Origin: Candidatus Schekmanbacteria bacterium
GTDB taxonomy: Bacteria > CSSED10-310 > JACPHN01
Assembly: GCA_016188575.1 (NCBI GenBank)
Contig: JACPHN010000020.1
Coordinates: 1 to 32,132, forward strand
Length of the DNA stretch: 32,132 bases
Reading direction: 5' to 3'
Shown here: one piece after another, positions 1 to 32,132 of the stretch
How the letters are laid out: every line of letters begins with the position of its first letter
How positions within the stretch are numbered: the first letter of the stretch is position 1
Notes under the pieces: generated by a model
What the model was told of the DNA's origin: nothing
The model's input: only the letters and a program-made list of their open reading frames with translations
Databases searched by the model: none
Position numbers and translations under genes: made by a program

Positions 1-1788
1 TCACCGGAGAACCCCGGAATCGACCGGTCGGCCTCGAGCTCCGCGCCGAAGCCCGCGCCCTGGGGCAAGTCGGCGAAGGTGTAGCACCCGTGGCGCCGCG
101 ACCCGTCACGCTCCTGCATGCGCAGCACCGTGAGCGCACCGCTCGCGAGGTCGAACGGCAGCTCGGGCTCCGCGACGCCCCGGATGCCGTCGGCCCGGTC
201 GCGGTCGAGGTGCGCGACGAAGCGCACCGGTTTGCCCGGGTAGAACCACACCTTGTAGATCCTGCCATCCTCCGGCGTCGTCACCGCGGCAACCTTGTCG
301 CCGTCGAGCTCGTAGGTAAAGTGGGCCGGCTCGGTGGTGACCCGCAGCCAGTCGCCGCCGTCCTCGTGCTTGTGCCACGCCGGGGAACCATCGTAGATCT
401 GGACGTTCCACGCTCCGTGGCGGCGCACGGTGCCGTCCAGCTTCAGCTCCGAGAGCCAGGGGAGCGGCTGCGCCACCGACTCGACCTTCAGGTCGAGGTC
501 GATGTTCCAGACCTCGACCGTGTCGGCCGCCCGCGCCGCGACCACGTTGCTTTCGGCGCGCGTCTCGCCGCCGGCGCCGTCCGCGGTCACCAGGACCACC
601 ACGTATTCGTAGCTCGAGCCGGGCACCACGCCGGTGTCGGTGAAGGAGGTGACCGCGCGGTCCTCGATGCGCGCCAGCAGCACGTCCTCGAGGAAGTCAG
701 CGGCGGCGCGGGTGGCCAGGGCGGCGCCGGCAACCGCCATTGCGAGCGCCTGGAGCCGCCGCCGTCGCGGCCGCGCCGCCGCCCCGAGCGCGGCCGACAT
801 GCCGAGCGACAGCAGCGTCGCCCCCGCGCCCCCTTTGGCCACGGGCACGATCCAGCCGCGGTGCATTCTCACCTCGTAGGCGACAAACCCCGCTTCCTCG
901 TAGCCATCCCAGTCGAGCCCGATCGCCCGTCGCGCGGCCGCGGCCAGCCGCAGCGCCAACGCCGGCACGCCGGTTGGGGAGGCGCTTCCACCCGCGTTCC
1001 GCTCGTCCGGCGCGATCAGCGCGTCCGGCGGGCAGCTCACCCCGACCAGCGTTGGGGTAGCGGTCGGCGAGGGTGCCTGGGTCGGCTCGGGAGTGCCGGT
1101 CGCGGTCGGGCTGGCGGCGGGCGATGGGCTCGGGGACGCGGAAGGGTTGGCCGTCGGCGACGACGGCTCGGTCGGCGCCTCGGTCGCGGTGGCGGTGGCA
1201 GTGGCTGTTTCGGTCGGCGTGGCCGTGGGCGTGCGGGTCGCGGTCCGCGTCGGAGATTGGGTCGCGGTAGCGGTCACCGTCGGCGCCGCCGAAAACGGCG
1301 GGAAATCGACGGCATCGAGCCCCACCCGGTCCGCGCCCGACGCCCCGGCCGCGTCCTTGACGTAGCCCCAGCGGAAGGTCCACACTCCGGCGGAGACCCG
1401 GTACGCCACCTGCTCCCACGGGCGCTCCCCCGACCAGCGGCCCTTCTCGTACGCCTGCCCGGAGCTGCCGACGATCCAGAACACGAGCTCGTCACGGTCG
1501 CTCTCGGTGGAGGTCGTCAGCCAGAACGACACCTCGCCGGTGGTCTCGATCTCCAGCGTCACCTCGAGGATGGCGGTAGCGCCGTCGGCGAGCGGCGCGG
1601 TGCGGGCGGCGTATGCGCCCTCGGCGGCGTCTCCCGCTTCGACCCGCCACCCGTCTGGCGGGTCGCGGTGCCACGGCAGCGCCGTCGTGGTGCCGGTCTC
1701 GAAGGAGTCACTCGCGGCGGCGGCCACGGTCGCGACCGCCACCAGGAACGCACAGAGAGAGAGAGAGAGAAGCGACGCGCTGCGTCAT
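1..1788 (-). CDS. Secreted Fn3-like surface protein, out of frame at a (TC)8 tract; runs off window
   Basis: The minus strand carries a protein-like frame from about 1784 to the window edge. A good ribosome site (GGAGG, six bases before ATG at 1788) starts M-T-Q-R-V-A-S-L-S-L, but that frame stops about 25 codons later. Adding one TC unit to the tract at 1754-1770 joins the ATG to the long frame and gives a typical signal peptide ending A-A-A-A-S-D. The mature part has a beta-sandwich region (about residues 30-160, with a S-F-E-T-G opening and G-E-R-P-W-E-Q), a Thr/Pro/Ser linker (about 165-230), then an Fn3-like region (L-D-W-D-G-Y; T-S-F-T-D-T-G-V-V-P-G) interrupted by two hydrophobic stretches separated by R-P-R-R-R-R. 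The rest is unrecognised beta-rich sequence. The gene is either phase-variable and OFF, a pseudogene, or an assembly slip. The C-terminus lies outside the window. Confidence 0.7.
1754..1770 (-). repeat. (TC)8T dinucleotide tract inside the signal peptide codons
   Basis: Seventeen bases of strict TC alternation on the coding (minus) strand lie 18 bases after the ATG of the secreted Fn3-like protein. Position and type match slipped-strand contingency repeats. With 8 units the ATG is out of frame; 9 or 6 units would put it in frame. Confidence 0.85.
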
Positions 1789-1891
1789 CGGCATCCTCCG
1801 GTTCGCCTCACCATCCAGTATGCCGCGGCCGCACGCGCGGCGCAAGCCAGCAATTTTCCCTCCGCGCCATTGGAGCAGAGCCGTATCTGTT

Positions 1892-1932
1892 CACCCCCTC
1901 CCGTCGCTTGCGGGGGGAGGGTCGGGGTCTGC
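1892..1932. repeat. REP-like GC-rich hairpin
   Basis: A CCCTCCCG arm is followed by TCGCTTG and a GGGGGGAGGG arm, then GTCGGGGT. This resembles the short palindromic intergenic (REP-type) repeats of proteobacteria. It sits just before the histidine-kinase fossil and may mark its broken edge. Only one copy was noticed in the window. Confidence 0.4.
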
Positions 1933-1943
1933 CAGGGGGAGGC

Positions 1944-2235
1944 ATTTTCACGGCATACAACGCCCGCGACGCGATGCCCTCCGGTGCCAAGCTCACCGCC
2001 GATCGGCACCGCGCCGGCGACCGTCTGGTCGTCACGTGCGCCGACACGGGACCCGAGGTTTCTGTGTACATCCGCGTGCGGCTGTTTCAGGAATTCGCCA
2101 CGCACGGGAAAAGCGACGGCACGGTGCCGCACCGTTGTCAAGGCCCATGGCGGCACGATTCAGTACCGGGGCGGCGACGCGGGGGGAGCGGTGTTTGTGA
2201 TCGAGCTGCCGGTGCACCGTCCGGCCGCCGGGTAA
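1944..2235 (+). pseudogene. Fossil of a sensor histidine kinase HATPase domain
   Basis: The frame around 1959 reads N-A-R-D-A-M-P-S-G (N box), then R-L-V-V-T-C-A-D-T-G-P-E (G1 box), then R-L-F-Q-E-F-A-T-H-G-K (F-box region). Near 2125, where G-T-G-L-G-L is expected, the sequence loses bases and shifts frame. It continues as V-V-K-A-H-G-G-T-I-Q-Y and G-G-A-V-F-V-I-E-L-P-V, ending at TAA 2233-2235. No dimerisation or sensor region precedes it. The order matches the C-terminal ATP-binding half of hybrid or PAS histidine kinases. It cannot encode a working kinase. Confidence 0.8.
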
Positions 2236-2487
2236 GCGGGCTCGTCGCCGCGGACCGCATGCCACGCGCATTGCGCTCGCCATGGTGTAAAGCACACTCG
2301 GCCGACGCCAAGAACTGTCCCTGCACCCACCGGCCCTTGCGCCATGCTTCCACCGAGCCGCCGCGCTACGTATAGGCGCTGCTCAATCTTGCGAAGGTGG
2401 GTGAGGTGAGAGGACTTCGTGATGCGCTTTCCGCTCAGTTGCAGTCGGACCGGCGGTGGGTGCAGGGGTGACGGCCAGGCTTTGACC

Positions 2488-2511
2488 CAAGGCTTGGCGC
2501 GCCCAAGCTTG
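2488..2511 (-). terminator. Possible terminator hairpin after the outer-membrane protein gene
   Basis: CAAGGCTTGG and CCCAAGCTTG form a nine-pair stem with one bulged G and a CGCG loop, about 28 bases past the stop of the barrel gene. There is no clear U tract, so intrinsic termination is uncertain. Confidence 0.3.
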
Positions 2512-2538
2512 TGGCGTCGTTCGGCTGACCGCTGCCTG

Positions 2539-3231
2539 TTACATCAGGATGGTCAACTGAAGCTGCGATACCTGAACATCGGCATTGGTCTCGCTATAAC
2601 TGCCGGAGGAGCTACCGTAGGTCCGGGAGTCGGATTCATATTCTCCCCGTTCGTGCTCAACGCCGACTCCGTAGAGTGCACCGAGAGCGAGCCTATCCGT
2701 GAACCAGTACTCCGCGCCCACGGTTGCCATGGCGCCCATCAACCAAGACGTGGATTTTGCTGTTTCGGTCGCCTCTCCATAATAGTCATCTTTCGAGGTG
2801 CCATGTGACTTGAGACTATAGTGTTCCGCATTTATCATTGCTCCAAGAAATGGGCGTATCTTGCTTTGATTCCAAACATATCGGCGGAAGCCAAAACCGG
2901 CTCCGTATTTTGTCACTTCAGTATTGGAGTCATCATCGCTGTCTCCGTAGTCAGAGCCATGGGAGGTCCAGTTATCATCGGATTTACCATGCCCAAGGTA
3001 AAGACTTCCTTCCAAAGCAATCTTCTCGTTCATCCAATGAAGGCCACCAATACCGGTATCGAAAAACGACGGGCTGAACAAGTCTAATGAAAAACCCATC
3101 GCTGTGCGTCCGGCAAAACCTGGAGCTGTACTTTCCTGAGCATTTGCGCTACTGAGACAAAGGGCTCCGACAAGAACCAGGGCAGGGATGAGGTGAGGGA
3201 TGAGAGCGGGGTTCGCGTTTGGCTGAGGCAT
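2539..3231 (-). CDS. Outer-membrane beta-barrel protein
   Basis: A 230-residue protein. The start at 3231 was chosen over an upstream in-frame start because it follows a GGAG site by eight bases and begins a classical signal peptide: a hydrophobic run around A-L-V-L-V-G-A-L-C-L ending in S-S-A-N-A-Q. The mature part alternates amphipathic strands with Gly/Ser/Asp/Tyr-rich loops (for example Y-G-D-S-D-D-D-S-N) and includes V-G-A-E-Y-W-F-T-D-R-L-A-L-G-A, a strand-turn-strand typical of small OmpA/OmpW-like barrels. It ends in Q-L-Q-L-T-I-L-M without the usual terminal aromatic. It stands alone, and no specific function is assignable. Local base composition is clearly more AT-rich than the flanks, suggesting a different history. 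Confidence 0.75.
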   Translation of the reverse strand: MPQPNANPALIPHLIPALVLVGALCLSSANAQESTAPGFAGRTAMGFSLDLFSPSFFDTGIGGLHWMNEKIALEGSLYLGHGKSDDNWTSHGSDYGDSDDDSNTEVTKYGAGFGFRRYVWNQSKIRPFLGAMINAEHYSLKSHGTSKDDYYGEATETAKSTSWLMGAMATVGAEYWFTDRLALGALYGVGVEHERGEYESDSRTYGSSSGSYSETNADVQVSQLQLTILM

Positions 3232-3421
3232 GGTCGTGCTCCGTGGTAAAGGTACGATTGGCGCCGAGCTGGGCGCGTGCCCTTCGTGGTGCACGACCCG
3301 TGCCCAACGCCGCCAGGCGCAATGATGGCAGCGCGGTGGGATCCCCCAAGACGGCGCCGCGGAGCACGGACTTAAGCACATGTGCACCCACACGCGGGCG
3401 CGCGGCTCCCCGATTCGGGAG

Positions 3422-4420
3422 CTATCCCATCACTTGCAGCCGGCGAAGCTCAAGCTCTTCGTACCGCCGCCGCAGCCGGGCACAGGTCGAGAGGCAAACC
3501 GCAACTGCAATGACGCCGAGGAGCAATAGGGTGTACACGACCGCCGCCGCCTGGCCCACCGCGTACCCCGCCACGCCCGCAGTCATCGCCAAAAGCCCCA
3601 TGGCGGCCATCGCCCGCATGCCGCCCAACACCAGGCCGCGCGCCTTCCCCCGCGCTCCCAATGCCCCGAGAATGCTGCAAATGATGCCGAGCAGACTTCC
3701 CGCCAACCCGCCTACCACGCCGCCTCCCTCGGGAGTCCACCACTGGCCGCCCACGAAAAACTGTGCGCGCCACCACGACAAGTCCGCCAGCCGTCCGGCG
3801 CCGACTCCTGCTACGCCTGGCGGGTCCTCCCCACCGGCGAACGCCACGAGCCGGACTGGCCCGAGCTCGACATGCCCGCCTCCGGGCAGCACCACCTCCA
3901 TCTCCACGGCACTCGGCGCCCCTGACTCCGCGGAAAGGTAGAACGGGAGCACATAGCGGCGCCACTCACTCGCACCCGCAATGCGCGCCAGCGGCCCGCT
4001 GTCCGCCATGCCTTTGGTAAAATAGCGGCTCCCGTCCTCAAACACGCTCCACATTTGCAGAAAACCCGGTATCGGCGGCTGCTGATAGCGAATCATCCCC
4101 TCAAGCGCGTAGCTCATGGTCGGGAGGCGCGGCGATGCAATCCCCAGCAGCTTGACCGCGGCCTCTGCCGGGGACTGCTCGGCGTCCACCCGCAAGATCT
4201 CCACCGGCCCCGTTTCCCCAGGAACGTCGCCCGGCGCCACCGAGGCACCCGGAATGCTCGCGACGCGCGCGCTCTGTTCACCCCACGAAACGACAGTCAC
4301 GGTCTCCCGCGCAGCTGCGTCCCCCGCTCCACCCATCACCATCATCCCTGCCAGCGCCACACCGACCACCGTCACGCACACGCCGCCACCCACCGTCATC
4401 GCCCTCCCCTCGGTTCTCAT
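3422..4420 (-). CDS. Membrane protein with beta-rich periplasmic domain, partner of DUF2089 gene
   Basis: A 332-residue protein. The start at 4420 follows AAAGGAG by five bases and overlaps the stop of the upstream DUF2089 gene in an ATGA arrangement, so the two are translationally coupled. A longer upstream frame exists but only antisense-shadows that gene. The N-terminal hydrophobic segment (M-M-V-M-G-G region) is a signal or anchor. Residues about 90-215 are soluble and beta-rich (F-E-D-G-S-R-Y-F-T-K-G; W-R-R-Y-V-L-P-F-Y-L). Two or three membrane helices follow from about residue 235, with a short basic cytoplasmic tail (R-L-R-R-R-Y-E-E). The family is not recognised. Pairing with a small DNA-binding-type protein suggests a regulator and membrane-sensor arrangement, which is inference only. 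Confidence 0.7.
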   Translation of the reverse strand: MRTEGRAMTVGGGVCVTVVGVALAGMMVMGGAGDAAARETVTVVSWGEQSARVASIPGASVAPGDVPGETGPVEILRVDAEQSPAEAAVKLLGIASPRLPTMSYALEGMIRYQQPPIPGFLQMWSVFEDGSRYFTKGMADSGPLARIAGASEWRRYVLPFYLSAESGAPSAVEMEVVLPGGGHVELGPVRLVAFAGGEDPPGVAGVGAGRLADLSWWRAQFFVGGQWWTPEGGGVVGGLAGSLLGIICSILGALGARGKARGLVLGGMRAMAAMGLLAMTAGVAGYAVGQAAAVVYTLLLLGVIAVAVCLSTCARLRRRYEELELRRLQVMG

Positions 4421-4710
4421 CGCGACTCCTTTCGCTCTCGTCCATACGCTTCCCGAAGCAACTTCACCGTGCTCATGTCGAGTCTGCCCTCGACATACAG
4501 CATCCTGAGCTGCTGCTCGAACGGCCCCAGCTCTTCGCCGCTCTCGAGCAACTGCAGCTTCTGTATCAGGCGATCCAGCCGCAGCCGGACCGTCGGGTAA
4601 CTGATCCCATACACCTCCGCAACCGCCTTCAGTGACCCCGACGCCAGCACGAAGTTCTTGACAAAGGTTCGCTCCTCGTCGGTCAGCGCTTCCAACCAGG
4701 TCTGGCCCAC
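4417..4710 (-). CDS. DUF2089 family small HTH protein
   Basis: A 97-residue cytoplasmic protein with a GTG start at 4710 after a strong GGGAGGTGA site. The N-terminal W-L-E-A-L-T-D-E-E-R-T-F-V-K-N-F-V-L-A-S-G-S-L-K and the helix-turn-helix-like A-E-V-Y-G-I-S-Y-P-T-V-R-L-R-L-D-R-L are hallmarks of DUF2089. The C-terminal half is charged and helical (Y-V-E-G-R-L-D-M-S-T). Members are probable transcription regulators often placed beside membrane proteins. Here it is the first gene of a two-gene operon with the membrane protein at 3422-4420 and is divergent from the AAA+ operon. Confidence 0.8.
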   Translation of the reverse strand: MGQTWLEALTDEERTFVKNFVLASGSLKAVAEVYGISYPTVRLRLDRLIQKLQLLESGEELGPFEQQLRMLYVEGRLDMSTVKLLREAYGRERKESR

Positions 4711-4764
4711 TTCTCACCTCCCGCGTCTCCTTCTGAGGGTTAATTTAATTGATCGCAATGTGAG

Positions 4765-4792
4765 AAATAATATCATGTTTATTGAAGTCAAG
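4765..4792 (-). promoter_or_regulatory. Candidate sigma70 promoter of the DUF2089 operon
   Basis: On the minus strand TTGACT (4792-4787) and TATTTC (4770-4765) are 16 bases apart. They lie in an AT-rich stretch (about 4739-4805) that stands out from the GC-rich surroundings, roughly 55 bases before the GTG start. The -10 box is weak. Confidence 0.35.
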
Positions 4793-4854
4793 CTAAATAA
4801 ATCGAAAGTGCCCAGACGCGGCCACAGCGCCACTCTCGCCCGCGCCCACCAGCC

Positions 4855-4883
4855 GAGACACGCCAGAGCGAACGGGATACAAT
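4855..4883 (+). promoter_or_regulatory. Candidate promoter of the three-ATPase operon
   Basis: GAGACA (4855-4860) and TACAAT (4878-4883) are exactly 17 bases apart, 39 bases before the ATG at 4923. The -10 is good and the -35 is partial. No strong ribosome site precedes the ATG. Confidence 0.35.
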
Positions 4884-4922
4884 CGCGGTCGCGCACCAAC
4901 AGCTAACGCTCGACCTGCCGCC

Positions 4923-7900
4923 ATGCCGACGCTTGAACGCTTCTTCGTCCCGATCATCAGAATGCTTACTGCCGGGGGCCACGCTCTGGCCTATCCGCTC
5001 ATGACTCCCGGGGCGCTGTGGCTGACGGCAAGCGCTCATGACGTGGCGGTGAAGCTTGGCAAGTACGTGGAGACGTGCCTGGAGAGTGGCGATCTGAAGC
5101 CCTTGTTGGCGCTGCTGCCGGCGTTCGAGCGCGTTGAATGCGAGCGAATGGAGCTTGATCTGAGCGTGCACAAGGCGACCGGCGACGCCTACGCGCCGGA
5201 CTTTCCTCTCGAAGCTCCGGTCATCCGCGCGAGCGTCGCTGGCGGCACCATGCTCGTGCATGCTCCGACGATCCCGGCGGAAGTTGTGGTTGGCTCGCCG
5301 GAGGAAACCGTCGCCGCGACCGAGGAGGCGGTGCGCGCGGCGCTGGCGCGCCTGAAGCGGCTGCGAAGCGCTGCGGGGTTCCTTCCCGTGCTCTGGTGGA
5401 CGACCGCCGCGGTGACGCAGGAGGAGATCGTCGTTGCGGTGCCGACCGTAACGGAGCTGGCAGGCAAGTCGTCGGCAGGGCGCGAGAGCCTGCTGGCCCG
5501 CGTGGGTGCTCGCCAGACGCCAGGCGAGGGAGAAAAAACCTGGCAGCGGGACGAGGACGTCCTGCGGCTGGCCCGAGCTGTGCGCGGACCGGACCGCCGC
5601 AGCGTCCTGGTCGTGGGCCCCTCGGGCACAGGGAAATCCGCGGTCATCGGGGAGCTGGGACGGCGAAAAACGGAGCTCGAGCTCGGCAAGCTCGTAATCT
5701 GGAGCGCCGGTGCTGCTGGCATCATACGCGGGTTGACCGCACCGGAGGGCTGGCTGGAGAAGCTCGCGCAGCTCTGCGCCGAGCTCCAATCGACCGAGGC
5801 CGTCTTGCACGTTCGCAATTTCGCGCAGCTCTTCGAGATCGGGCGCTATATTGGGAATGACGTTAGCGTGGGCGAGGCGTTGCGCGACCCCATTGCCCGG
5901 CGCGAGATCCAGGTTGTGAGCGAATGCACGGCCGAGGAGCTGACGCGCCTGGAGCTTCGGTATCCGGCGGCGATCGCCAACATGCACGTGCTGCGCCTTT
6001 CCGAGCTCGACGAGGGGGCGCTGCGTGACGCCGTCCGGCGCCGGGCGGCGGCGCTTGCGGAATCCCGCGGGCTGATGATCTCGGACGCTGCGCTCGAGGA
6101 GGTACTTTCGCTTCATTGGCGTTATGCCTCCCATTCCGGGATGCCGGGGAAAGCGCTACGGTTCTTGAGCAGTCTGCTCGCGGCGTTCTCCCGCGCCGGC
6201 ACCAACGTCGTCCAGCGCGCCGACGTCATTGGCGCTTTCTGCGAGCAAACGGGGATCCCTGCCGCGCTCATCGATCCACAGGTTCCGCTCAATCCGGGAG
6301 CCGTTTACACGTTTTTCAGCGAGCGCCTCCTTGGGCAGCCGGCCGCGGTCAGCATCGTGTGCGAGGTGCTGGCGGCGGTCAAGGCGCGGCTGGTGCAAAT
6401 GGGGAAACCCATCGCTTCGCTCTTCTTTGTCGGTCCCACCGGCGTGGGCAAGACCGAGCTGGCAAAGGCGCTCGCGGCCTTTGTTTTTTCGAGCCCGGAC
6501 CGGATGACGCGTTTCGACATGAGCGAATACGCGACTCCGGGTGCCGTGCTGCGCCTCACCGGCGACGATGCCGGGAGCGAGGGGCGGCTGACTGGTGCCG
6601 TGCGCGAGCAGCCGTTCTGCGTGCTGCTGTTCGATGAGCTGGAGAAGGCCGATTCGTCGTTTTTCGATCTGCTTCTGCAGGTGCTCGGCGAAGGGCGGCT
6701 GACGGATGCGCGCGGCAAGGTAGCTGATTTTTCTGCCGCCATCATCATCATGACCTCCAATCTCGGCACGGACACCTATGTCTCGGGGCGCGTCGGTTTT
6801 GGCGACGGCGACGCCGGCGGCGGCTCAGTGGATCTGCCCAGTCATTTTGAACGCGCGGCTCAGCAGGCGTTTCGCCCCGAGCTGTTCAACCGCATCGATC
6901 GTATCGTGCCGTTTGCCTCGCTGTCGCCGGCTGACGTGAGAGCGGTGCTGGAGCGCGAGCTAGGGCGCCTGGCCGGCCGCGAGCCGGTGCGGCGAGGCGC
7001 GGTGGCGATCGAGGTCGCGGCGGCGGCCAAGGAGATCATCGCGGCGCGCGGTTTCGACGCCAAGCTCGGCGCTCGTCAGCTTCAGCGCGCGGTGAGCGAC
7101 TCGTTACTCGTGCCAATTGCAGAATGCATGAGCCAGTACGGCGGCGCCGGGCGTCTCGTCGCGCGTGCGGAGACGCGGGCCGAGGCCGGTGCGCTGGCCA
7201 TCACGGTGCGTGAAGGCGATCCCTGGCCCGCGGGCGGCCGCATCCGTATCGACGAGCACGGACGAAAGAGAGTTCCAGCGGATGGTGCGACCAGCCGGCG
7301 GTGGTACTTCGACCAGGTGTACTATGGATCGGTCTATTGCCAGCTCCTCAGCCAACTGGACATCTTGGAGCACCGCAAGGAGGCAAGCGGAGAGGCATTT
7401 TGGGAGAGCTCCGAGCAAGCCGCGCGGTATTCACATCTGCTCGCCGTGCGCTGCGAAGGCGAGGCGCTGTTGCGTGAAATCGAGGAGCTCGAGGATCAGG
7501 CCGTGGCACACTTGCTCGGAGCGGGCGGACATGAGGTTGGCGAGGAGCAGCTTGCGCAGATCGATTCCCGACACCACCTCTACAGGGTGCGGCTTTATGC
7601 CGCCGTGTTCCTGGCGGCCAACTGCTGCACGATCGGCGTTTACGGCTCGGACGCATGTGTCGGCGATGCGGCCCGCACCTACATCAGCGTGGCGCGCCGC
7701 CGCGACTACCGCGTGAAGGCGCGACTGGTGCTGGCATGGGACGAGGCGGCGGCCGACCCGGTCGCGGCGCACCCTGAGCGTCCAGGGCGGAGAAAGGAGC
7801 GACCACCAACCGCCCCGGTGGATCCCGTCGCGTTGGCATCGGTCCCGAGCGGCAAGAAGCGTCCGCCTACCGTGGAGTGGAAGCTCGAGCCTGCCATCGC

Positions 7901-8237
7901 TCCCTTCCCGAAGGAGCGCGTGTTCGGGGTCGAGCTGCAGATCGATGGCCCCTGCGCGGCCGATTTCTTTTCGCCGGAGGGTGGTGTCTACGAGTATGGA
8001 GGGCGAGTGGACCAGCGCGTCTTCGTCTGTGTCAGCAAGGGCGGCCTGAATTCCTTTAAGACCCCGGAGAGCTATATGCGCAAGACCCTCGTGGAACCGT
8101 CACCTCGCCGCACCATCTACGCAACGCAGATCCATGACGAGCAGTTTGATGAGCTAGGCCCCGGTGAGTATGACGCGCTGCTCGCCGAGATCCTCCTCTG
8201 GCGGTTGCTCTACTACCTCTCGGAAGAGTTGCTATAG
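4923..8237 (+). CDS. Clp/Hsp100-like double AAA+ ATPase A with release-factor-like C-terminal region
   Basis: 1104 residues. Residues 1-210 are not the Clp_N repeat domain and resemble the N-termini of the next two genes. D1 starts with Walker A G-P-S-G-T-G-K-S (232-239), but the Walker B position reads V-L-H-V-R-N-F, without the acidic pair. There is no ClpB-type middle domain. D2 is complete: linker F-S-E-R-L-L-G-Q, Walker A G-P-T-G-V-G-K-T (504-511), Walker B L-L-F-D-E (568-572), sensor 1 T-S-N (611-613), arginine finger F-N-R-I-D (655-659) and sensor 2 G-A-R (716-718). The D2 pore loop lacks the G-Y-V-G tyrosine (L-T-G-D-D-A-G-S-E-G). Residues about 790-1104 are an extra region resembling the PCRF domain of release factors: A-R-R-R-D-Y-R-V-K near 924 and G-P-C-A-A-D-F-F-S-P-E-G-G-V near 1009. 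There is no GGQ motif. It is first in an operon of three paralogues; cellular role unknown. Confidence 0.85.
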   Translation: MPTLERFFVPIIRMLTAGGHALAYPLMTPGALWLTASAHDVAVKLGKYVETCLESGDLKPLLALLPAFERVECERMELDLSVHKATGDAYAPDFPLEAPVIRASVAGGTMLVHAPTIPAEVVVGSPEETVAATEEAVRAALARLKRLRSAAGFLPVLWWTTAAVTQEEIVVAVPTVTELAGKSSAGRESLLARVGARQTPGEGEKTWQRDEDVLRLARAVRGPDRRSVLVVGPSGTGKSAVIGELGRRKTELELGKLVIWSAGAAGIIRGLTAPEGWLEKLAQLCAELQSTEAVLHVRNFAQLFEIGRYIGNDVSVGEALRDPIARREIQVVSECTAEELTRLELRYPAAIANMHVLRLSELDEGALRDAVRRRAAALAESRGLMISDAALEEVLSLHWRYASHSGMPGKALRFLSSLLAAFSRAGTNVVQRADVIGAFCEQTGIPAALIDPQVPLNPGAVYTFFSERLLGQPAAVSIVCEVLAAVKARLVQMGKPIASLFFVGPTGVGKTELAKALAAFVFSSPDRMTRFDMSEYATPGAVLRLTGDDAGSEGRLTGAVREQPFCVLLFDELEKADSSFFDLLLQVLGEGRLTDARGKVADFSAAIIIMTSNLGTDTYVSGRVGFGDGDAGGGSVDLPSHFERAAQQAFRPELFNRIDRIVPFASLSPADVRAVLERELGRLAGREPVRRGAVAIEVAAAAKEIIAARGFDAKLGARQLQRAVSDSLLVPIAECMSQYGGAGRLVARAETRAEAGALAITVREGDPWPAGGRIRIDEHGRKRVPADGATSRRWYFDQVYYGSVYCQLLSQLDILEHRKEASGEAFWESSEQAARYSHLLAVRCEGEALLREIEELEDQAVAHLLGAGGHEVGEEQLAQIDSRHHLYRVRLYAAVFLAANCCTIGVYGSDACVGDAARTYISVARRRDYRVKARLVLAWDEAAADPVAAHPERPGRRKERPPTAPVDPVALASVPSGKKRPPTVEWKLEPAIAPFPKERVFGVELQIDGPCAADFFSPEGGVYEYGGRVDQRVFVCVSKGGLNSFKTPESYMRKTLVEPSPRRTIYATQIHDEQFDELGPGEYDALLAEILLWRLLYYLSEELL

Positions 8238-8245
8238 GCCCGGAG

Positions 8246-11200
8246 ATGAGCCCCAGGAGAGTGAACCCAGAAGTACAACGCGTCGAGCTCGCATTTCCCG
8301 CCTTGGTGGACCGTAGGTACGACGACCGTGGCATCCGCCTCTACCGAGTCCGGCCGTTGTTTCGCACCGAGCCGGTGGCGCTGAGCCCGAGGTTCGAACG
8401 CGCGGTGACGCGCCTGCGCGCCCACATCCAGGACGACTTCAGCGGCACCAGACTCGCCCAAGACTGGCTCGACGAGCTCTTTTGGCTGCGCTTTGACCCG
8501 GACCTCGCCTTCGACCTGATGCCGATCGACGTCACCGTCGGGCGTGTTTCCCTTGCCGGCAAGGTCGCGGTGGCTACCTTCTCGGTTGCGGGACAGCAAT
8601 TCGCGTGCCTTCCGGGGTTCGAGGCGCACTTTTTCGAGGTCGCGCCGCGCAACGCAGGGGGCCGCGCTTTGCAGGAGGAGCTCGTCGAGCAAGTTACAAG
8701 CTGGGTGCGCGGCCGGAAAAAGCGCTCCAAAGTCTCGGACTGGGAGGTGTTCCTGACGGATTCCGCCGCATTTGTCACTCCCATCCGCGTCGAGGTCGCC
8801 ATCCTGCCAGGCGAGTTCGGACCGGGACCGGTCTCCGCGGCCGAGCGCTATTTCTTTGGCCCGCAGATGCGGGAATTCAGCGGCGAAACGGAGCTTCGGG
8901 CGGTTTCCACCGAGCTCAACCGCCGGTATCCCGTCGATCTGCGCCGCGCGCTTCTCCGCGATCCCCTGGTGGAGTCGCTGGAGCGGGCGCTGCTCGGAGG
9001 TTCCGGCGAATCCGTCGTGCTCGTGGGTCCGCTGGGCAGCGGCAGGACGACGCTGGTGCACGAGGCGCTGGCACGCCACCTGGACCACCGCAAGCTGAGC
9101 CGCGGCGGCCCCGAGTATCGGGTCTTCCACGTCGATCCCAACCGCGTGGTCGCTGGAATGTCGGTCGTCGGGGACTGGGAGCGGCGGTGGGAGGCGATTC
9201 TCGACGAGCTGGGTCGCCGGCGCGGTGGCGGGACCCAGCCGAGCCCACTCCGGATGTTCGTCGATAACCCTCTGGCGCTGCTCCGCGTCGGGCGCACCGC
9301 TCAAGGCGCGCTGTGCCTCGCCGATGTCATGAAGGACTACGTCGACTCCGGGCGGGTGCGCGTCGTGCTCGAAGCCACTCCGCAGGAGTGGCGGCAGGTC
9401 CAGGAACTGGACCGCGGCTTCGCCGATCTGTTTCGGGTGATCCGGGTGCCCCCCGCGACGATCGAGGAGACCGTGCGCATGGTGACCGCGCACCGCCGGC
9501 GCATTGAAACCAGCGAGGGAACGAACCGACCGCACCTGACCAACCTCGGCCTGGATCGCATCTTCTATCTCTACCGCACCTACCTGAGCCAACGGGCGTT
9601 GCCGGGCGCCGTAGTCGACCTCGTCGACGCGGTGACGGCTCGCCCTTCGGAGGCCGGCTCGGAATATAGTTTTTCTGAGGTCGAGGTGGTGAAGACGTTC
9701 AGCAGATCCTTCAATTTCAGCGCGCGAATCGCCGATCCGGATGCGCGCCTCGAGGCCGCCGAGGCCCGCCGCTGGTTTTCGGCGCGCCTCATCGGCCAAG
9801 ACGAAGCTGTGGAGGCTCTGGTCGCGGCGGTTCTCCTGCTCAAGAGCGGTCTTCGCGACCCCGCTCGGCCAGTTGCCACCTACCTGTTCGTCGGCCCCAC
9901 GGGGGTGGGGAAGACGGAGGCCGCCAAGGTTCTGGCCCGCTTTCTGTGCGCGGAAAGGGACTCAAACTTCATTCGCTTCGACCTGAATACGTTTAACGGC
10001 CCGGACGCCGCGGCCCGCCTGATCGGTTCGGACTCCGGCTCCGACGGCCAGCTCACGAGCCGGGTCCAGTTGTTTCCGTTCTGTGTCTTGCTGCTCGACG
10101 AGATCGAGAAGGCGGATCCGTCGGTCCATGATCTGCTGCTGCAGGTGCTCGGGGAAGGACGGCTGACGGATGCTCGCGGGCGCCTGGTCGACTTCACGAA
10201 TGCGATCATCATCATGACGTCGAACGTGGGTGCGCGCGAAGCGTCCCAGGCATTGGGGTTCGCGCAATCTGGCGAACGGCTGGCGACGGCGTACGCCCGC
10301 ATGCTGCAGCGGACGTTTCGCCCGGAGCTCGTCAACCGCATCGATCGCATCGTGACGTTTCGCCATCTCGATGCGGCGGATATCCGCCTCATTGCGCGCC
10401 GCCAAATCGATGAGCTGGTCGCGCGCCCCGGGTTTGCGCGCCGGCACACGATCTTGAACCTGTCCGACGCGTATATGGAACGGGTGGTCGCGCTAGGGTT
10501 CGATCCCAATCTCGGTGCACGGGCGCTTCGCCGGCGCTTGGAAGCCGATATCGCCCGCGCGGCAGCCAGCGTCCTGGCCGCCGATACGTTGCTGTCGCCG
10601 GCGCTGCTCGAGCTCTCGCTGGATGGTGAGACGTCGAGGTCTGCGGTGACGCCGCTGCGTTTCGCTCGACCCTGGGTCAACCTGGATCATCTCGGCACAC
10701 CAGAACCGGTGGAGGCGGCGGTGGTAGCGGCGCTGGAGGAGCGGCTGCTGCGCGCCGAAGAGCGGGTGCAGGCGGCGATCGATACCGAGCAGCGGGCGCC
10801 CCACGTTCACCTCGGCGAGCTCTACATGCTGCGGGATGCGATCTCCGCCAAGACCGCCAAGGCGCGCGCCAAACTTGATTTTCTCGCCAAGCGCCGCGCA
10901 GGCCCGCCGCCGCGGCCCCGCGGCAATGTGCGGAGGCGTCCCGGCCGGTGGCGCGTTCCCGACATCACGCCTGCGTTTTCCGGCCATTCCGGGGAGCTCA
11001 TCGAGCTTCTGCTCAGCCGTTTCGAGGCGGCCCCGGAGGCTCCGTTCAGCGCCGACGACGAAATTACGGCGCTGGCCATGGCGGCCGTCTTCTTGGAGGA
11101 GCAAGCGGAAATCCTGTGTGGCGGCGCCATCGCCGAGGCACTGGCGCTGGCATCTCTGGTCACCGGGCGCGGCACCGAGGAACGCGACTACGTTACTACC

Positions 11201-11590
11201 TTTCAACTGCGCATGCTGGGCCACGCCGGGCTCGGCGACGGAACTGCGGCGGCGGATCTGTCCATCCGCGATTCTGGACGCGTTCACGCCACGGAGGCAT
11301 CGCACCTGCTCCGGGGCGAGGTTGGCATCCACCTCGTCGTGCGCGGCACTGAGCGCATCGTGCCCGTGATTGCGCAACCGGCGGGAGACCGCACCGCAAA
11401 GCCGCCGGTTCATGGCGAGCTGCCTCCCGTCGTCCGCGTGTACTGCCTGACAGCGGCCGATGCCGAGACCGGGGTCCTCTTCGACCTGCGCTCCGGGCTC
11501 GCTCAGCGCCTTCCGCTCGAACCCGAGAACGCCCGCGTGCTCTACTACGCCAGTGTGGCGGCCGCGGCCCGCGGAGGCGCCCCCAAATGA
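8246..11590 (+). CDS. Clp/Hsp100-like double AAA+ ATPase B with release-factor-like C-terminal region
   Basis: 1114 residues, eight bases after gene A. The start is uncertain: GGAG abuts the ATG at 8246, and a GTG 15 bases on has AGGAG one base upstream. Residues 1-235 match the N-terminal plan of A and C (Y-R-V-R-P-L-F near 33, then M-P-I-D-V-T-V near 92). The D1 Walker A is altered, G-P-L-G-S-G-R-T (261-268) with Arg for the catalytic Lys, and Walker B reads F-V-D-N, so D1 probably does not hydrolyse ATP. D2 is intact: G-P-T-G-V-G-K-T (550-557), L-L-D-E (616-619), T-S-N (658-660), V-N-R-I-D (696-700) and G-A-R (757-759). Its pore loop reads I-G-S-D-S-G-S-D-G, again without tyrosine. After D2 come a charged helical stretch (about 820-885), a Pro/Arg linker (885-903) and a region with E-R-D-Y-V near 979 and R-G-E-V-G-I-H-L-V-V-R near 1023, recalling PCRF domains. 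Confidence 0.85.
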   Translation: MSPRRVNPEVQRVELAFPALVDRRYDDRGIRLYRVRPLFRTEPVALSPRFERAVTRLRAHIQDDFSGTRLAQDWLDELFWLRFDPDLAFDLMPIDVTVGRVSLAGKVAVATFSVAGQQFACLPGFEAHFFEVAPRNAGGRALQEELVEQVTSWVRGRKKRSKVSDWEVFLTDSAAFVTPIRVEVAILPGEFGPGPVSAAERYFFGPQMREFSGETELRAVSTELNRRYPVDLRRALLRDPLVESLERALLGGSGESVVLVGPLGSGRTTLVHEALARHLDHRKLSRGGPEYRVFHVDPNRVVAGMSVVGDWERRWEAILDELGRRRGGGTQPSPLRMFVDNPLALLRVGRTAQGALCLADVMKDYVDSGRVRVVLEATPQEWRQVQELDRGFADLFRVIRVPPATIEETVRMVTAHRRRIETSEGTNRPHLTNLGLDRIFYLYRTYLSQRALPGAVVDLVDAVTARPSEAGSEYSFSEVEVVKTFSRSFNFSARIADPDARLEAAEARRWFSARLIGQDEAVEALVAAVLLLKSGLRDPARPVATYLFVGPTGVGKTEAAKVLARFLCAERDSNFIRFDLNTFNGPDAAARLIGSDSGSDGQLTSRVQLFPFCVLLLDEIEKADPSVHDLLLQVLGEGRLTDARGRLVDFTNAIIIMTSNVGAREASQALGFAQSGERLATAYARMLQRTFRPELVNRIDRIVTFRHLDAADIRLIARRQIDELVARPGFARRHTILNLSDAYMERVVALGFDPNLGARALRRRLEADIARAAASVLAADTLLSPALLELSLDGETSRSAVTPLRFARPWVNLDHLGTPEPVEAAVVAALEERLLRAEERVQAAIDTEQRAPHVHLGELYMLRDAISAKTAKARAKLDFLAKRRAGPPPRPRGNVRRRPGRWRVPDITPAFSGHSGELIELLLSRFEAAPEAPFSADDEITALAMAAVFLEEQAEILCGGAIAEALALASLVTGRGTEERDYVTTFQLRMLGHAGLGDGTAAADLSIRDSGRVHATEASHLLRGEVGIHLVVRGTERIVPVIAQPAGDRTAKPPVHGELPPVVRVYCLTAADAETGVLFDLRSGLAQRLPLEPENARVLYYASVAAAARGGAPK

Positions 11591-13857
11591 CCGCATCCGT
11601 GCACTACCCGCTACTCTGCTGGCCCCTCGCCAACGGCCAATTTCTCGGCAGATTGCTGTTTACCCCATATTCCGCCATGGAAAGCGGGGCGAAGAAGCTC
11701 AGATCGGAGCTCGGGGCGCGCGTCAAACGCGAGCTGATTCAGGCCGGCGAGCTGTTCCCGCCACCGATCGATGCGCCCCAGCTCAAGGTCGTGCGCGTGA
11801 CGATTTCGCCCAGCCATCGCTCCGAGGACAGCAGCGTCCTGGCGCCTCGGGCCGTCACGATTTCGATCCCGGCGGTCTGGGGTCAGAGCGACGACGGGTA
11901 CTTCCTTTGCGTGATCCCCGACTTCGACTATCACCTCTATGTCTACGAGGCCAAGAAGATAGAGGCGACGGTGCTTGCCGCAGCCGTCCAGGCGCTTGCA
12001 GAGACGCCACCGGAGGACCTGTACCGCCTGGCGCTGCGGCCTCTCCCGACCCTGGATGTGATCACGGTGCGGTTTCCCGACCGCGATGAAACGGCGGATG
12101 CGCGCGCTGAGCGCCTGCTCGACGAGGGAAAGCTGGCGGCCGTAGCCGACCCCTACCCTCGGCCACGAGCGGTGACGCATCGCAAGGGGGCGCTGCCCGA
12201 GGCCGCTTGGGAGCGATCTGCGCTCGTGGAGCAGGTGGTTCTCGAGCTGACTCGGGAGTACACGAGCCTGCTGCTCGTCGGCGAGCCGGGAACCGGCAAG
12301 AGCGTGATACTCGCGGACGCGGCGGGGAAGGTGCTACGAGCGAGGAGAGACGACGAGAACCCGGCGCGCCGACTCTGGCACACCTCGGCGCGCCGCCTGA
12401 TCGCCGGCGCGAAATACCTCGGCGATTGGCAGGAGCGGTGTGAGGAGCTTTTCGGCTGCCTCGCCCGCCTCGACGGGATCCTGTGGATCAGCGACTTTGT
12501 GGAGCTCATCCGCGCCGGAGGACACAGCCCCGAGGATTCGGTCGCGGCGTTCATGACCCCGTTCCTGGCTGATGGACGGCTCCAAGTCGTCGCCGAGGTT
12601 CGCCCGCGTGAGCTCGACGCCGCGCAGGCCATGCTCCCTGCCTTCACGAGCCGCTTTCGCCGGCTCCTCGTGCCGGACATGGACCGCGCGCAGGTCATGC
12701 GCGTGCTCGACCAGCTCGGCCTCTATACTGCCGAGAGCCTGGGGGTGACCGTCGGCCCGGTCGCTCGCCAGACCGCATATCGGCTGATGGACGATTTTGC
12801 TCGCTACCAGGCATTCCCCGGCAAGGTTGTCGCACTTCTCGGCAAGTGCATCGAGCGGGCGAAGGACACCGGCAGCACCGCGGTCTCACCGGCCGACGTC
12901 GTTGCCGAGCTGTCGCAATCGCTGGGAATGGCGGAAAACCTGGTGCGGGACGACGTGCCCCTGACGGAGGCTGCGATTCGCTCGCATTTTGCCGAGCGCA
13001 TCATCGGCCAGACTCAACCGATCGACGCCTTTTGTCAGGCGCTACTGCAATTCAAGTCCGGTTTGTGCGACCCGCGACGACCGATCGCGACGCTGCTCTT
13101 CACGGGTCCAACGGGCGTGGGGAAGACCGCGGCGGTCCGCGCTCTGGGCGAGCTCATGCACGGCCGCGGGTCGCGTTTCGACCCCCTGGTGCGCCTGGAC
13201 ATGAGCGAATACCAGCATGCGGGCCAGGTCGAGCGGCTGATCGGGACGCGCACCAGCGAGCCGAGCAAGCTAATCCGCGACGTCCGCGAGCGACCCTACG
13301 GCGTCTTGCTTCTTGACGAGATCGAAAAGGCCCACGCGTCGATCTTCGATGCGCTGCTGGGATTGCTCGACGAGGGTGTGCTCCACGACGCCTATGGGCG
13401 CGTCACGGATTTCCGCAGCATGATCATCGTCATGACCTCCAATCTAGGAGCGGAGAAGGGGCGTGCCATCGGCTTTGGGGATGCCGGCGGGAGTAATCGG
13501 TACCTGTCGAGCGTCCGCGAGTTTTTCCGGCCGGAACTGGTCAACCGGCTGGACCATATCGTGGTTTTTCAACCGTTGACCGAAGAGCACGTCCGCGCCA
13601 TTGCGACACGCGAGCTCGGGCTGCTCGGGCGGCGCGAGGGGCTATCGCGGCACCATCTGAAGCTCACGTTTACCGACGGCGTGCGCGATCTGGTGGTGCG
13701 TCGGGGATTCGACCCGGAGCTCGGCGCACGGCCGCTGCAGCGCGCCATCGAGCGTCTCGTCGTCGCGCCGCTCACGCGTTTTCTGCTGCAGCGACCCGGG
13801 CTCGAGGCGCGCACGCTGGCGCTGGAGTGCGATGGCGAGCGGGTTTACGTAAGGTAG
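11587..13857 (+). CDS. Clp/Hsp100-like double AAA+ ATPase C
   Basis: 756 residues. The ATG at 11587 overlaps the stop of gene B by four bases, implying coupled translation. Residues 1-210 share the N-terminal plan of A and B. D1 is the most Clp-like of the three: Walker A G-E-P-G-T-G-K-S (232-239) and pore-loop region L-I-A-G-A-K-Y-L-G-D-W-Q-E-R with its aromatic retained. Walker B reads L-W-I-S-D-F, with Phe in place of Glu. D2 is intact: G-P-T-G-V-G-K-T (507-514), L-L-L-D-E-I-E-K-A-H (Asp577, Glu578), T-S-N (617-619), V-N-R-L-D (652-656) and G-A-R (713-715). The D2 pore loop is I-G-T-R-T-S-E-P-S, without G-Y-V-G. A-I-G-F-G-D near 627 lies where ClpA and ClpC carry their ClpP-docking tripeptide. 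There is no C-terminal extension. It probably works as part of a hetero-complex with A and B (inference from operon and shared design). Confidence 0.87.
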   Translation: MTASVHYPLLCWPLANGQFLGRLLFTPYSAMESGAKKLRSELGARVKRELIQAGELFPPPIDAPQLKVVRVTISPSHRSEDSSVLAPRAVTISIPAVWGQSDDGYFLCVIPDFDYHLYVYEAKKIEATVLAAAVQALAETPPEDLYRLALRPLPTLDVITVRFPDRDETADARAERLLDEGKLAAVADPYPRPRAVTHRKGALPEAAWERSALVEQVVLELTREYTSLLLVGEPGTGKSVILADAAGKVLRARRDDENPARRLWHTSARRLIAGAKYLGDWQERCEELFGCLARLDGILWISDFVELIRAGGHSPEDSVAAFMTPFLADGRLQVVAEVRPRELDAAQAMLPAFTSRFRRLLVPDMDRAQVMRVLDQLGLYTAESLGVTVGPVARQTAYRLMDDFARYQAFPGKVVALLGKCIERAKDTGSTAVSPADVVAELSQSLGMAENLVRDDVPLTEAAIRSHFAERIIGQTQPIDAFCQALLQFKSGLCDPRRPIATLLFTGPTGVGKTAAVRALGELMHGRGSRFDPLVRLDMSEYQHAGQVERLIGTRTSEPSKLIRDVRERPYGVLLLDEIEKAHASIFDALLGLLDEGVLHDAYGRVTDFRSMIIVMTSNLGAEKGRAIGFGDAGGSNRYLSSVREFFRPELVNRLDHIVVFQPLTEEHVRAIATRELGLLGRREGLSRHHLKLTFTDGVRDLVVRRGFDPELGARPLQRAIERLVVAPLTRFLLQRPGLEARTLALECDGERVYVR

Positions 13858-13866
13858 CTCGCGCCG

Positions 13867-14535
13867 TCAGCGAGCGGGGTCTGGTCGATGGTCGCTGCTT
13901 CGACCGCAATCCAGATCGCTTTTCGCGAGGCGGCCGATGGTGACTTTCGCGCCGGTGAAGCGGGCGACGACAATCTCGTCCGCGGGATCGGCTCCCGTGG
14001 CCTCCACCCGATCCCCGCTGATCACGTATTTCTTGGTCGGCTTGCCAGCCAGGTCAAGGAAGTACGCTTTCGCGGACTTGACCGTGCACGTGGCCAGCGG
14101 CCGGCGGGCGGACCGCGGGAAATCAGGCGCGCCGGGGAATCCCACGCCACAGCAAGCCGGGGTGATCATCTCCAGCACGAGACGATCAGGCGCGAGCACG
14201 AGAGCGCCGTTGAATCCGTCGGTGTCGCGCGCTGCGAGCTTGAACCGATCCGGTCCATCTGCGGTCCCTTGGCCGAAGCAGAAGCACGTGTTTACCGTTG
14301 CGCCAGCAGCAAAGCCGCCCTCGAAATAGACCATGACTTCGCCAGGCGCAGTGGCGATCCCGAGTGCCGAGCCGCTCCCGTCCTCGTCCTGGACCTCGTA
14401 AATGCCGCTGATATCTTCGGCGGCGGCGACCGGGACGATTCCCGCGACGGCGGAGATCATGATGAGGCAGCAAGCCAGGAGCTTGACGCGCGGAAGAGGC
14501 CACATCGACCAAGATTGACGAGCTCTACCAGACAT
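13867..14535 (-). CDS. Secreted protein with Cys-rich middle and SH3-like tail
   Basis: 222 residues, convergent with ATPase C and only nine bases from its stop. The ATG at 14535 is ten bases after AGAGGAGG. The N-terminus is basic (R-A-R-Q), then hydrophobic (L-L-A-C-C-L-I-M-I-S-A-V-A-G), with a likely cleavage site after V-A-A-A. The mature region has paired cysteines (N-T-C-F-C-F-G and P-A-C-C-G-V-G-F) and a C-terminal part, A-Y-F-L-D-L-A-G-K-P-T-K-K-Y-V-I-S-G-D, resembling SH3b-like modules of secreted bacterial proteins. It is probably periplasmic. No enzyme motif was seen and no specific function can be given. Confidence 0.7.
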   Translation of the reverse strand: MSGRARQSWSMWPLPRVKLLACCLIMISAVAGIVPVAAAEDISGIYEVQDEDGSGSALGIATAPGEVMVYFEGGFAAGATVNTCFCFGQGTADGPDRFKLAARDTDGFNGALVLAPDRLVLEMITPACCGVGFPGAPDFPRSARRPLATCTVKSAKAYFLDLAGKPTKKYVISGDRVEATGADPADEIVVARFTGAKVTIGRLAKSDLDCGRSSDHRPDPAR

Positions 14536-14745
14536 TGCGTGTGAACCTCCTCTGCCCGGATGGCCAAGATTGTTGACACTGCCCCTTCGCCCTCACCGGC
14601 GCGCGCTCCGGCAGTGCTCGCGCATCACTAGCAGGGAAGCTCGCGCTGCGCAAGCTGCGCTCCCGCCTGGATCCGCGGTCTCCCGCGCCGTTCCTCCCTC
14701 CGCAAGCGCTGACCAGCATCCACACCTGACGCGGCCGTTCCGCGG

Positions 14746-15262
14746 AAGTATTCCGGACAGGTATGTGGGTGCAAGGACAGTTTTTCGGACCGGGCTTGTC
14801 GAGCGCATTCGGCGAGCTATCGCCGACTTCCCCGACTTGTCGCGGACGGAGCTGTCCAGGCGGGTTTGCGAGTGGCTGAGCTAGCGCGGGAACAATGGCG
14901 TGCTGCTCGACGGGTCCTGTCGCAAGGCCCTGACCCAGCTCGAATTGAGCGGCCTGATCACTCTGCCCCTCAGCCGACGTGGCGCTTCTGGCCAACCCCC
15001 GGCAGCAACGCCGCCGCCGCCGGTACCGCTCGCGAGCTTTCAGGGCTCGCGCGAAGAGCTCGGCAAGGTCGAGCTCATGCTGATCGAGGGCCCGGGCTCC
15101 GGGCTGTATCACCCTTGGACAGCCTTGCTGGATCGCAACCATCCTTTGGGCTCAGGCCCGCTGGTCGGCTCCCGCCTGAGATATCTCATCAAGGGAGAAT
15201 GCACAGGTCAACCAGGCGCGACGGCTGCCCGTACCGGGCATCACCTATGCACCACCACCTGA
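14746..15262 (+). pseudogene. DUF4338 (DruA-like) gene fossil
   Basis: The plus strand reads K-Y-S-G-Q at 14746, then after a short insertion and frame change L-V-E-R-I-R-R-A-I-A-D, S-R-T-E-L-S-R-R-V-C-E-W-L, an in-frame TAG (14882-14884) where the family has a tryptophan, and N-G-V-L-L-D-G-S-C-R-K-A-L. It continues with L-S-G-L-I-T-L-P, a Pro-rich spacer, V-E-L-M-L-I and H-P-L-G-S-G-P-L-V-G-S-R-L-R-Y-L-I, then breaks off. The order matches DUF4338 proteins, named after DruA of the Druantia defence system and also common as transposon-like repeats. The C-terminal half is missing. A long minus-strand frame over the same bases is its shadow. Confidence 0.8.
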
Positions 15263-16065
15263 TACCCGGTGAACTTCCGCACGTTCAGCACGCCGCTGTC
15301 CAGGATCAGGTACTGCCCCTTGATCCCTAGCAATGTCCCCCGGATCTCCGGTGTCTTGTCCAGACTGAGCGAGGTCACCATGTTGGGATGTTCGAGTACC
15401 CGGTACTCGAGCTCGACCGCCGCTGCTCCAGGCAGCGGCTGAATGGCGTCAGCGCCGAACCGGGTGACCAGCCTATCGATCTCCGGTGCACAGCGGGCGA
15501 GCAGCTCGTCACGCCGGGCGGGCAGGTCGATCCGCTCCGCGCCGCCCCGGAGCATCTTCCGCCAGTTGGTCTTGTCGGCCACATGCTGCTTGAGGGCCAC
15601 CTCGAGCAGCCCGGACTGGAGGCGGCTCTGAACCTTGAAAATTGGGAGTGCCTGGACCGCACCCTGATCGATCCAGCGGGTCGGGACCTGGGTTTCCCGG
15701 GTGATGCCGACCTTGAGCCCCGAGGAGTTGGCGAGGTAGACGTAGTGCGGCCTCATACAGTGCGCCAGCCCCCACTCGGGCTCGCGGCAGATGCCCGCGG
15801 CGAAGTGGCACTGCTCAGGCCGGACCATGCAGATGTCGCATTGCGCCAGGGACCGGCTGCAGGGGAAACAGTAGCCCTGGTCGAAGCTCTTGTTCGTCTT
15901 TCGACCGCAGTGCACGCAGGCGATCTCGCCGGTGTGCTCGAGGCGCAGCTCCCGGCCATACCAGGGCGCGAGCGGGATTCGGTCCTCCCCCAGCGTAAGG
16001 GCGTATTCGATCGGAGTATTGAGGACGCTGGACATCTTTCTCAGGTGGCCTCGAGGCATGGTCAT
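15241..16065 (-). CDS. DUF2797 family zinc-binding protein
   Basis: 274 residues. The N-terminal half holds cysteine pairs that probably bind zinc: C-V-H-C-G-R, G-Y-C-F-P-C, C-D-I-C and C-H-F-A-A-G-I-C-R-E-P-E-W-G. These are followed by H-Y-V-Y-L-A-N-S-S-G-L-K-V-G-I-T-R and P-T-R-W-I-D-Q-G-A, the signature of DUF2797. The Y-L-A and K-V-G-I-T spacing recalls a GIY-YIG-like fold, but a nuclease activity is not shown. The remainder (R-L-Q-S-G-L-L-E and N-W-R-K-M-L) also fits the family. The start at 16065 has only a weak GAGAG site; in-frame ATGs at 16059 and 16035 are alternatives. It is cytoplasmic, and the function of the family is unknown to me. Confidence 0.85.
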   Translation of the reverse strand: MTMPRGHLRKMSSVLNTPIEYALTLGEDRIPLAPWYGRELRLEHTGEIACVHCGRKTNKSFDQGYCFPCSRSLAQCDICMVRPEQCHFAAGICREPEWGLAHCMRPHYVYLANSSGLKVGITRETQVPTRWIDQGAVQALPIFKVQSRLQSGLLEVALKQHVADKTNWRKMLRGGAERIDLPARRDELLARCAPEIDRLVTRFGADAIQPLPGAAAVELEYRVLEHPNMVTSLSLDKTPEIRGTLLGIKGQYLILDSGVLNVRKFTGYQVVVHR

Positions 16066-16243
16066 CTCTCGTCAGGTGGTGATGGAGCGCCGTCACTTCG
16101 GAGGCGCCTTGCCGGGATCGAGCCGCAGCTTGACCCGTGCGCCTACGGTTTGGAAGAGTATCTTGTTCGGAGGATGTCGAGAAGTCAACGCACTTCCGGG
16201 CCGCGAAGTTGTGGGCCGGCTCGAGAGGATCAGCGCCGAGCTT

Positions 16244-19200
16244 CTATGCCACTGCTGCCGCAAAGGCCGCGAACAGGTCGCCCGGCAACGCGTGCGCGAG
16301 GCGCCATGTAACCGCCATAGGTAGCTCGGATTCATGCCGCACGTAGCTGGCGGGGCCGAGGAAGTAAAAGGCGCGTTGGTCGCTCCGCAGGCGAGCGAAG
16401 AGCATGACGGACGAGCCGAGCTCCTCATGGCGTTGGTATCGGTGGCCCGTCTCGCTTGCGGCGCGCGTGACGGATTGGCTCTCCCAGTGGATGAGCTCCG
16501 GGCTGATCGCGAAGTCCCGATAGCGGGTCGTGGGAGAGAACTCCCCCCGCGTCTTGTCGAGCGTGAACGCCAGCAGATCAGCCTCGGCGTCCTTTGCCCA
16601 GTAAACACCGGTCTGCCACGGTGCTGCCTTGGCCCCGCCTCCGACTCCGAAGGCCGCGAGGATTTCGATGCGCGTGTAGCGAGCGTGGACCTGCAGGGGG
16701 ACGTCAGGATGCGTCGCGAGCGGCCACGAAAGGTGCTGGATCCGCTCGGCCAGCGCGTCGAGCAGGGCGATCAGCTCAGCGCACACCTGGGGATGGCTCC
16801 ACAGCAGAGAGCACCCCTCGGCCAAAGTGGCGGACTTCGTCACCGCCTTGTCGACAAGGGATGCGACCACCATGCGCAGGAGCCTTCGCTCTCGCTCGCT
16901 GAGCCGTCGCAGATCGGGGGGACGAGAGGTCTGGAGGAGGCGGCGGACCGTCTGGATCCGCGCGGCGTCGTCGATATGCAGCAATCTTCCGCACGCCCGT
17001 CGCAGCGCTTTTTCTCGAGGCCCGGCCTGCAGGACGGCGAGGCCGGCGTCCTCGCACAGGTCGGACCAGCACTTGCATCCCGCGTAAAGCTCCTCGAGCT
17101 CGAGCCCGGTGGCATCGAGATAGCCCGCGAGCGATGGGGCGTGTACGTTCCGGGCGAGCGCCCTGAGCTCATCCACCTTGGCTGACCACCGCGAAGGCAC
17201 GGATTCGCGGATGCTCGCCAGCACGATCTCCTGCGCGACGCGGTCGAGGTCCATGTGGCAGCCCGCGGGGAGGAACGGGAAGCCTTCGCTCACCTGCTCC
17301 TGGACGTCGCGCCTGCTGCCGCCGAGCAACGCGCGGAAGCGTCTGTCCAGCCGAAACTCGCGGCGGTGGTGCCCTACGAAATCCAGGACCGTGCAGGCCG
17401 ACTTGCCTCTGCTGCGGCGCAGGCCCCGGCCGAGTTGTTGCAGGAACAAAGTCGGGCTGTCCGTCGGGCGCAGCATCAGCAAGGTGTCCACCGCGGGAAC
17501 GTCGACTCCCTCGTTGAAGAGATCCACCGAGAACACGACGTTGACGCGGCGCGCCGCGAGGTCGGTGAGGGCAGCGGTGCGCTCGTCGGGCGGTGTGTCG
17601 GACCAGATGGCAGTCGCGGGGATACCCTGCTGCTGAAACACTCGGGCCATGAACCGCGCGTGGTCCACGCTGACACAGAAGCCGAGCGCCCGCATCGTCG
17701 CGATGGAATCTACGCGACGGTCCAGCTCCTTCAGGACGAGCCGTGCCCACGCGTCGTTGCCCGTGAGCAGGCTCGACAGACCATCGACATCATAGCCACG
17801 CCCTCGGCGCCACGGGACGTCGCGAAAATCGAGCCCGTCGTGGATGCCGTAGTAGATGAAGGGCACCAGACGGCGCTGGTCGATGGCATCCCAGAGCCGC
17901 AGCTCGGCGGCAATGCGGCCGTCGAACCACTCCAGGATCGGCAGCCCGTCGCTCCGCTCGGGCGTGGCCGTGAGCCCGAGCAACTCCGCCGGGCGCAGAT
18001 GCTCGAGCAGTGCCTTGTACGACGCGGCGGCGGCATGATGGAACTCGTCCACTACGATGACGTCGAAGTGCTCGGGATCGATGTGAGCAAGGCCCGTCGC
18101 GCTCAGACTCTGGATGGAAGCGAAAACGTGCTCGAAGCGGTTCGGGTGCTCGCCATCAACCCACAGCTCGCCGAAGGTGTGGTCCCGCAGCGCATATCGG
18201 AGTGTCGCCCGGCTCTGCCGCAAGATCTCCTTGCGATGCGCCACGAAAAGGAGCCTGGCCCGCGGCAGCTCGTCCCGAAGTCGCGCGTAGTCGAGCGCGG
18301 CCATCACCGTCTTTCCGGTGCCCGTCGCAGACACCAGCAGGTTGCGGTGGTGGCCAAGGCGACGAGCGAGCGCCACCTGCTCGAGAAGCCGCTCCTGAAA
18401 CGGTTCGGCACGAAGCTCGGTGGGGCCAAGCACGATGGTGGCGTCCGGTTTGCGCGACGCCTGGCAGCACACCTCGAACTTGTGCCTGTCGTACGGCTCG
18501 AAGTCGTCGCTGTTCCAGTAGCTTTCGAAGACGGCCTGCACCTTGTCGACGACGCTGGCATTGCGGGCCGCAGACACCCGGACGTTCCACTCCAGCCCGC
18601 TGATCTGCGCCGCGCGCGTGAGATTCGAGGAGCCGATGTAGGCGGTGGAGAACCCGGAGTGGCGGTGGAAAAGCCACGCCTTTGCGTGCAGCCGTGTTCC
18701 CGTCAGATCGTAAGAGACCCGGACGTCGCCGCCAAGCTCTCGGAGCGCCTCGAGTGCGCGCGCCTCGGTGGAGGCGGTGTATGTTGTCGTGAGCACTCTG
18801 AGAGCGCGACCGGCGGCGCAGTGATCCTGAAGCGCCGCCAGCATCGGCGCGATCCCGCTCCGGCGAATGAACGCCATCACCAGATCGATCCGGTCGGCGG
18901 AGCAAATCTCGGCGACGATCTGGTGTCCGACGCGCGGTTCGCCGGGCGCATTGGTGAGCAGCGTGGTATCCAGGAGCGGGATCAGCGGCTCACGAATCGT
19001 CTCAGGCCGACCGTCGGGCAAGCGGCGCTCAACGGCCCGAAGGACCTCGCCTGGCATGACCGGTCGCTCGGGGAACAGGTCCGGTACGGCGACCGCCTGA
19101 CCTATGAGGTCGATCAATTTTCGGGCAAGCGACGTGCCCACAGCGGCTCGCTCTCGCTCGTCGATGGCTGCGATTGCCCTCTCGATGATGCGGGCGAGGT

Positions 19201-19339
19201 GCAGTGCGATCCGATCGGCTGCCTCGGCGGGGCGAAGGCCGGTCCTGCGCGTCTCGAGGTGGTCGCTCAGCTCGTGGAGCTCCAACTCCAGCGCCTCGGT
19301 GACCAGCACCTCGAAAAGTCCGCGCTCGCATCTTGCCAT
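16244..19339 (-). CDS. Phospholipase D-like / DEAD-box helicase with DUF3427 region
   Basis: 1031 residues from the ATG at 19339; the longer open frame upstream reads through the PAP2 fossil and is not coding-like. Order: a helical N-terminus (1-120); one PLD nuclease-type domain with H-A-K (218-220) and I-G-S-S-N-L-T; helicase motif I S-A-T-G-T-G-K-T (337-344), motif II D-E-F-H (431-434), motif III L-T-A-T-P; the second RecA lobe with F-N-E-G-V-D-V-P and motif VI Q-Q-L-G-R-G-L-R-R (634-642); then a C-terminal region to 1031 of the DUF3427 type, containing W-E-S-Q and Y-F-L-G-P-A. This is the widespread PLD-DEAD-DUF3427 protein, often found in defence or mobile regions and thought to act on nucleic acids. 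No methylase or other partner lies beside it. The ribosome site is weak. Confidence 0.88.
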   Translation of the reverse strand: MARCERGLFEVLVTEALELELHELSDHLETRRTGLRPAEAADRIALHLARIIERAIAAIDERERAAVGTSLARKLIDLIGQAVAVPDLFPERPVMPGEVLRAVERRLPDGRPETIREPLIPLLDTTLLTNAPGEPRVGHQIVAEICSADRIDLVMAFIRRSGIAPMLAALQDHCAAGRALRVLTTTYTASTEARALEALRELGGDVRVSYDLTGTRLHAKAWLFHRHSGFSTAYIGSSNLTRAAQISGLEWNVRVSAARNASVVDKVQAVFESYWNSDDFEPYDRHKFEVCCQASRKPDATIVLGPTELRAEPFQERLLEQVALARRLGHHRNLLVSATGTGKTVMAALDYARLRDELPRARLLFVAHRKEILRQSRATLRYALRDHTFGELWVDGEHPNRFEHVFASIQSLSATGLAHIDPEHFDVIVVDEFHHAAAASYKALLEHLRPAELLGLTATPERSDGLPILEWFDGRIAAELRLWDAIDQRRLVPFIYYGIHDGLDFRDVPWRRGRGYDVDGLSSLLTGNDAWARLVLKELDRRVDSIATMRALGFCVSVDHARFMARVFQQQGIPATAIWSDTPPDERTAALTDLAARRVNVVFSVDLFNEGVDVPAVDTLLMLRPTDSPTLFLQQLGRGLRRSRGKSACTVLDFVGHHRREFRLDRRFRALLGGSRRDVQEQVSEGFPFLPAGCHMDLDRVAQEIVLASIRESVPSRWSAKVDELRALARNVHAPSLAGYLDATGLELEELYAGCKCWSDLCEDAGLAVLQAGPREKALRRACGRLLHIDDAARIQTVRRLLQTSRPPDLRRLSERERRLLRMVVASLVDKAVTKSATLAEGCSLLWSHPQVCAELIALLDALAERIQHLSWPLATHPDVPLQVHARYTRIEILAAFGVGGGAKAAPWQTGVYWAKDAEADLLAFTLDKTRGEFSPTTRYRDFAISPELIHWESQSVTRAASETGHRYQRHEELGSSVMLFARLRSDQRAFYFLGPASYVRHESELPMAVTWRLAHALPGDLFAAFAAAVA

Positions 19340-19439
19340 TGGCCGAAGTGTAGCCGTAGGGGTGGCGTGGGCGCAATGAAATGAGGTGATGGCCTTGTCG
19401 CCGCACGGGGTGGCACGGGGCGCGATCGTGCGTCGACTG

Positions 19440-19613
19440 TGAGGCCTCTTCGGGAACGCCCGCTGGCGAGCCCCGGACGGATCGGGCCCGGAGACGCAAC
19501 ACACCCAGCGCGACTGCGGTTCCGATGACTGCCCCGGCGAGCACATCGCTGGGAAAATGGACGCCCAGGCAGACCCTGGAACGCGTCAGCGTGGTACTTT
19601 CTCCATCGAACAT
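19440..19613 (-). pseudogene. PAP2 phosphatase C-terminal fossil
   Basis: The minus frame reads T-L-T-R-S-R-V-C-L-G-V-H-F-P-S-D-V-L-A-G-A-V-I-G, followed by a hydrophobic helix and a basic tail. S-R-x5-H-x3-D is the third catalytic motif of PAP2 acid phosphatases. Motifs one and two and all preceding membrane helices are missing, so only the last part survives. It lies between the helicase and the cas fragments. Confidence 0.75.
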
Positions 19614-19798
19614 GGCTCGGCTCCGGCGCTGGATGGTGTTCCAACAGTTCCAGCATGCTCGTCCAGGCCGTTCTTGCCGAGTGCTCCCCGTATCGCCGCT
19701 TCTCTCCTCGCCATCTGCAGACGCGCTGTCACCATGTCGCGTACCCCGCAACCCGTACCCCCATGTGGAGCAAGTTGCCGAAACGATGAACGAGGCCG

Positions 19799-20542
19799 GT
19801 GGATGCGATTCTCCGCCGCGACCGTGTCTCGCTACCCCTGATCGAAGTCGACTTCAGCGAGTTTCCGGACATTGGCAAGGTCAGCTCGCTGGAGGCGCCG
19901 CACCGCATCGCCGACGCGATTCTTCGTGACAGCGTGGACGCCAGTGGCGTCAAGTTCCGCGATACTGCCGTGGGATCCAGCTTCGTGGATGCCAGCCCCG
20001 CCAACGCCACCGGTCTCTTCGAGTGGTGTCCAACGGCGCTTGTCCTTGGGATGTGGGACTCGACAGGGCCCAAGGGCGGCAAGGGAGCCAAGTTCCCGCG
20101 GGCGATCGCCTCGGAGATCGTGGGTATCGACGTGCAGACGGGAGTGAGAACGCAGAGCCGCATCGATCCGCTTCAGATTCCGCTGGACAAGACTGCCGAG
20201 GAGCATCGCGACATCGCTGCGCAGACGACATTGGCTGCCCTGGCATTGTGTGGCGCCATGCTCGCCCAGGCCGATGGTTTCGACCTGCGCTCGCGCTGCC
20301 TGCTGGTCCCTTCGAGCGCCCCACGCTGGGAGCTCATTGGCGCTGCCGCAGACTCCGTCACGCCATTCAGTCTCTCCTCCGCCGAGGCGATCGCGCTCCT
20401 CGAACAGTCGGTTGCCGCCGCGACCGCCCAGGGGCTGCGCTGGGCCAGGACTCCGCTGACCCTCCAACCGATTCCCGATTTGGTCGAGCTCGTTCGCAAG
20501 ACCCGCGAGCTGGCGGCGCGAAGCGTGCCCGCGAGCGTGTGA
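19799..20542 (+). CDS. csb1: Csb1 (Cas7-type) protein of type I-G CRISPR-Cas, shortened and probably decaying
   Basis: 247 residues opening V-D-A-I-L-R-R-D-R-V-S-L-P-L-I-E-V-D-F. Csb1 hallmarks follow: S-L-E-A-P-H-R-I-A-D-A-I-L-R-D-S, C-P-T-A-L-V-L-G-M-W-D-S-T-G-P-K-G-G, R-A-I-A-S-E-I-V-G-I, S-R-I-D-P-L and D-L-R-S-R-C-L-L-V-P. Csb1 is the backbone subunit of the type I-G (formerly I-U) Cascade. Two defects are visible. The usual N-terminal segment appears only as a frame-shifted trace upstream (V-E-Q-V-A-E-T-M-N-E-A at about 19763-19795). Right after S-R-I-D-P-L-Q-I the middle segment, expected to contain an N-H-G-N-like motif, is absent although the frame stays open. The GTG start has no clear ribosome site. 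It is followed directly by a csb2 fragment; no cas3, cas8, cas1, cas2 or array lies nearby. Confidence 0.8.
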   Translation: MDAILRRDRVSLPLIEVDFSEFPDIGKVSSLEAPHRIADAILRDSVDASGVKFRDTAVGSSFVDASPANATGLFEWCPTALVLGMWDSTGPKGGKGAKFPRAIASEIVGIDVQTGVRTQSRIDPLQIPLDKTAEEHRDIAAQTTLAALALCGAMLAQADGFDLRSRCLLVPSSAPRWELIGAAADSVTPFSLSSAEAIALLEQSVAAATAQGLRWARTPLTLQPIPDLVELVRKTRELAARSVPASV

Positions 20543-20652
20543 TGCTGTCGATAGCCGTTCGCTACCTGACGGGTCGGGTGGTGGCCACGGACACCGCGAA
20601 CCGCGAGCGCGCGGAGTGGCCACCGCACCCGTTGCGGGTGTTCATGGCTTTG
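20542..20652 (+). pseudogene. csb2: csb2 5' fragment (type I-G Cas5/Cas6-type)
   Basis: The ATG at 20542 overlaps the TGA of csb1 (TGATG). The frame reads M-L-S-I-A-V-R-Y-L-T-G-R-V-V-A-T and E-W-P-P-H-P-L-R-V-F-M-A-L, the conserved opening of Csb2. Homology stops at about 20652. The frame then runs on to a stop at 20850 through sequence that is the antisense of a lipoprotein-like ORF. About nine tenths of the gene has been lost. Confidence 0.82.
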
Positions 20653-20854
20653 CCCCGGACTTGCGCAAAACGTCGAGCACTCGCCTGCTGCGGAAGGTCC
20701 TGCCCTCGTTATCACCGATGCGGGCGACCCGGTCGTAGGCCGCGTAGACGATCGTCTCGACCTGGGTCGTCGGCTGCAGTTGCCCGCTGCACCCGGCACA
20801 CCAGGCCAACGCGGCCGCCAGGAGCCGCATCGCGGCTGTCCGGGCGCTAGCCAT
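20642..20854 (-). CDS. Small lipoprotein-like ORF, possibly a truncated fragment
   Basis: 70 residues, with the ATG at 20854 overlapping the end of the Uma2 gene by eight bases; a second ATG nine residues in starts a cleaner signal peptide (M-R-L-L-A-A-A-L-A-W). A lipobox-like C-A-G-C-S-G follows. The rest, Y-A-A-Y-D-R-V-A-R-I-G-D-N-E-G-R, faintly recalls YD-type repeats. The 3' end lies across the csb2 break point, so the gene may be the truncated start of something larger. Confidence 0.4.
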   Translation of the reverse strand: MASARTAAMRLLAAALAWCAGCSGQLQPTTQVETIVYAAYDRVARIGDNEGRTFRSRRVLDVLRKSGAKP

Positions 20855-21455
20855 TTCGCAGCGCGCGCAGGTACTCGCGAATGGCGCGGTTGGCGGTGGG
20901 CTGATCCAGAAAGCTCACGAGCTGCTCGAGATCGATGCCGGCGAGGACCTCGCTCTGCACAATCTGCTCGTAGCGCTCCCCGGTGAGGCGATGGACGCTG
21001 ATCGCGCCCCGCCGCCAGAACCAAACCTCGCGAACGCCGAGCTTGCGATACACGTCTAGCTTGTCGACGCCGCCGCTGGTCCACACCACCTCGATTGCAA
21101 GGTCAGGCCGCTCGCGCTTCCCGACCTCGCCGAACACGTAGCACTCGTCCGGCTCGACGCCCCGCTGCGCCTCCTTCCTGGAGAGCGTCCAGGATCCGAA
21201 AACCGTGAATTCGACGCTGCGCTCTAGGCACCACACCTCGACCAGACGTCCGATCACCGATATTATCCGCTCGTGGCCGCGCGACGGGCTCATGAGCTGA
21301 AGGATTCCTTCCAGGTAGGTTATTCGCGGCGCGGACGTGTCACCGCGGATGGCCAGCAACCGCTCGTAGTCCTCCCAGGTGGCACCGCTGAGCACGACGA
21401 AGTGGTCTTCCTGCGGGGTGTCGTCTCGCGTGGCCAGCTCTTCGAGGGCGTACAT
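20847..21455 (-). CDS. Uma2 family (DUF820) restriction-endonuclease-fold protein
   Basis: 202 residues from the ATG at 21455, just after AAGGGAGGG. Family marks are W-E-D-Y-E-R-L-L, Y-L-E-G-I-L-Q-L-M-S-P-S-R-G-H-E, V-E-P-D-E-C-Y-V-F, and the PD-(D/E)xK-type core P-D-L-A-I-E-V-V-W with K and Y-R-K-L-G-V-R-E-V-W-F-W. These are expected catalytic residues of a PD-(D/E)xK nuclease fold, but the cellular role of Uma2 proteins is unclear. It lies 12 bases downstream of the SUKH-NTF2 gene on the same strand, so the two are probably co-transcribed. Confidence 0.88.
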   Translation of the reverse strand: MYALEELATRDDTPQEDHFVVLSGATWEDYERLLAIRGDTSAPRITYLEGILQLMSPSRGHERIISVIGRLVEVWCLERSVEFTVFGSWTLSRKEAQRGVEPDECYVFGEVGKRERPDLAIEVVWTSGGVDKLDVYRKLGVREVWFWRRGAISVHRLTGERYEQIVQSEVLAGIDLEQLVSFLDQPTANRAIREYLRALRNG

Positions 21456-21467
21456 GGGCCCCTCCCT

Positions 21468-22607
21468 TCAGAACCTCTGCTCGACCACCGACGGAGCAGC
21501 AAGTCGCGTGGACACGACCCGCCAGCCGTCGGCCTGCTGCTCCAGGGTGTACTCCATCCTGATCGTATCCCCGTCCCGCAACGCGCGCTCGGTCACGACT
21601 ATCGCCGTCGTTCCGTGGCTCCCGGAAGACACGATGGGGTTGGCCTTGGAGTCGTAGCATGACGGCGTCGACCGACAGAAGGCCCGCGGATTCTCGACGA
21701 ACAGCTCCGCGGCGATCGCCTGCGACGCGCGTACGAAGCCGTCCCAGTCCGCGCTCGGGTCGCAGCCGCGCTCCCAGGCTCGCATCGCCTTCATCAGTGC
21801 CGCGACGACCTGCTCGGCGGTAGCATCGGGCTTGCGCCTGGGCGTCGCCATGGCGTGCGGTTTTGCGGCGGGTTCGCCGGCCTCTTCGTCCACCGGGGTG
21901 AAGCCCAGCGCTTGCAGGTGGTCGAGCAGCTCGCCTGCCGCTTCACGGGCTTCGGGGTCGAGGTGCAGGGTCAGCGCCCCGCTCTCTCCGTAGTACGCGA
22001 GGCTCGCGCCAAGAGGCTCGAAGAAAAGCAGAAGGAAACGCTCTTTCTTCTCATCGGCGCCGACGTGCGTGTGGAGCTGCCGCGCGAGCATCGCGGCTTT
22101 GAACCGGGCACAAGACAGCTTGCCGCGCAGCTCGATCTTTTTGCGCGTCACCTCGCTTTCGAAATAGCGAAACGCAATAGGCGTCGTCAGCTTCTTCGAG
22201 CGGCAGGCCCAGTCGATTGCCGGCTCGAGGCCTCCCGTGATCTCGTATATGCGCGAGTCGTATCGCGGCAGGACAAAGATGGATTCGGGGTGGCCGCGAT
22301 GGTAGACGAGCTCATCGCCGTGCAGCGTGTCGCCGATCCGAACCGCCTTGAGCAGCGCGCTTTTCGCGAGCGTTTCCTCGTCCCAGTTGAAGTATTCGCG
22401 CCAACGAGCGCGGGTGTCCCGCAGGTCCTTGACGATCTGCGCGGGCATGGCGATGCGGATGAACGTGCAGTAAAGGCCATGTCCCAGGCGGGTGACGTAC
22501 TGCTCATAGCCGTCCGGCAGCGGGCCGACCCGGGCGGCGAGTGCGCGGACATCGGCCGGCTCGGCCAGGATCAGTCTCTTTGTGACCAGGTAGACGTTGT
22601 CGTACAT
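21468..22607 (-). CDS. SUKH-like plus NTF2-like immunity-type fusion protein
   Basis: 379 residues from the ATG at 22607, which shares bases with the stop of the upstream regulator fossil (TGATG). Residues about 1-130 look like a SMI1/KNR4 (SUKH) domain: L-P-D-G-Y-E-Q-Y-V-T-R-L-G-H-G, I-G-D-T-L-H-G-D-E-L-V-Y and E-P-A-I-D-W-A. The middle (about 140-250) is not recognised; it includes L-L-L-F-F-E-P-L-G-A-S-L. After a Pro/Lys linker, residues about 265-379 resemble an NTF2-fold domain: A-L-M-K-A-M-R-A-W, C-Y-D-S-K-A-N-P, and a closing W-R-V-V-S-T-R-L. Both folds are common as immunity proteins of polymorphic toxins. No toxin gene is adjacent. Both domain calls are from pattern recognition and are moderate. 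Confidence 0.6.
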   Translation of the reverse strand: MYDNVYLVTKRLILAEPADVRALAARVGPLPDGYEQYVTRLGHGLYCTFIRIAMPAQIVKDLRDTRARWREYFNWDEETLAKSALLKAVRIGDTLHGDELVYHRGHPESIFVLPRYDSRIYEITGGLEPAIDWACRSKKLTTPIAFRYFESEVTRKKIELRGKLSCARFKAAMLARQLHTHVGADEKKERFLLLFFEPLGASLAYYGESGALTLHLDPEAREAAGELLDHLQALGFTPVDEEAGEPAAKPHAMATPRRKPDATAEQVVAALMKAMRAWERGCDPSADWDGFVRASQAIAAELFVENPRAFCRSTPSCYDSKANPIVSSGSHGTTAIVVTERALRDGDTIRMEYTLEQQADGWRVVSTRLAAPSVVEQRF

Positions 22608-23149
22608 CAGTCGATGATCGGCGCCTCGGGGTTGATTCCCAGACGTTCGCACCGCTCGCTCAGGCTTTGCCGGCGCACGCCGAGGCGGCGTGCGGCACCG
22701 GTAATGGAACCGGCGGGTCCAGTGTCAGCACCCGGGAGCCGGTAGTAGGGATCGGCGCGGAACCTTCCCGCCGCGACGGCGCTCTCCAGACTGGTGTTCG
22801 TGGCCGCAATGAAGCGCACGTCCACCGGGATCTCCGCGCCCCCGGCCAGTCGCCGCACCGCGCGGTCCTCGAGCACACCCAGGAGCTTGGGTTGCAGCGC
22901 GCTGCGGAGCTCGGCGATCTCATCCAGCAAGAGGGTGCCGCTACATGCCTGTTCCACCAGGCCGCATCGCCTTCTCACGGCGCCAGTGAACGCTCCGGCT
23001 TCGCAGCCGATCAGCTCGCTCTTGGCCAGCGTTTCCGGGAGGCTGGCGCAGCTCATGGGCACAAAGCACCCGGTACGGCAGGAAGCCTCGTGAATGGCTC
23101 TGGCGAGGTCGCCGGCAAGGCGTCCGCATCACCCGACACTTCCATACAA
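22607..23149 (-). pseudogene. Sigma54-dependent activator fossil with internal deletion
   Basis: The minus frame reads D-L-A-R-A-I-H-E-A-S, F-V-P-M-S-C-A-S-L-P-E-T-L-A-K-S-E-L-I-G, the sigma54-contact loop G-A-F-T-G-A, T-L-L-L-D-E-I-A-E-L and V-D-V-R-F-I-A-A-T-N, then F-R-A-D-P-Y-Y-R-L. It then jumps directly to a Fis-type HTH (S-I-T-G-A-A-R-R-L-G-V-R-R-Q-S-L). Upstream, the Walker A region is ruined (L-Y-G-S-V-G then TGA at 23131-23129) and there is no receiver domain. The second half of the AAA+ module is deleted. An internal ATG gives a 151-residue open frame, but it lacks ATP binding. Confidence 0.8.
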
Positions 23150-23520
23150 ACCTCCTGCTGCAAAGAATCCGCGAACCCCGCCGCATCCGGGTGGCGGCGG
23201 CGGAAGCAGGATCGCACTCGCGGTCCTGCCCCGTTTCGGATCACGCCGTCCAGCTCACCCCGCTGGGGCGAGCTCCTCGCGCCGGTATCGCGGTCTCCGC
23301 GAGGCGGGGCCCTCCCAGCTCCATGCTAGTCCCGCAGACACGCGCGTGCAACGACGGGATACCGTGAATCCTGTACCCTTCTGGGGAGAATCGATGCTCG
23401 AGGGAAAGTGCCAAGCGGTTCGGTACCTCCCGGGAACACCGCCAAAATCCTGCGGCTAGACCGCCTGCGGTGAACCTGTGTCCCGGGGGGTTACCACGAC
23501 CGACGTCCCGTAGAAAGTTG

Positions 23521-23820
23521 CGCCCTGAGCGCCAGTACAGGATCGAACGCGAGTCGTGGGCACCGGGCCGGCGACATGACGGCTTCTATTTGATTGTCGT
23601 GCACCCTGACCTGTCGCTGCCAGCCGCCGAGCTCGTCGATCTGTACTTTTCCAAAGATCTGATCGAAAAGGGCTTTCGCATCATCAAGAGCGAGCTCGAG
23701 CTGCGCCCCGTCTCTCACCGCACCGACGCCAAGGTGCGCGCCCACGTCAGCTTGTGCATTCTGGCGCTGCTGGTGGTGACGGTCCGGGCGCACTGGCGCA
23801 TCGAGAACGGCACCCATTGA
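23521..23820 (+). pseudogene. IS1634-type DDE transposase C-terminal remnant
   Basis: The frame holds H-D-G-F-Y-L-I-V-V-H-P-D-L-S, V-D-L-Y-F-S-K-D-L-I-E-K-G-F-R-I-I-K-S, L-E-L-R-P-V-S-H-R-T-D and K-V-R-A-H-V-S-L-C-I-L-A-L-L, the conserved C-terminal block of IS1634/IS4-group transposases. The E of I-E-K would be the last acidic residue of the DDE triad. The N-terminal two thirds and the true C-terminus are absent. The last 14 residues run into antisense of the neighbouring minus-strand gene, so an old insertion cut that gene. Confidence 0.8.
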
Positions 23821-23963
23821 AAACGGGCGACTTCCTTGCCCTGCTGGTGAAGCGAGACCAAATAGTAGTAGTCGTCGTTGTGCTGATCGTAGCTGTCAAA
23901 GGTGGCCGTCCACGAGCGGGCGGCGTCGATGGGGACGGGCCGGTCGAACGATGGCCAAGACAT
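23715..23963 (-). CDS. Small ORF truncated by the transposase remnant
   Basis: 82 residues from the ATG at 23963, six bases after GGAG. The first about 48 residues look genuine (A-A-R-S-W-T-A-T-F-D-S-Y-D-Q-H-N-D-D-Y-Y-Y-L-V-S-L-H-Q-Q-G-K-E-V). After that the frame reads through the antisense of the transposase remnant. It lies downstream of the Cys-rich helical protein and overlaps its 3' end by 68 bases, which is unusual. The family is unknown. Confidence 0.45.
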   Translation of the reverse strand: MSWPSFDRPVPIDAARSWTATFDSYDQHNDDYYYLVSLHQQGKEVARFQWVPFSMRQCARTVTTSSARMHKLTWARTLASVR

Positions 23964-25128
23964 CGGGATCTCCGGTCACGGGCGCGGGCCGGCGTTCATC
24001 GCTCCTGCCTCCGCTTCGCTTGCTGCCGGTCAGCGCATCCCGGGCCGCCTCGGCGAGGAGTGAGCCCTGCGGCGAGGGCCGCCATGGCTTCCTGGCCCAT
24101 CGCAGCAAAGCCTTGGGTTCCACTAGCCCCAGAGTCAGCATGGACATCCCCGCCACGTGTTGTAGCTCCATGGGGGCCCGCGCGTCCTCCAGCGCTTCCA
24201 GCAGCATGATCCACCCCTGGGGCCGTACCGCTAGCACCTCGGCCACGTGCTCGGCCAGCCAGCGCGGGTCGTCCCTGGCCGCGGCGCGCATGACGTCTTC
24301 GGTCACCGCCAGCCGGCTCGGCGTGGTCAGAGCACGGCGCAGCAGCTCCCTGGCGCTAGTTTCCCGCTCGTCCGCGGGCTGCCTGTGCGCGGACAGTCGC
24401 GCCGCCAGCACCCGCAACGGATTCTCCGGCTCCCGGGAACCGGGTGCCTTGTAGCAGAGCTCGAGGCCGGTCTCCAACGCCCGGGCCGTGAGCTCGAGCA
24501 CCCCCGAGACGCCGGGCGCGTGCGGGAACCGCTCGAAGAAGTAGAGCGCCGCGCCAGTTGCTGCGGGGTCGGCGGACCCCAGGTGGCGGGCCATGGCCCT
24601 GGCGAACGCATCTCCCGCCGCCGAGCCCGCGATTTCGCCATGGAGCCGGCACAGCCACGCTGGCCAGCGCACCTGGTACATGGCGAGGGCACGACTGGGC
24701 CGCCAGCCGCCGATGACCCCATCCACCAGCTCCACCATGTCCGTCTCTGGCCCTAGCACCACGCCGTCGACGGTGATCCGGCTCGGGGGGAGCGGGTGGC
24801 CCGCGCAGCGCCAGGGCGGGAGCACCGGGTCATCCGGGTCGGGGTAAGGCACCACGAGGGAGTGGGTCGCGGTGTCGAGCCAGATGGTGCAACGGCACAC
24901 GTAGAGCCGGCCTTCGCGACACCGCTCGACGTACGGCAGGCGACACCATTGGCTTGGTTCTACAGCGCATAGCTCGCGGGGATCCGGCTCCGTTCCGGCC
25001 CGGCAGCAGACCCGCTCACGATGCCGCACCATGGCTCCACAGTCGGTGCAGCGCAGGCGGCTGCAACCGATCTCGGTGAACGCGCCCGGCGCTTCGCGGA
25101 TCCAGGGGTCCGCAGGGATGCGAACCAC
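23896..25128 (-). CDS. Cys-rich N-terminal domain plus helical-repeat protein
   Basis: About 410 residues from a GTG at 25128 with a G-rich site just upstream; the open frame extends to an ATG at 25260, so up to 454 residues are possible. The N-terminal 100 residues are rich in cysteine (C-S-R-L-R-C-T-D-C-G-A-M-V, V-C-C-R-A-G, C-R-E-G-R-L-Y-V-C-R-C-T-I-W), suggesting a zinc ribbon. The rest is mostly short amphipathic helices (A-R-A-M-A-R-H-L-G-S-A-D; R-E-L-L-R-R-A-L-T-T-P) and may form HEAT/ARM-like repeats. The plan matches the protein at 28688-30148. No enzymatic motif was seen. The C-terminus is very basic and could be frame-shifted. Confidence 0.6.
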   Translation of the reverse strand: MVRIPADPWIREAPGAFTEIGCSRLRCTDCGAMVRHRERVCCRAGTEPDPRELCAVEPSQWCRLPYVERCREGRLYVCRCTIWLDTATHSLVVPYPDPDDPVLPPWRCAGHPLPPSRITVDGVVLGPETDMVELVDGVIGGWRPSRALAMYQVRWPAWLCRLHGEIAGSAAGDAFARAMARHLGSADPAATGAALYFFERFPHAPGVSGVLELTARALETGLELCYKAPGSREPENPLRVLAARLSAHRQPADERETSARELLRRALTTPSRLAVTEDVMRAAARDDPRWLAEHVAEVLAVRPQGWIMLLEALEDARAPMELQHVAGMSMLTLGLVEPKALLRWARKPWRPSPQGSLLAEAARDALTGSKRSGGRSDERRPAPVTGDPDVLAIVRPARPHRRRPLVDGHL

Positions 25129-25376
25129 GGTGCCCCCGATGATCCCTCCGTCCTTGCAGAAGCGGACTTTGTCTTCATCTCGTTCCGCAACAACATGGTC
25201 TTGCACGCGCTGCTCCCCGCGTCGGTCCCGAATCGGGCGAAATGCACGGCACCCGCGCACCTATCCCCGAGATCATACATGTCCTCCACGGGGCAATTCA
25301 ACCGTTGCTGCTCACCTCCAAGTTGCCCGGCAGTCGGTGGGACTGCGGCAGGACAGCCGCCGGCGACACAAGTCGT

Positions 25377-25496
25377 AGGGTGATCGACCACCTCTCCACT
25401 CCTGTCCGAAATGCGGATAGAAGTCATACCTTGCGGCCTCACCAACCGACCTCGGTCCGCCAGTAGGACAGAGGTCGGTTGGTGATCGATCACCCT
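25377..25496. repeat. 120 bp nested palindromic element
   Basis: The ends are inverted repeats of 16 bases with one mismatch (AGGGTGATCGACCACC at 25377-25392; GGTGATCGATCACCCT at 25481-25496). Inside, 25441-25483 folds into an 18-position stem with one mismatch (ACCAACCGACCTC pairing with GAGGTCGGTTGGT, then GTCC with GGAC) around GCCAGTA. The two halves are related in inverted orientation: both translate as R-V-I-D-H-x-x-T-x-V-x-x-A-D-R. It may be a MITE- or REP-like mobile repeat. No full transposase is adjacent. Confidence 0.6.
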
Positions 25497-25863
25497 GGAA
25501 CCTCTGTCCCCCGGTGCCGGACACATTCGGAAGAGGGCCACGAACGGCCTCGGACTGATGCCCAGACGGCGCCGAAATTGTGAAGCACGCCGAAATGGCG
25601 CACCGCGCTGCAGGGTGCCACTACTGACGCGCGACGAGAATCTCCATCGCGGCCCGCGCCCGATGCCCCTTGATCCCCATACGCATCGCCACGGGTCACC
25701 GTAGGCTGCGAACGGCGACTTCCGGTCAGGTCTGGCTCACCTCCATCGCCTGCTGGAGGGACAGCGGGGGGAGATTCGTTTTCACCGGCACCGCCGACCC
25801 GCGCCGGATGAAACGGACGGCCTCGCAACGTGAGTTTCTCATTAGTTTTTCGGCAGTGAACAG
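25497..25863. other. Intergenic region with no recognised gene
   Basis: 367 bases between the palindromic element and the aldehyde dehydrogenase stop. Short open frames exist on both strands, but none has a ribosome site or a recognisable motif. Confidence 0.5.
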
Positions 25864-27333
25864 CTAGCCGATGTACCTCATGGCGAGCTCGATCATCTTC
25901 TTGACCCTCGGCGTATACGGCGGATAGAAAAACTTCAGCGAGTCCGGGAAACCTTGCCGCAACACCGCTCTCTCGTGGGAGAGACTCCGGAATCCAAAGA
26001 AGCCGTGATAGTTCCCCATGCCGCTGTTGCCTACGCCCCCGAAGGGGAGATTGGTGTTGGCCAGATGAACAATGAGGCTGTTGACGCAGGTGCCACCCGC
26101 CGTGGTATTGCGCAGGATGTTCTCGACATTGTTTTCATCCTGAGAGAAGATGTAAAGAGCCAGGGGTTTCTCCCGAGCCCTGACTACCTCGATGGCCTCC
26201 TCGAGCGATGAAAAAGAGAGGATTGGCAGAATGGGACCGAAAATTTCTTCCCTCATGATCGGGGACGTCGGGGTGACACCCGAAAGCAATGTCGGTGCCA
26301 GGTACCGATCCTCGTGTCGAGCCTCGCCCCCGATCTCGACTCGGGCTCCATCCGCAACCGCAGAATCAAGGACGCGCTTCAGTGCGTCGAAGTGGCCGTG
26401 ACTCACCAATCGACAAAAATCAGGGCTCTTCTCACGCGCTTCGGCGGTCCTCCCGAAGCGCTGTTGAATAACCTTCTTGCACTCCTCGATCAGGGCGCTT
26501 TCGCGGCTCTGGTGAACCAGCAGGTAATCCGGCGCAACACACGTTTGCCCCGCATTGATGAACTTGCCCCACATCACCCTTTCCGCCGTCTGCTCGATAT
26601 TGGCGGTTGCATCCACGATCACCGGGGATTTCCCGCCCAGCTCCAGGGTGACGGAGGTGAGGTGCTTGGCGGCGCAGCCCATGACTTTCTTCCCGATCGA
26701 CGGGCTTCCGGTAAAGAAGATGTGGTCGAAGGGAAGCTCCAGGAGGGCGTCGGCAGTATCGTGCCCGCCTTCGATCACGGCGACTTCGTTTTCCTGAAAG
26801 AGGCCTGAGAGGAATTTCCGAATGAACCGTGCCGTGTGGGGGACCTTGCTTGACGCCTTGACCATCGCGCAGTTGCCGGCGGCGATGGCGGTAACCAGAG
26901 GGATCATCAGCAACTGGAACGGGTAGTTCCACGGCCCCAGGATCAAGACGATTCCCTTGGCTTCGTAGCGAACCTCGCTGTGGGTTCCAAAGAGAACGAG
27001 AGGGGTTCCGACCTTGTGCGGCTTCATCCATCGGGGCAGGTGCTTGACGGTGTGATTGATGTCAGAAATCGTCGGGAATACTTCCGTGAGGTCCACCTCG
27101 CCGGGGTTCTTCTTGTAGTCTTGGTAGATTGCGCTCTGCAGGTCTTCGCGTTGGGCGAGGAGCGCCTCCCTGATTCTCACTAGCTTGGCGATGCGATCCG
27201 CGGCCGTCGTCTTGGCTACATTCCAGCGGTTGGCTCTTTGCGTTTCGAAAATTCTCTTGACGTCATCCAGCGTGTGCGCTCCGCCTTTTTGGGCAGACTT
27301 CTCCGCTTGCATCGAACCCAATGACACATCCAT
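25864..27333 (-). CDS. NAD(P)-dependent aldehyde dehydrogenase, ALDH3 type
   Basis: 489 residues from the ATG at 27333 (GGAGG seven bases upstream). It oxidises an aldehyde to the acid. Visible marks are the cofactor-binding G-P-W-N-Y-P-F-Q-L, F-T-G-S-P-S-I-G-K-K, the general-base glutamate in L-E-L-G-G-K-S-P, and the catalytic cysteine in N-A-G-Q-T-C-V-A-P-D-Y. Later come E-E-I-F-G-P-I-L-P and L-P-F-G-G-V-G-N-S-G-M-G, and the C-terminal Y-P-P-Y-T-P-R-V-K-K is typical of class 3 / fatty-aldehyde members. Length is normal and no residue appears lost. The substrate cannot be fixed from sequence; long-chain or aromatic aldehydes are plausible. It stands alone, and codon use is slightly less GC-rich than its neighbours. 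Confidence 0.92.
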   Translation of the reverse strand: MDVSLGSMQAEKSAQKGGAHTLDDVKRIFETQRANRWNVAKTTAADRIAKLVRIREALLAQREDLQSAIYQDYKKNPGEVDLTEVFPTISDINHTVKHLPRWMKPHKVGTPLVLFGTHSEVRYEAKGIVLILGPWNYPFQLLMIPLVTAIAAGNCAMVKASSKVPHTARFIRKFLSGLFQENEVAVIEGGHDTADALLELPFDHIFFTGSPSIGKKVMGCAAKHLTSVTLELGGKSPVIVDATANIEQTAERVMWGKFINAGQTCVAPDYLLVHQSRESALIEECKKVIQQRFGRTAEAREKSPDFCRLVSHGHFDALKRVLDSAVADGARVEIGGEARHEDRYLAPTLLSGVTPTSPIMREEIFGPILPILSFSSLEEAIEVVRAREKPLALYIFSQDENNVENILRNTTAGGTCVNSLIVHLANTNLPFGGVGNSGMGNYHGFFGFRSLSHERAVLRQGFPDSLKFFYPPYTPRVKKMIELAMRYIG

Positions 27334-27652
27334 GATCGCCTCCGTTCGCTGCTTGTCGACAGAAAGTCGGGATTGCTAACTCGTGCGACCCGAGTTTAGA
27401 CTGACGGTCAGCGCCCGTCCAGCGGACCTCCCGTGCGAGCGTGTCGAGCAGCATGCGGCCGACCTCGAGGTTGATCACCGCCGCGCGTGCTCGACGAAGC
27501 TCCCGTCGGGGATGCAGCTCACCCCGGCGCGGGCGGCGGCGGAGCGGTATTTCACGGTGGAGACCCGACTTTGGCCGCCGCTGCCGTTCATGTTCCTGAT
27601 CTCCGCGGCGCGCCGTTGACATTCGGCAACCGGGCCTCCATAGTGCTCGGGC
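27334..27652. other. Divergent intergenic region, no recognised gene
   Basis: 319 bases between the divergent aldehyde dehydrogenase and methyltransferase genes, so it should hold both promoters. Short open frames on both strands show no recognisable family. No convincing -35/-10 pair was identified. Confidence 0.45.
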
Positions 27653-28570
27653 ATGAGCAAGGACTACTTCGACGCGACTTCCGGTTGCTGGGACGAGATG
27701 CGGGCGACGTTCTATACGGAACGTCTCCGCGAGCGCGCGTTTCAGGCTGCTGGGGTGAGAGCGGGGGCGCTTTCCGCCGACATCGGCGCCGGGACCGGCT
27801 TCATTACCGAGGGGTTGGTGCAGCGTGGCCTGCGCGTCATTGCCGTCGATCAGTCCGCGGCGATGCTTGCCGAGGTGCGCCAGAAGATGGCCGACGCCGT
27901 GGACAGCCGCCAGGGCGACGCCGAGCTCCTCCCGATCGACGATGGGGCCGTCGACTTTGCCTTCGCCAACATGGTTCTTCACCACGTGTCGAGCCCGGCC
28001 CGCGCGATCCAGGAAATGGCGCGCATTCTACGGCCGGGCGGCACGCTCGTCGTTACCGACCTCGACGAGCACGATGATGTGGCGTTGCGCGATGCGCACT
28101 GCGACCGCTGGATGGGATTCAAGCGCGGCGACATGGAAAGCTGGCTGCTCGCGGCGGCGCTTACCGACATCGAGATCGGATGCGTTGATGAGCGTTGCTG
28201 TGAGAGCACTGCGAAACTGACCATGTTTGTCGCTTCGGCCCGCAAACGCCCCGCGCCGTCCATCCCCCCGGGCCCGATCGTCGCGCTCGTCTATCGCATC
28301 CCGCCGGAGTCGCGCACCGAGATGGTCGCATTCCTCCGCCGCGCCTTTCCGCTCTACGAGCGTCCTGGCGGCATCCGCATGGGCCTTTTTGAAAGCGCCG
28401 ACGAGCCCGGTTTGGTGCTGGAGCTCGTCGCGTACGATTCCGACGAGGCGTACCTGCGCGATCAGGAACGAGTCGAGCGCGACCCGAAGCTGCGGGAAGT
28501 GCTCGCCGAGTGGAAGCGGCTGGTGAACGGTCCGGTCGAAGTGCGCCGGATGCGGCCGCTGGCGATCTAA
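27653..28570 (+). CDS. SAM-dependent methyltransferase with C-terminal alpha/beta-barrel-like domain
   Basis: 305 residues. The class I methyltransferase fold covers about residues 1-200: motif I D-I-G-A-G-T-G-F-I (43-51), the acidic end of strand 2 in V-I-A-V-D-Q-S-A-A-M-L, motif II region G-D-A-E-L-L-P-I-D-D-G-A-V-D-F-A-F-A-N-M-V-L, and L-R-P-G-G-T-L-V-V-T-D-L. Residues about 215-305 form a second module (V-A-L-V-Y-R-I-P-P-E-S-R-T-E-M-V, F-L-R-R-A-F-P-L-Y-E) resembling dimeric alpha/beta-barrel proteins. The acceptor is unknown; arsenite- and ubiquinone-type methyltransferases share this fold. The start at 27653 has only a weak ribosome site. Confidence 0.85.
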   Translation: MSKDYFDATSGCWDEMRATFYTERLRERAFQAAGVRAGALSADIGAGTGFITEGLVQRGLRVIAVDQSAAMLAEVRQKMADAVDSRQGDAELLPIDDGAVDFAFANMVLHHVSSPARAIQEMARILRPGGTLVVTDLDEHDDVALRDAHCDRWMGFKRGDMESWLLAAALTDIEIGCVDERCCESTAKLTMFVASARKRPAPSIPPGPIVALVYRIPPESRTEMVAFLRRAFPLYERPGGIRMGLFESADEPGLVLELVAYDSDEAYLRDQERVERDPKLREVLAEWKRLVNGPVEVRRMRPLAI

Positions 28571-28650
28571 TTCGGGCACGTACCGGGAGCCTCCAGGGAG
28601 ATCGACAGCTCCTCAGCCTCGTACCCTTCCAGTGCTCGCGGTTCGCTGTA

Positions 28651-28686
28651 TGCGCATGCGCATGCGCATGCGCATGCGCTTGCGCA
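28651..28686. repeat. Tandem TGCGCA hexamer, alternating pyrimidine-purine
   Basis: Four perfect TGCGCA units, one TGCGCT and one more TGCGCA lie in the 117-base gap between the convergent methyltransferase and HEAT genes. The unit is self-complementary and strictly alternating, so it can form hairpins or left-handed DNA. It ends two bases before the HEAT stop codon. Confidence 0.9.
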
Positions 28687-28687
28687 T

Positions 28688-30148
28688 TCACGCATGCTTG
28701 TCGAGACCAGAATCAGCTCTAAGGATGCGGTCGAGCGCGGCGGCCGCCGCCTTTCGCGTCCCGTCCTCTCCTGCGCCTGCCAGCTCGCGAAGCACCGGCA
28801 CCAACGGCGCGAGATCTAGCCGGCTGGCCAGATCGGCCAGAATCGTCGCACAGCTCGCTCGATCGGCATGCTTGCTCCTGAGGGTGGCTGCAAGCTCAGC
28901 CCAGGCGCCCGACCGGGCGAAGCAATGGGTAAGGATGCCTGAGGCCATGCCGGCCTCCCAGCTTTGCCCTCGCAGCCGACGCCGCAGGGCAGCAACAGCG
29001 GAGGACACGTCGGCGCCCGACTCGGCTGCCCGCATCAAGAGGGTCAGTGGCCACGCTCCGGCTCGTCCTCCTGCACGAGCCAGTTTCTCGAACGTCGGCG
29101 AGATGTCCCCGCTCTCATCTTGCAGGCGGCGCAGGACGTGCACGATATCCAGAGTGCTACTGTCGTTGAGGTGAGCACCGAGATGGCCGCACAGCGCCGG
29201 CACGAAAGGCGAGACAGCCGCGGTCGAGCAGCGCGCGATGGCGGTGATCGCCTGGAGCTGCACAGACGAATCCTCATCGTCGAGGAACCGGATCAGGTGT
29301 GGGAGCGCCGGGCTGATGTCCATCCCGCGGGCGGCGGCGGCGCCGAGGAACCACACCAACGAAGAGCGGCACTTCGGGTCGGCGCCGGGCAGCTCGCCCA
29401 GCACTTCCGCGACGGTGTCCGCGTCATCGAGACGAAACGCACGGGTCTTCTCGAGCAGGATCCGCGCGCGTTCGTTTTCGGGCGCCAGGCGGCGCAGCTC
29501 GGCGAAGCACGGCTTCACCTGAGACTCGCTCAGGTGGTTGCGGGCTACCGCGAGCCCCGCGTGTGCCCCGCTCTCCACGGCTGGGTCATCGACGGTTAGC
29601 AGCGACGTAGCTTCCGCGTAGCGGCCCGCGCGGAGAAGGTGAAACGAAAGCACCCGGGCCGCCTGCCCTCTGAGCTCGACCGAACCCGCAAGCAACTTCC
29701 GCAGCAGCGGTTCGACGGGAGTCAGATCGCAATCGCTCAGAGCGAGCGTCATGAGCGTCTCCAGGGCCTCTCGTTGTGTTGCGTCGCCCGCTCCTGATTC
29801 CAGCAGCAGGCCGCCGAGCTCAGAGATTTTCCCCTCGCTGGCCAGCCATCGGGTGCGAATCCACGGTGCAGCCGCCTCGCTGGTTGAGAGACGTCTGAAG
29901 GAAAAGGTCCACAGGCACTGATTGAGATAGAGCTCTCCGGCCTTGCAGCGATAGACGTACCACGCTCCGCAGCCGCCGCAACGCAACGGGAGATCGTACC
30001 CGGAATCTCGCGACGAGTCGTCACGGGGGATCGCGCCCACTGGCTGCAGGCCCTGGAATGGCGGTGGGTCCGGCGCCCAATCCGTATCGTGGAGCCATTC
30101 TTGCCATTCTCGATCCTGGAGGTCTTTGCACGTCAGGCACTGTAACAC
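28688..30148 (-). CDS. HEAT-repeat protein with N-terminal Cys domain
   Basis: 486 residues from a GTG at 30148. The N-terminus has C-L-T-C (4-7) and C-G-G-C-G-A-W (57-63), then Y-R-C-K-A-G-E-L-Y-L-N-Q-C-L-W, likely a small zinc-binding fold. From about residue 95 to the end it is a solenoid of paired helices. Clear HEAT units include L-P-H-L-I-R-F-L-D-D-E-D-S-S-V-Q-L-Q-A, A-R-C-S-T-A-A-V-S-P-F-V-P-A-L, and the final L-A-P-L-V-P-V-L-R-E-L-A. Such solenoids bind other proteins. There is no signal peptide and it is probably cytoplasmic. Layout and the C-x-x-C-G-A then G-x-L-Y pattern match the protein at 23896-25128, suggesting related genes. Confidence 0.8.
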   Translation of the reverse strand: MLQCLTCKDLQDREWQEWLHDTDWAPDPPPFQGLQPVGAIPRDDSSRDSGYDLPLRCGGCGAWYVYRCKAGELYLNQCLWTFSFRRLSTSEAAAPWIRTRWLASEGKISELGGLLLESGAGDATQREALETLMTLALSDCDLTPVEPLLRKLLAGSVELRGQAARVLSFHLLRAGRYAEATSLLTVDDPAVESGAHAGLAVARNHLSESQVKPCFAELRRLAPENERARILLEKTRAFRLDDADTVAEVLGELPGADPKCRSSLVWFLGAAAARGMDISPALPHLIRFLDDEDSSVQLQAITAIARCSTAAVSPFVPALCGHLGAHLNDSSTLDIVHVLRRLQDESGDISPTFEKLARAGGRAGAWPLTLLMRAAESGADVSSAVAALRRRLRGQSWEAGMASGILTHCFARSGAWAELAATLRSKHADRASCATILADLASRLDLAPLVPVLRELAGAGEDGTRKAAAAALDRILRADSGLDKHA

Positions 30149-30159
30149 GCACTCACTCG

Positions 30160-30282
30160 CTATTCTCCGGATCGCGGTCCGGATCGATCACCGCGCGCCT
30201 CGCGAATCGCCGCTCGAAGCGCCTGTTCGATTCGTGATCCGCGACGCTGAAACCTGAGCTCCCGGCGCAGCTCGTCGAGCAC
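30160..30282 (-). pseudogene. Short coding-like fragment, possible DUF3320-type tail
   Basis: A 40-residue open frame from GTG at 30282: L-D-E-L-R-R-E-L-R-F-Q-R-R-G-S-R-I-E-Q-A-L-R-A-A-I. The F-x-R-x-G-S-R-I pattern recalls the extreme C-terminus of large DUF3320-type helicases. No body of such a gene is present. It could also be a tiny independent ORF. Weak evidence. Confidence 0.25.
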
Positions 30283-30356
30283 CTCCGCTCATAAATAGCA
30301 CATCCTCACGATTTTGGTTACACTTGCAATGTTCGTGTAATACGGCCGATCCGAGC

Positions 30357-30683
30357 TCATCGCGGCAGTCCGAGATGAACCTTGATCGCATCCTCAACGG
30401 CCAGCATATCCGCCTTGGATAGCGTCCCAAGCTGGCCTTTGAGCCGCGACTTGTCGGCAGCCATGATTTGGTCGGCCATTGCCTTGCTACTCTGTCCGCC
30501 CACCGCCACCATAGCCTCGCCGGGGTACTGCCGCCCGGTGTTGCTGGTCAGAGGCACGACCACGACCCGCGCCAGATTCCGGTTAGCGGCGTCGTTGCTC
30601 ACGATCACTGCCGGGCGCGTCTTCCGGATTTCGCTGCCGATTGCCGGATCAAATTCCACCCACCATACTTCACCGCGCAGCAT
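30357..30683 (-). CDS. MazF/PemK family toxin
   Basis: 108 residues from the ATG at 30683. Family marks are M-L-R-G-E-V-W-W-V-E-F-D-P-A-I-G-S-E-I-R, K-T-R-P-A-V-I-V-S-N-D, V-V-V-V-P-L-T-S-N and K-S-R-L-K-G-Q-L-G. MazF toxins are ribosome-independent endoribonucleases, and the conserved Arg of K-T-R-P is present. The gene overlaps the 3' end of the antitoxin by 14 bases. Length is normal and the reading frame intact, so a functional pair is likely. A longer in-frame upstream start would only read through the antitoxin. Confidence 0.9.
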   Translation of the reverse strand: MLRGEVWWVEFDPAIGSEIRKTRPAVIVSNDAANRNLARVVVVPLTSNTGRQYPGEAMVAVGGQSSKAMADQIMAADKSRLKGQLGTLSKADMLAVEDAIKVHLGLPR

Positions 30684-30900
30684 CGGCCATGTCTCCGGCA
30701 AGGGCGTTGCACCACTCCATCGCTTCGGCTTCGCGTGCCTTGTCGGCGGCCATCGCCCGGTAGTCTTCTTCGAGTGACGTATCCACCACATGCGGGCGCA
30801 GCAAGTCCTCAATGAACTGGCTCATGCGCCGCCGCCCTACCGTCCGGTAAAGCCCCTCATACACCGCCTCATCGAGCGTGATCGTCATTTTCCGGTGCAT
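30670..30900 (-). CDS. RHH-type antitoxin partner of MazF
   Basis: 76 residues from the ATG at 30900, preceded by GAGGAGG. The N-terminal M-T-I-T-L-D-E-A-V-Y-E-G-L-Y-R-T-V-G-R-R-R-M forms the beta strand and helices of a ribbon-helix-helix DNA-binding domain. The C-terminal part (E-E-D-Y-R-A-M-A-A-D-K) is acidic and probably wraps the toxin. It is expected to repress its own operon and neutralise the MazF protein. Confidence 0.85.
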   Translation of the reverse strand: MHRKMTITLDEAVYEGLYRTVGRRRMSQFIEDLLRPHVVDTSLEEDYRAMAADKAREAEAMEWCNALAGDMADAAR

Positions 30901-31023
30901 AACAACCTCCTCAGCTTGGTCTGGTCAGCATGGTCGCTTCCTCCTGCAAGCTTCCGCCTTCAGGCGGGAGAAGCTGATGGGGCGGAAGGACATCCAAACA
31001 CGGAATACGTATTACATCTTAGC

Positions 31024-31144
31024 ACGCACCGTCACCGTCTACCAGCTCGCCCAAGTCCCTCGCGTCCTTGGCATCGACGAAACGCTCGAGGGCGGAGACG
31101 TCCTGCCCGGCTTCGCCTGCCTCGTGGACGAGATCTTCGGCTAG
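31024..31144 (+). pseudogene. Uma2 C-terminal fragment, duplicated from the downstream Uma2 gene
   Basis: The frame reads R-T-V-T-V-Y-Q-L-A-Q-V-P-R-V-L-G and G-D-V-L-P-G-F-A-C-L-V-D-E-I-F-G-stop. It matches the last 40 codons of the Uma2 gene at 31288-31839, with 10 differences in 120 bases, several at third positions. Weaker similarity continues about 45 bases past both stop codons. There is no 5' part, so it is not functional. Confidence 0.9.
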
Positions 31145-31287
31145 GGCCGCAGAACCACCTTGGCACCGAGCAGCCCATCGAGACGGGAGCCGCATGTGGT
31201 TTGCTCGCGCCCCCTCTCAGGCGGCCGGAAAAATGTCCCGTAGTGGTGCTATCCTCGGATCAGCACTCCGCACGAAAGGACCCGACT

Positions 31288-31839
31288 TTGAGCACCGCAG
31301 CGATTCAAGAACGTCTGATCACCGCCGACGAGTTCGAGCGCATCGCCCATCGCCTCGGTCGCTCCGAGCTCATCGACGGGAGGATTGTCCAAATGAGCCC
31401 TACCGGTTGGAAACATGGCCGCATAGAAGGTCGCCTTTACAAGCTCATTGAGCGGCATTGCGAAAGGCTCAGTCTGGGTGAGGTGGGCACCGGCGAGGTC
31501 GGCTGCAAGTTGCCCAACGGCCGCGTCCGCGCGCCAGACGTGCTGTTCATTCGCCAGGAAAGACTCGTTGGCCTTCCCGAAGACGGCTTCCTGCCTTTCG
31601 CCCCGGACCTGGCGGTGGAGGTGGTCTCGCCGGACGACAGCCCGCGCGAAGCCCGCGACAAGGCCAACGAGTGGATCGCCGCCGGTTCCCAGGCCGTCTG
31701 GACCGTCGATCCTGCGTCCCGCACCGTCACCGTCTACCAGCTCGCTCAAGTCCCCCGCGTCCTCGGCCCCGGCGAGACTCTCGAGGGCGGAGACGTCCTG
31801 CCCGGCTTCGCCTGCCCGGTGGACGAGATCTTCGGCTAG
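31288..31839 (+). CDS. Uma2 family (DUF820) restriction-endonuclease-fold protein
   Basis: 183 residues from a TTG at 31288, eight bases after AAAGGA; a much longer upstream open frame is read-through of the toxin-antitoxin antisense and the tail duplication. Family marks are A-D-E-F-E-R-I-A-H, E-L-I-D-G-R-I-V-Q-M-S-P-T-G, A-P-D-V-L-F-I and P-D-L-A-V-E-V-V-S-P-D-D with the downstream K-A-N-E-W and V-W-T-V-D-P, the expected PD-(D/E)xK arrangement. Function in the cell is unknown. It differs strongly from the Uma2 at 20847-21455, so they are not recent copies of each other. Confidence 0.9.
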   Translation: MSTAAIQERLITADEFERIAHRLGRSELIDGRIVQMSPTGWKHGRIEGRLYKLIERHCERLSLGEVGTGEVGCKLPNGRVRAPDVLFIRQERLVGLPEDGFLPFAPDLAVEVVSPDDSPREARDKANEWIAAGSQAVWTVDPASRTVTVYQLAQVPRVLGPGETLEGGDVLPGFACPVDEIFG

Positions 31840-31993
31840 GCCGCACGAGGACCTTCGCTCCGAGGAGGCGGTCCAGGCGGATGCGCTCGGCGGTGCGGTA
31901 TCGCCACGCAGAGGAACCTTGCGGGAACGAGCGGCGCCGGGACGAGCCGGAACAGCTTGCATCGCTCGTTCACCGCCATCATAACTTCTCACC

Positions 31994-32132
31994 ATGGCCT
32001 TCGAGGATCTGAAAAAGCTGCTCCGCGAGGAGCGACTGCGCCGGGGCATCACCCTGGACGAGGTGGCTCGCCGCGGCGGCTGGACCCACGAAAGCCTGCC
32101 CCGCAAGGTCGAAGCGGAAGACACCAACACCA
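31994..32132 (+). CDS. Start of a possible HTH regulator, cut by window end
   Basis: 46 codons from the ATG at 31994 to the window edge: F-E-D-L-K-K-L-L-R-E-E-R-L-R-R-G-I-T-L-D, then E-V-A-R-R-G-G-W-T-H-E-S-L. This looks like the first helices of an XRE-type helix-turn-helix. No strong ribosome site precedes it. The product cannot be named. Confidence 0.45.
   Translation, partial: MAFEDLKKLLREERLRRGITLDEVARRGGWTHESLPRKVEAEDTNT

Follow-up and report, generated by a model that had tools for sequence, protein, structure and literature searches.

A recurrent three-gene set of Clp-like AAA+ proteins with tails derived from release factor RF2 in uncultured bacteria

The three-gene locus

The window analysed here is a whole 32-kb contig (C133) of a 9.2-Mb MAG with an estimated completeness of 93.8 percent and a contamination of 3.7 percent. 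Its central feature is a set of three genes, P1, P2 and P3, where P1 and P2 are separated by 8 bp and P2 overlaps P3 by 4 bp (ATGA). This tight packing and the coordinates of the open reading frames (Table 1) are as the first-pass annotation had described them, and the codon composition of all three is of the coding type. Each protein contains the Pfam families AAA_2 (E values of 1.7e-38, 5.2e-39 and 8.5e-36 for P1, P2 and P3 respectively) and ClpB_D2-small which, together with complete D2 motifs, place the trio in the broad Clp/Hsp100 type of AAA+ proteins. No Clp_N was found among the best 25 families listed (E up to 1), and no clpP, clpS or type VI secretion gene was identified across the window, in agreement with the earlier reading. 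That reading was incomplete in its description of the proteins: it had missed that D1 is degenerate and that the pore loop of D2 is shortened, and it had noted neither the pseudo-RF2 tails nor the HicB-like N-domain. The composition of the trio and the domain assignments given below are well supported.

Table 1. Coordinates of the trio genes, their predicted modules, neighbouring features and related loci (positions refer to the window unless a locus is named)
Feature	Position	Strand	Description or basis
Membrane protein	3422-4420	-	divergent from operon
DUF2089-type helix-turn-helix regulator	4417-4710	-	DUF2089 HTH, E 1.6e-19
Intergenic region upstream of operon	4711-4922		shared with divergent DUF2089-type regulator
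P1	4923-8237	+	1104 aa; predicted N-domain, inactive D1, active D2, RF2-derived tail
P1 N-domain	4923-5522	+	aligns with P3 N-domain; very low identity
P1 D2 AAA module and small domain	6315-7163	+	predicted ATP-hydrolysing; domain matches and motifs
P1 C-terminal module, degenerate RF2	7164-8234	+	remnants of domains 1 and 2/4; GGQ and SPF absent
P2	8246-11590	+	1114 aa; predicted N-domain, inactive D1, active D2, RF2-derived tail
P2 N-domain	8246-8941	+	aligns with P3 N-domain; very low identity
P2 D2 AAA module and small domain	9779-10606	+	predicted ATP-hydrolysing; domain matches and motifs
P2 C-terminal module, degenerate RF2	10607-11587	+	P2-only profile, hhalign, DLRTG
P3	11587-13857	+	756 aa, tailless; predicted N-domain and active D2, D1 pore loop KYLG-W intact
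P3 N-domain, HicB-like fold	11587-12186	+	AlphaFold2 model, structural matches; fold level only
P3 D2 AAA module and small domain	12982-13821	+	predicted ATP-hydrolysing; domain matches and motifs
Helicase with PLD-like nuclease and DUF3427 domains	16244-19546	-
Gene matching only second part of Csb1 (Cas_GSU0053)	19799-20542	+
Uma2-type nuclease	20847-21455	-
Uma2-type nuclease	30790-31839	+
Trio of L113	3187-6555, 6552-9863, 9860-12133
Trio of L115	3043-6279, 6276-9689, 9686-11935
Single-gene Clp with nearly full-length RF2	L071:3857-7894, L072:5513-9544, L073:12768-16853, L076:8602-11685		no GGQ at catalytic position
P1 orthologues	L125, L115, L113, L111, L112, L137, L140, L141
P2 orthologues	L125, L127, L115, L114, L113, L111, L112, L138, L139
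P3 orthologues	L108, L109, L110, L113, L114, L115, L125

Relationship to ordinary Clp ATPases

The scores of P1, P2 and P3 against the NCBIfam equivalogs fall far below the cut-offs, with 235, 299 and 282 bits for ClpB (TIGR03346, cut-off 1232), 220, 308 and 263 bits for ClpA (TIGR02639, cut-off 993) and 179-218 for ClpV/TssH (TIGR03345, cut-off 885). The D1-D2 region spans 545-555 aa in the trio, as in ClpA (543-544 aa), and is shorter than that of ClpB (663-689 aa); therefore, a coiled-coil middle domain is absent, as had been noted from the sequence beforehand. When the AAA region was placed in a careful maximum-likelihood tree, the trio grouped with its single-gene relatives in a clade apart from ClpA, ClpB and ClpC with support of 100/100, and a quick tree separated them likewise. 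A tree of this kind had been suggested in the first-pass annotation, and it groups no trio member with ClpA, ClpB or ClpC. Ordinary orthologues of ClpA, ClpB, ClpC and ClpV were thus ruled out by the NCBIfam scores and, for the first three, also by the tree.

Within the AAA region, P1, P2 and P3 share 31-33 percent identity with one another, and their identity to ClpA, ClpB and ClpC of the same genome (26-31 percent) is barely lower. The window's genome also encodes an ordinary ClpA and an ordinary ClpB, both of which pass the NCBIfam cut-offs, and the trio is therefore an additional set. Its motor is a sister of the known Clp motors.

Recurrence and co-retention of the trio

Within the genus, family, order and phylum to which the window belongs, sequence searches gave no relatives of the trio beyond the window's own genome, and seven other genomes of the phylum gave no match at the cut-off used. 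As these searches of near relatives were empty, a domain-wide sample was searched, followed by a P3-specific peptide pattern. The search of the domain-wide sample (386 genomes) with P1 returned relatives in tandem in two genomes, both from a single genus, each locus holding three consecutive relatives. The pattern, derived from P3 and its counterpart, gave 16 loci in the named genome collection which span Myxococcota, Saprospiraceae, Planctomycetales, Verrucomicrobia, Holophagae and several proteobacteria. The named carriers of the trio are all MAGs, with taxa as labelled in their records. MAGs recorded as Myxococcota, Acidobacteriota, Verrucomicrobiota, Planctomycetota, Pseudomonadota and Bacteroidota hold orthologues of all three proteins, for the most part in one gene order, and the trio is found across about seven bacterial phyla. 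The ordered trio was observed in Holophagae (L113), Myxococcota (L125, L119 and L116), proteobacteria (L115 and L123), Verrucomicrobia (L112) and Planctomycetales (L111), where 4-bp overlaps between the genes are frequent. The question raised earlier of whether the three genes recur together in the same order is thus answered by many genomes. An expansion private to one lineage was ruled out by the recurrence in other phyla. Searches of plasmids, phages and viral contigs gave only generic Clp proteins among the matches listed, with little or no coverage of the N-domain.

With a trio profile, three trio-level genes were found in all twelve of the genomes reached by the P3-specific search. Complete trios were also observed where the genes are unlinked, in two Saprospiraceae and one proteobacterial MAG (G391, G392 and G400). 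The three genes of G391 lie on three separate contigs, P1 and P2 of G392 (Saprospiraceae) are about 400 kb apart on one contig with P3 on another, and G400 carries two different trios, the third gene of each being on another contig. The retention of all three genes while unlinked is strong evidence of mutual dependence. In one lineage the trio is kept in each of the five genomes examined.

Three types of trio were found in the tree: the window falls in type I, the group of G134 and G387 makes up type II, and L121-L123 are of type III. Every subunit forms its own clade within each type with bootstrap values of 99-100 in the careful tree. The distance matrices of the type I subunits are correlated with pairwise r of 0.80, 0.92 and 0.84. 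Of 5040 permutations, 8, 5 and 4 respectively attained these values, to which common species history contributes. P1, P2 and P3 are apparently mutually dependent, as both the unlinked retention and the matching subunit trees support.

Conserved motifs and pore loops of the AAA modules

The first-pass annotation had assigned complete D2 motifs to each protein, and Walker A, Walker B, sensor 1, arginine finger and sensor 2 were indeed found in P1, P2 and P3; they are kept throughout the trio proteins with few exceptions in type III. Its count of two AAA+ modules per protein also stands, but D1 is predicted to be catalytically dead in all three. Walker A of D1 is mostly kept, the Walker B glutamate is replaced (R-N or T-N in P1, D-N in P2, S-D and similar in P3) and the arginine fingers are lost, so that the Walker B D-E and arginine fingers of a hydrolysis-competent D1 are missing from the motif table of the trio.

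The pore loops have changed in both modules. The GYVGY loop of D2 is deleted group-wide and all trio members have a shortened loop with no conserved aromatic residue. In D1, the pore-loop aromatic (KYLG-W) was observed to be invariant in P3-type proteins (11 of 11), variable in P2 and lost in P1. Taken with established knowledge of AAA+ proteins, this pattern therefore predicts a non-hydrolysing D1 tier, a hydrolysing D2 tier and an asymmetric contact with the substrate. The divided labour which had been proposed for the three proteins is supported, because the subunits differ in the D1 motifs they have lost and in whether they have lost the RF2 tail.

A [LIV]G[FL] loop which faces ClpP in other systems is found as VGF in P1, LGF in P2 and IGF in P3, at the position of the IGL loop of ClpA and the VGF loop of ClpC. 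Most orthologues keep this [VIL]GF loop; it is lost in P1 of Saprospiraceae and altered in other subunits. The single clpP of the window's genome is located on contig C182, not on the window's contig.

C-terminal tails

P1, P2 and most of their orthologues extend 320-430 residues beyond D2, and the last 330-360 residues of P1 and P2 form the region which we assign to RF2. A tail on P3 is absent in types I and III and present in type II. Pfam called the release-factor domain PCRF above the cut-off in three relatives, including a protein on contig C225 of the window's genome (E 2.1e-8) and one in the Myxococcota MAG G134, and not in P1 or P2 themselves, for which profiles of orthologues and structure established the RF2 identity. 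With the P1 tail at its head, a profile built from family tails without release factors matched RF2 in the PDB with an E value of 7.5e-13, where the first 26 matches are all release factors. P2-type tails alone gave RF2 at 7.9e-4 with all of the top 19 matches being RF2. For P1-type tails alone RF2 was the best match at an E value of only 0.05; the RF2 signal of the P1 tail is weak by this profile, and its identity comes from the structure and the wider-family profiles.

Against a bridge profile made from RF2 and single-gene tails, hhalign gave 96% for the P1 tail (E 5e-9, score 72) and 88% for the P2 tail (E 3e-6, score 52), while 30 column-shuffled controls for each reached scores of at most 17 and 15 respectively. 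The predicted structure of the P1 tail has a pLDDT of 66 overall and of 70-95 in its core, and its matches in the PDB at ranks 1-29 are all RF1 or RF2 with Z of about 10. The DLRTG of RF2 domain 4 is conserved in the P2 alignment, and the tails show the PCRF and domain 2-4 fold of RF1 and RF2. From these profiles and models it is well supported that the P1 and P2 tails are degenerate forms of RF2. A sequence check found neither GGQ nor SPF in P1, P2 or P3; they are therefore expected neither to release peptide nor to read stop codons.

For four single-gene relatives (L071-L073 and L076) the alignment extends over almost the full length of RF2, with hhalign values of 99.7 and 99.3 percent, and the single sequence of L071 found RF2 in the PDB at 9e-22. 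In their alignment the GGQ and SPF loops are gone and the domain-4 tail is kept. This single-gene form is possibly ancestral to the trio, and its nearly complete RF2 suggests an evolutionary path from fusion to triplication.

N-terminal domains

The AlphaFold2 model of the P3 N-domain has a pLDDT of 83.9 and a pTM of 0.73. Its top 11 structural matches were all HicB-family or HicB-like proteins with Z of 9.0-5.2, the next match being at 4.9. This assignment comes from a second-look structural aligner, as Foldseek alone gave no significant match for this domain and the N-domain pieces matched no Pfam family, HicB included, at E up to 5. The predicted resemblance of P3 to HicB is thus at fold level only. 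The N-domains of P1 and P2 probably correspond to that of P3; for P1, this assignment is based on alignment and common position.

Host genome and neighbourhood

A decayed second copy of the trio was observed on a 162-kb contig of the same genome (C150:73752-74081; locus L037:9753-10081), where a fragment of P2 D2 (80% identity, residues 623-673) is joined to the C-terminus of P3 (79%, residues 699-756). The remainder is deleted and the nucleotide identity to the window is 82-83%. The protein on C225 (locus L035:7983-11444) is a single-gene sibling with an N-terminal hydrophobic segment which has the same degenerate D1, the deleted D2 pore loop and the PCRF/RF2 tail; a counterpart is found at L077:8671-12090. 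Together, the decayed copy and this sibling speak for the operon being part of this lineage. Another Clp-like protein of the genome (contig C245; locus L036:9233-12703, reverse strand; 1156 aa) has a TPR-like N-terminus, adjoins an iron-sulphur ferredoxin-type gene and is of a lineage separate from the trio.

The DUF2089-type regulator and membrane protein upstream of the operon were absent beside the other trios examined, so their association is not conserved. Downstream, the helicase, the Csb1-like gene and the pair of Uma2 genes give the neighbourhood a defence-like or mobile appearance. An open reading frame at 21468-23062 on the reverse strand has a sigma-54 activator ATPase domain whose start is apparently truncated (profile positions 56-163); it overlaps the next open reading frame in another frame and is possibly a broken gene. 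In G134 (L068:8288-19001) the trio is followed directly by type I restriction genes and a DUF3226 gene, of which HsdM was assigned by Pfam and HsdS and HsdR by eye.

Comparison with known systems

The trio resembles ClpA, ClpC and ClpB in its two AAA modules, Pfam families and D2 catalytic residues, and ClpA and ClpC also in the [VIL]GF loop. It differs from them as a separate clade of three different subunits with no Clp_N or middle domain, a D1 predicted to be dead, a deleted GYVGY, RF2-derived tails and HicB-like N-domains. The homology of the tail to RF2 (PrfB) takes in the helical domain 1 together with the core of domains 2/4, but the tail lacks GGQ and SPF and is fused to an AAA motor. 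Like ClpV/TssH, the trio may be a stand-alone Clp-type remodeller with no tie to ClpP, although no type VI genes are nearby and the TIGR03345 score is below the cut-off. The HicB antitoxin is the best fold match of the P3 N-domain with a sequence-family match undetected, and no HicA partner was seen for the trio.

Pex1/Pex6 is a two-tier heterohexamer in which D1 lacks canonical Walker B and arginine fingers and D2 is active (PMC4490564). The tiers proposed for the trio are similar by analogy only, as Pex1/Pex6 is a eukaryotic classical AAA protein of two subunits with substrate-binding motifs in D2. Balon, a release-factor homologue with no GGQ, binds to the A site of bacterial ribosomes (PMC10901736), and docking on ribosomes by a pseudo-RF2 is therefore plausible; Balon belongs to the aeRF1/Pelota family, is unrelated to RF2 and has no motor. 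No description of a Clp-RF2 fusion or a three-subunit Clp was found in the open-licence literature searched. In the analysis of release factors by Burroughs and Aravind 2019 (PMC6514570), the word 'Clp' never occurs, and its passages on AAA+ proteins and fused domains hold no such fusion. The composition of the trio thus has no counterpart that we found in the searchable literature.

Proposed function and alternatives

We tentatively favour an obligate hetero-oligomeric, D2-driven remodelling motor which docks on ribosomes through its pseudo-RF2 tails, a reading to which we give somewhat short of an even chance. In this proposal, P1, P2 and P3 would be subunits of one two-tier AAA+ machine, most likely a mixed hexamer. 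The D1 tier would bind nucleotide with no hydrolysis and serve assembly, and the D2 tier would convert ATP hydrolysis into force. Contact with the substrate in the pore would be asymmetric, with P3 alone reliably offering an aromatic D1 loop and GYVGY being gone from D2. The HicB-like N-domains would form the upper face, and the pseudo-RF2 modules of P1 and P2 would hang from the D2 face, which elsewhere is the docking face for ClpP. These modules would most likely tether the ring to ribosomes or translation complexes with no release of peptide, and the motor may then remodel or clear stalled or idle complexes. What the data show is the set of three genes, how it is conserved and co-retained, its own clade, the loss of motifs and the homology of the tails to RF2; the hetero-hexamer, the roles of the tiers, the ribosome contact and the substrate we infer.

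The docking step itself is possible, with the balance tipped a little against it. The SPF (stop-codon) and GGQ loops are lost and the ribosome-touching surface may be lost with them, P3 has no tail in two of the three trio types, and no translation gene was found as a conserved neighbour at the loci annotated. With the pore loop of D2 deleted, threading of the classical kind is in doubt, which favours remodelling, or partial pulling by way of the P3 loops, over processive degradation. The same hetero-oligomeric motor could instead use its RF2-derived and HicB-like modules as protein-protein scaffolds and disassemble a non-ribosomal complex, like ClpV, NSF or Pex1/Pex6. This we consider unlikely, if still a serious alternative: the loss of GGQ and SPF, the structural look of the residues kept across the tails (the G, E.G.H and D positions), the missing translation neighbour and membrane-anchored single-gene relatives such as that on C225 would all suit it, whereas single-gene relatives keep almost the whole of RF2 including domain 4, which is more than a generic scaffold needs.

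Coupling to ClpP is quite improbable in our view. A hetero-unfoldase which docks on the single ClpP through its [VIL]GF loops and degrades specific substrates would account for the tripeptide at the ClpA/ClpC loop position in most orthologues and for the one clpP of the genome, but the loop is lost or altered in some subunits, bulky tails occupy the face on which ClpP would dock, the pore tyrosine of D2 is gone and clpP is unlinked at all loci seen. An anti-phage or conflict system, in which the motor and the pseudo release factor act on translation during infection, seems a shade more improbable still. Its patchy spread across phyla, the decayed second copy, the restriction system after the trio in G134 and the Uma2 nucleases, Csb1-like gene and PLD-like helicase of the window would fit; against this, neighbours at other loci are not defence-like, the lineage with the trio in all five genomes points away from it, PADLOC gave no full-length match (D2-limited matches to DolB and PDC-M37B only), and genes that can be unlinked are unusual for defence cassettes. 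Hsp100 proteins usually form homohexamers, and each trio protein has a complete D2. Three independent homohexameric chaperones which share an operon by chance are nevertheless highly improbable, as this would leave unexplained the unlinked co-retention, the matching trees and the complementary motif losses.

Implications

More broadly, the trio may represent an as yet undescribed class of obligate three-subunit AAA+ machine in bacteria which arose from a Clp-RF2 fusion, where pseudo-release-factor arms engage ribosomes and a heteromeric, partly dead ring remodels ribosomes or nascent chains; we regard this as possible and rather doubtful. The Hsp100 motors of bacteria are regarded as homohexamers. 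If the conserved heteromer is true, bacteria would have a counterpart to the design of Pex1/Pex6 or of the proteasomal Rpt proteins, and the reasons why AAA rings turn heteromeric could be studied in a tractable system. The fusion of a Clp motor with a catalytically dead RF2 links protein-remodelling machinery directly with translation factors and may point to an unrecognised form of ribosome handling in uncultured bacteria of about seven phyla.

Follow-up and report, generated by a model that had tools for sequence, protein, structure and literature searches.

The gene at the centre of this study, ORF A, lies in a 32,132-nucleotide contig of Candidatus Schekmanbacteria (the window, meaning the whole stretch of DNA that was analysed) and codes for an Hsp100-type ATPase with a long region after its motor domains. 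Pfam assigns to the protein an AAA_16 domain, an AAA_2 domain at residues 495-660 and a ClpB_D2-small domain at residues 667-737, and a single-sequence search yields zero matches beyond residue 737. An earlier note, made by eye from the letters, had likened this region to the PCRF part of release factors and remarked that it carries no GGQ.

4923-8237, forward strand: ORF A, Clp/Hsp100-type double AAA+ ATPase with a release-factor-derived C-terminal module (1104 aa; ORF list and Pfam)

Profile searches, profile-profile alignment and fold comparison were applied to the A tail. A profile of the eight closest tails, run against 177,635 distinct PDB sequences, gave seven matches at E<10, all of them RF2, with E of about 0.03. 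We gathered homologues of A from other genomes (35 in the A alignment) and aligned their tails, using hhalign, with a small set of 11 RF1 and RF2 sequences from the host phylum; the resulting P values were 6e-7 with 35 tails and 1.8e-7 with 31 tails, and reversed controls reached about 4e-3. An AlphaFold2 model of residues 760-1104, built from eight sequences (pLDDT 74.6, pTM 0.72), had RF1 or RF2 as its top 27 Foldseek matches in the PDB, with E values from 7e-6, and the next protein followed at E 0.4. VIA-align superposed the model on RF2 across the whole module at Z 12.7, a value near 13 being within reach of helical bundles, while the match to domains 2 and 4 is independent of the helices. 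The alignment to RF1 (Z 11.7) paired 138 residues, covering model positions 138-345 and chain positions 107-355; about 100 RF1 residues in this range have no partner, which is what the loss of domain 3 would produce. The release-factor likeness proposed earlier was therefore borne out, and the profile-profile and fold comparisons that the earlier note had suggested both returned release factors rather than a blank or an unlike fold.

We also considered whether a helical bundle next to a small alpha/beta domain might resemble release factors by chance or convergence, with no homology involved. Pairwise identity between the A tail and release factors is only about 13%, PCRF does not exceed the Pfam cut-off on any single A or B tail, and the 31-row A profile places an unrelated coiled coil (PspA) first among PDB sequences, with RF2 second. 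We nevertheless regard this explanation as highly improbable, since the sequence-only, profile-profile and fold tests concur independently, the reversed controls are negative, and an Hsp100 paralogue of the same genome does pass the PCRF cut-off. This paralogue, a 1153-aa protein from another contig, was the third match over the cut-off in a PCRF search of the host's own genome, the other two being RF1 and RF2. It scores 35.7 bits against PCRF and 2.8e-8 against NCBIfam prfB, the latter far under that model's full-length cut-off, and its tail has 27 matches among PDB sequences, all of them release factors (best E 2e-4). Taken together, the profiles and the structural model strongly support descent of the C-terminal ~320 residues of A from a bacterial release factor of class I, with RF2 as the nearest match.

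The alignments also resolve the layout of the module. Residues ~784-1104 of A are confirmed as release-factor domains 1 and 2 and the end of domain 4, from which the GGQ domain 3 has been deleted:

7272-7622, forward strand: helices like release-factor domain 1, residues ~784-900, with an FW..A motif (AlphaFold2 model, whole-module VIA-align match to RF2, hhalign)
7623-7739, forward strand: first part of the domain 2-like region, residues ~901-939, TYISVARRRDYRV (hhalign; strand-helix-strand in the AlphaFold2 model)
7746-7853, forward strand: low-confidence insert, residues ~942-977 (AlphaFold2 pLDDT < 50)
7914-8039, forward strand: second part of the domain 2-like region, residues ~998-1039, with G1009, E1019 and G1021 and a shortened stop-codon loop (alignments, hhalign)
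8040-8108, forward strand: short linker at the site of the GGQ domain 3 of release factors (E-to-R distance)
8109-8234, forward strand: domain 4-like end with R1063 and D1072 (R.Y...D.R) and a final helix (alignments, VIA-align)

In the hhalign alignment TYISVARRRDYRV of A pairs with MYLRLAERRSWRV of the release factors and VELQIDGPCAADFFSPEGGVYE with IANVTGKKVFGSLKYERGVHR, so that the two segments quoted in the earlier note do fall at the release-factor positions it had guessed. Its "helical stretch" corresponds to domain 1, including an RF2-like FW..A motif (FWESSEQAA), and to these segments the present analysis adds the last ~40 residues of A, which correspond to release-factor domain 4. 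Eight residues are invariant in the eight-row tail alignment, five of which (G1009, E1019, G1021, R1063 and D1072) are release-factor landmarks; the corresponding patterns, G..aY..L..E.GvHR and R.Y...D.R, are also seen in true release factors of the same phylum.

These landmarks, kept in the 35 A homologues, allow the deletion to be measured. From the E of E.G to the R of R.Y there are 41-48 residues in the 35 homologues and 129-130 in the 11 true release factors, while the R-to-D spacing is 9-11 residues in the former and 11-12 in the latter; the GGQ domain was thus excised between two conserved anchors. The loop that reads stop codons is shortened as well, and none of the motifs PxT, SPF or HTS occurs at its position in the 35-homologue alignment. 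With both the stop-codon loop and the GGQ domain deleted, we judge from the sequences that stop-codon reading by the A tail is unlikely and peptide release very unlikely. Lacking the two defining features, the tail is no release factor in the functional sense, and the residues that are still conserved look like those of a structural core. Of the functions we weighed, peptidyl-tRNA hydrolysis by a still active release or rescue factor, which has nothing but the ancestry in its favour, is accordingly the least credible: the tail is too short to hold a GGQ domain, and GGQ strings are found in only 2/35 A tails and 1/16 B tails, one of them (in homologue L125) at an unrelated position. At the site of the excision many A homologues (L122, L124, L125, L128, L149 and others) carry a basic motif resembling P..IHRK.F; the window has a degenerate form of it (PESYMRK), and many Planctomycetota lack it.

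The earlier note had not remarked on the tail of the neighbouring gene. Downstream of A, on the same strand, two further ATPase genes follow almost without a gap, and the first of them has a tail related to that of A:

8246-11590, forward strand: ORF B, second Clp/Hsp100-type ATPase, starting 8 nt after A (1114 aa; ORF list, Pfam)
10568-11587, forward strand: tail of B, residues 775-1114, a probable diverged release-factor module with E1025, G1027, R1064 and D1080-L-R1082 (hhalign, alignment)
11587-13857, forward strand: ORF C, third Clp/Hsp100-type ATPase, without a release-factor tail and overlapping B by 4 nt (756 aa; ORF list, Pfam)

In hhalign comparisons the B tails gave P values of 2e-5 to release factors, 4e-7 to the PCRF-matching paralogues and 1e-5 to the A tails, with reversed controls at 0.15-0.34 (0.15-0.2 for the first two comparisons). 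Most or all B homologues also keep E1025, G1027, R1064 and D1080-L-R1082. A profile of the B tail found no release factor among PDB sequences, and its AlphaFold2 model (pLDDT 48) gave no usable fold. When spacing motifs in B were compared with shuffled sequences, a loose pattern stayed near the shuffled level and a stricter one did not, the loose patterns being weakly specific. On these alignments the B tail is probably a diverged copy of the module in A. C terminates just past its D2-small domain. In a tree of A, B, C and their relatives, B and C form clades with support of 1.0 each and A a clade with support of 0.15, and the deep branching order is unsettled. The PCRF-positive paralogue (L004:6483-9941, contig C225) is solitary, without an adjoining B or C, and is possibly close to an ancestral single-gene form.

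All three proteins share a Clp-type D2 domain with its D2-small domain according to Pfam, as well as a homologous N-terminal domain (hhalign of the N-terminal families, P from 4e-11 to 2e-7; reversed controls 0.1-0.4). The corresponding landmarks of A are:

4923-5537, forward strand: N-terminal domain, residues ~1-205, homologous in A, B and C (hhalign, Pfam)
5616-5639, forward strand: D1 Walker A GPSGTGKS, residues 232-239 (kept in 35/35 A homologues)
5799-5834, forward strand: D1 Walker B position AVLHVRNFAQLF, residues 293-304, without the acidic pair (missing in 35/35 A homologues)
6432-6455, forward strand: D2 Walker A GPTGVGKT, residues 504-511 (A homologue alignment)
6549-6602, forward strand: D2 pore-loop region LRLTGDDAGSEGRLTGAV, without the canonical GYVG aromatic (A homologue alignment)
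6633-6638, forward strand: D2 Walker B acidic pair DE, residues 571-572 (A homologue alignment)
6921-7133, forward strand: ClpB_D2-small domain, residues 667-737 (Pfam PF10431)

The D2 domain retains its Walker A motif in the 35 A proteins and, among the homologues listed, the DE of Walker B; B and C follow the same D2 pattern among the sequences listed, and B retains one acidic residue in D1. Judged by these motifs, the D2 motor is intact and the D1 Walker B degenerate in all three Hsp100-type ATPases. The canonical D2 pore loop of ClpB carries the aromatic of GYVG, which is lost across the 35 A proteins, so that threading of a substrate by D2 is doubtful. A thus shares with ClpB, ClpA and other Clp/Hsp100 proteins the two AAA+ modules, the D2-small domain and the D2 motor, and differs from ClpB and ClpA in having no Clp_N among its Pfam matches, in the D1 Walker B and the pore loop, in co-occurring as three paralogues, and in the release-factor-derived tail of A and probably B. 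A falls far below the NCBIfam equivalog cut-offs of both ClpB (235 bits against 1232) and ClpA (220 against 993).

Operons in which the A, B and C genes mostly overlap by short stretches are present in the window, in one deltaproteobacterial MAG, in Aquabacterium and two other genomes of its class, in one unplaced bacterium and in ~10 Planctomycetota genomes. In the order of Phaeodactylibacter (Bacteroidota) the genes are scattered, with B and C mostly apart from A. Of the 298 genomes surveyed there, 19 have a full-length A, and exactly these 19 also have a full-strength B, a raw count that ignores kinship; one further genome holds only a 99-aa fragment of A, and C was confirmed in 5 of the 19 genomes with A and B. 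The occurrence of A is patchy, at 20/298, 3/369 and 15/392 genomes in the groups surveyed. We saw no further gene that adjoins the operon in every lineage, and plasmids gave no match at the strict cut-off. A subtilase encoded next to A in some Bacteroidota raised the possibility of a protease partner; we set it aside, as it apparently starts with a signal peptide (by eye) and was not found next to A-B-C operons. In 7/10 Bacteroidota loci a double-AAA protein with AAA_lid_6 (CbbX/EccA-like) is encoded upstream of B, usually divergently (L175:3047-5689, with equivalents in L176, L177, L179, L180, L181 and L184); it is a possible fourth partner in that phylum.

The co-occurrence of the A gene with two sister ATPases suggests a three-subunit machine. 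The homology, the lost domains, the state of the motor motifs, the operon arrangement and the joint occurrence were all observed by computation. From them we infer that A, B and C may assemble as a mixed ring, in which D1 would bind nucleotide without hydrolysing it and D2 would hydrolyse ATP to drive remodelling. The inactive release-factor tails carried by A and B would anchor this machine to its target, for which the ribosome close to the A site or a protein that partners release factors is the likeliest candidate. That A is a subunit of such an A-B-C remodelling ATPase, with the tails as docking module, is the reading we favour, at about even odds. The earlier note had conjectured ribosome contact or a part in rescue or quality control. 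The A tail may dock to the ribosome or to some partner in translation; the ribosome is the natural guess given the ancestry of the tail and its retained domain 1, which in release factors is a ribosome-contacting part. The more specific picture, in which the machine docks through its non-decoding tails on stalled or dormant ribosomes and remodels them with ATP, is rather doubtful at present.

Since both functional tips have been lost, purely structural reuse is almost as likely as ribosome docking. The module would then act off the ribosome as a scaffold, in the pairing of A with B, in ring assembly or in the capture of a non-ribosomal adaptor, which we hold to be a real, if tentative, possibility. 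It would account for the retention of core residues without the ribosome-facing tips, and for the presence of the module on both A and B, which always co-occur; on the other hand, the full arrangement of domains 1, 2 and 4 exceeds what a simple dimerisation unit needs, and domain 1 itself contacts the ribosome in release factors. It is also conceivable, though improbable, that A-B-C is an anti-phage or inter-bacterial conflict system whose release-factor tail serves as a sensor of, or decoy for, attacks on translation. The patchy distribution and the defence-like genes elsewhere in the window would fit such a role, but PADLOC (2023 library) matched generic AAA domains only and no effector gene accompanies the operon.

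Release-factor domains have been put to new use before. PrfH is a release-factor-derived rescue factor (PMC6514570, PMC9223846); factors of this type retain the GGQ domain, whereas the A tail has lost it. Dom34/Pelota are catalytically inactive relatives of termination factors (PMC6514570), and the A tail likewise appears, from its sequence, to lack peptidyl hydrolase activity, but they have an unrelated archaeo-eukaryotic fold and no Hsp100 fusion. The closest relatives of the A tail remain RF1 and especially RF2 (PF03462, PCRF), which share its domain 1 helices with FW..A, domain 2, domain 4 end and landmark residues, and which differ in possessing the GGQ domain and stop-codon loop and in not being fused to an Hsp100 ATPase. 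We found no description of an Hsp100-release factor fusion in the open-licence literature, subscription journals being outside the scope of the search; PCRF is unmentioned in PMC6514570 and PMC7159879, and a ribosome-directed chaperone class of this kind is absent from the open-licence literature searched.

A class-I release factor seems here to have been converted into a non-catalytic part of a chaperone-type motor, and several bacterial phyla have retained it alongside two partner ATPases. Should the A tail bind ribosomes, it would link an Hsp100 motor directly to bacterial ribosome quality control; should it act off the ribosome, it would be a clear instance of scaffolding by a repurposed translation-factor fold. 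The question is testable in cultured hosts, namely Phaeodactylibacter xiamenensis KD52 and Aquabacterium sp. A7-Y.

Several other genes of the window were noted in passing. Positions 19799-20542 encode part of Cas_GSU0053/Csb1, a type I CRISPR protein; the Pfam match begins at profile position 65 of 168, so the piece is apparently truncated, a CRISPR remnant. A defence-like protein of 1100 aa, combining PLD-nuclease, ResIII helicase and DUF3427 domains, is encoded at 16244-19546 on the reverse strand, and one PemK/MazF-like toxin and two Uma2-family putative nucleases are encoded at 30357-30812 (reverse strand), 20847-21455 (reverse strand) and 31300-31839 (forward strand).

Follow-up and report, generated by a model that had tools for sequence, protein, structure and literature searches.

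In eukaryotic ribosome quality control, the release-factor-like protein Vms1/ANKZF1 is linked to an AAA+ motor, Cdc48 (PMC6514570), and this pair is the closest functional analogy to the bacterial three-gene system described here (A-B-C). Unlike the release-factor-like tails of that system, Vms1/ANKZF1 has an archaeo-eukaryotic release factor fold of other origin, is catalytically active, and contacts Cdc48 through a motif rather than by fusion. Dom34/Pelota and MRPS35 are members of release factor families that have lost catalysis and kept their roles on the ribosome (PMC6514570), although neither is fused to an AAA+ protein or derived from RF2. A literature search found no description of a fusion of Clp/AAA+ and RF2 or of the A-B-C system, and, as far as that search shows, the capture of a release factor by bacterial AAA+ motors was not previously known. 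An unpublished database annotation may exist, as Pfam would show AAA_2 together with PCRF for one type of fusion discussed below (L151).

The window, a stretch of 32,132 nucleotides from Candidatus Schekmanbacteria bacterium (contig JACPHN010000020.1), contains three tandem genes on the forward strand, encoding ATPase A (4923..8237; 1104 amino acids), ATPase B (8246..11590; 1114 amino acids), and ATPase C (11587..13857; 756 amino acids), the start of the last overlapping the stop of B in the sequence ATGA. Like ClpA, ClpB, and ClpC, these HSP100/Clp-type proteins possess two AAA+ modules, with Pfam matches to AAA_2 and ClpB_D2-small and with the P-loop and Walker B of the second module (D2) intact in all three. 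They depart from ordinary HSP100/Clp proteins in being three co-inherited paralogues, of which A and B bear RF2-derived tails, and in giving no Pfam match to Clp_N in the window. The Walker B glutamate of the first module (D1) is mostly lost, the D-E pair being absent from 36/37 A, 30/31 C, and 21/34 B proteins while present in 18/18 ordinary Clp proteins. In the B protein of the window, the D1 P-loop GPLGSGRT (9026..9049) is accompanied by the sequence FVDNPL without the glutamate, and the D2 P-loop GPTGVGKT (9893..9916) by the intact Walker B LLLDEIEK and a pore loop without GYVG.

On another reading, A-B-C would be a Clp-type unfoldase of a ClpP protease, its RF2-like arms being placed at or close to the ClpP-docking face and serving as adaptors for substrates. 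In its favour, the tripeptide [LIVMP]-G-[FL] lies at the ClpP-docking position between the D2 TSN and NR[ILV]D motifs (VGF, LGF, and IGF in A, B, and C of the window, where the D2 modules span approximately 6432-7150, 9893-10600, and 13105-13800), and it recurs in 20/31 B and 22/28 C proteins. It is strictly kept in only 10/34 A proteins, however, the GYVG of the D2 pore loop needed for threading is absent from all 100 proteins scored (36 A, 33 B, and 31 C), and no clpP was found among the nearest neighbours scanned. This reading is given a slim chance.

The initial annotation had proposed that B carries, between positions 10700 and 11590 (residues 819-1114), a PCRF-like extension related to that of A, the two forming an extra domain that C lacks. 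C was indeed without any extension in 31/31 proteins examined, and the arrangement of two tailed subunits and one tail-less one held in every set examined. The tail of A (7275..8234; residues 785-1104) consists of an RF2-like helical domain followed by the counterpart of domain 2/4, as judged from AlphaFold2 (AF2) models and Foldseek. That of B, about 320 residues long, lies at the C-terminus behind the D2 module and is composed of a helical part (10706..11122; residues 821-959), drawn from the AF2 helices as the putative counterpart of RF2 domain 1 and the least certain of the features, and a PCRF-like alpha/beta part (11144..11569; residues 967-1108), which corresponds in VIA superpositions and profiles to release factor domain 2/4 without the GGQ-bearing domain 3. 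The shared domain is better described as derived from RF2, taking in the helical domain besides the PCRF part, while its GGQ domain and decoding motifs have disappeared; the adaptor role first suggested for it is putative.

The short strings on which the relationship had been based are all present where they were reported (AAVFL at A893 and B946, RDY at A927 and B980, LSIRDSG at B1005, and RGEVGIHLVVR at B1023), and they do not carry equal weight. AAVFL and RDY, put forward as shared anchors, are attributable to chance, neither being conserved within its own family: one shared 5-mer is expected in 18% of shuffles of such tails, and RDY follows a helix in the model of A and lies inside a helix in that of B. 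The RGEVGIHLVVR block (11312..11344; residues 1023-1033) fared better, as it represents a family-wide E-x-G-x-H-L motif that aligns with SPEGGVYEY in A and is the equivalent of the E-x-G-V-H-R block of release factors. Alignment of B orthologues revealed the conserved succession G-x-x-A-x-x-L-A-x-x-E-x-G-x-H-L-F, then P-[IV]-x-R-x-Y and D-L-R-[TS]-G, the last of these (DLRSG in the window; 11483..11497; residues 1080-1084) being aligned with the C-terminal K-D-x-R-T strand of RF2. In its E-x-G-x-H block and C-terminal D-x-R-T-G strand, B therefore resembles RF2.

Could this likeness have arisen by chance, the tail of B being an unrelated helical/beta extension? Several results would be in keeping with it: direct pairwise alignment of the A and B tails scored 36 against a shuffled mean of 37, which is no better than chance; scans of both window tails with Pfam and NCBIfam gave no match, neither reaching the gathering score of PCRF (PF03462); and RF2 ranked only third, with an E value of 0.53, when PDB sequences were searched with a B-tail HMM. 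Comparison of family profiles, built from 29 B, 34 A, and 5 fusion tails, told against it. The B profile was matched to that of A at 95.9% (P 5.9e-9, 141 columns), to that of single-gene Clp-RF2 fusions at 95.1% (P 3.2e-8), to RF2 at 84% (P 7.3e-6), and to RF1 at 82% (P 1e-5, 303 columns), while A and the fusions matched RF2 at 96.3% and 99.95% (P 5.5e-38), respectively; these percentages and P values refer to single comparisons and are not database E-values. The hhalign probability of B against release factors rose from 2-9% with 14 B sequences to 82-84% with 29. In block-shuffled controls made with an earlier set of 18 B sequences, the real score was reached in 0/40 shuffles for each pair tested, the scores being 42.2 against 14.4 +/- 3.0 for B with RF1 and 47.5 against 12.3 +/- 2.0 for B with A.

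Predicted structures agreed with the profiles, clearly for A and weakly for B. The AF2 model of the A tail is good (pLDDT 78.6, core above 90), its top 31 PDB matches in Foldseek are all RF1, RF2, or mtRF1, and VIA superposed it with Z scores of 11.5-13.9, 134 residues of domain 2/4 fitting at 3.1 A; the release factor fold of domains 1 and 2/4 is present in this model, in the same order as in RF2. The model of the B tail is poor (mean pLDDT 58.8), a low confidence that also speaks for a chance likeness. RF1 and RF2 nevertheless took the two highest ranks among 350,542 chains in Foldseek, at E values of 0.017 and 0.13, respectively, neither of them individually significant, and 140 residues of domain 2/4 were superposed by VIA on RF1 at 3.8 A with a Z of 9.1. 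Unrelated long helix pairs equalled RF2 in Z on the helical half of B, which therefore offers no independent proof, was kept out of the evidence, and could in this model be any helix bundle. Unrelated predicted folds for the two tails, the outcome that would have spoken against a common origin, were not obtained, and the extra release-factor-like domain claimed for A and B was borne out by profile scores, shuffled controls, and folds together. Homology of the B tail to the A tail and RF2 is accordingly considered very probable, and a fortuitous resemblance very improbable.

A bridge between the A/B tails and RF2 was found in single-gene Clp-RF2 fusions. Besides RF1 and RF2, the genome of the window contains a third PF03462 match above the Pfam cutoff, located within a Clp ATPase of 1153 amino acids with an RF2-like tail and no GGQ (L112:7483-10941, G000:C225). 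In a second type of fusion, represented by L151 (L151:2602-5682) and its relatives L209-L211 (L209:3802-6795 and L211:5621-8701), the tail is a whole RF2, colinear with it over the full length; the L151-type tail matched RF2 of the PDB in phmmer with an E value of 1.2e-27. PF03462 exceeded its gathering score in L151, L209, L210, and L112, Pfam PCRF scoring 60-72 bits in the first three against a cutoff of 24. The L151 type occurs in several genera and is thus no assembly chimera. Where RF2 has the loop RASGAGGQHV, the fusions read RADGYFLRKL, RANGHFLRRL, or RASGELLPRL, so that even the complete tail is no normal release factor. A profile of myxobacterial A tails also matched ORFs of 350-400 amino acids (about 1e-6 to 1e-13) in most Myxococcota genomes sampled, which, from their size and the region matched, are probably genuine RF2 genes.

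The surroundings of the fusion genes are varied. The L151 gene lies between genes for a phosphoribosyltransferase-domain (pyrR-like) and a carbamoyltransferase (pyrB-like) protein, and that of L209 has a phosphoribosyltransferase neighbour too; a gene for a HEAT-repeat protein (L210:7120-9150) immediately precedes one of the Clp-RF2 fusion genes, and near the L112 fusion is a large gene (L112:11849-14659) with repeat-like and response-regulator-like parts. Searches of plasmids and phages with the fusion tail returned ordinary RF2-like genes only, among the matches listed.

Apart from being joined to an AAA+ motor, the tails of A, B, and the fusions are set off from RF2 by what they have lost. 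Domain 3 is absent from the A and B tail alignments (a regular expression search found five GGQ strings within tails, the one in L002 being outside the domain-3 position), the stop-codon motif SPF or PxT was found in 0/37 A and 0/34 B proteins by regular expression, with which the alignments agree, and the decoding element GRRHTS is gone. The A and B tails are RF2 modules of common descent that are dead as catalysts and lack both the GGQ-bearing domain 3 and the loops that read stop codons. The steps leading from RF2 to an adaptor without catalysis can be traced, from full-length fusion with GGQ replaced, through deletion of domain 3, to the trio of two tailed subunits and one tail-less, and this would be of value even if the tails do not dock on ribosomes.

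It is proposed, with a probability of roughly 0.5, that A, B, and C would form a hetero-oligomeric HSP100 ring with dead RF2 arms, which would dock it on a partner, the ribosome being the likeliest one. The three proteins would assemble into the ring, a hetero-oligomer being suggested by their co-inheritance, and ATP hydrolysis in D2 would power it. From its D2 face, the RF2-shaped arms of A and B would project towards the partner, presumably the A-site/factor site of a ribosome that is stalled or engaged in some other way, and would dock there without codon reading or peptidyl-tRNA cleavage, after which the motor may remodel or extract something at that site. C would provide most of the D1 pore grip and A and B the docking arms, a division of labour suggested by the D1 pore-loop aromatic, which is kept in 30/31 C, 19/34 B, and 0/37 A proteins (18/18 in ordinary Clp).

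The RF2 ancestry points most naturally to the ribosome as the dock, an identification held tentatively, at somewhat less than even odds. Many release factor contacts are made by the decoding motifs, and the loss of every one of them means that the tail fold may now bind something else. The RF2 fold may accordingly have been co-opted as a domain for scaffolding or protein-protein contacts in general, and the A and B tails would then bind each other, or else an adaptor or client, instead of ribosomes; this is a serious contender that falls just short of an even chance. Such a role would fit the disappearance of all decoding and catalytic motifs, the strong divergence of the tails, in which the conserved residues are structural only (e.g., E-x-G and D-x-R-x-G), and the lack of any recurring translation gene beside the operon among the neighbours scanned. 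It sits less well with the fusions having recruited RF2 complete with its helical factor domain and with the A tail keeping both RF2 parts. Returning to the docking ring, its most specific version is rather unlikely: dead RF2 arms would seat a three-subunit HSP100 ring on stalled ribosomes, in their factor-binding site, and the ring would pull these ribosomes or their nascent chains apart as a bacterial counterpart of Vms1-Cdc48. If ribosome docking has survived in the tails, a large number of bacteria would possess a motor-driven pathway acting on ribosomes that is unrelated to trans-translation, ArfA/B, RqcH, or MutS2.

Among the GTDB genomes scanned, the operon, with products of ~1100 (A), ~1100 (B), and ~760 (C) amino acids, recurs in seven phyla or more, its hosts being Hahella, Verrucomicrobia, Acidobacteria/Holophagae, Planctomycetes, Riflebacteria, Sericytochromatia, and Myxococcota. 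The three genes reside at separate loci in Saprospiraceae, where all of them were kept in 4/4 genomes tested. The B tail was detected in 17/245 other Planctomycetota genomes (7%), and of 16 loci fetched from this phylum, 13 have A, B, and C as clean ORFs and L188 has three more divergent ones; in every one of these the order is A-B-C, and tails are borne by A and B but not by C. In the Myxococcota sample, 56/193 genomes (29%) had a match at E < 1e-18, located in 54 of the 56 in ORFs of over 1000 amino acids (both figures counted by hand from the listing). Tailed AAA+ proteins are rare overall, verified examples in a domain-wide sample of 386 genomes coming from the window genome and the L151 genome only. 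In a tree of D2 modules, core A, core B, and core C form separate supported groups, divergent myxobacterial rows lacking firm placement; the window falls beside Hahella and Saprospiraceae in all three groups alike, the placement that a module passed on as one piece should show.

No conserved partner gene was found beside the operon among the neighbours scanned. A type IV restriction enzyme gene lies near the operon of the window, and two relatives have methylases; the gene in question (16244-19546, reverse strand) encodes a protein with PLD nuclease, helicase, and DUF3427 parts and is assigned by PADLOC to type IV methyl-directed restriction enzymes (1.3e-253). A putative Uma2-family endonuclease (30790-31836, forward strand; Pfam 1.1e-41) has relatives near L112 and L015. 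The reading of the locus as a defence island was set aside, no PADLOC family being found in more than 2/46 neighbours and those mostly kinases, as was a plasmid or phage origin, no full-length B match being present in plasmids.

Elsewhere in the window genome there is an unusual Clp ATPase (L129:7236-10703, G000:C245), an ORF of 1156 amino acids with a long repeat-like N-terminal half and no RF-like tail. An ORF of 153 amino acids (L130:7758-8216, G000:C150) joins a piece of a B D2 module to the C-terminus of a C protein, with DNA identities of 82% to window positions 10112-10263 and 83% to 13681-13844, and is apparently a relic of a second copy of the operon.
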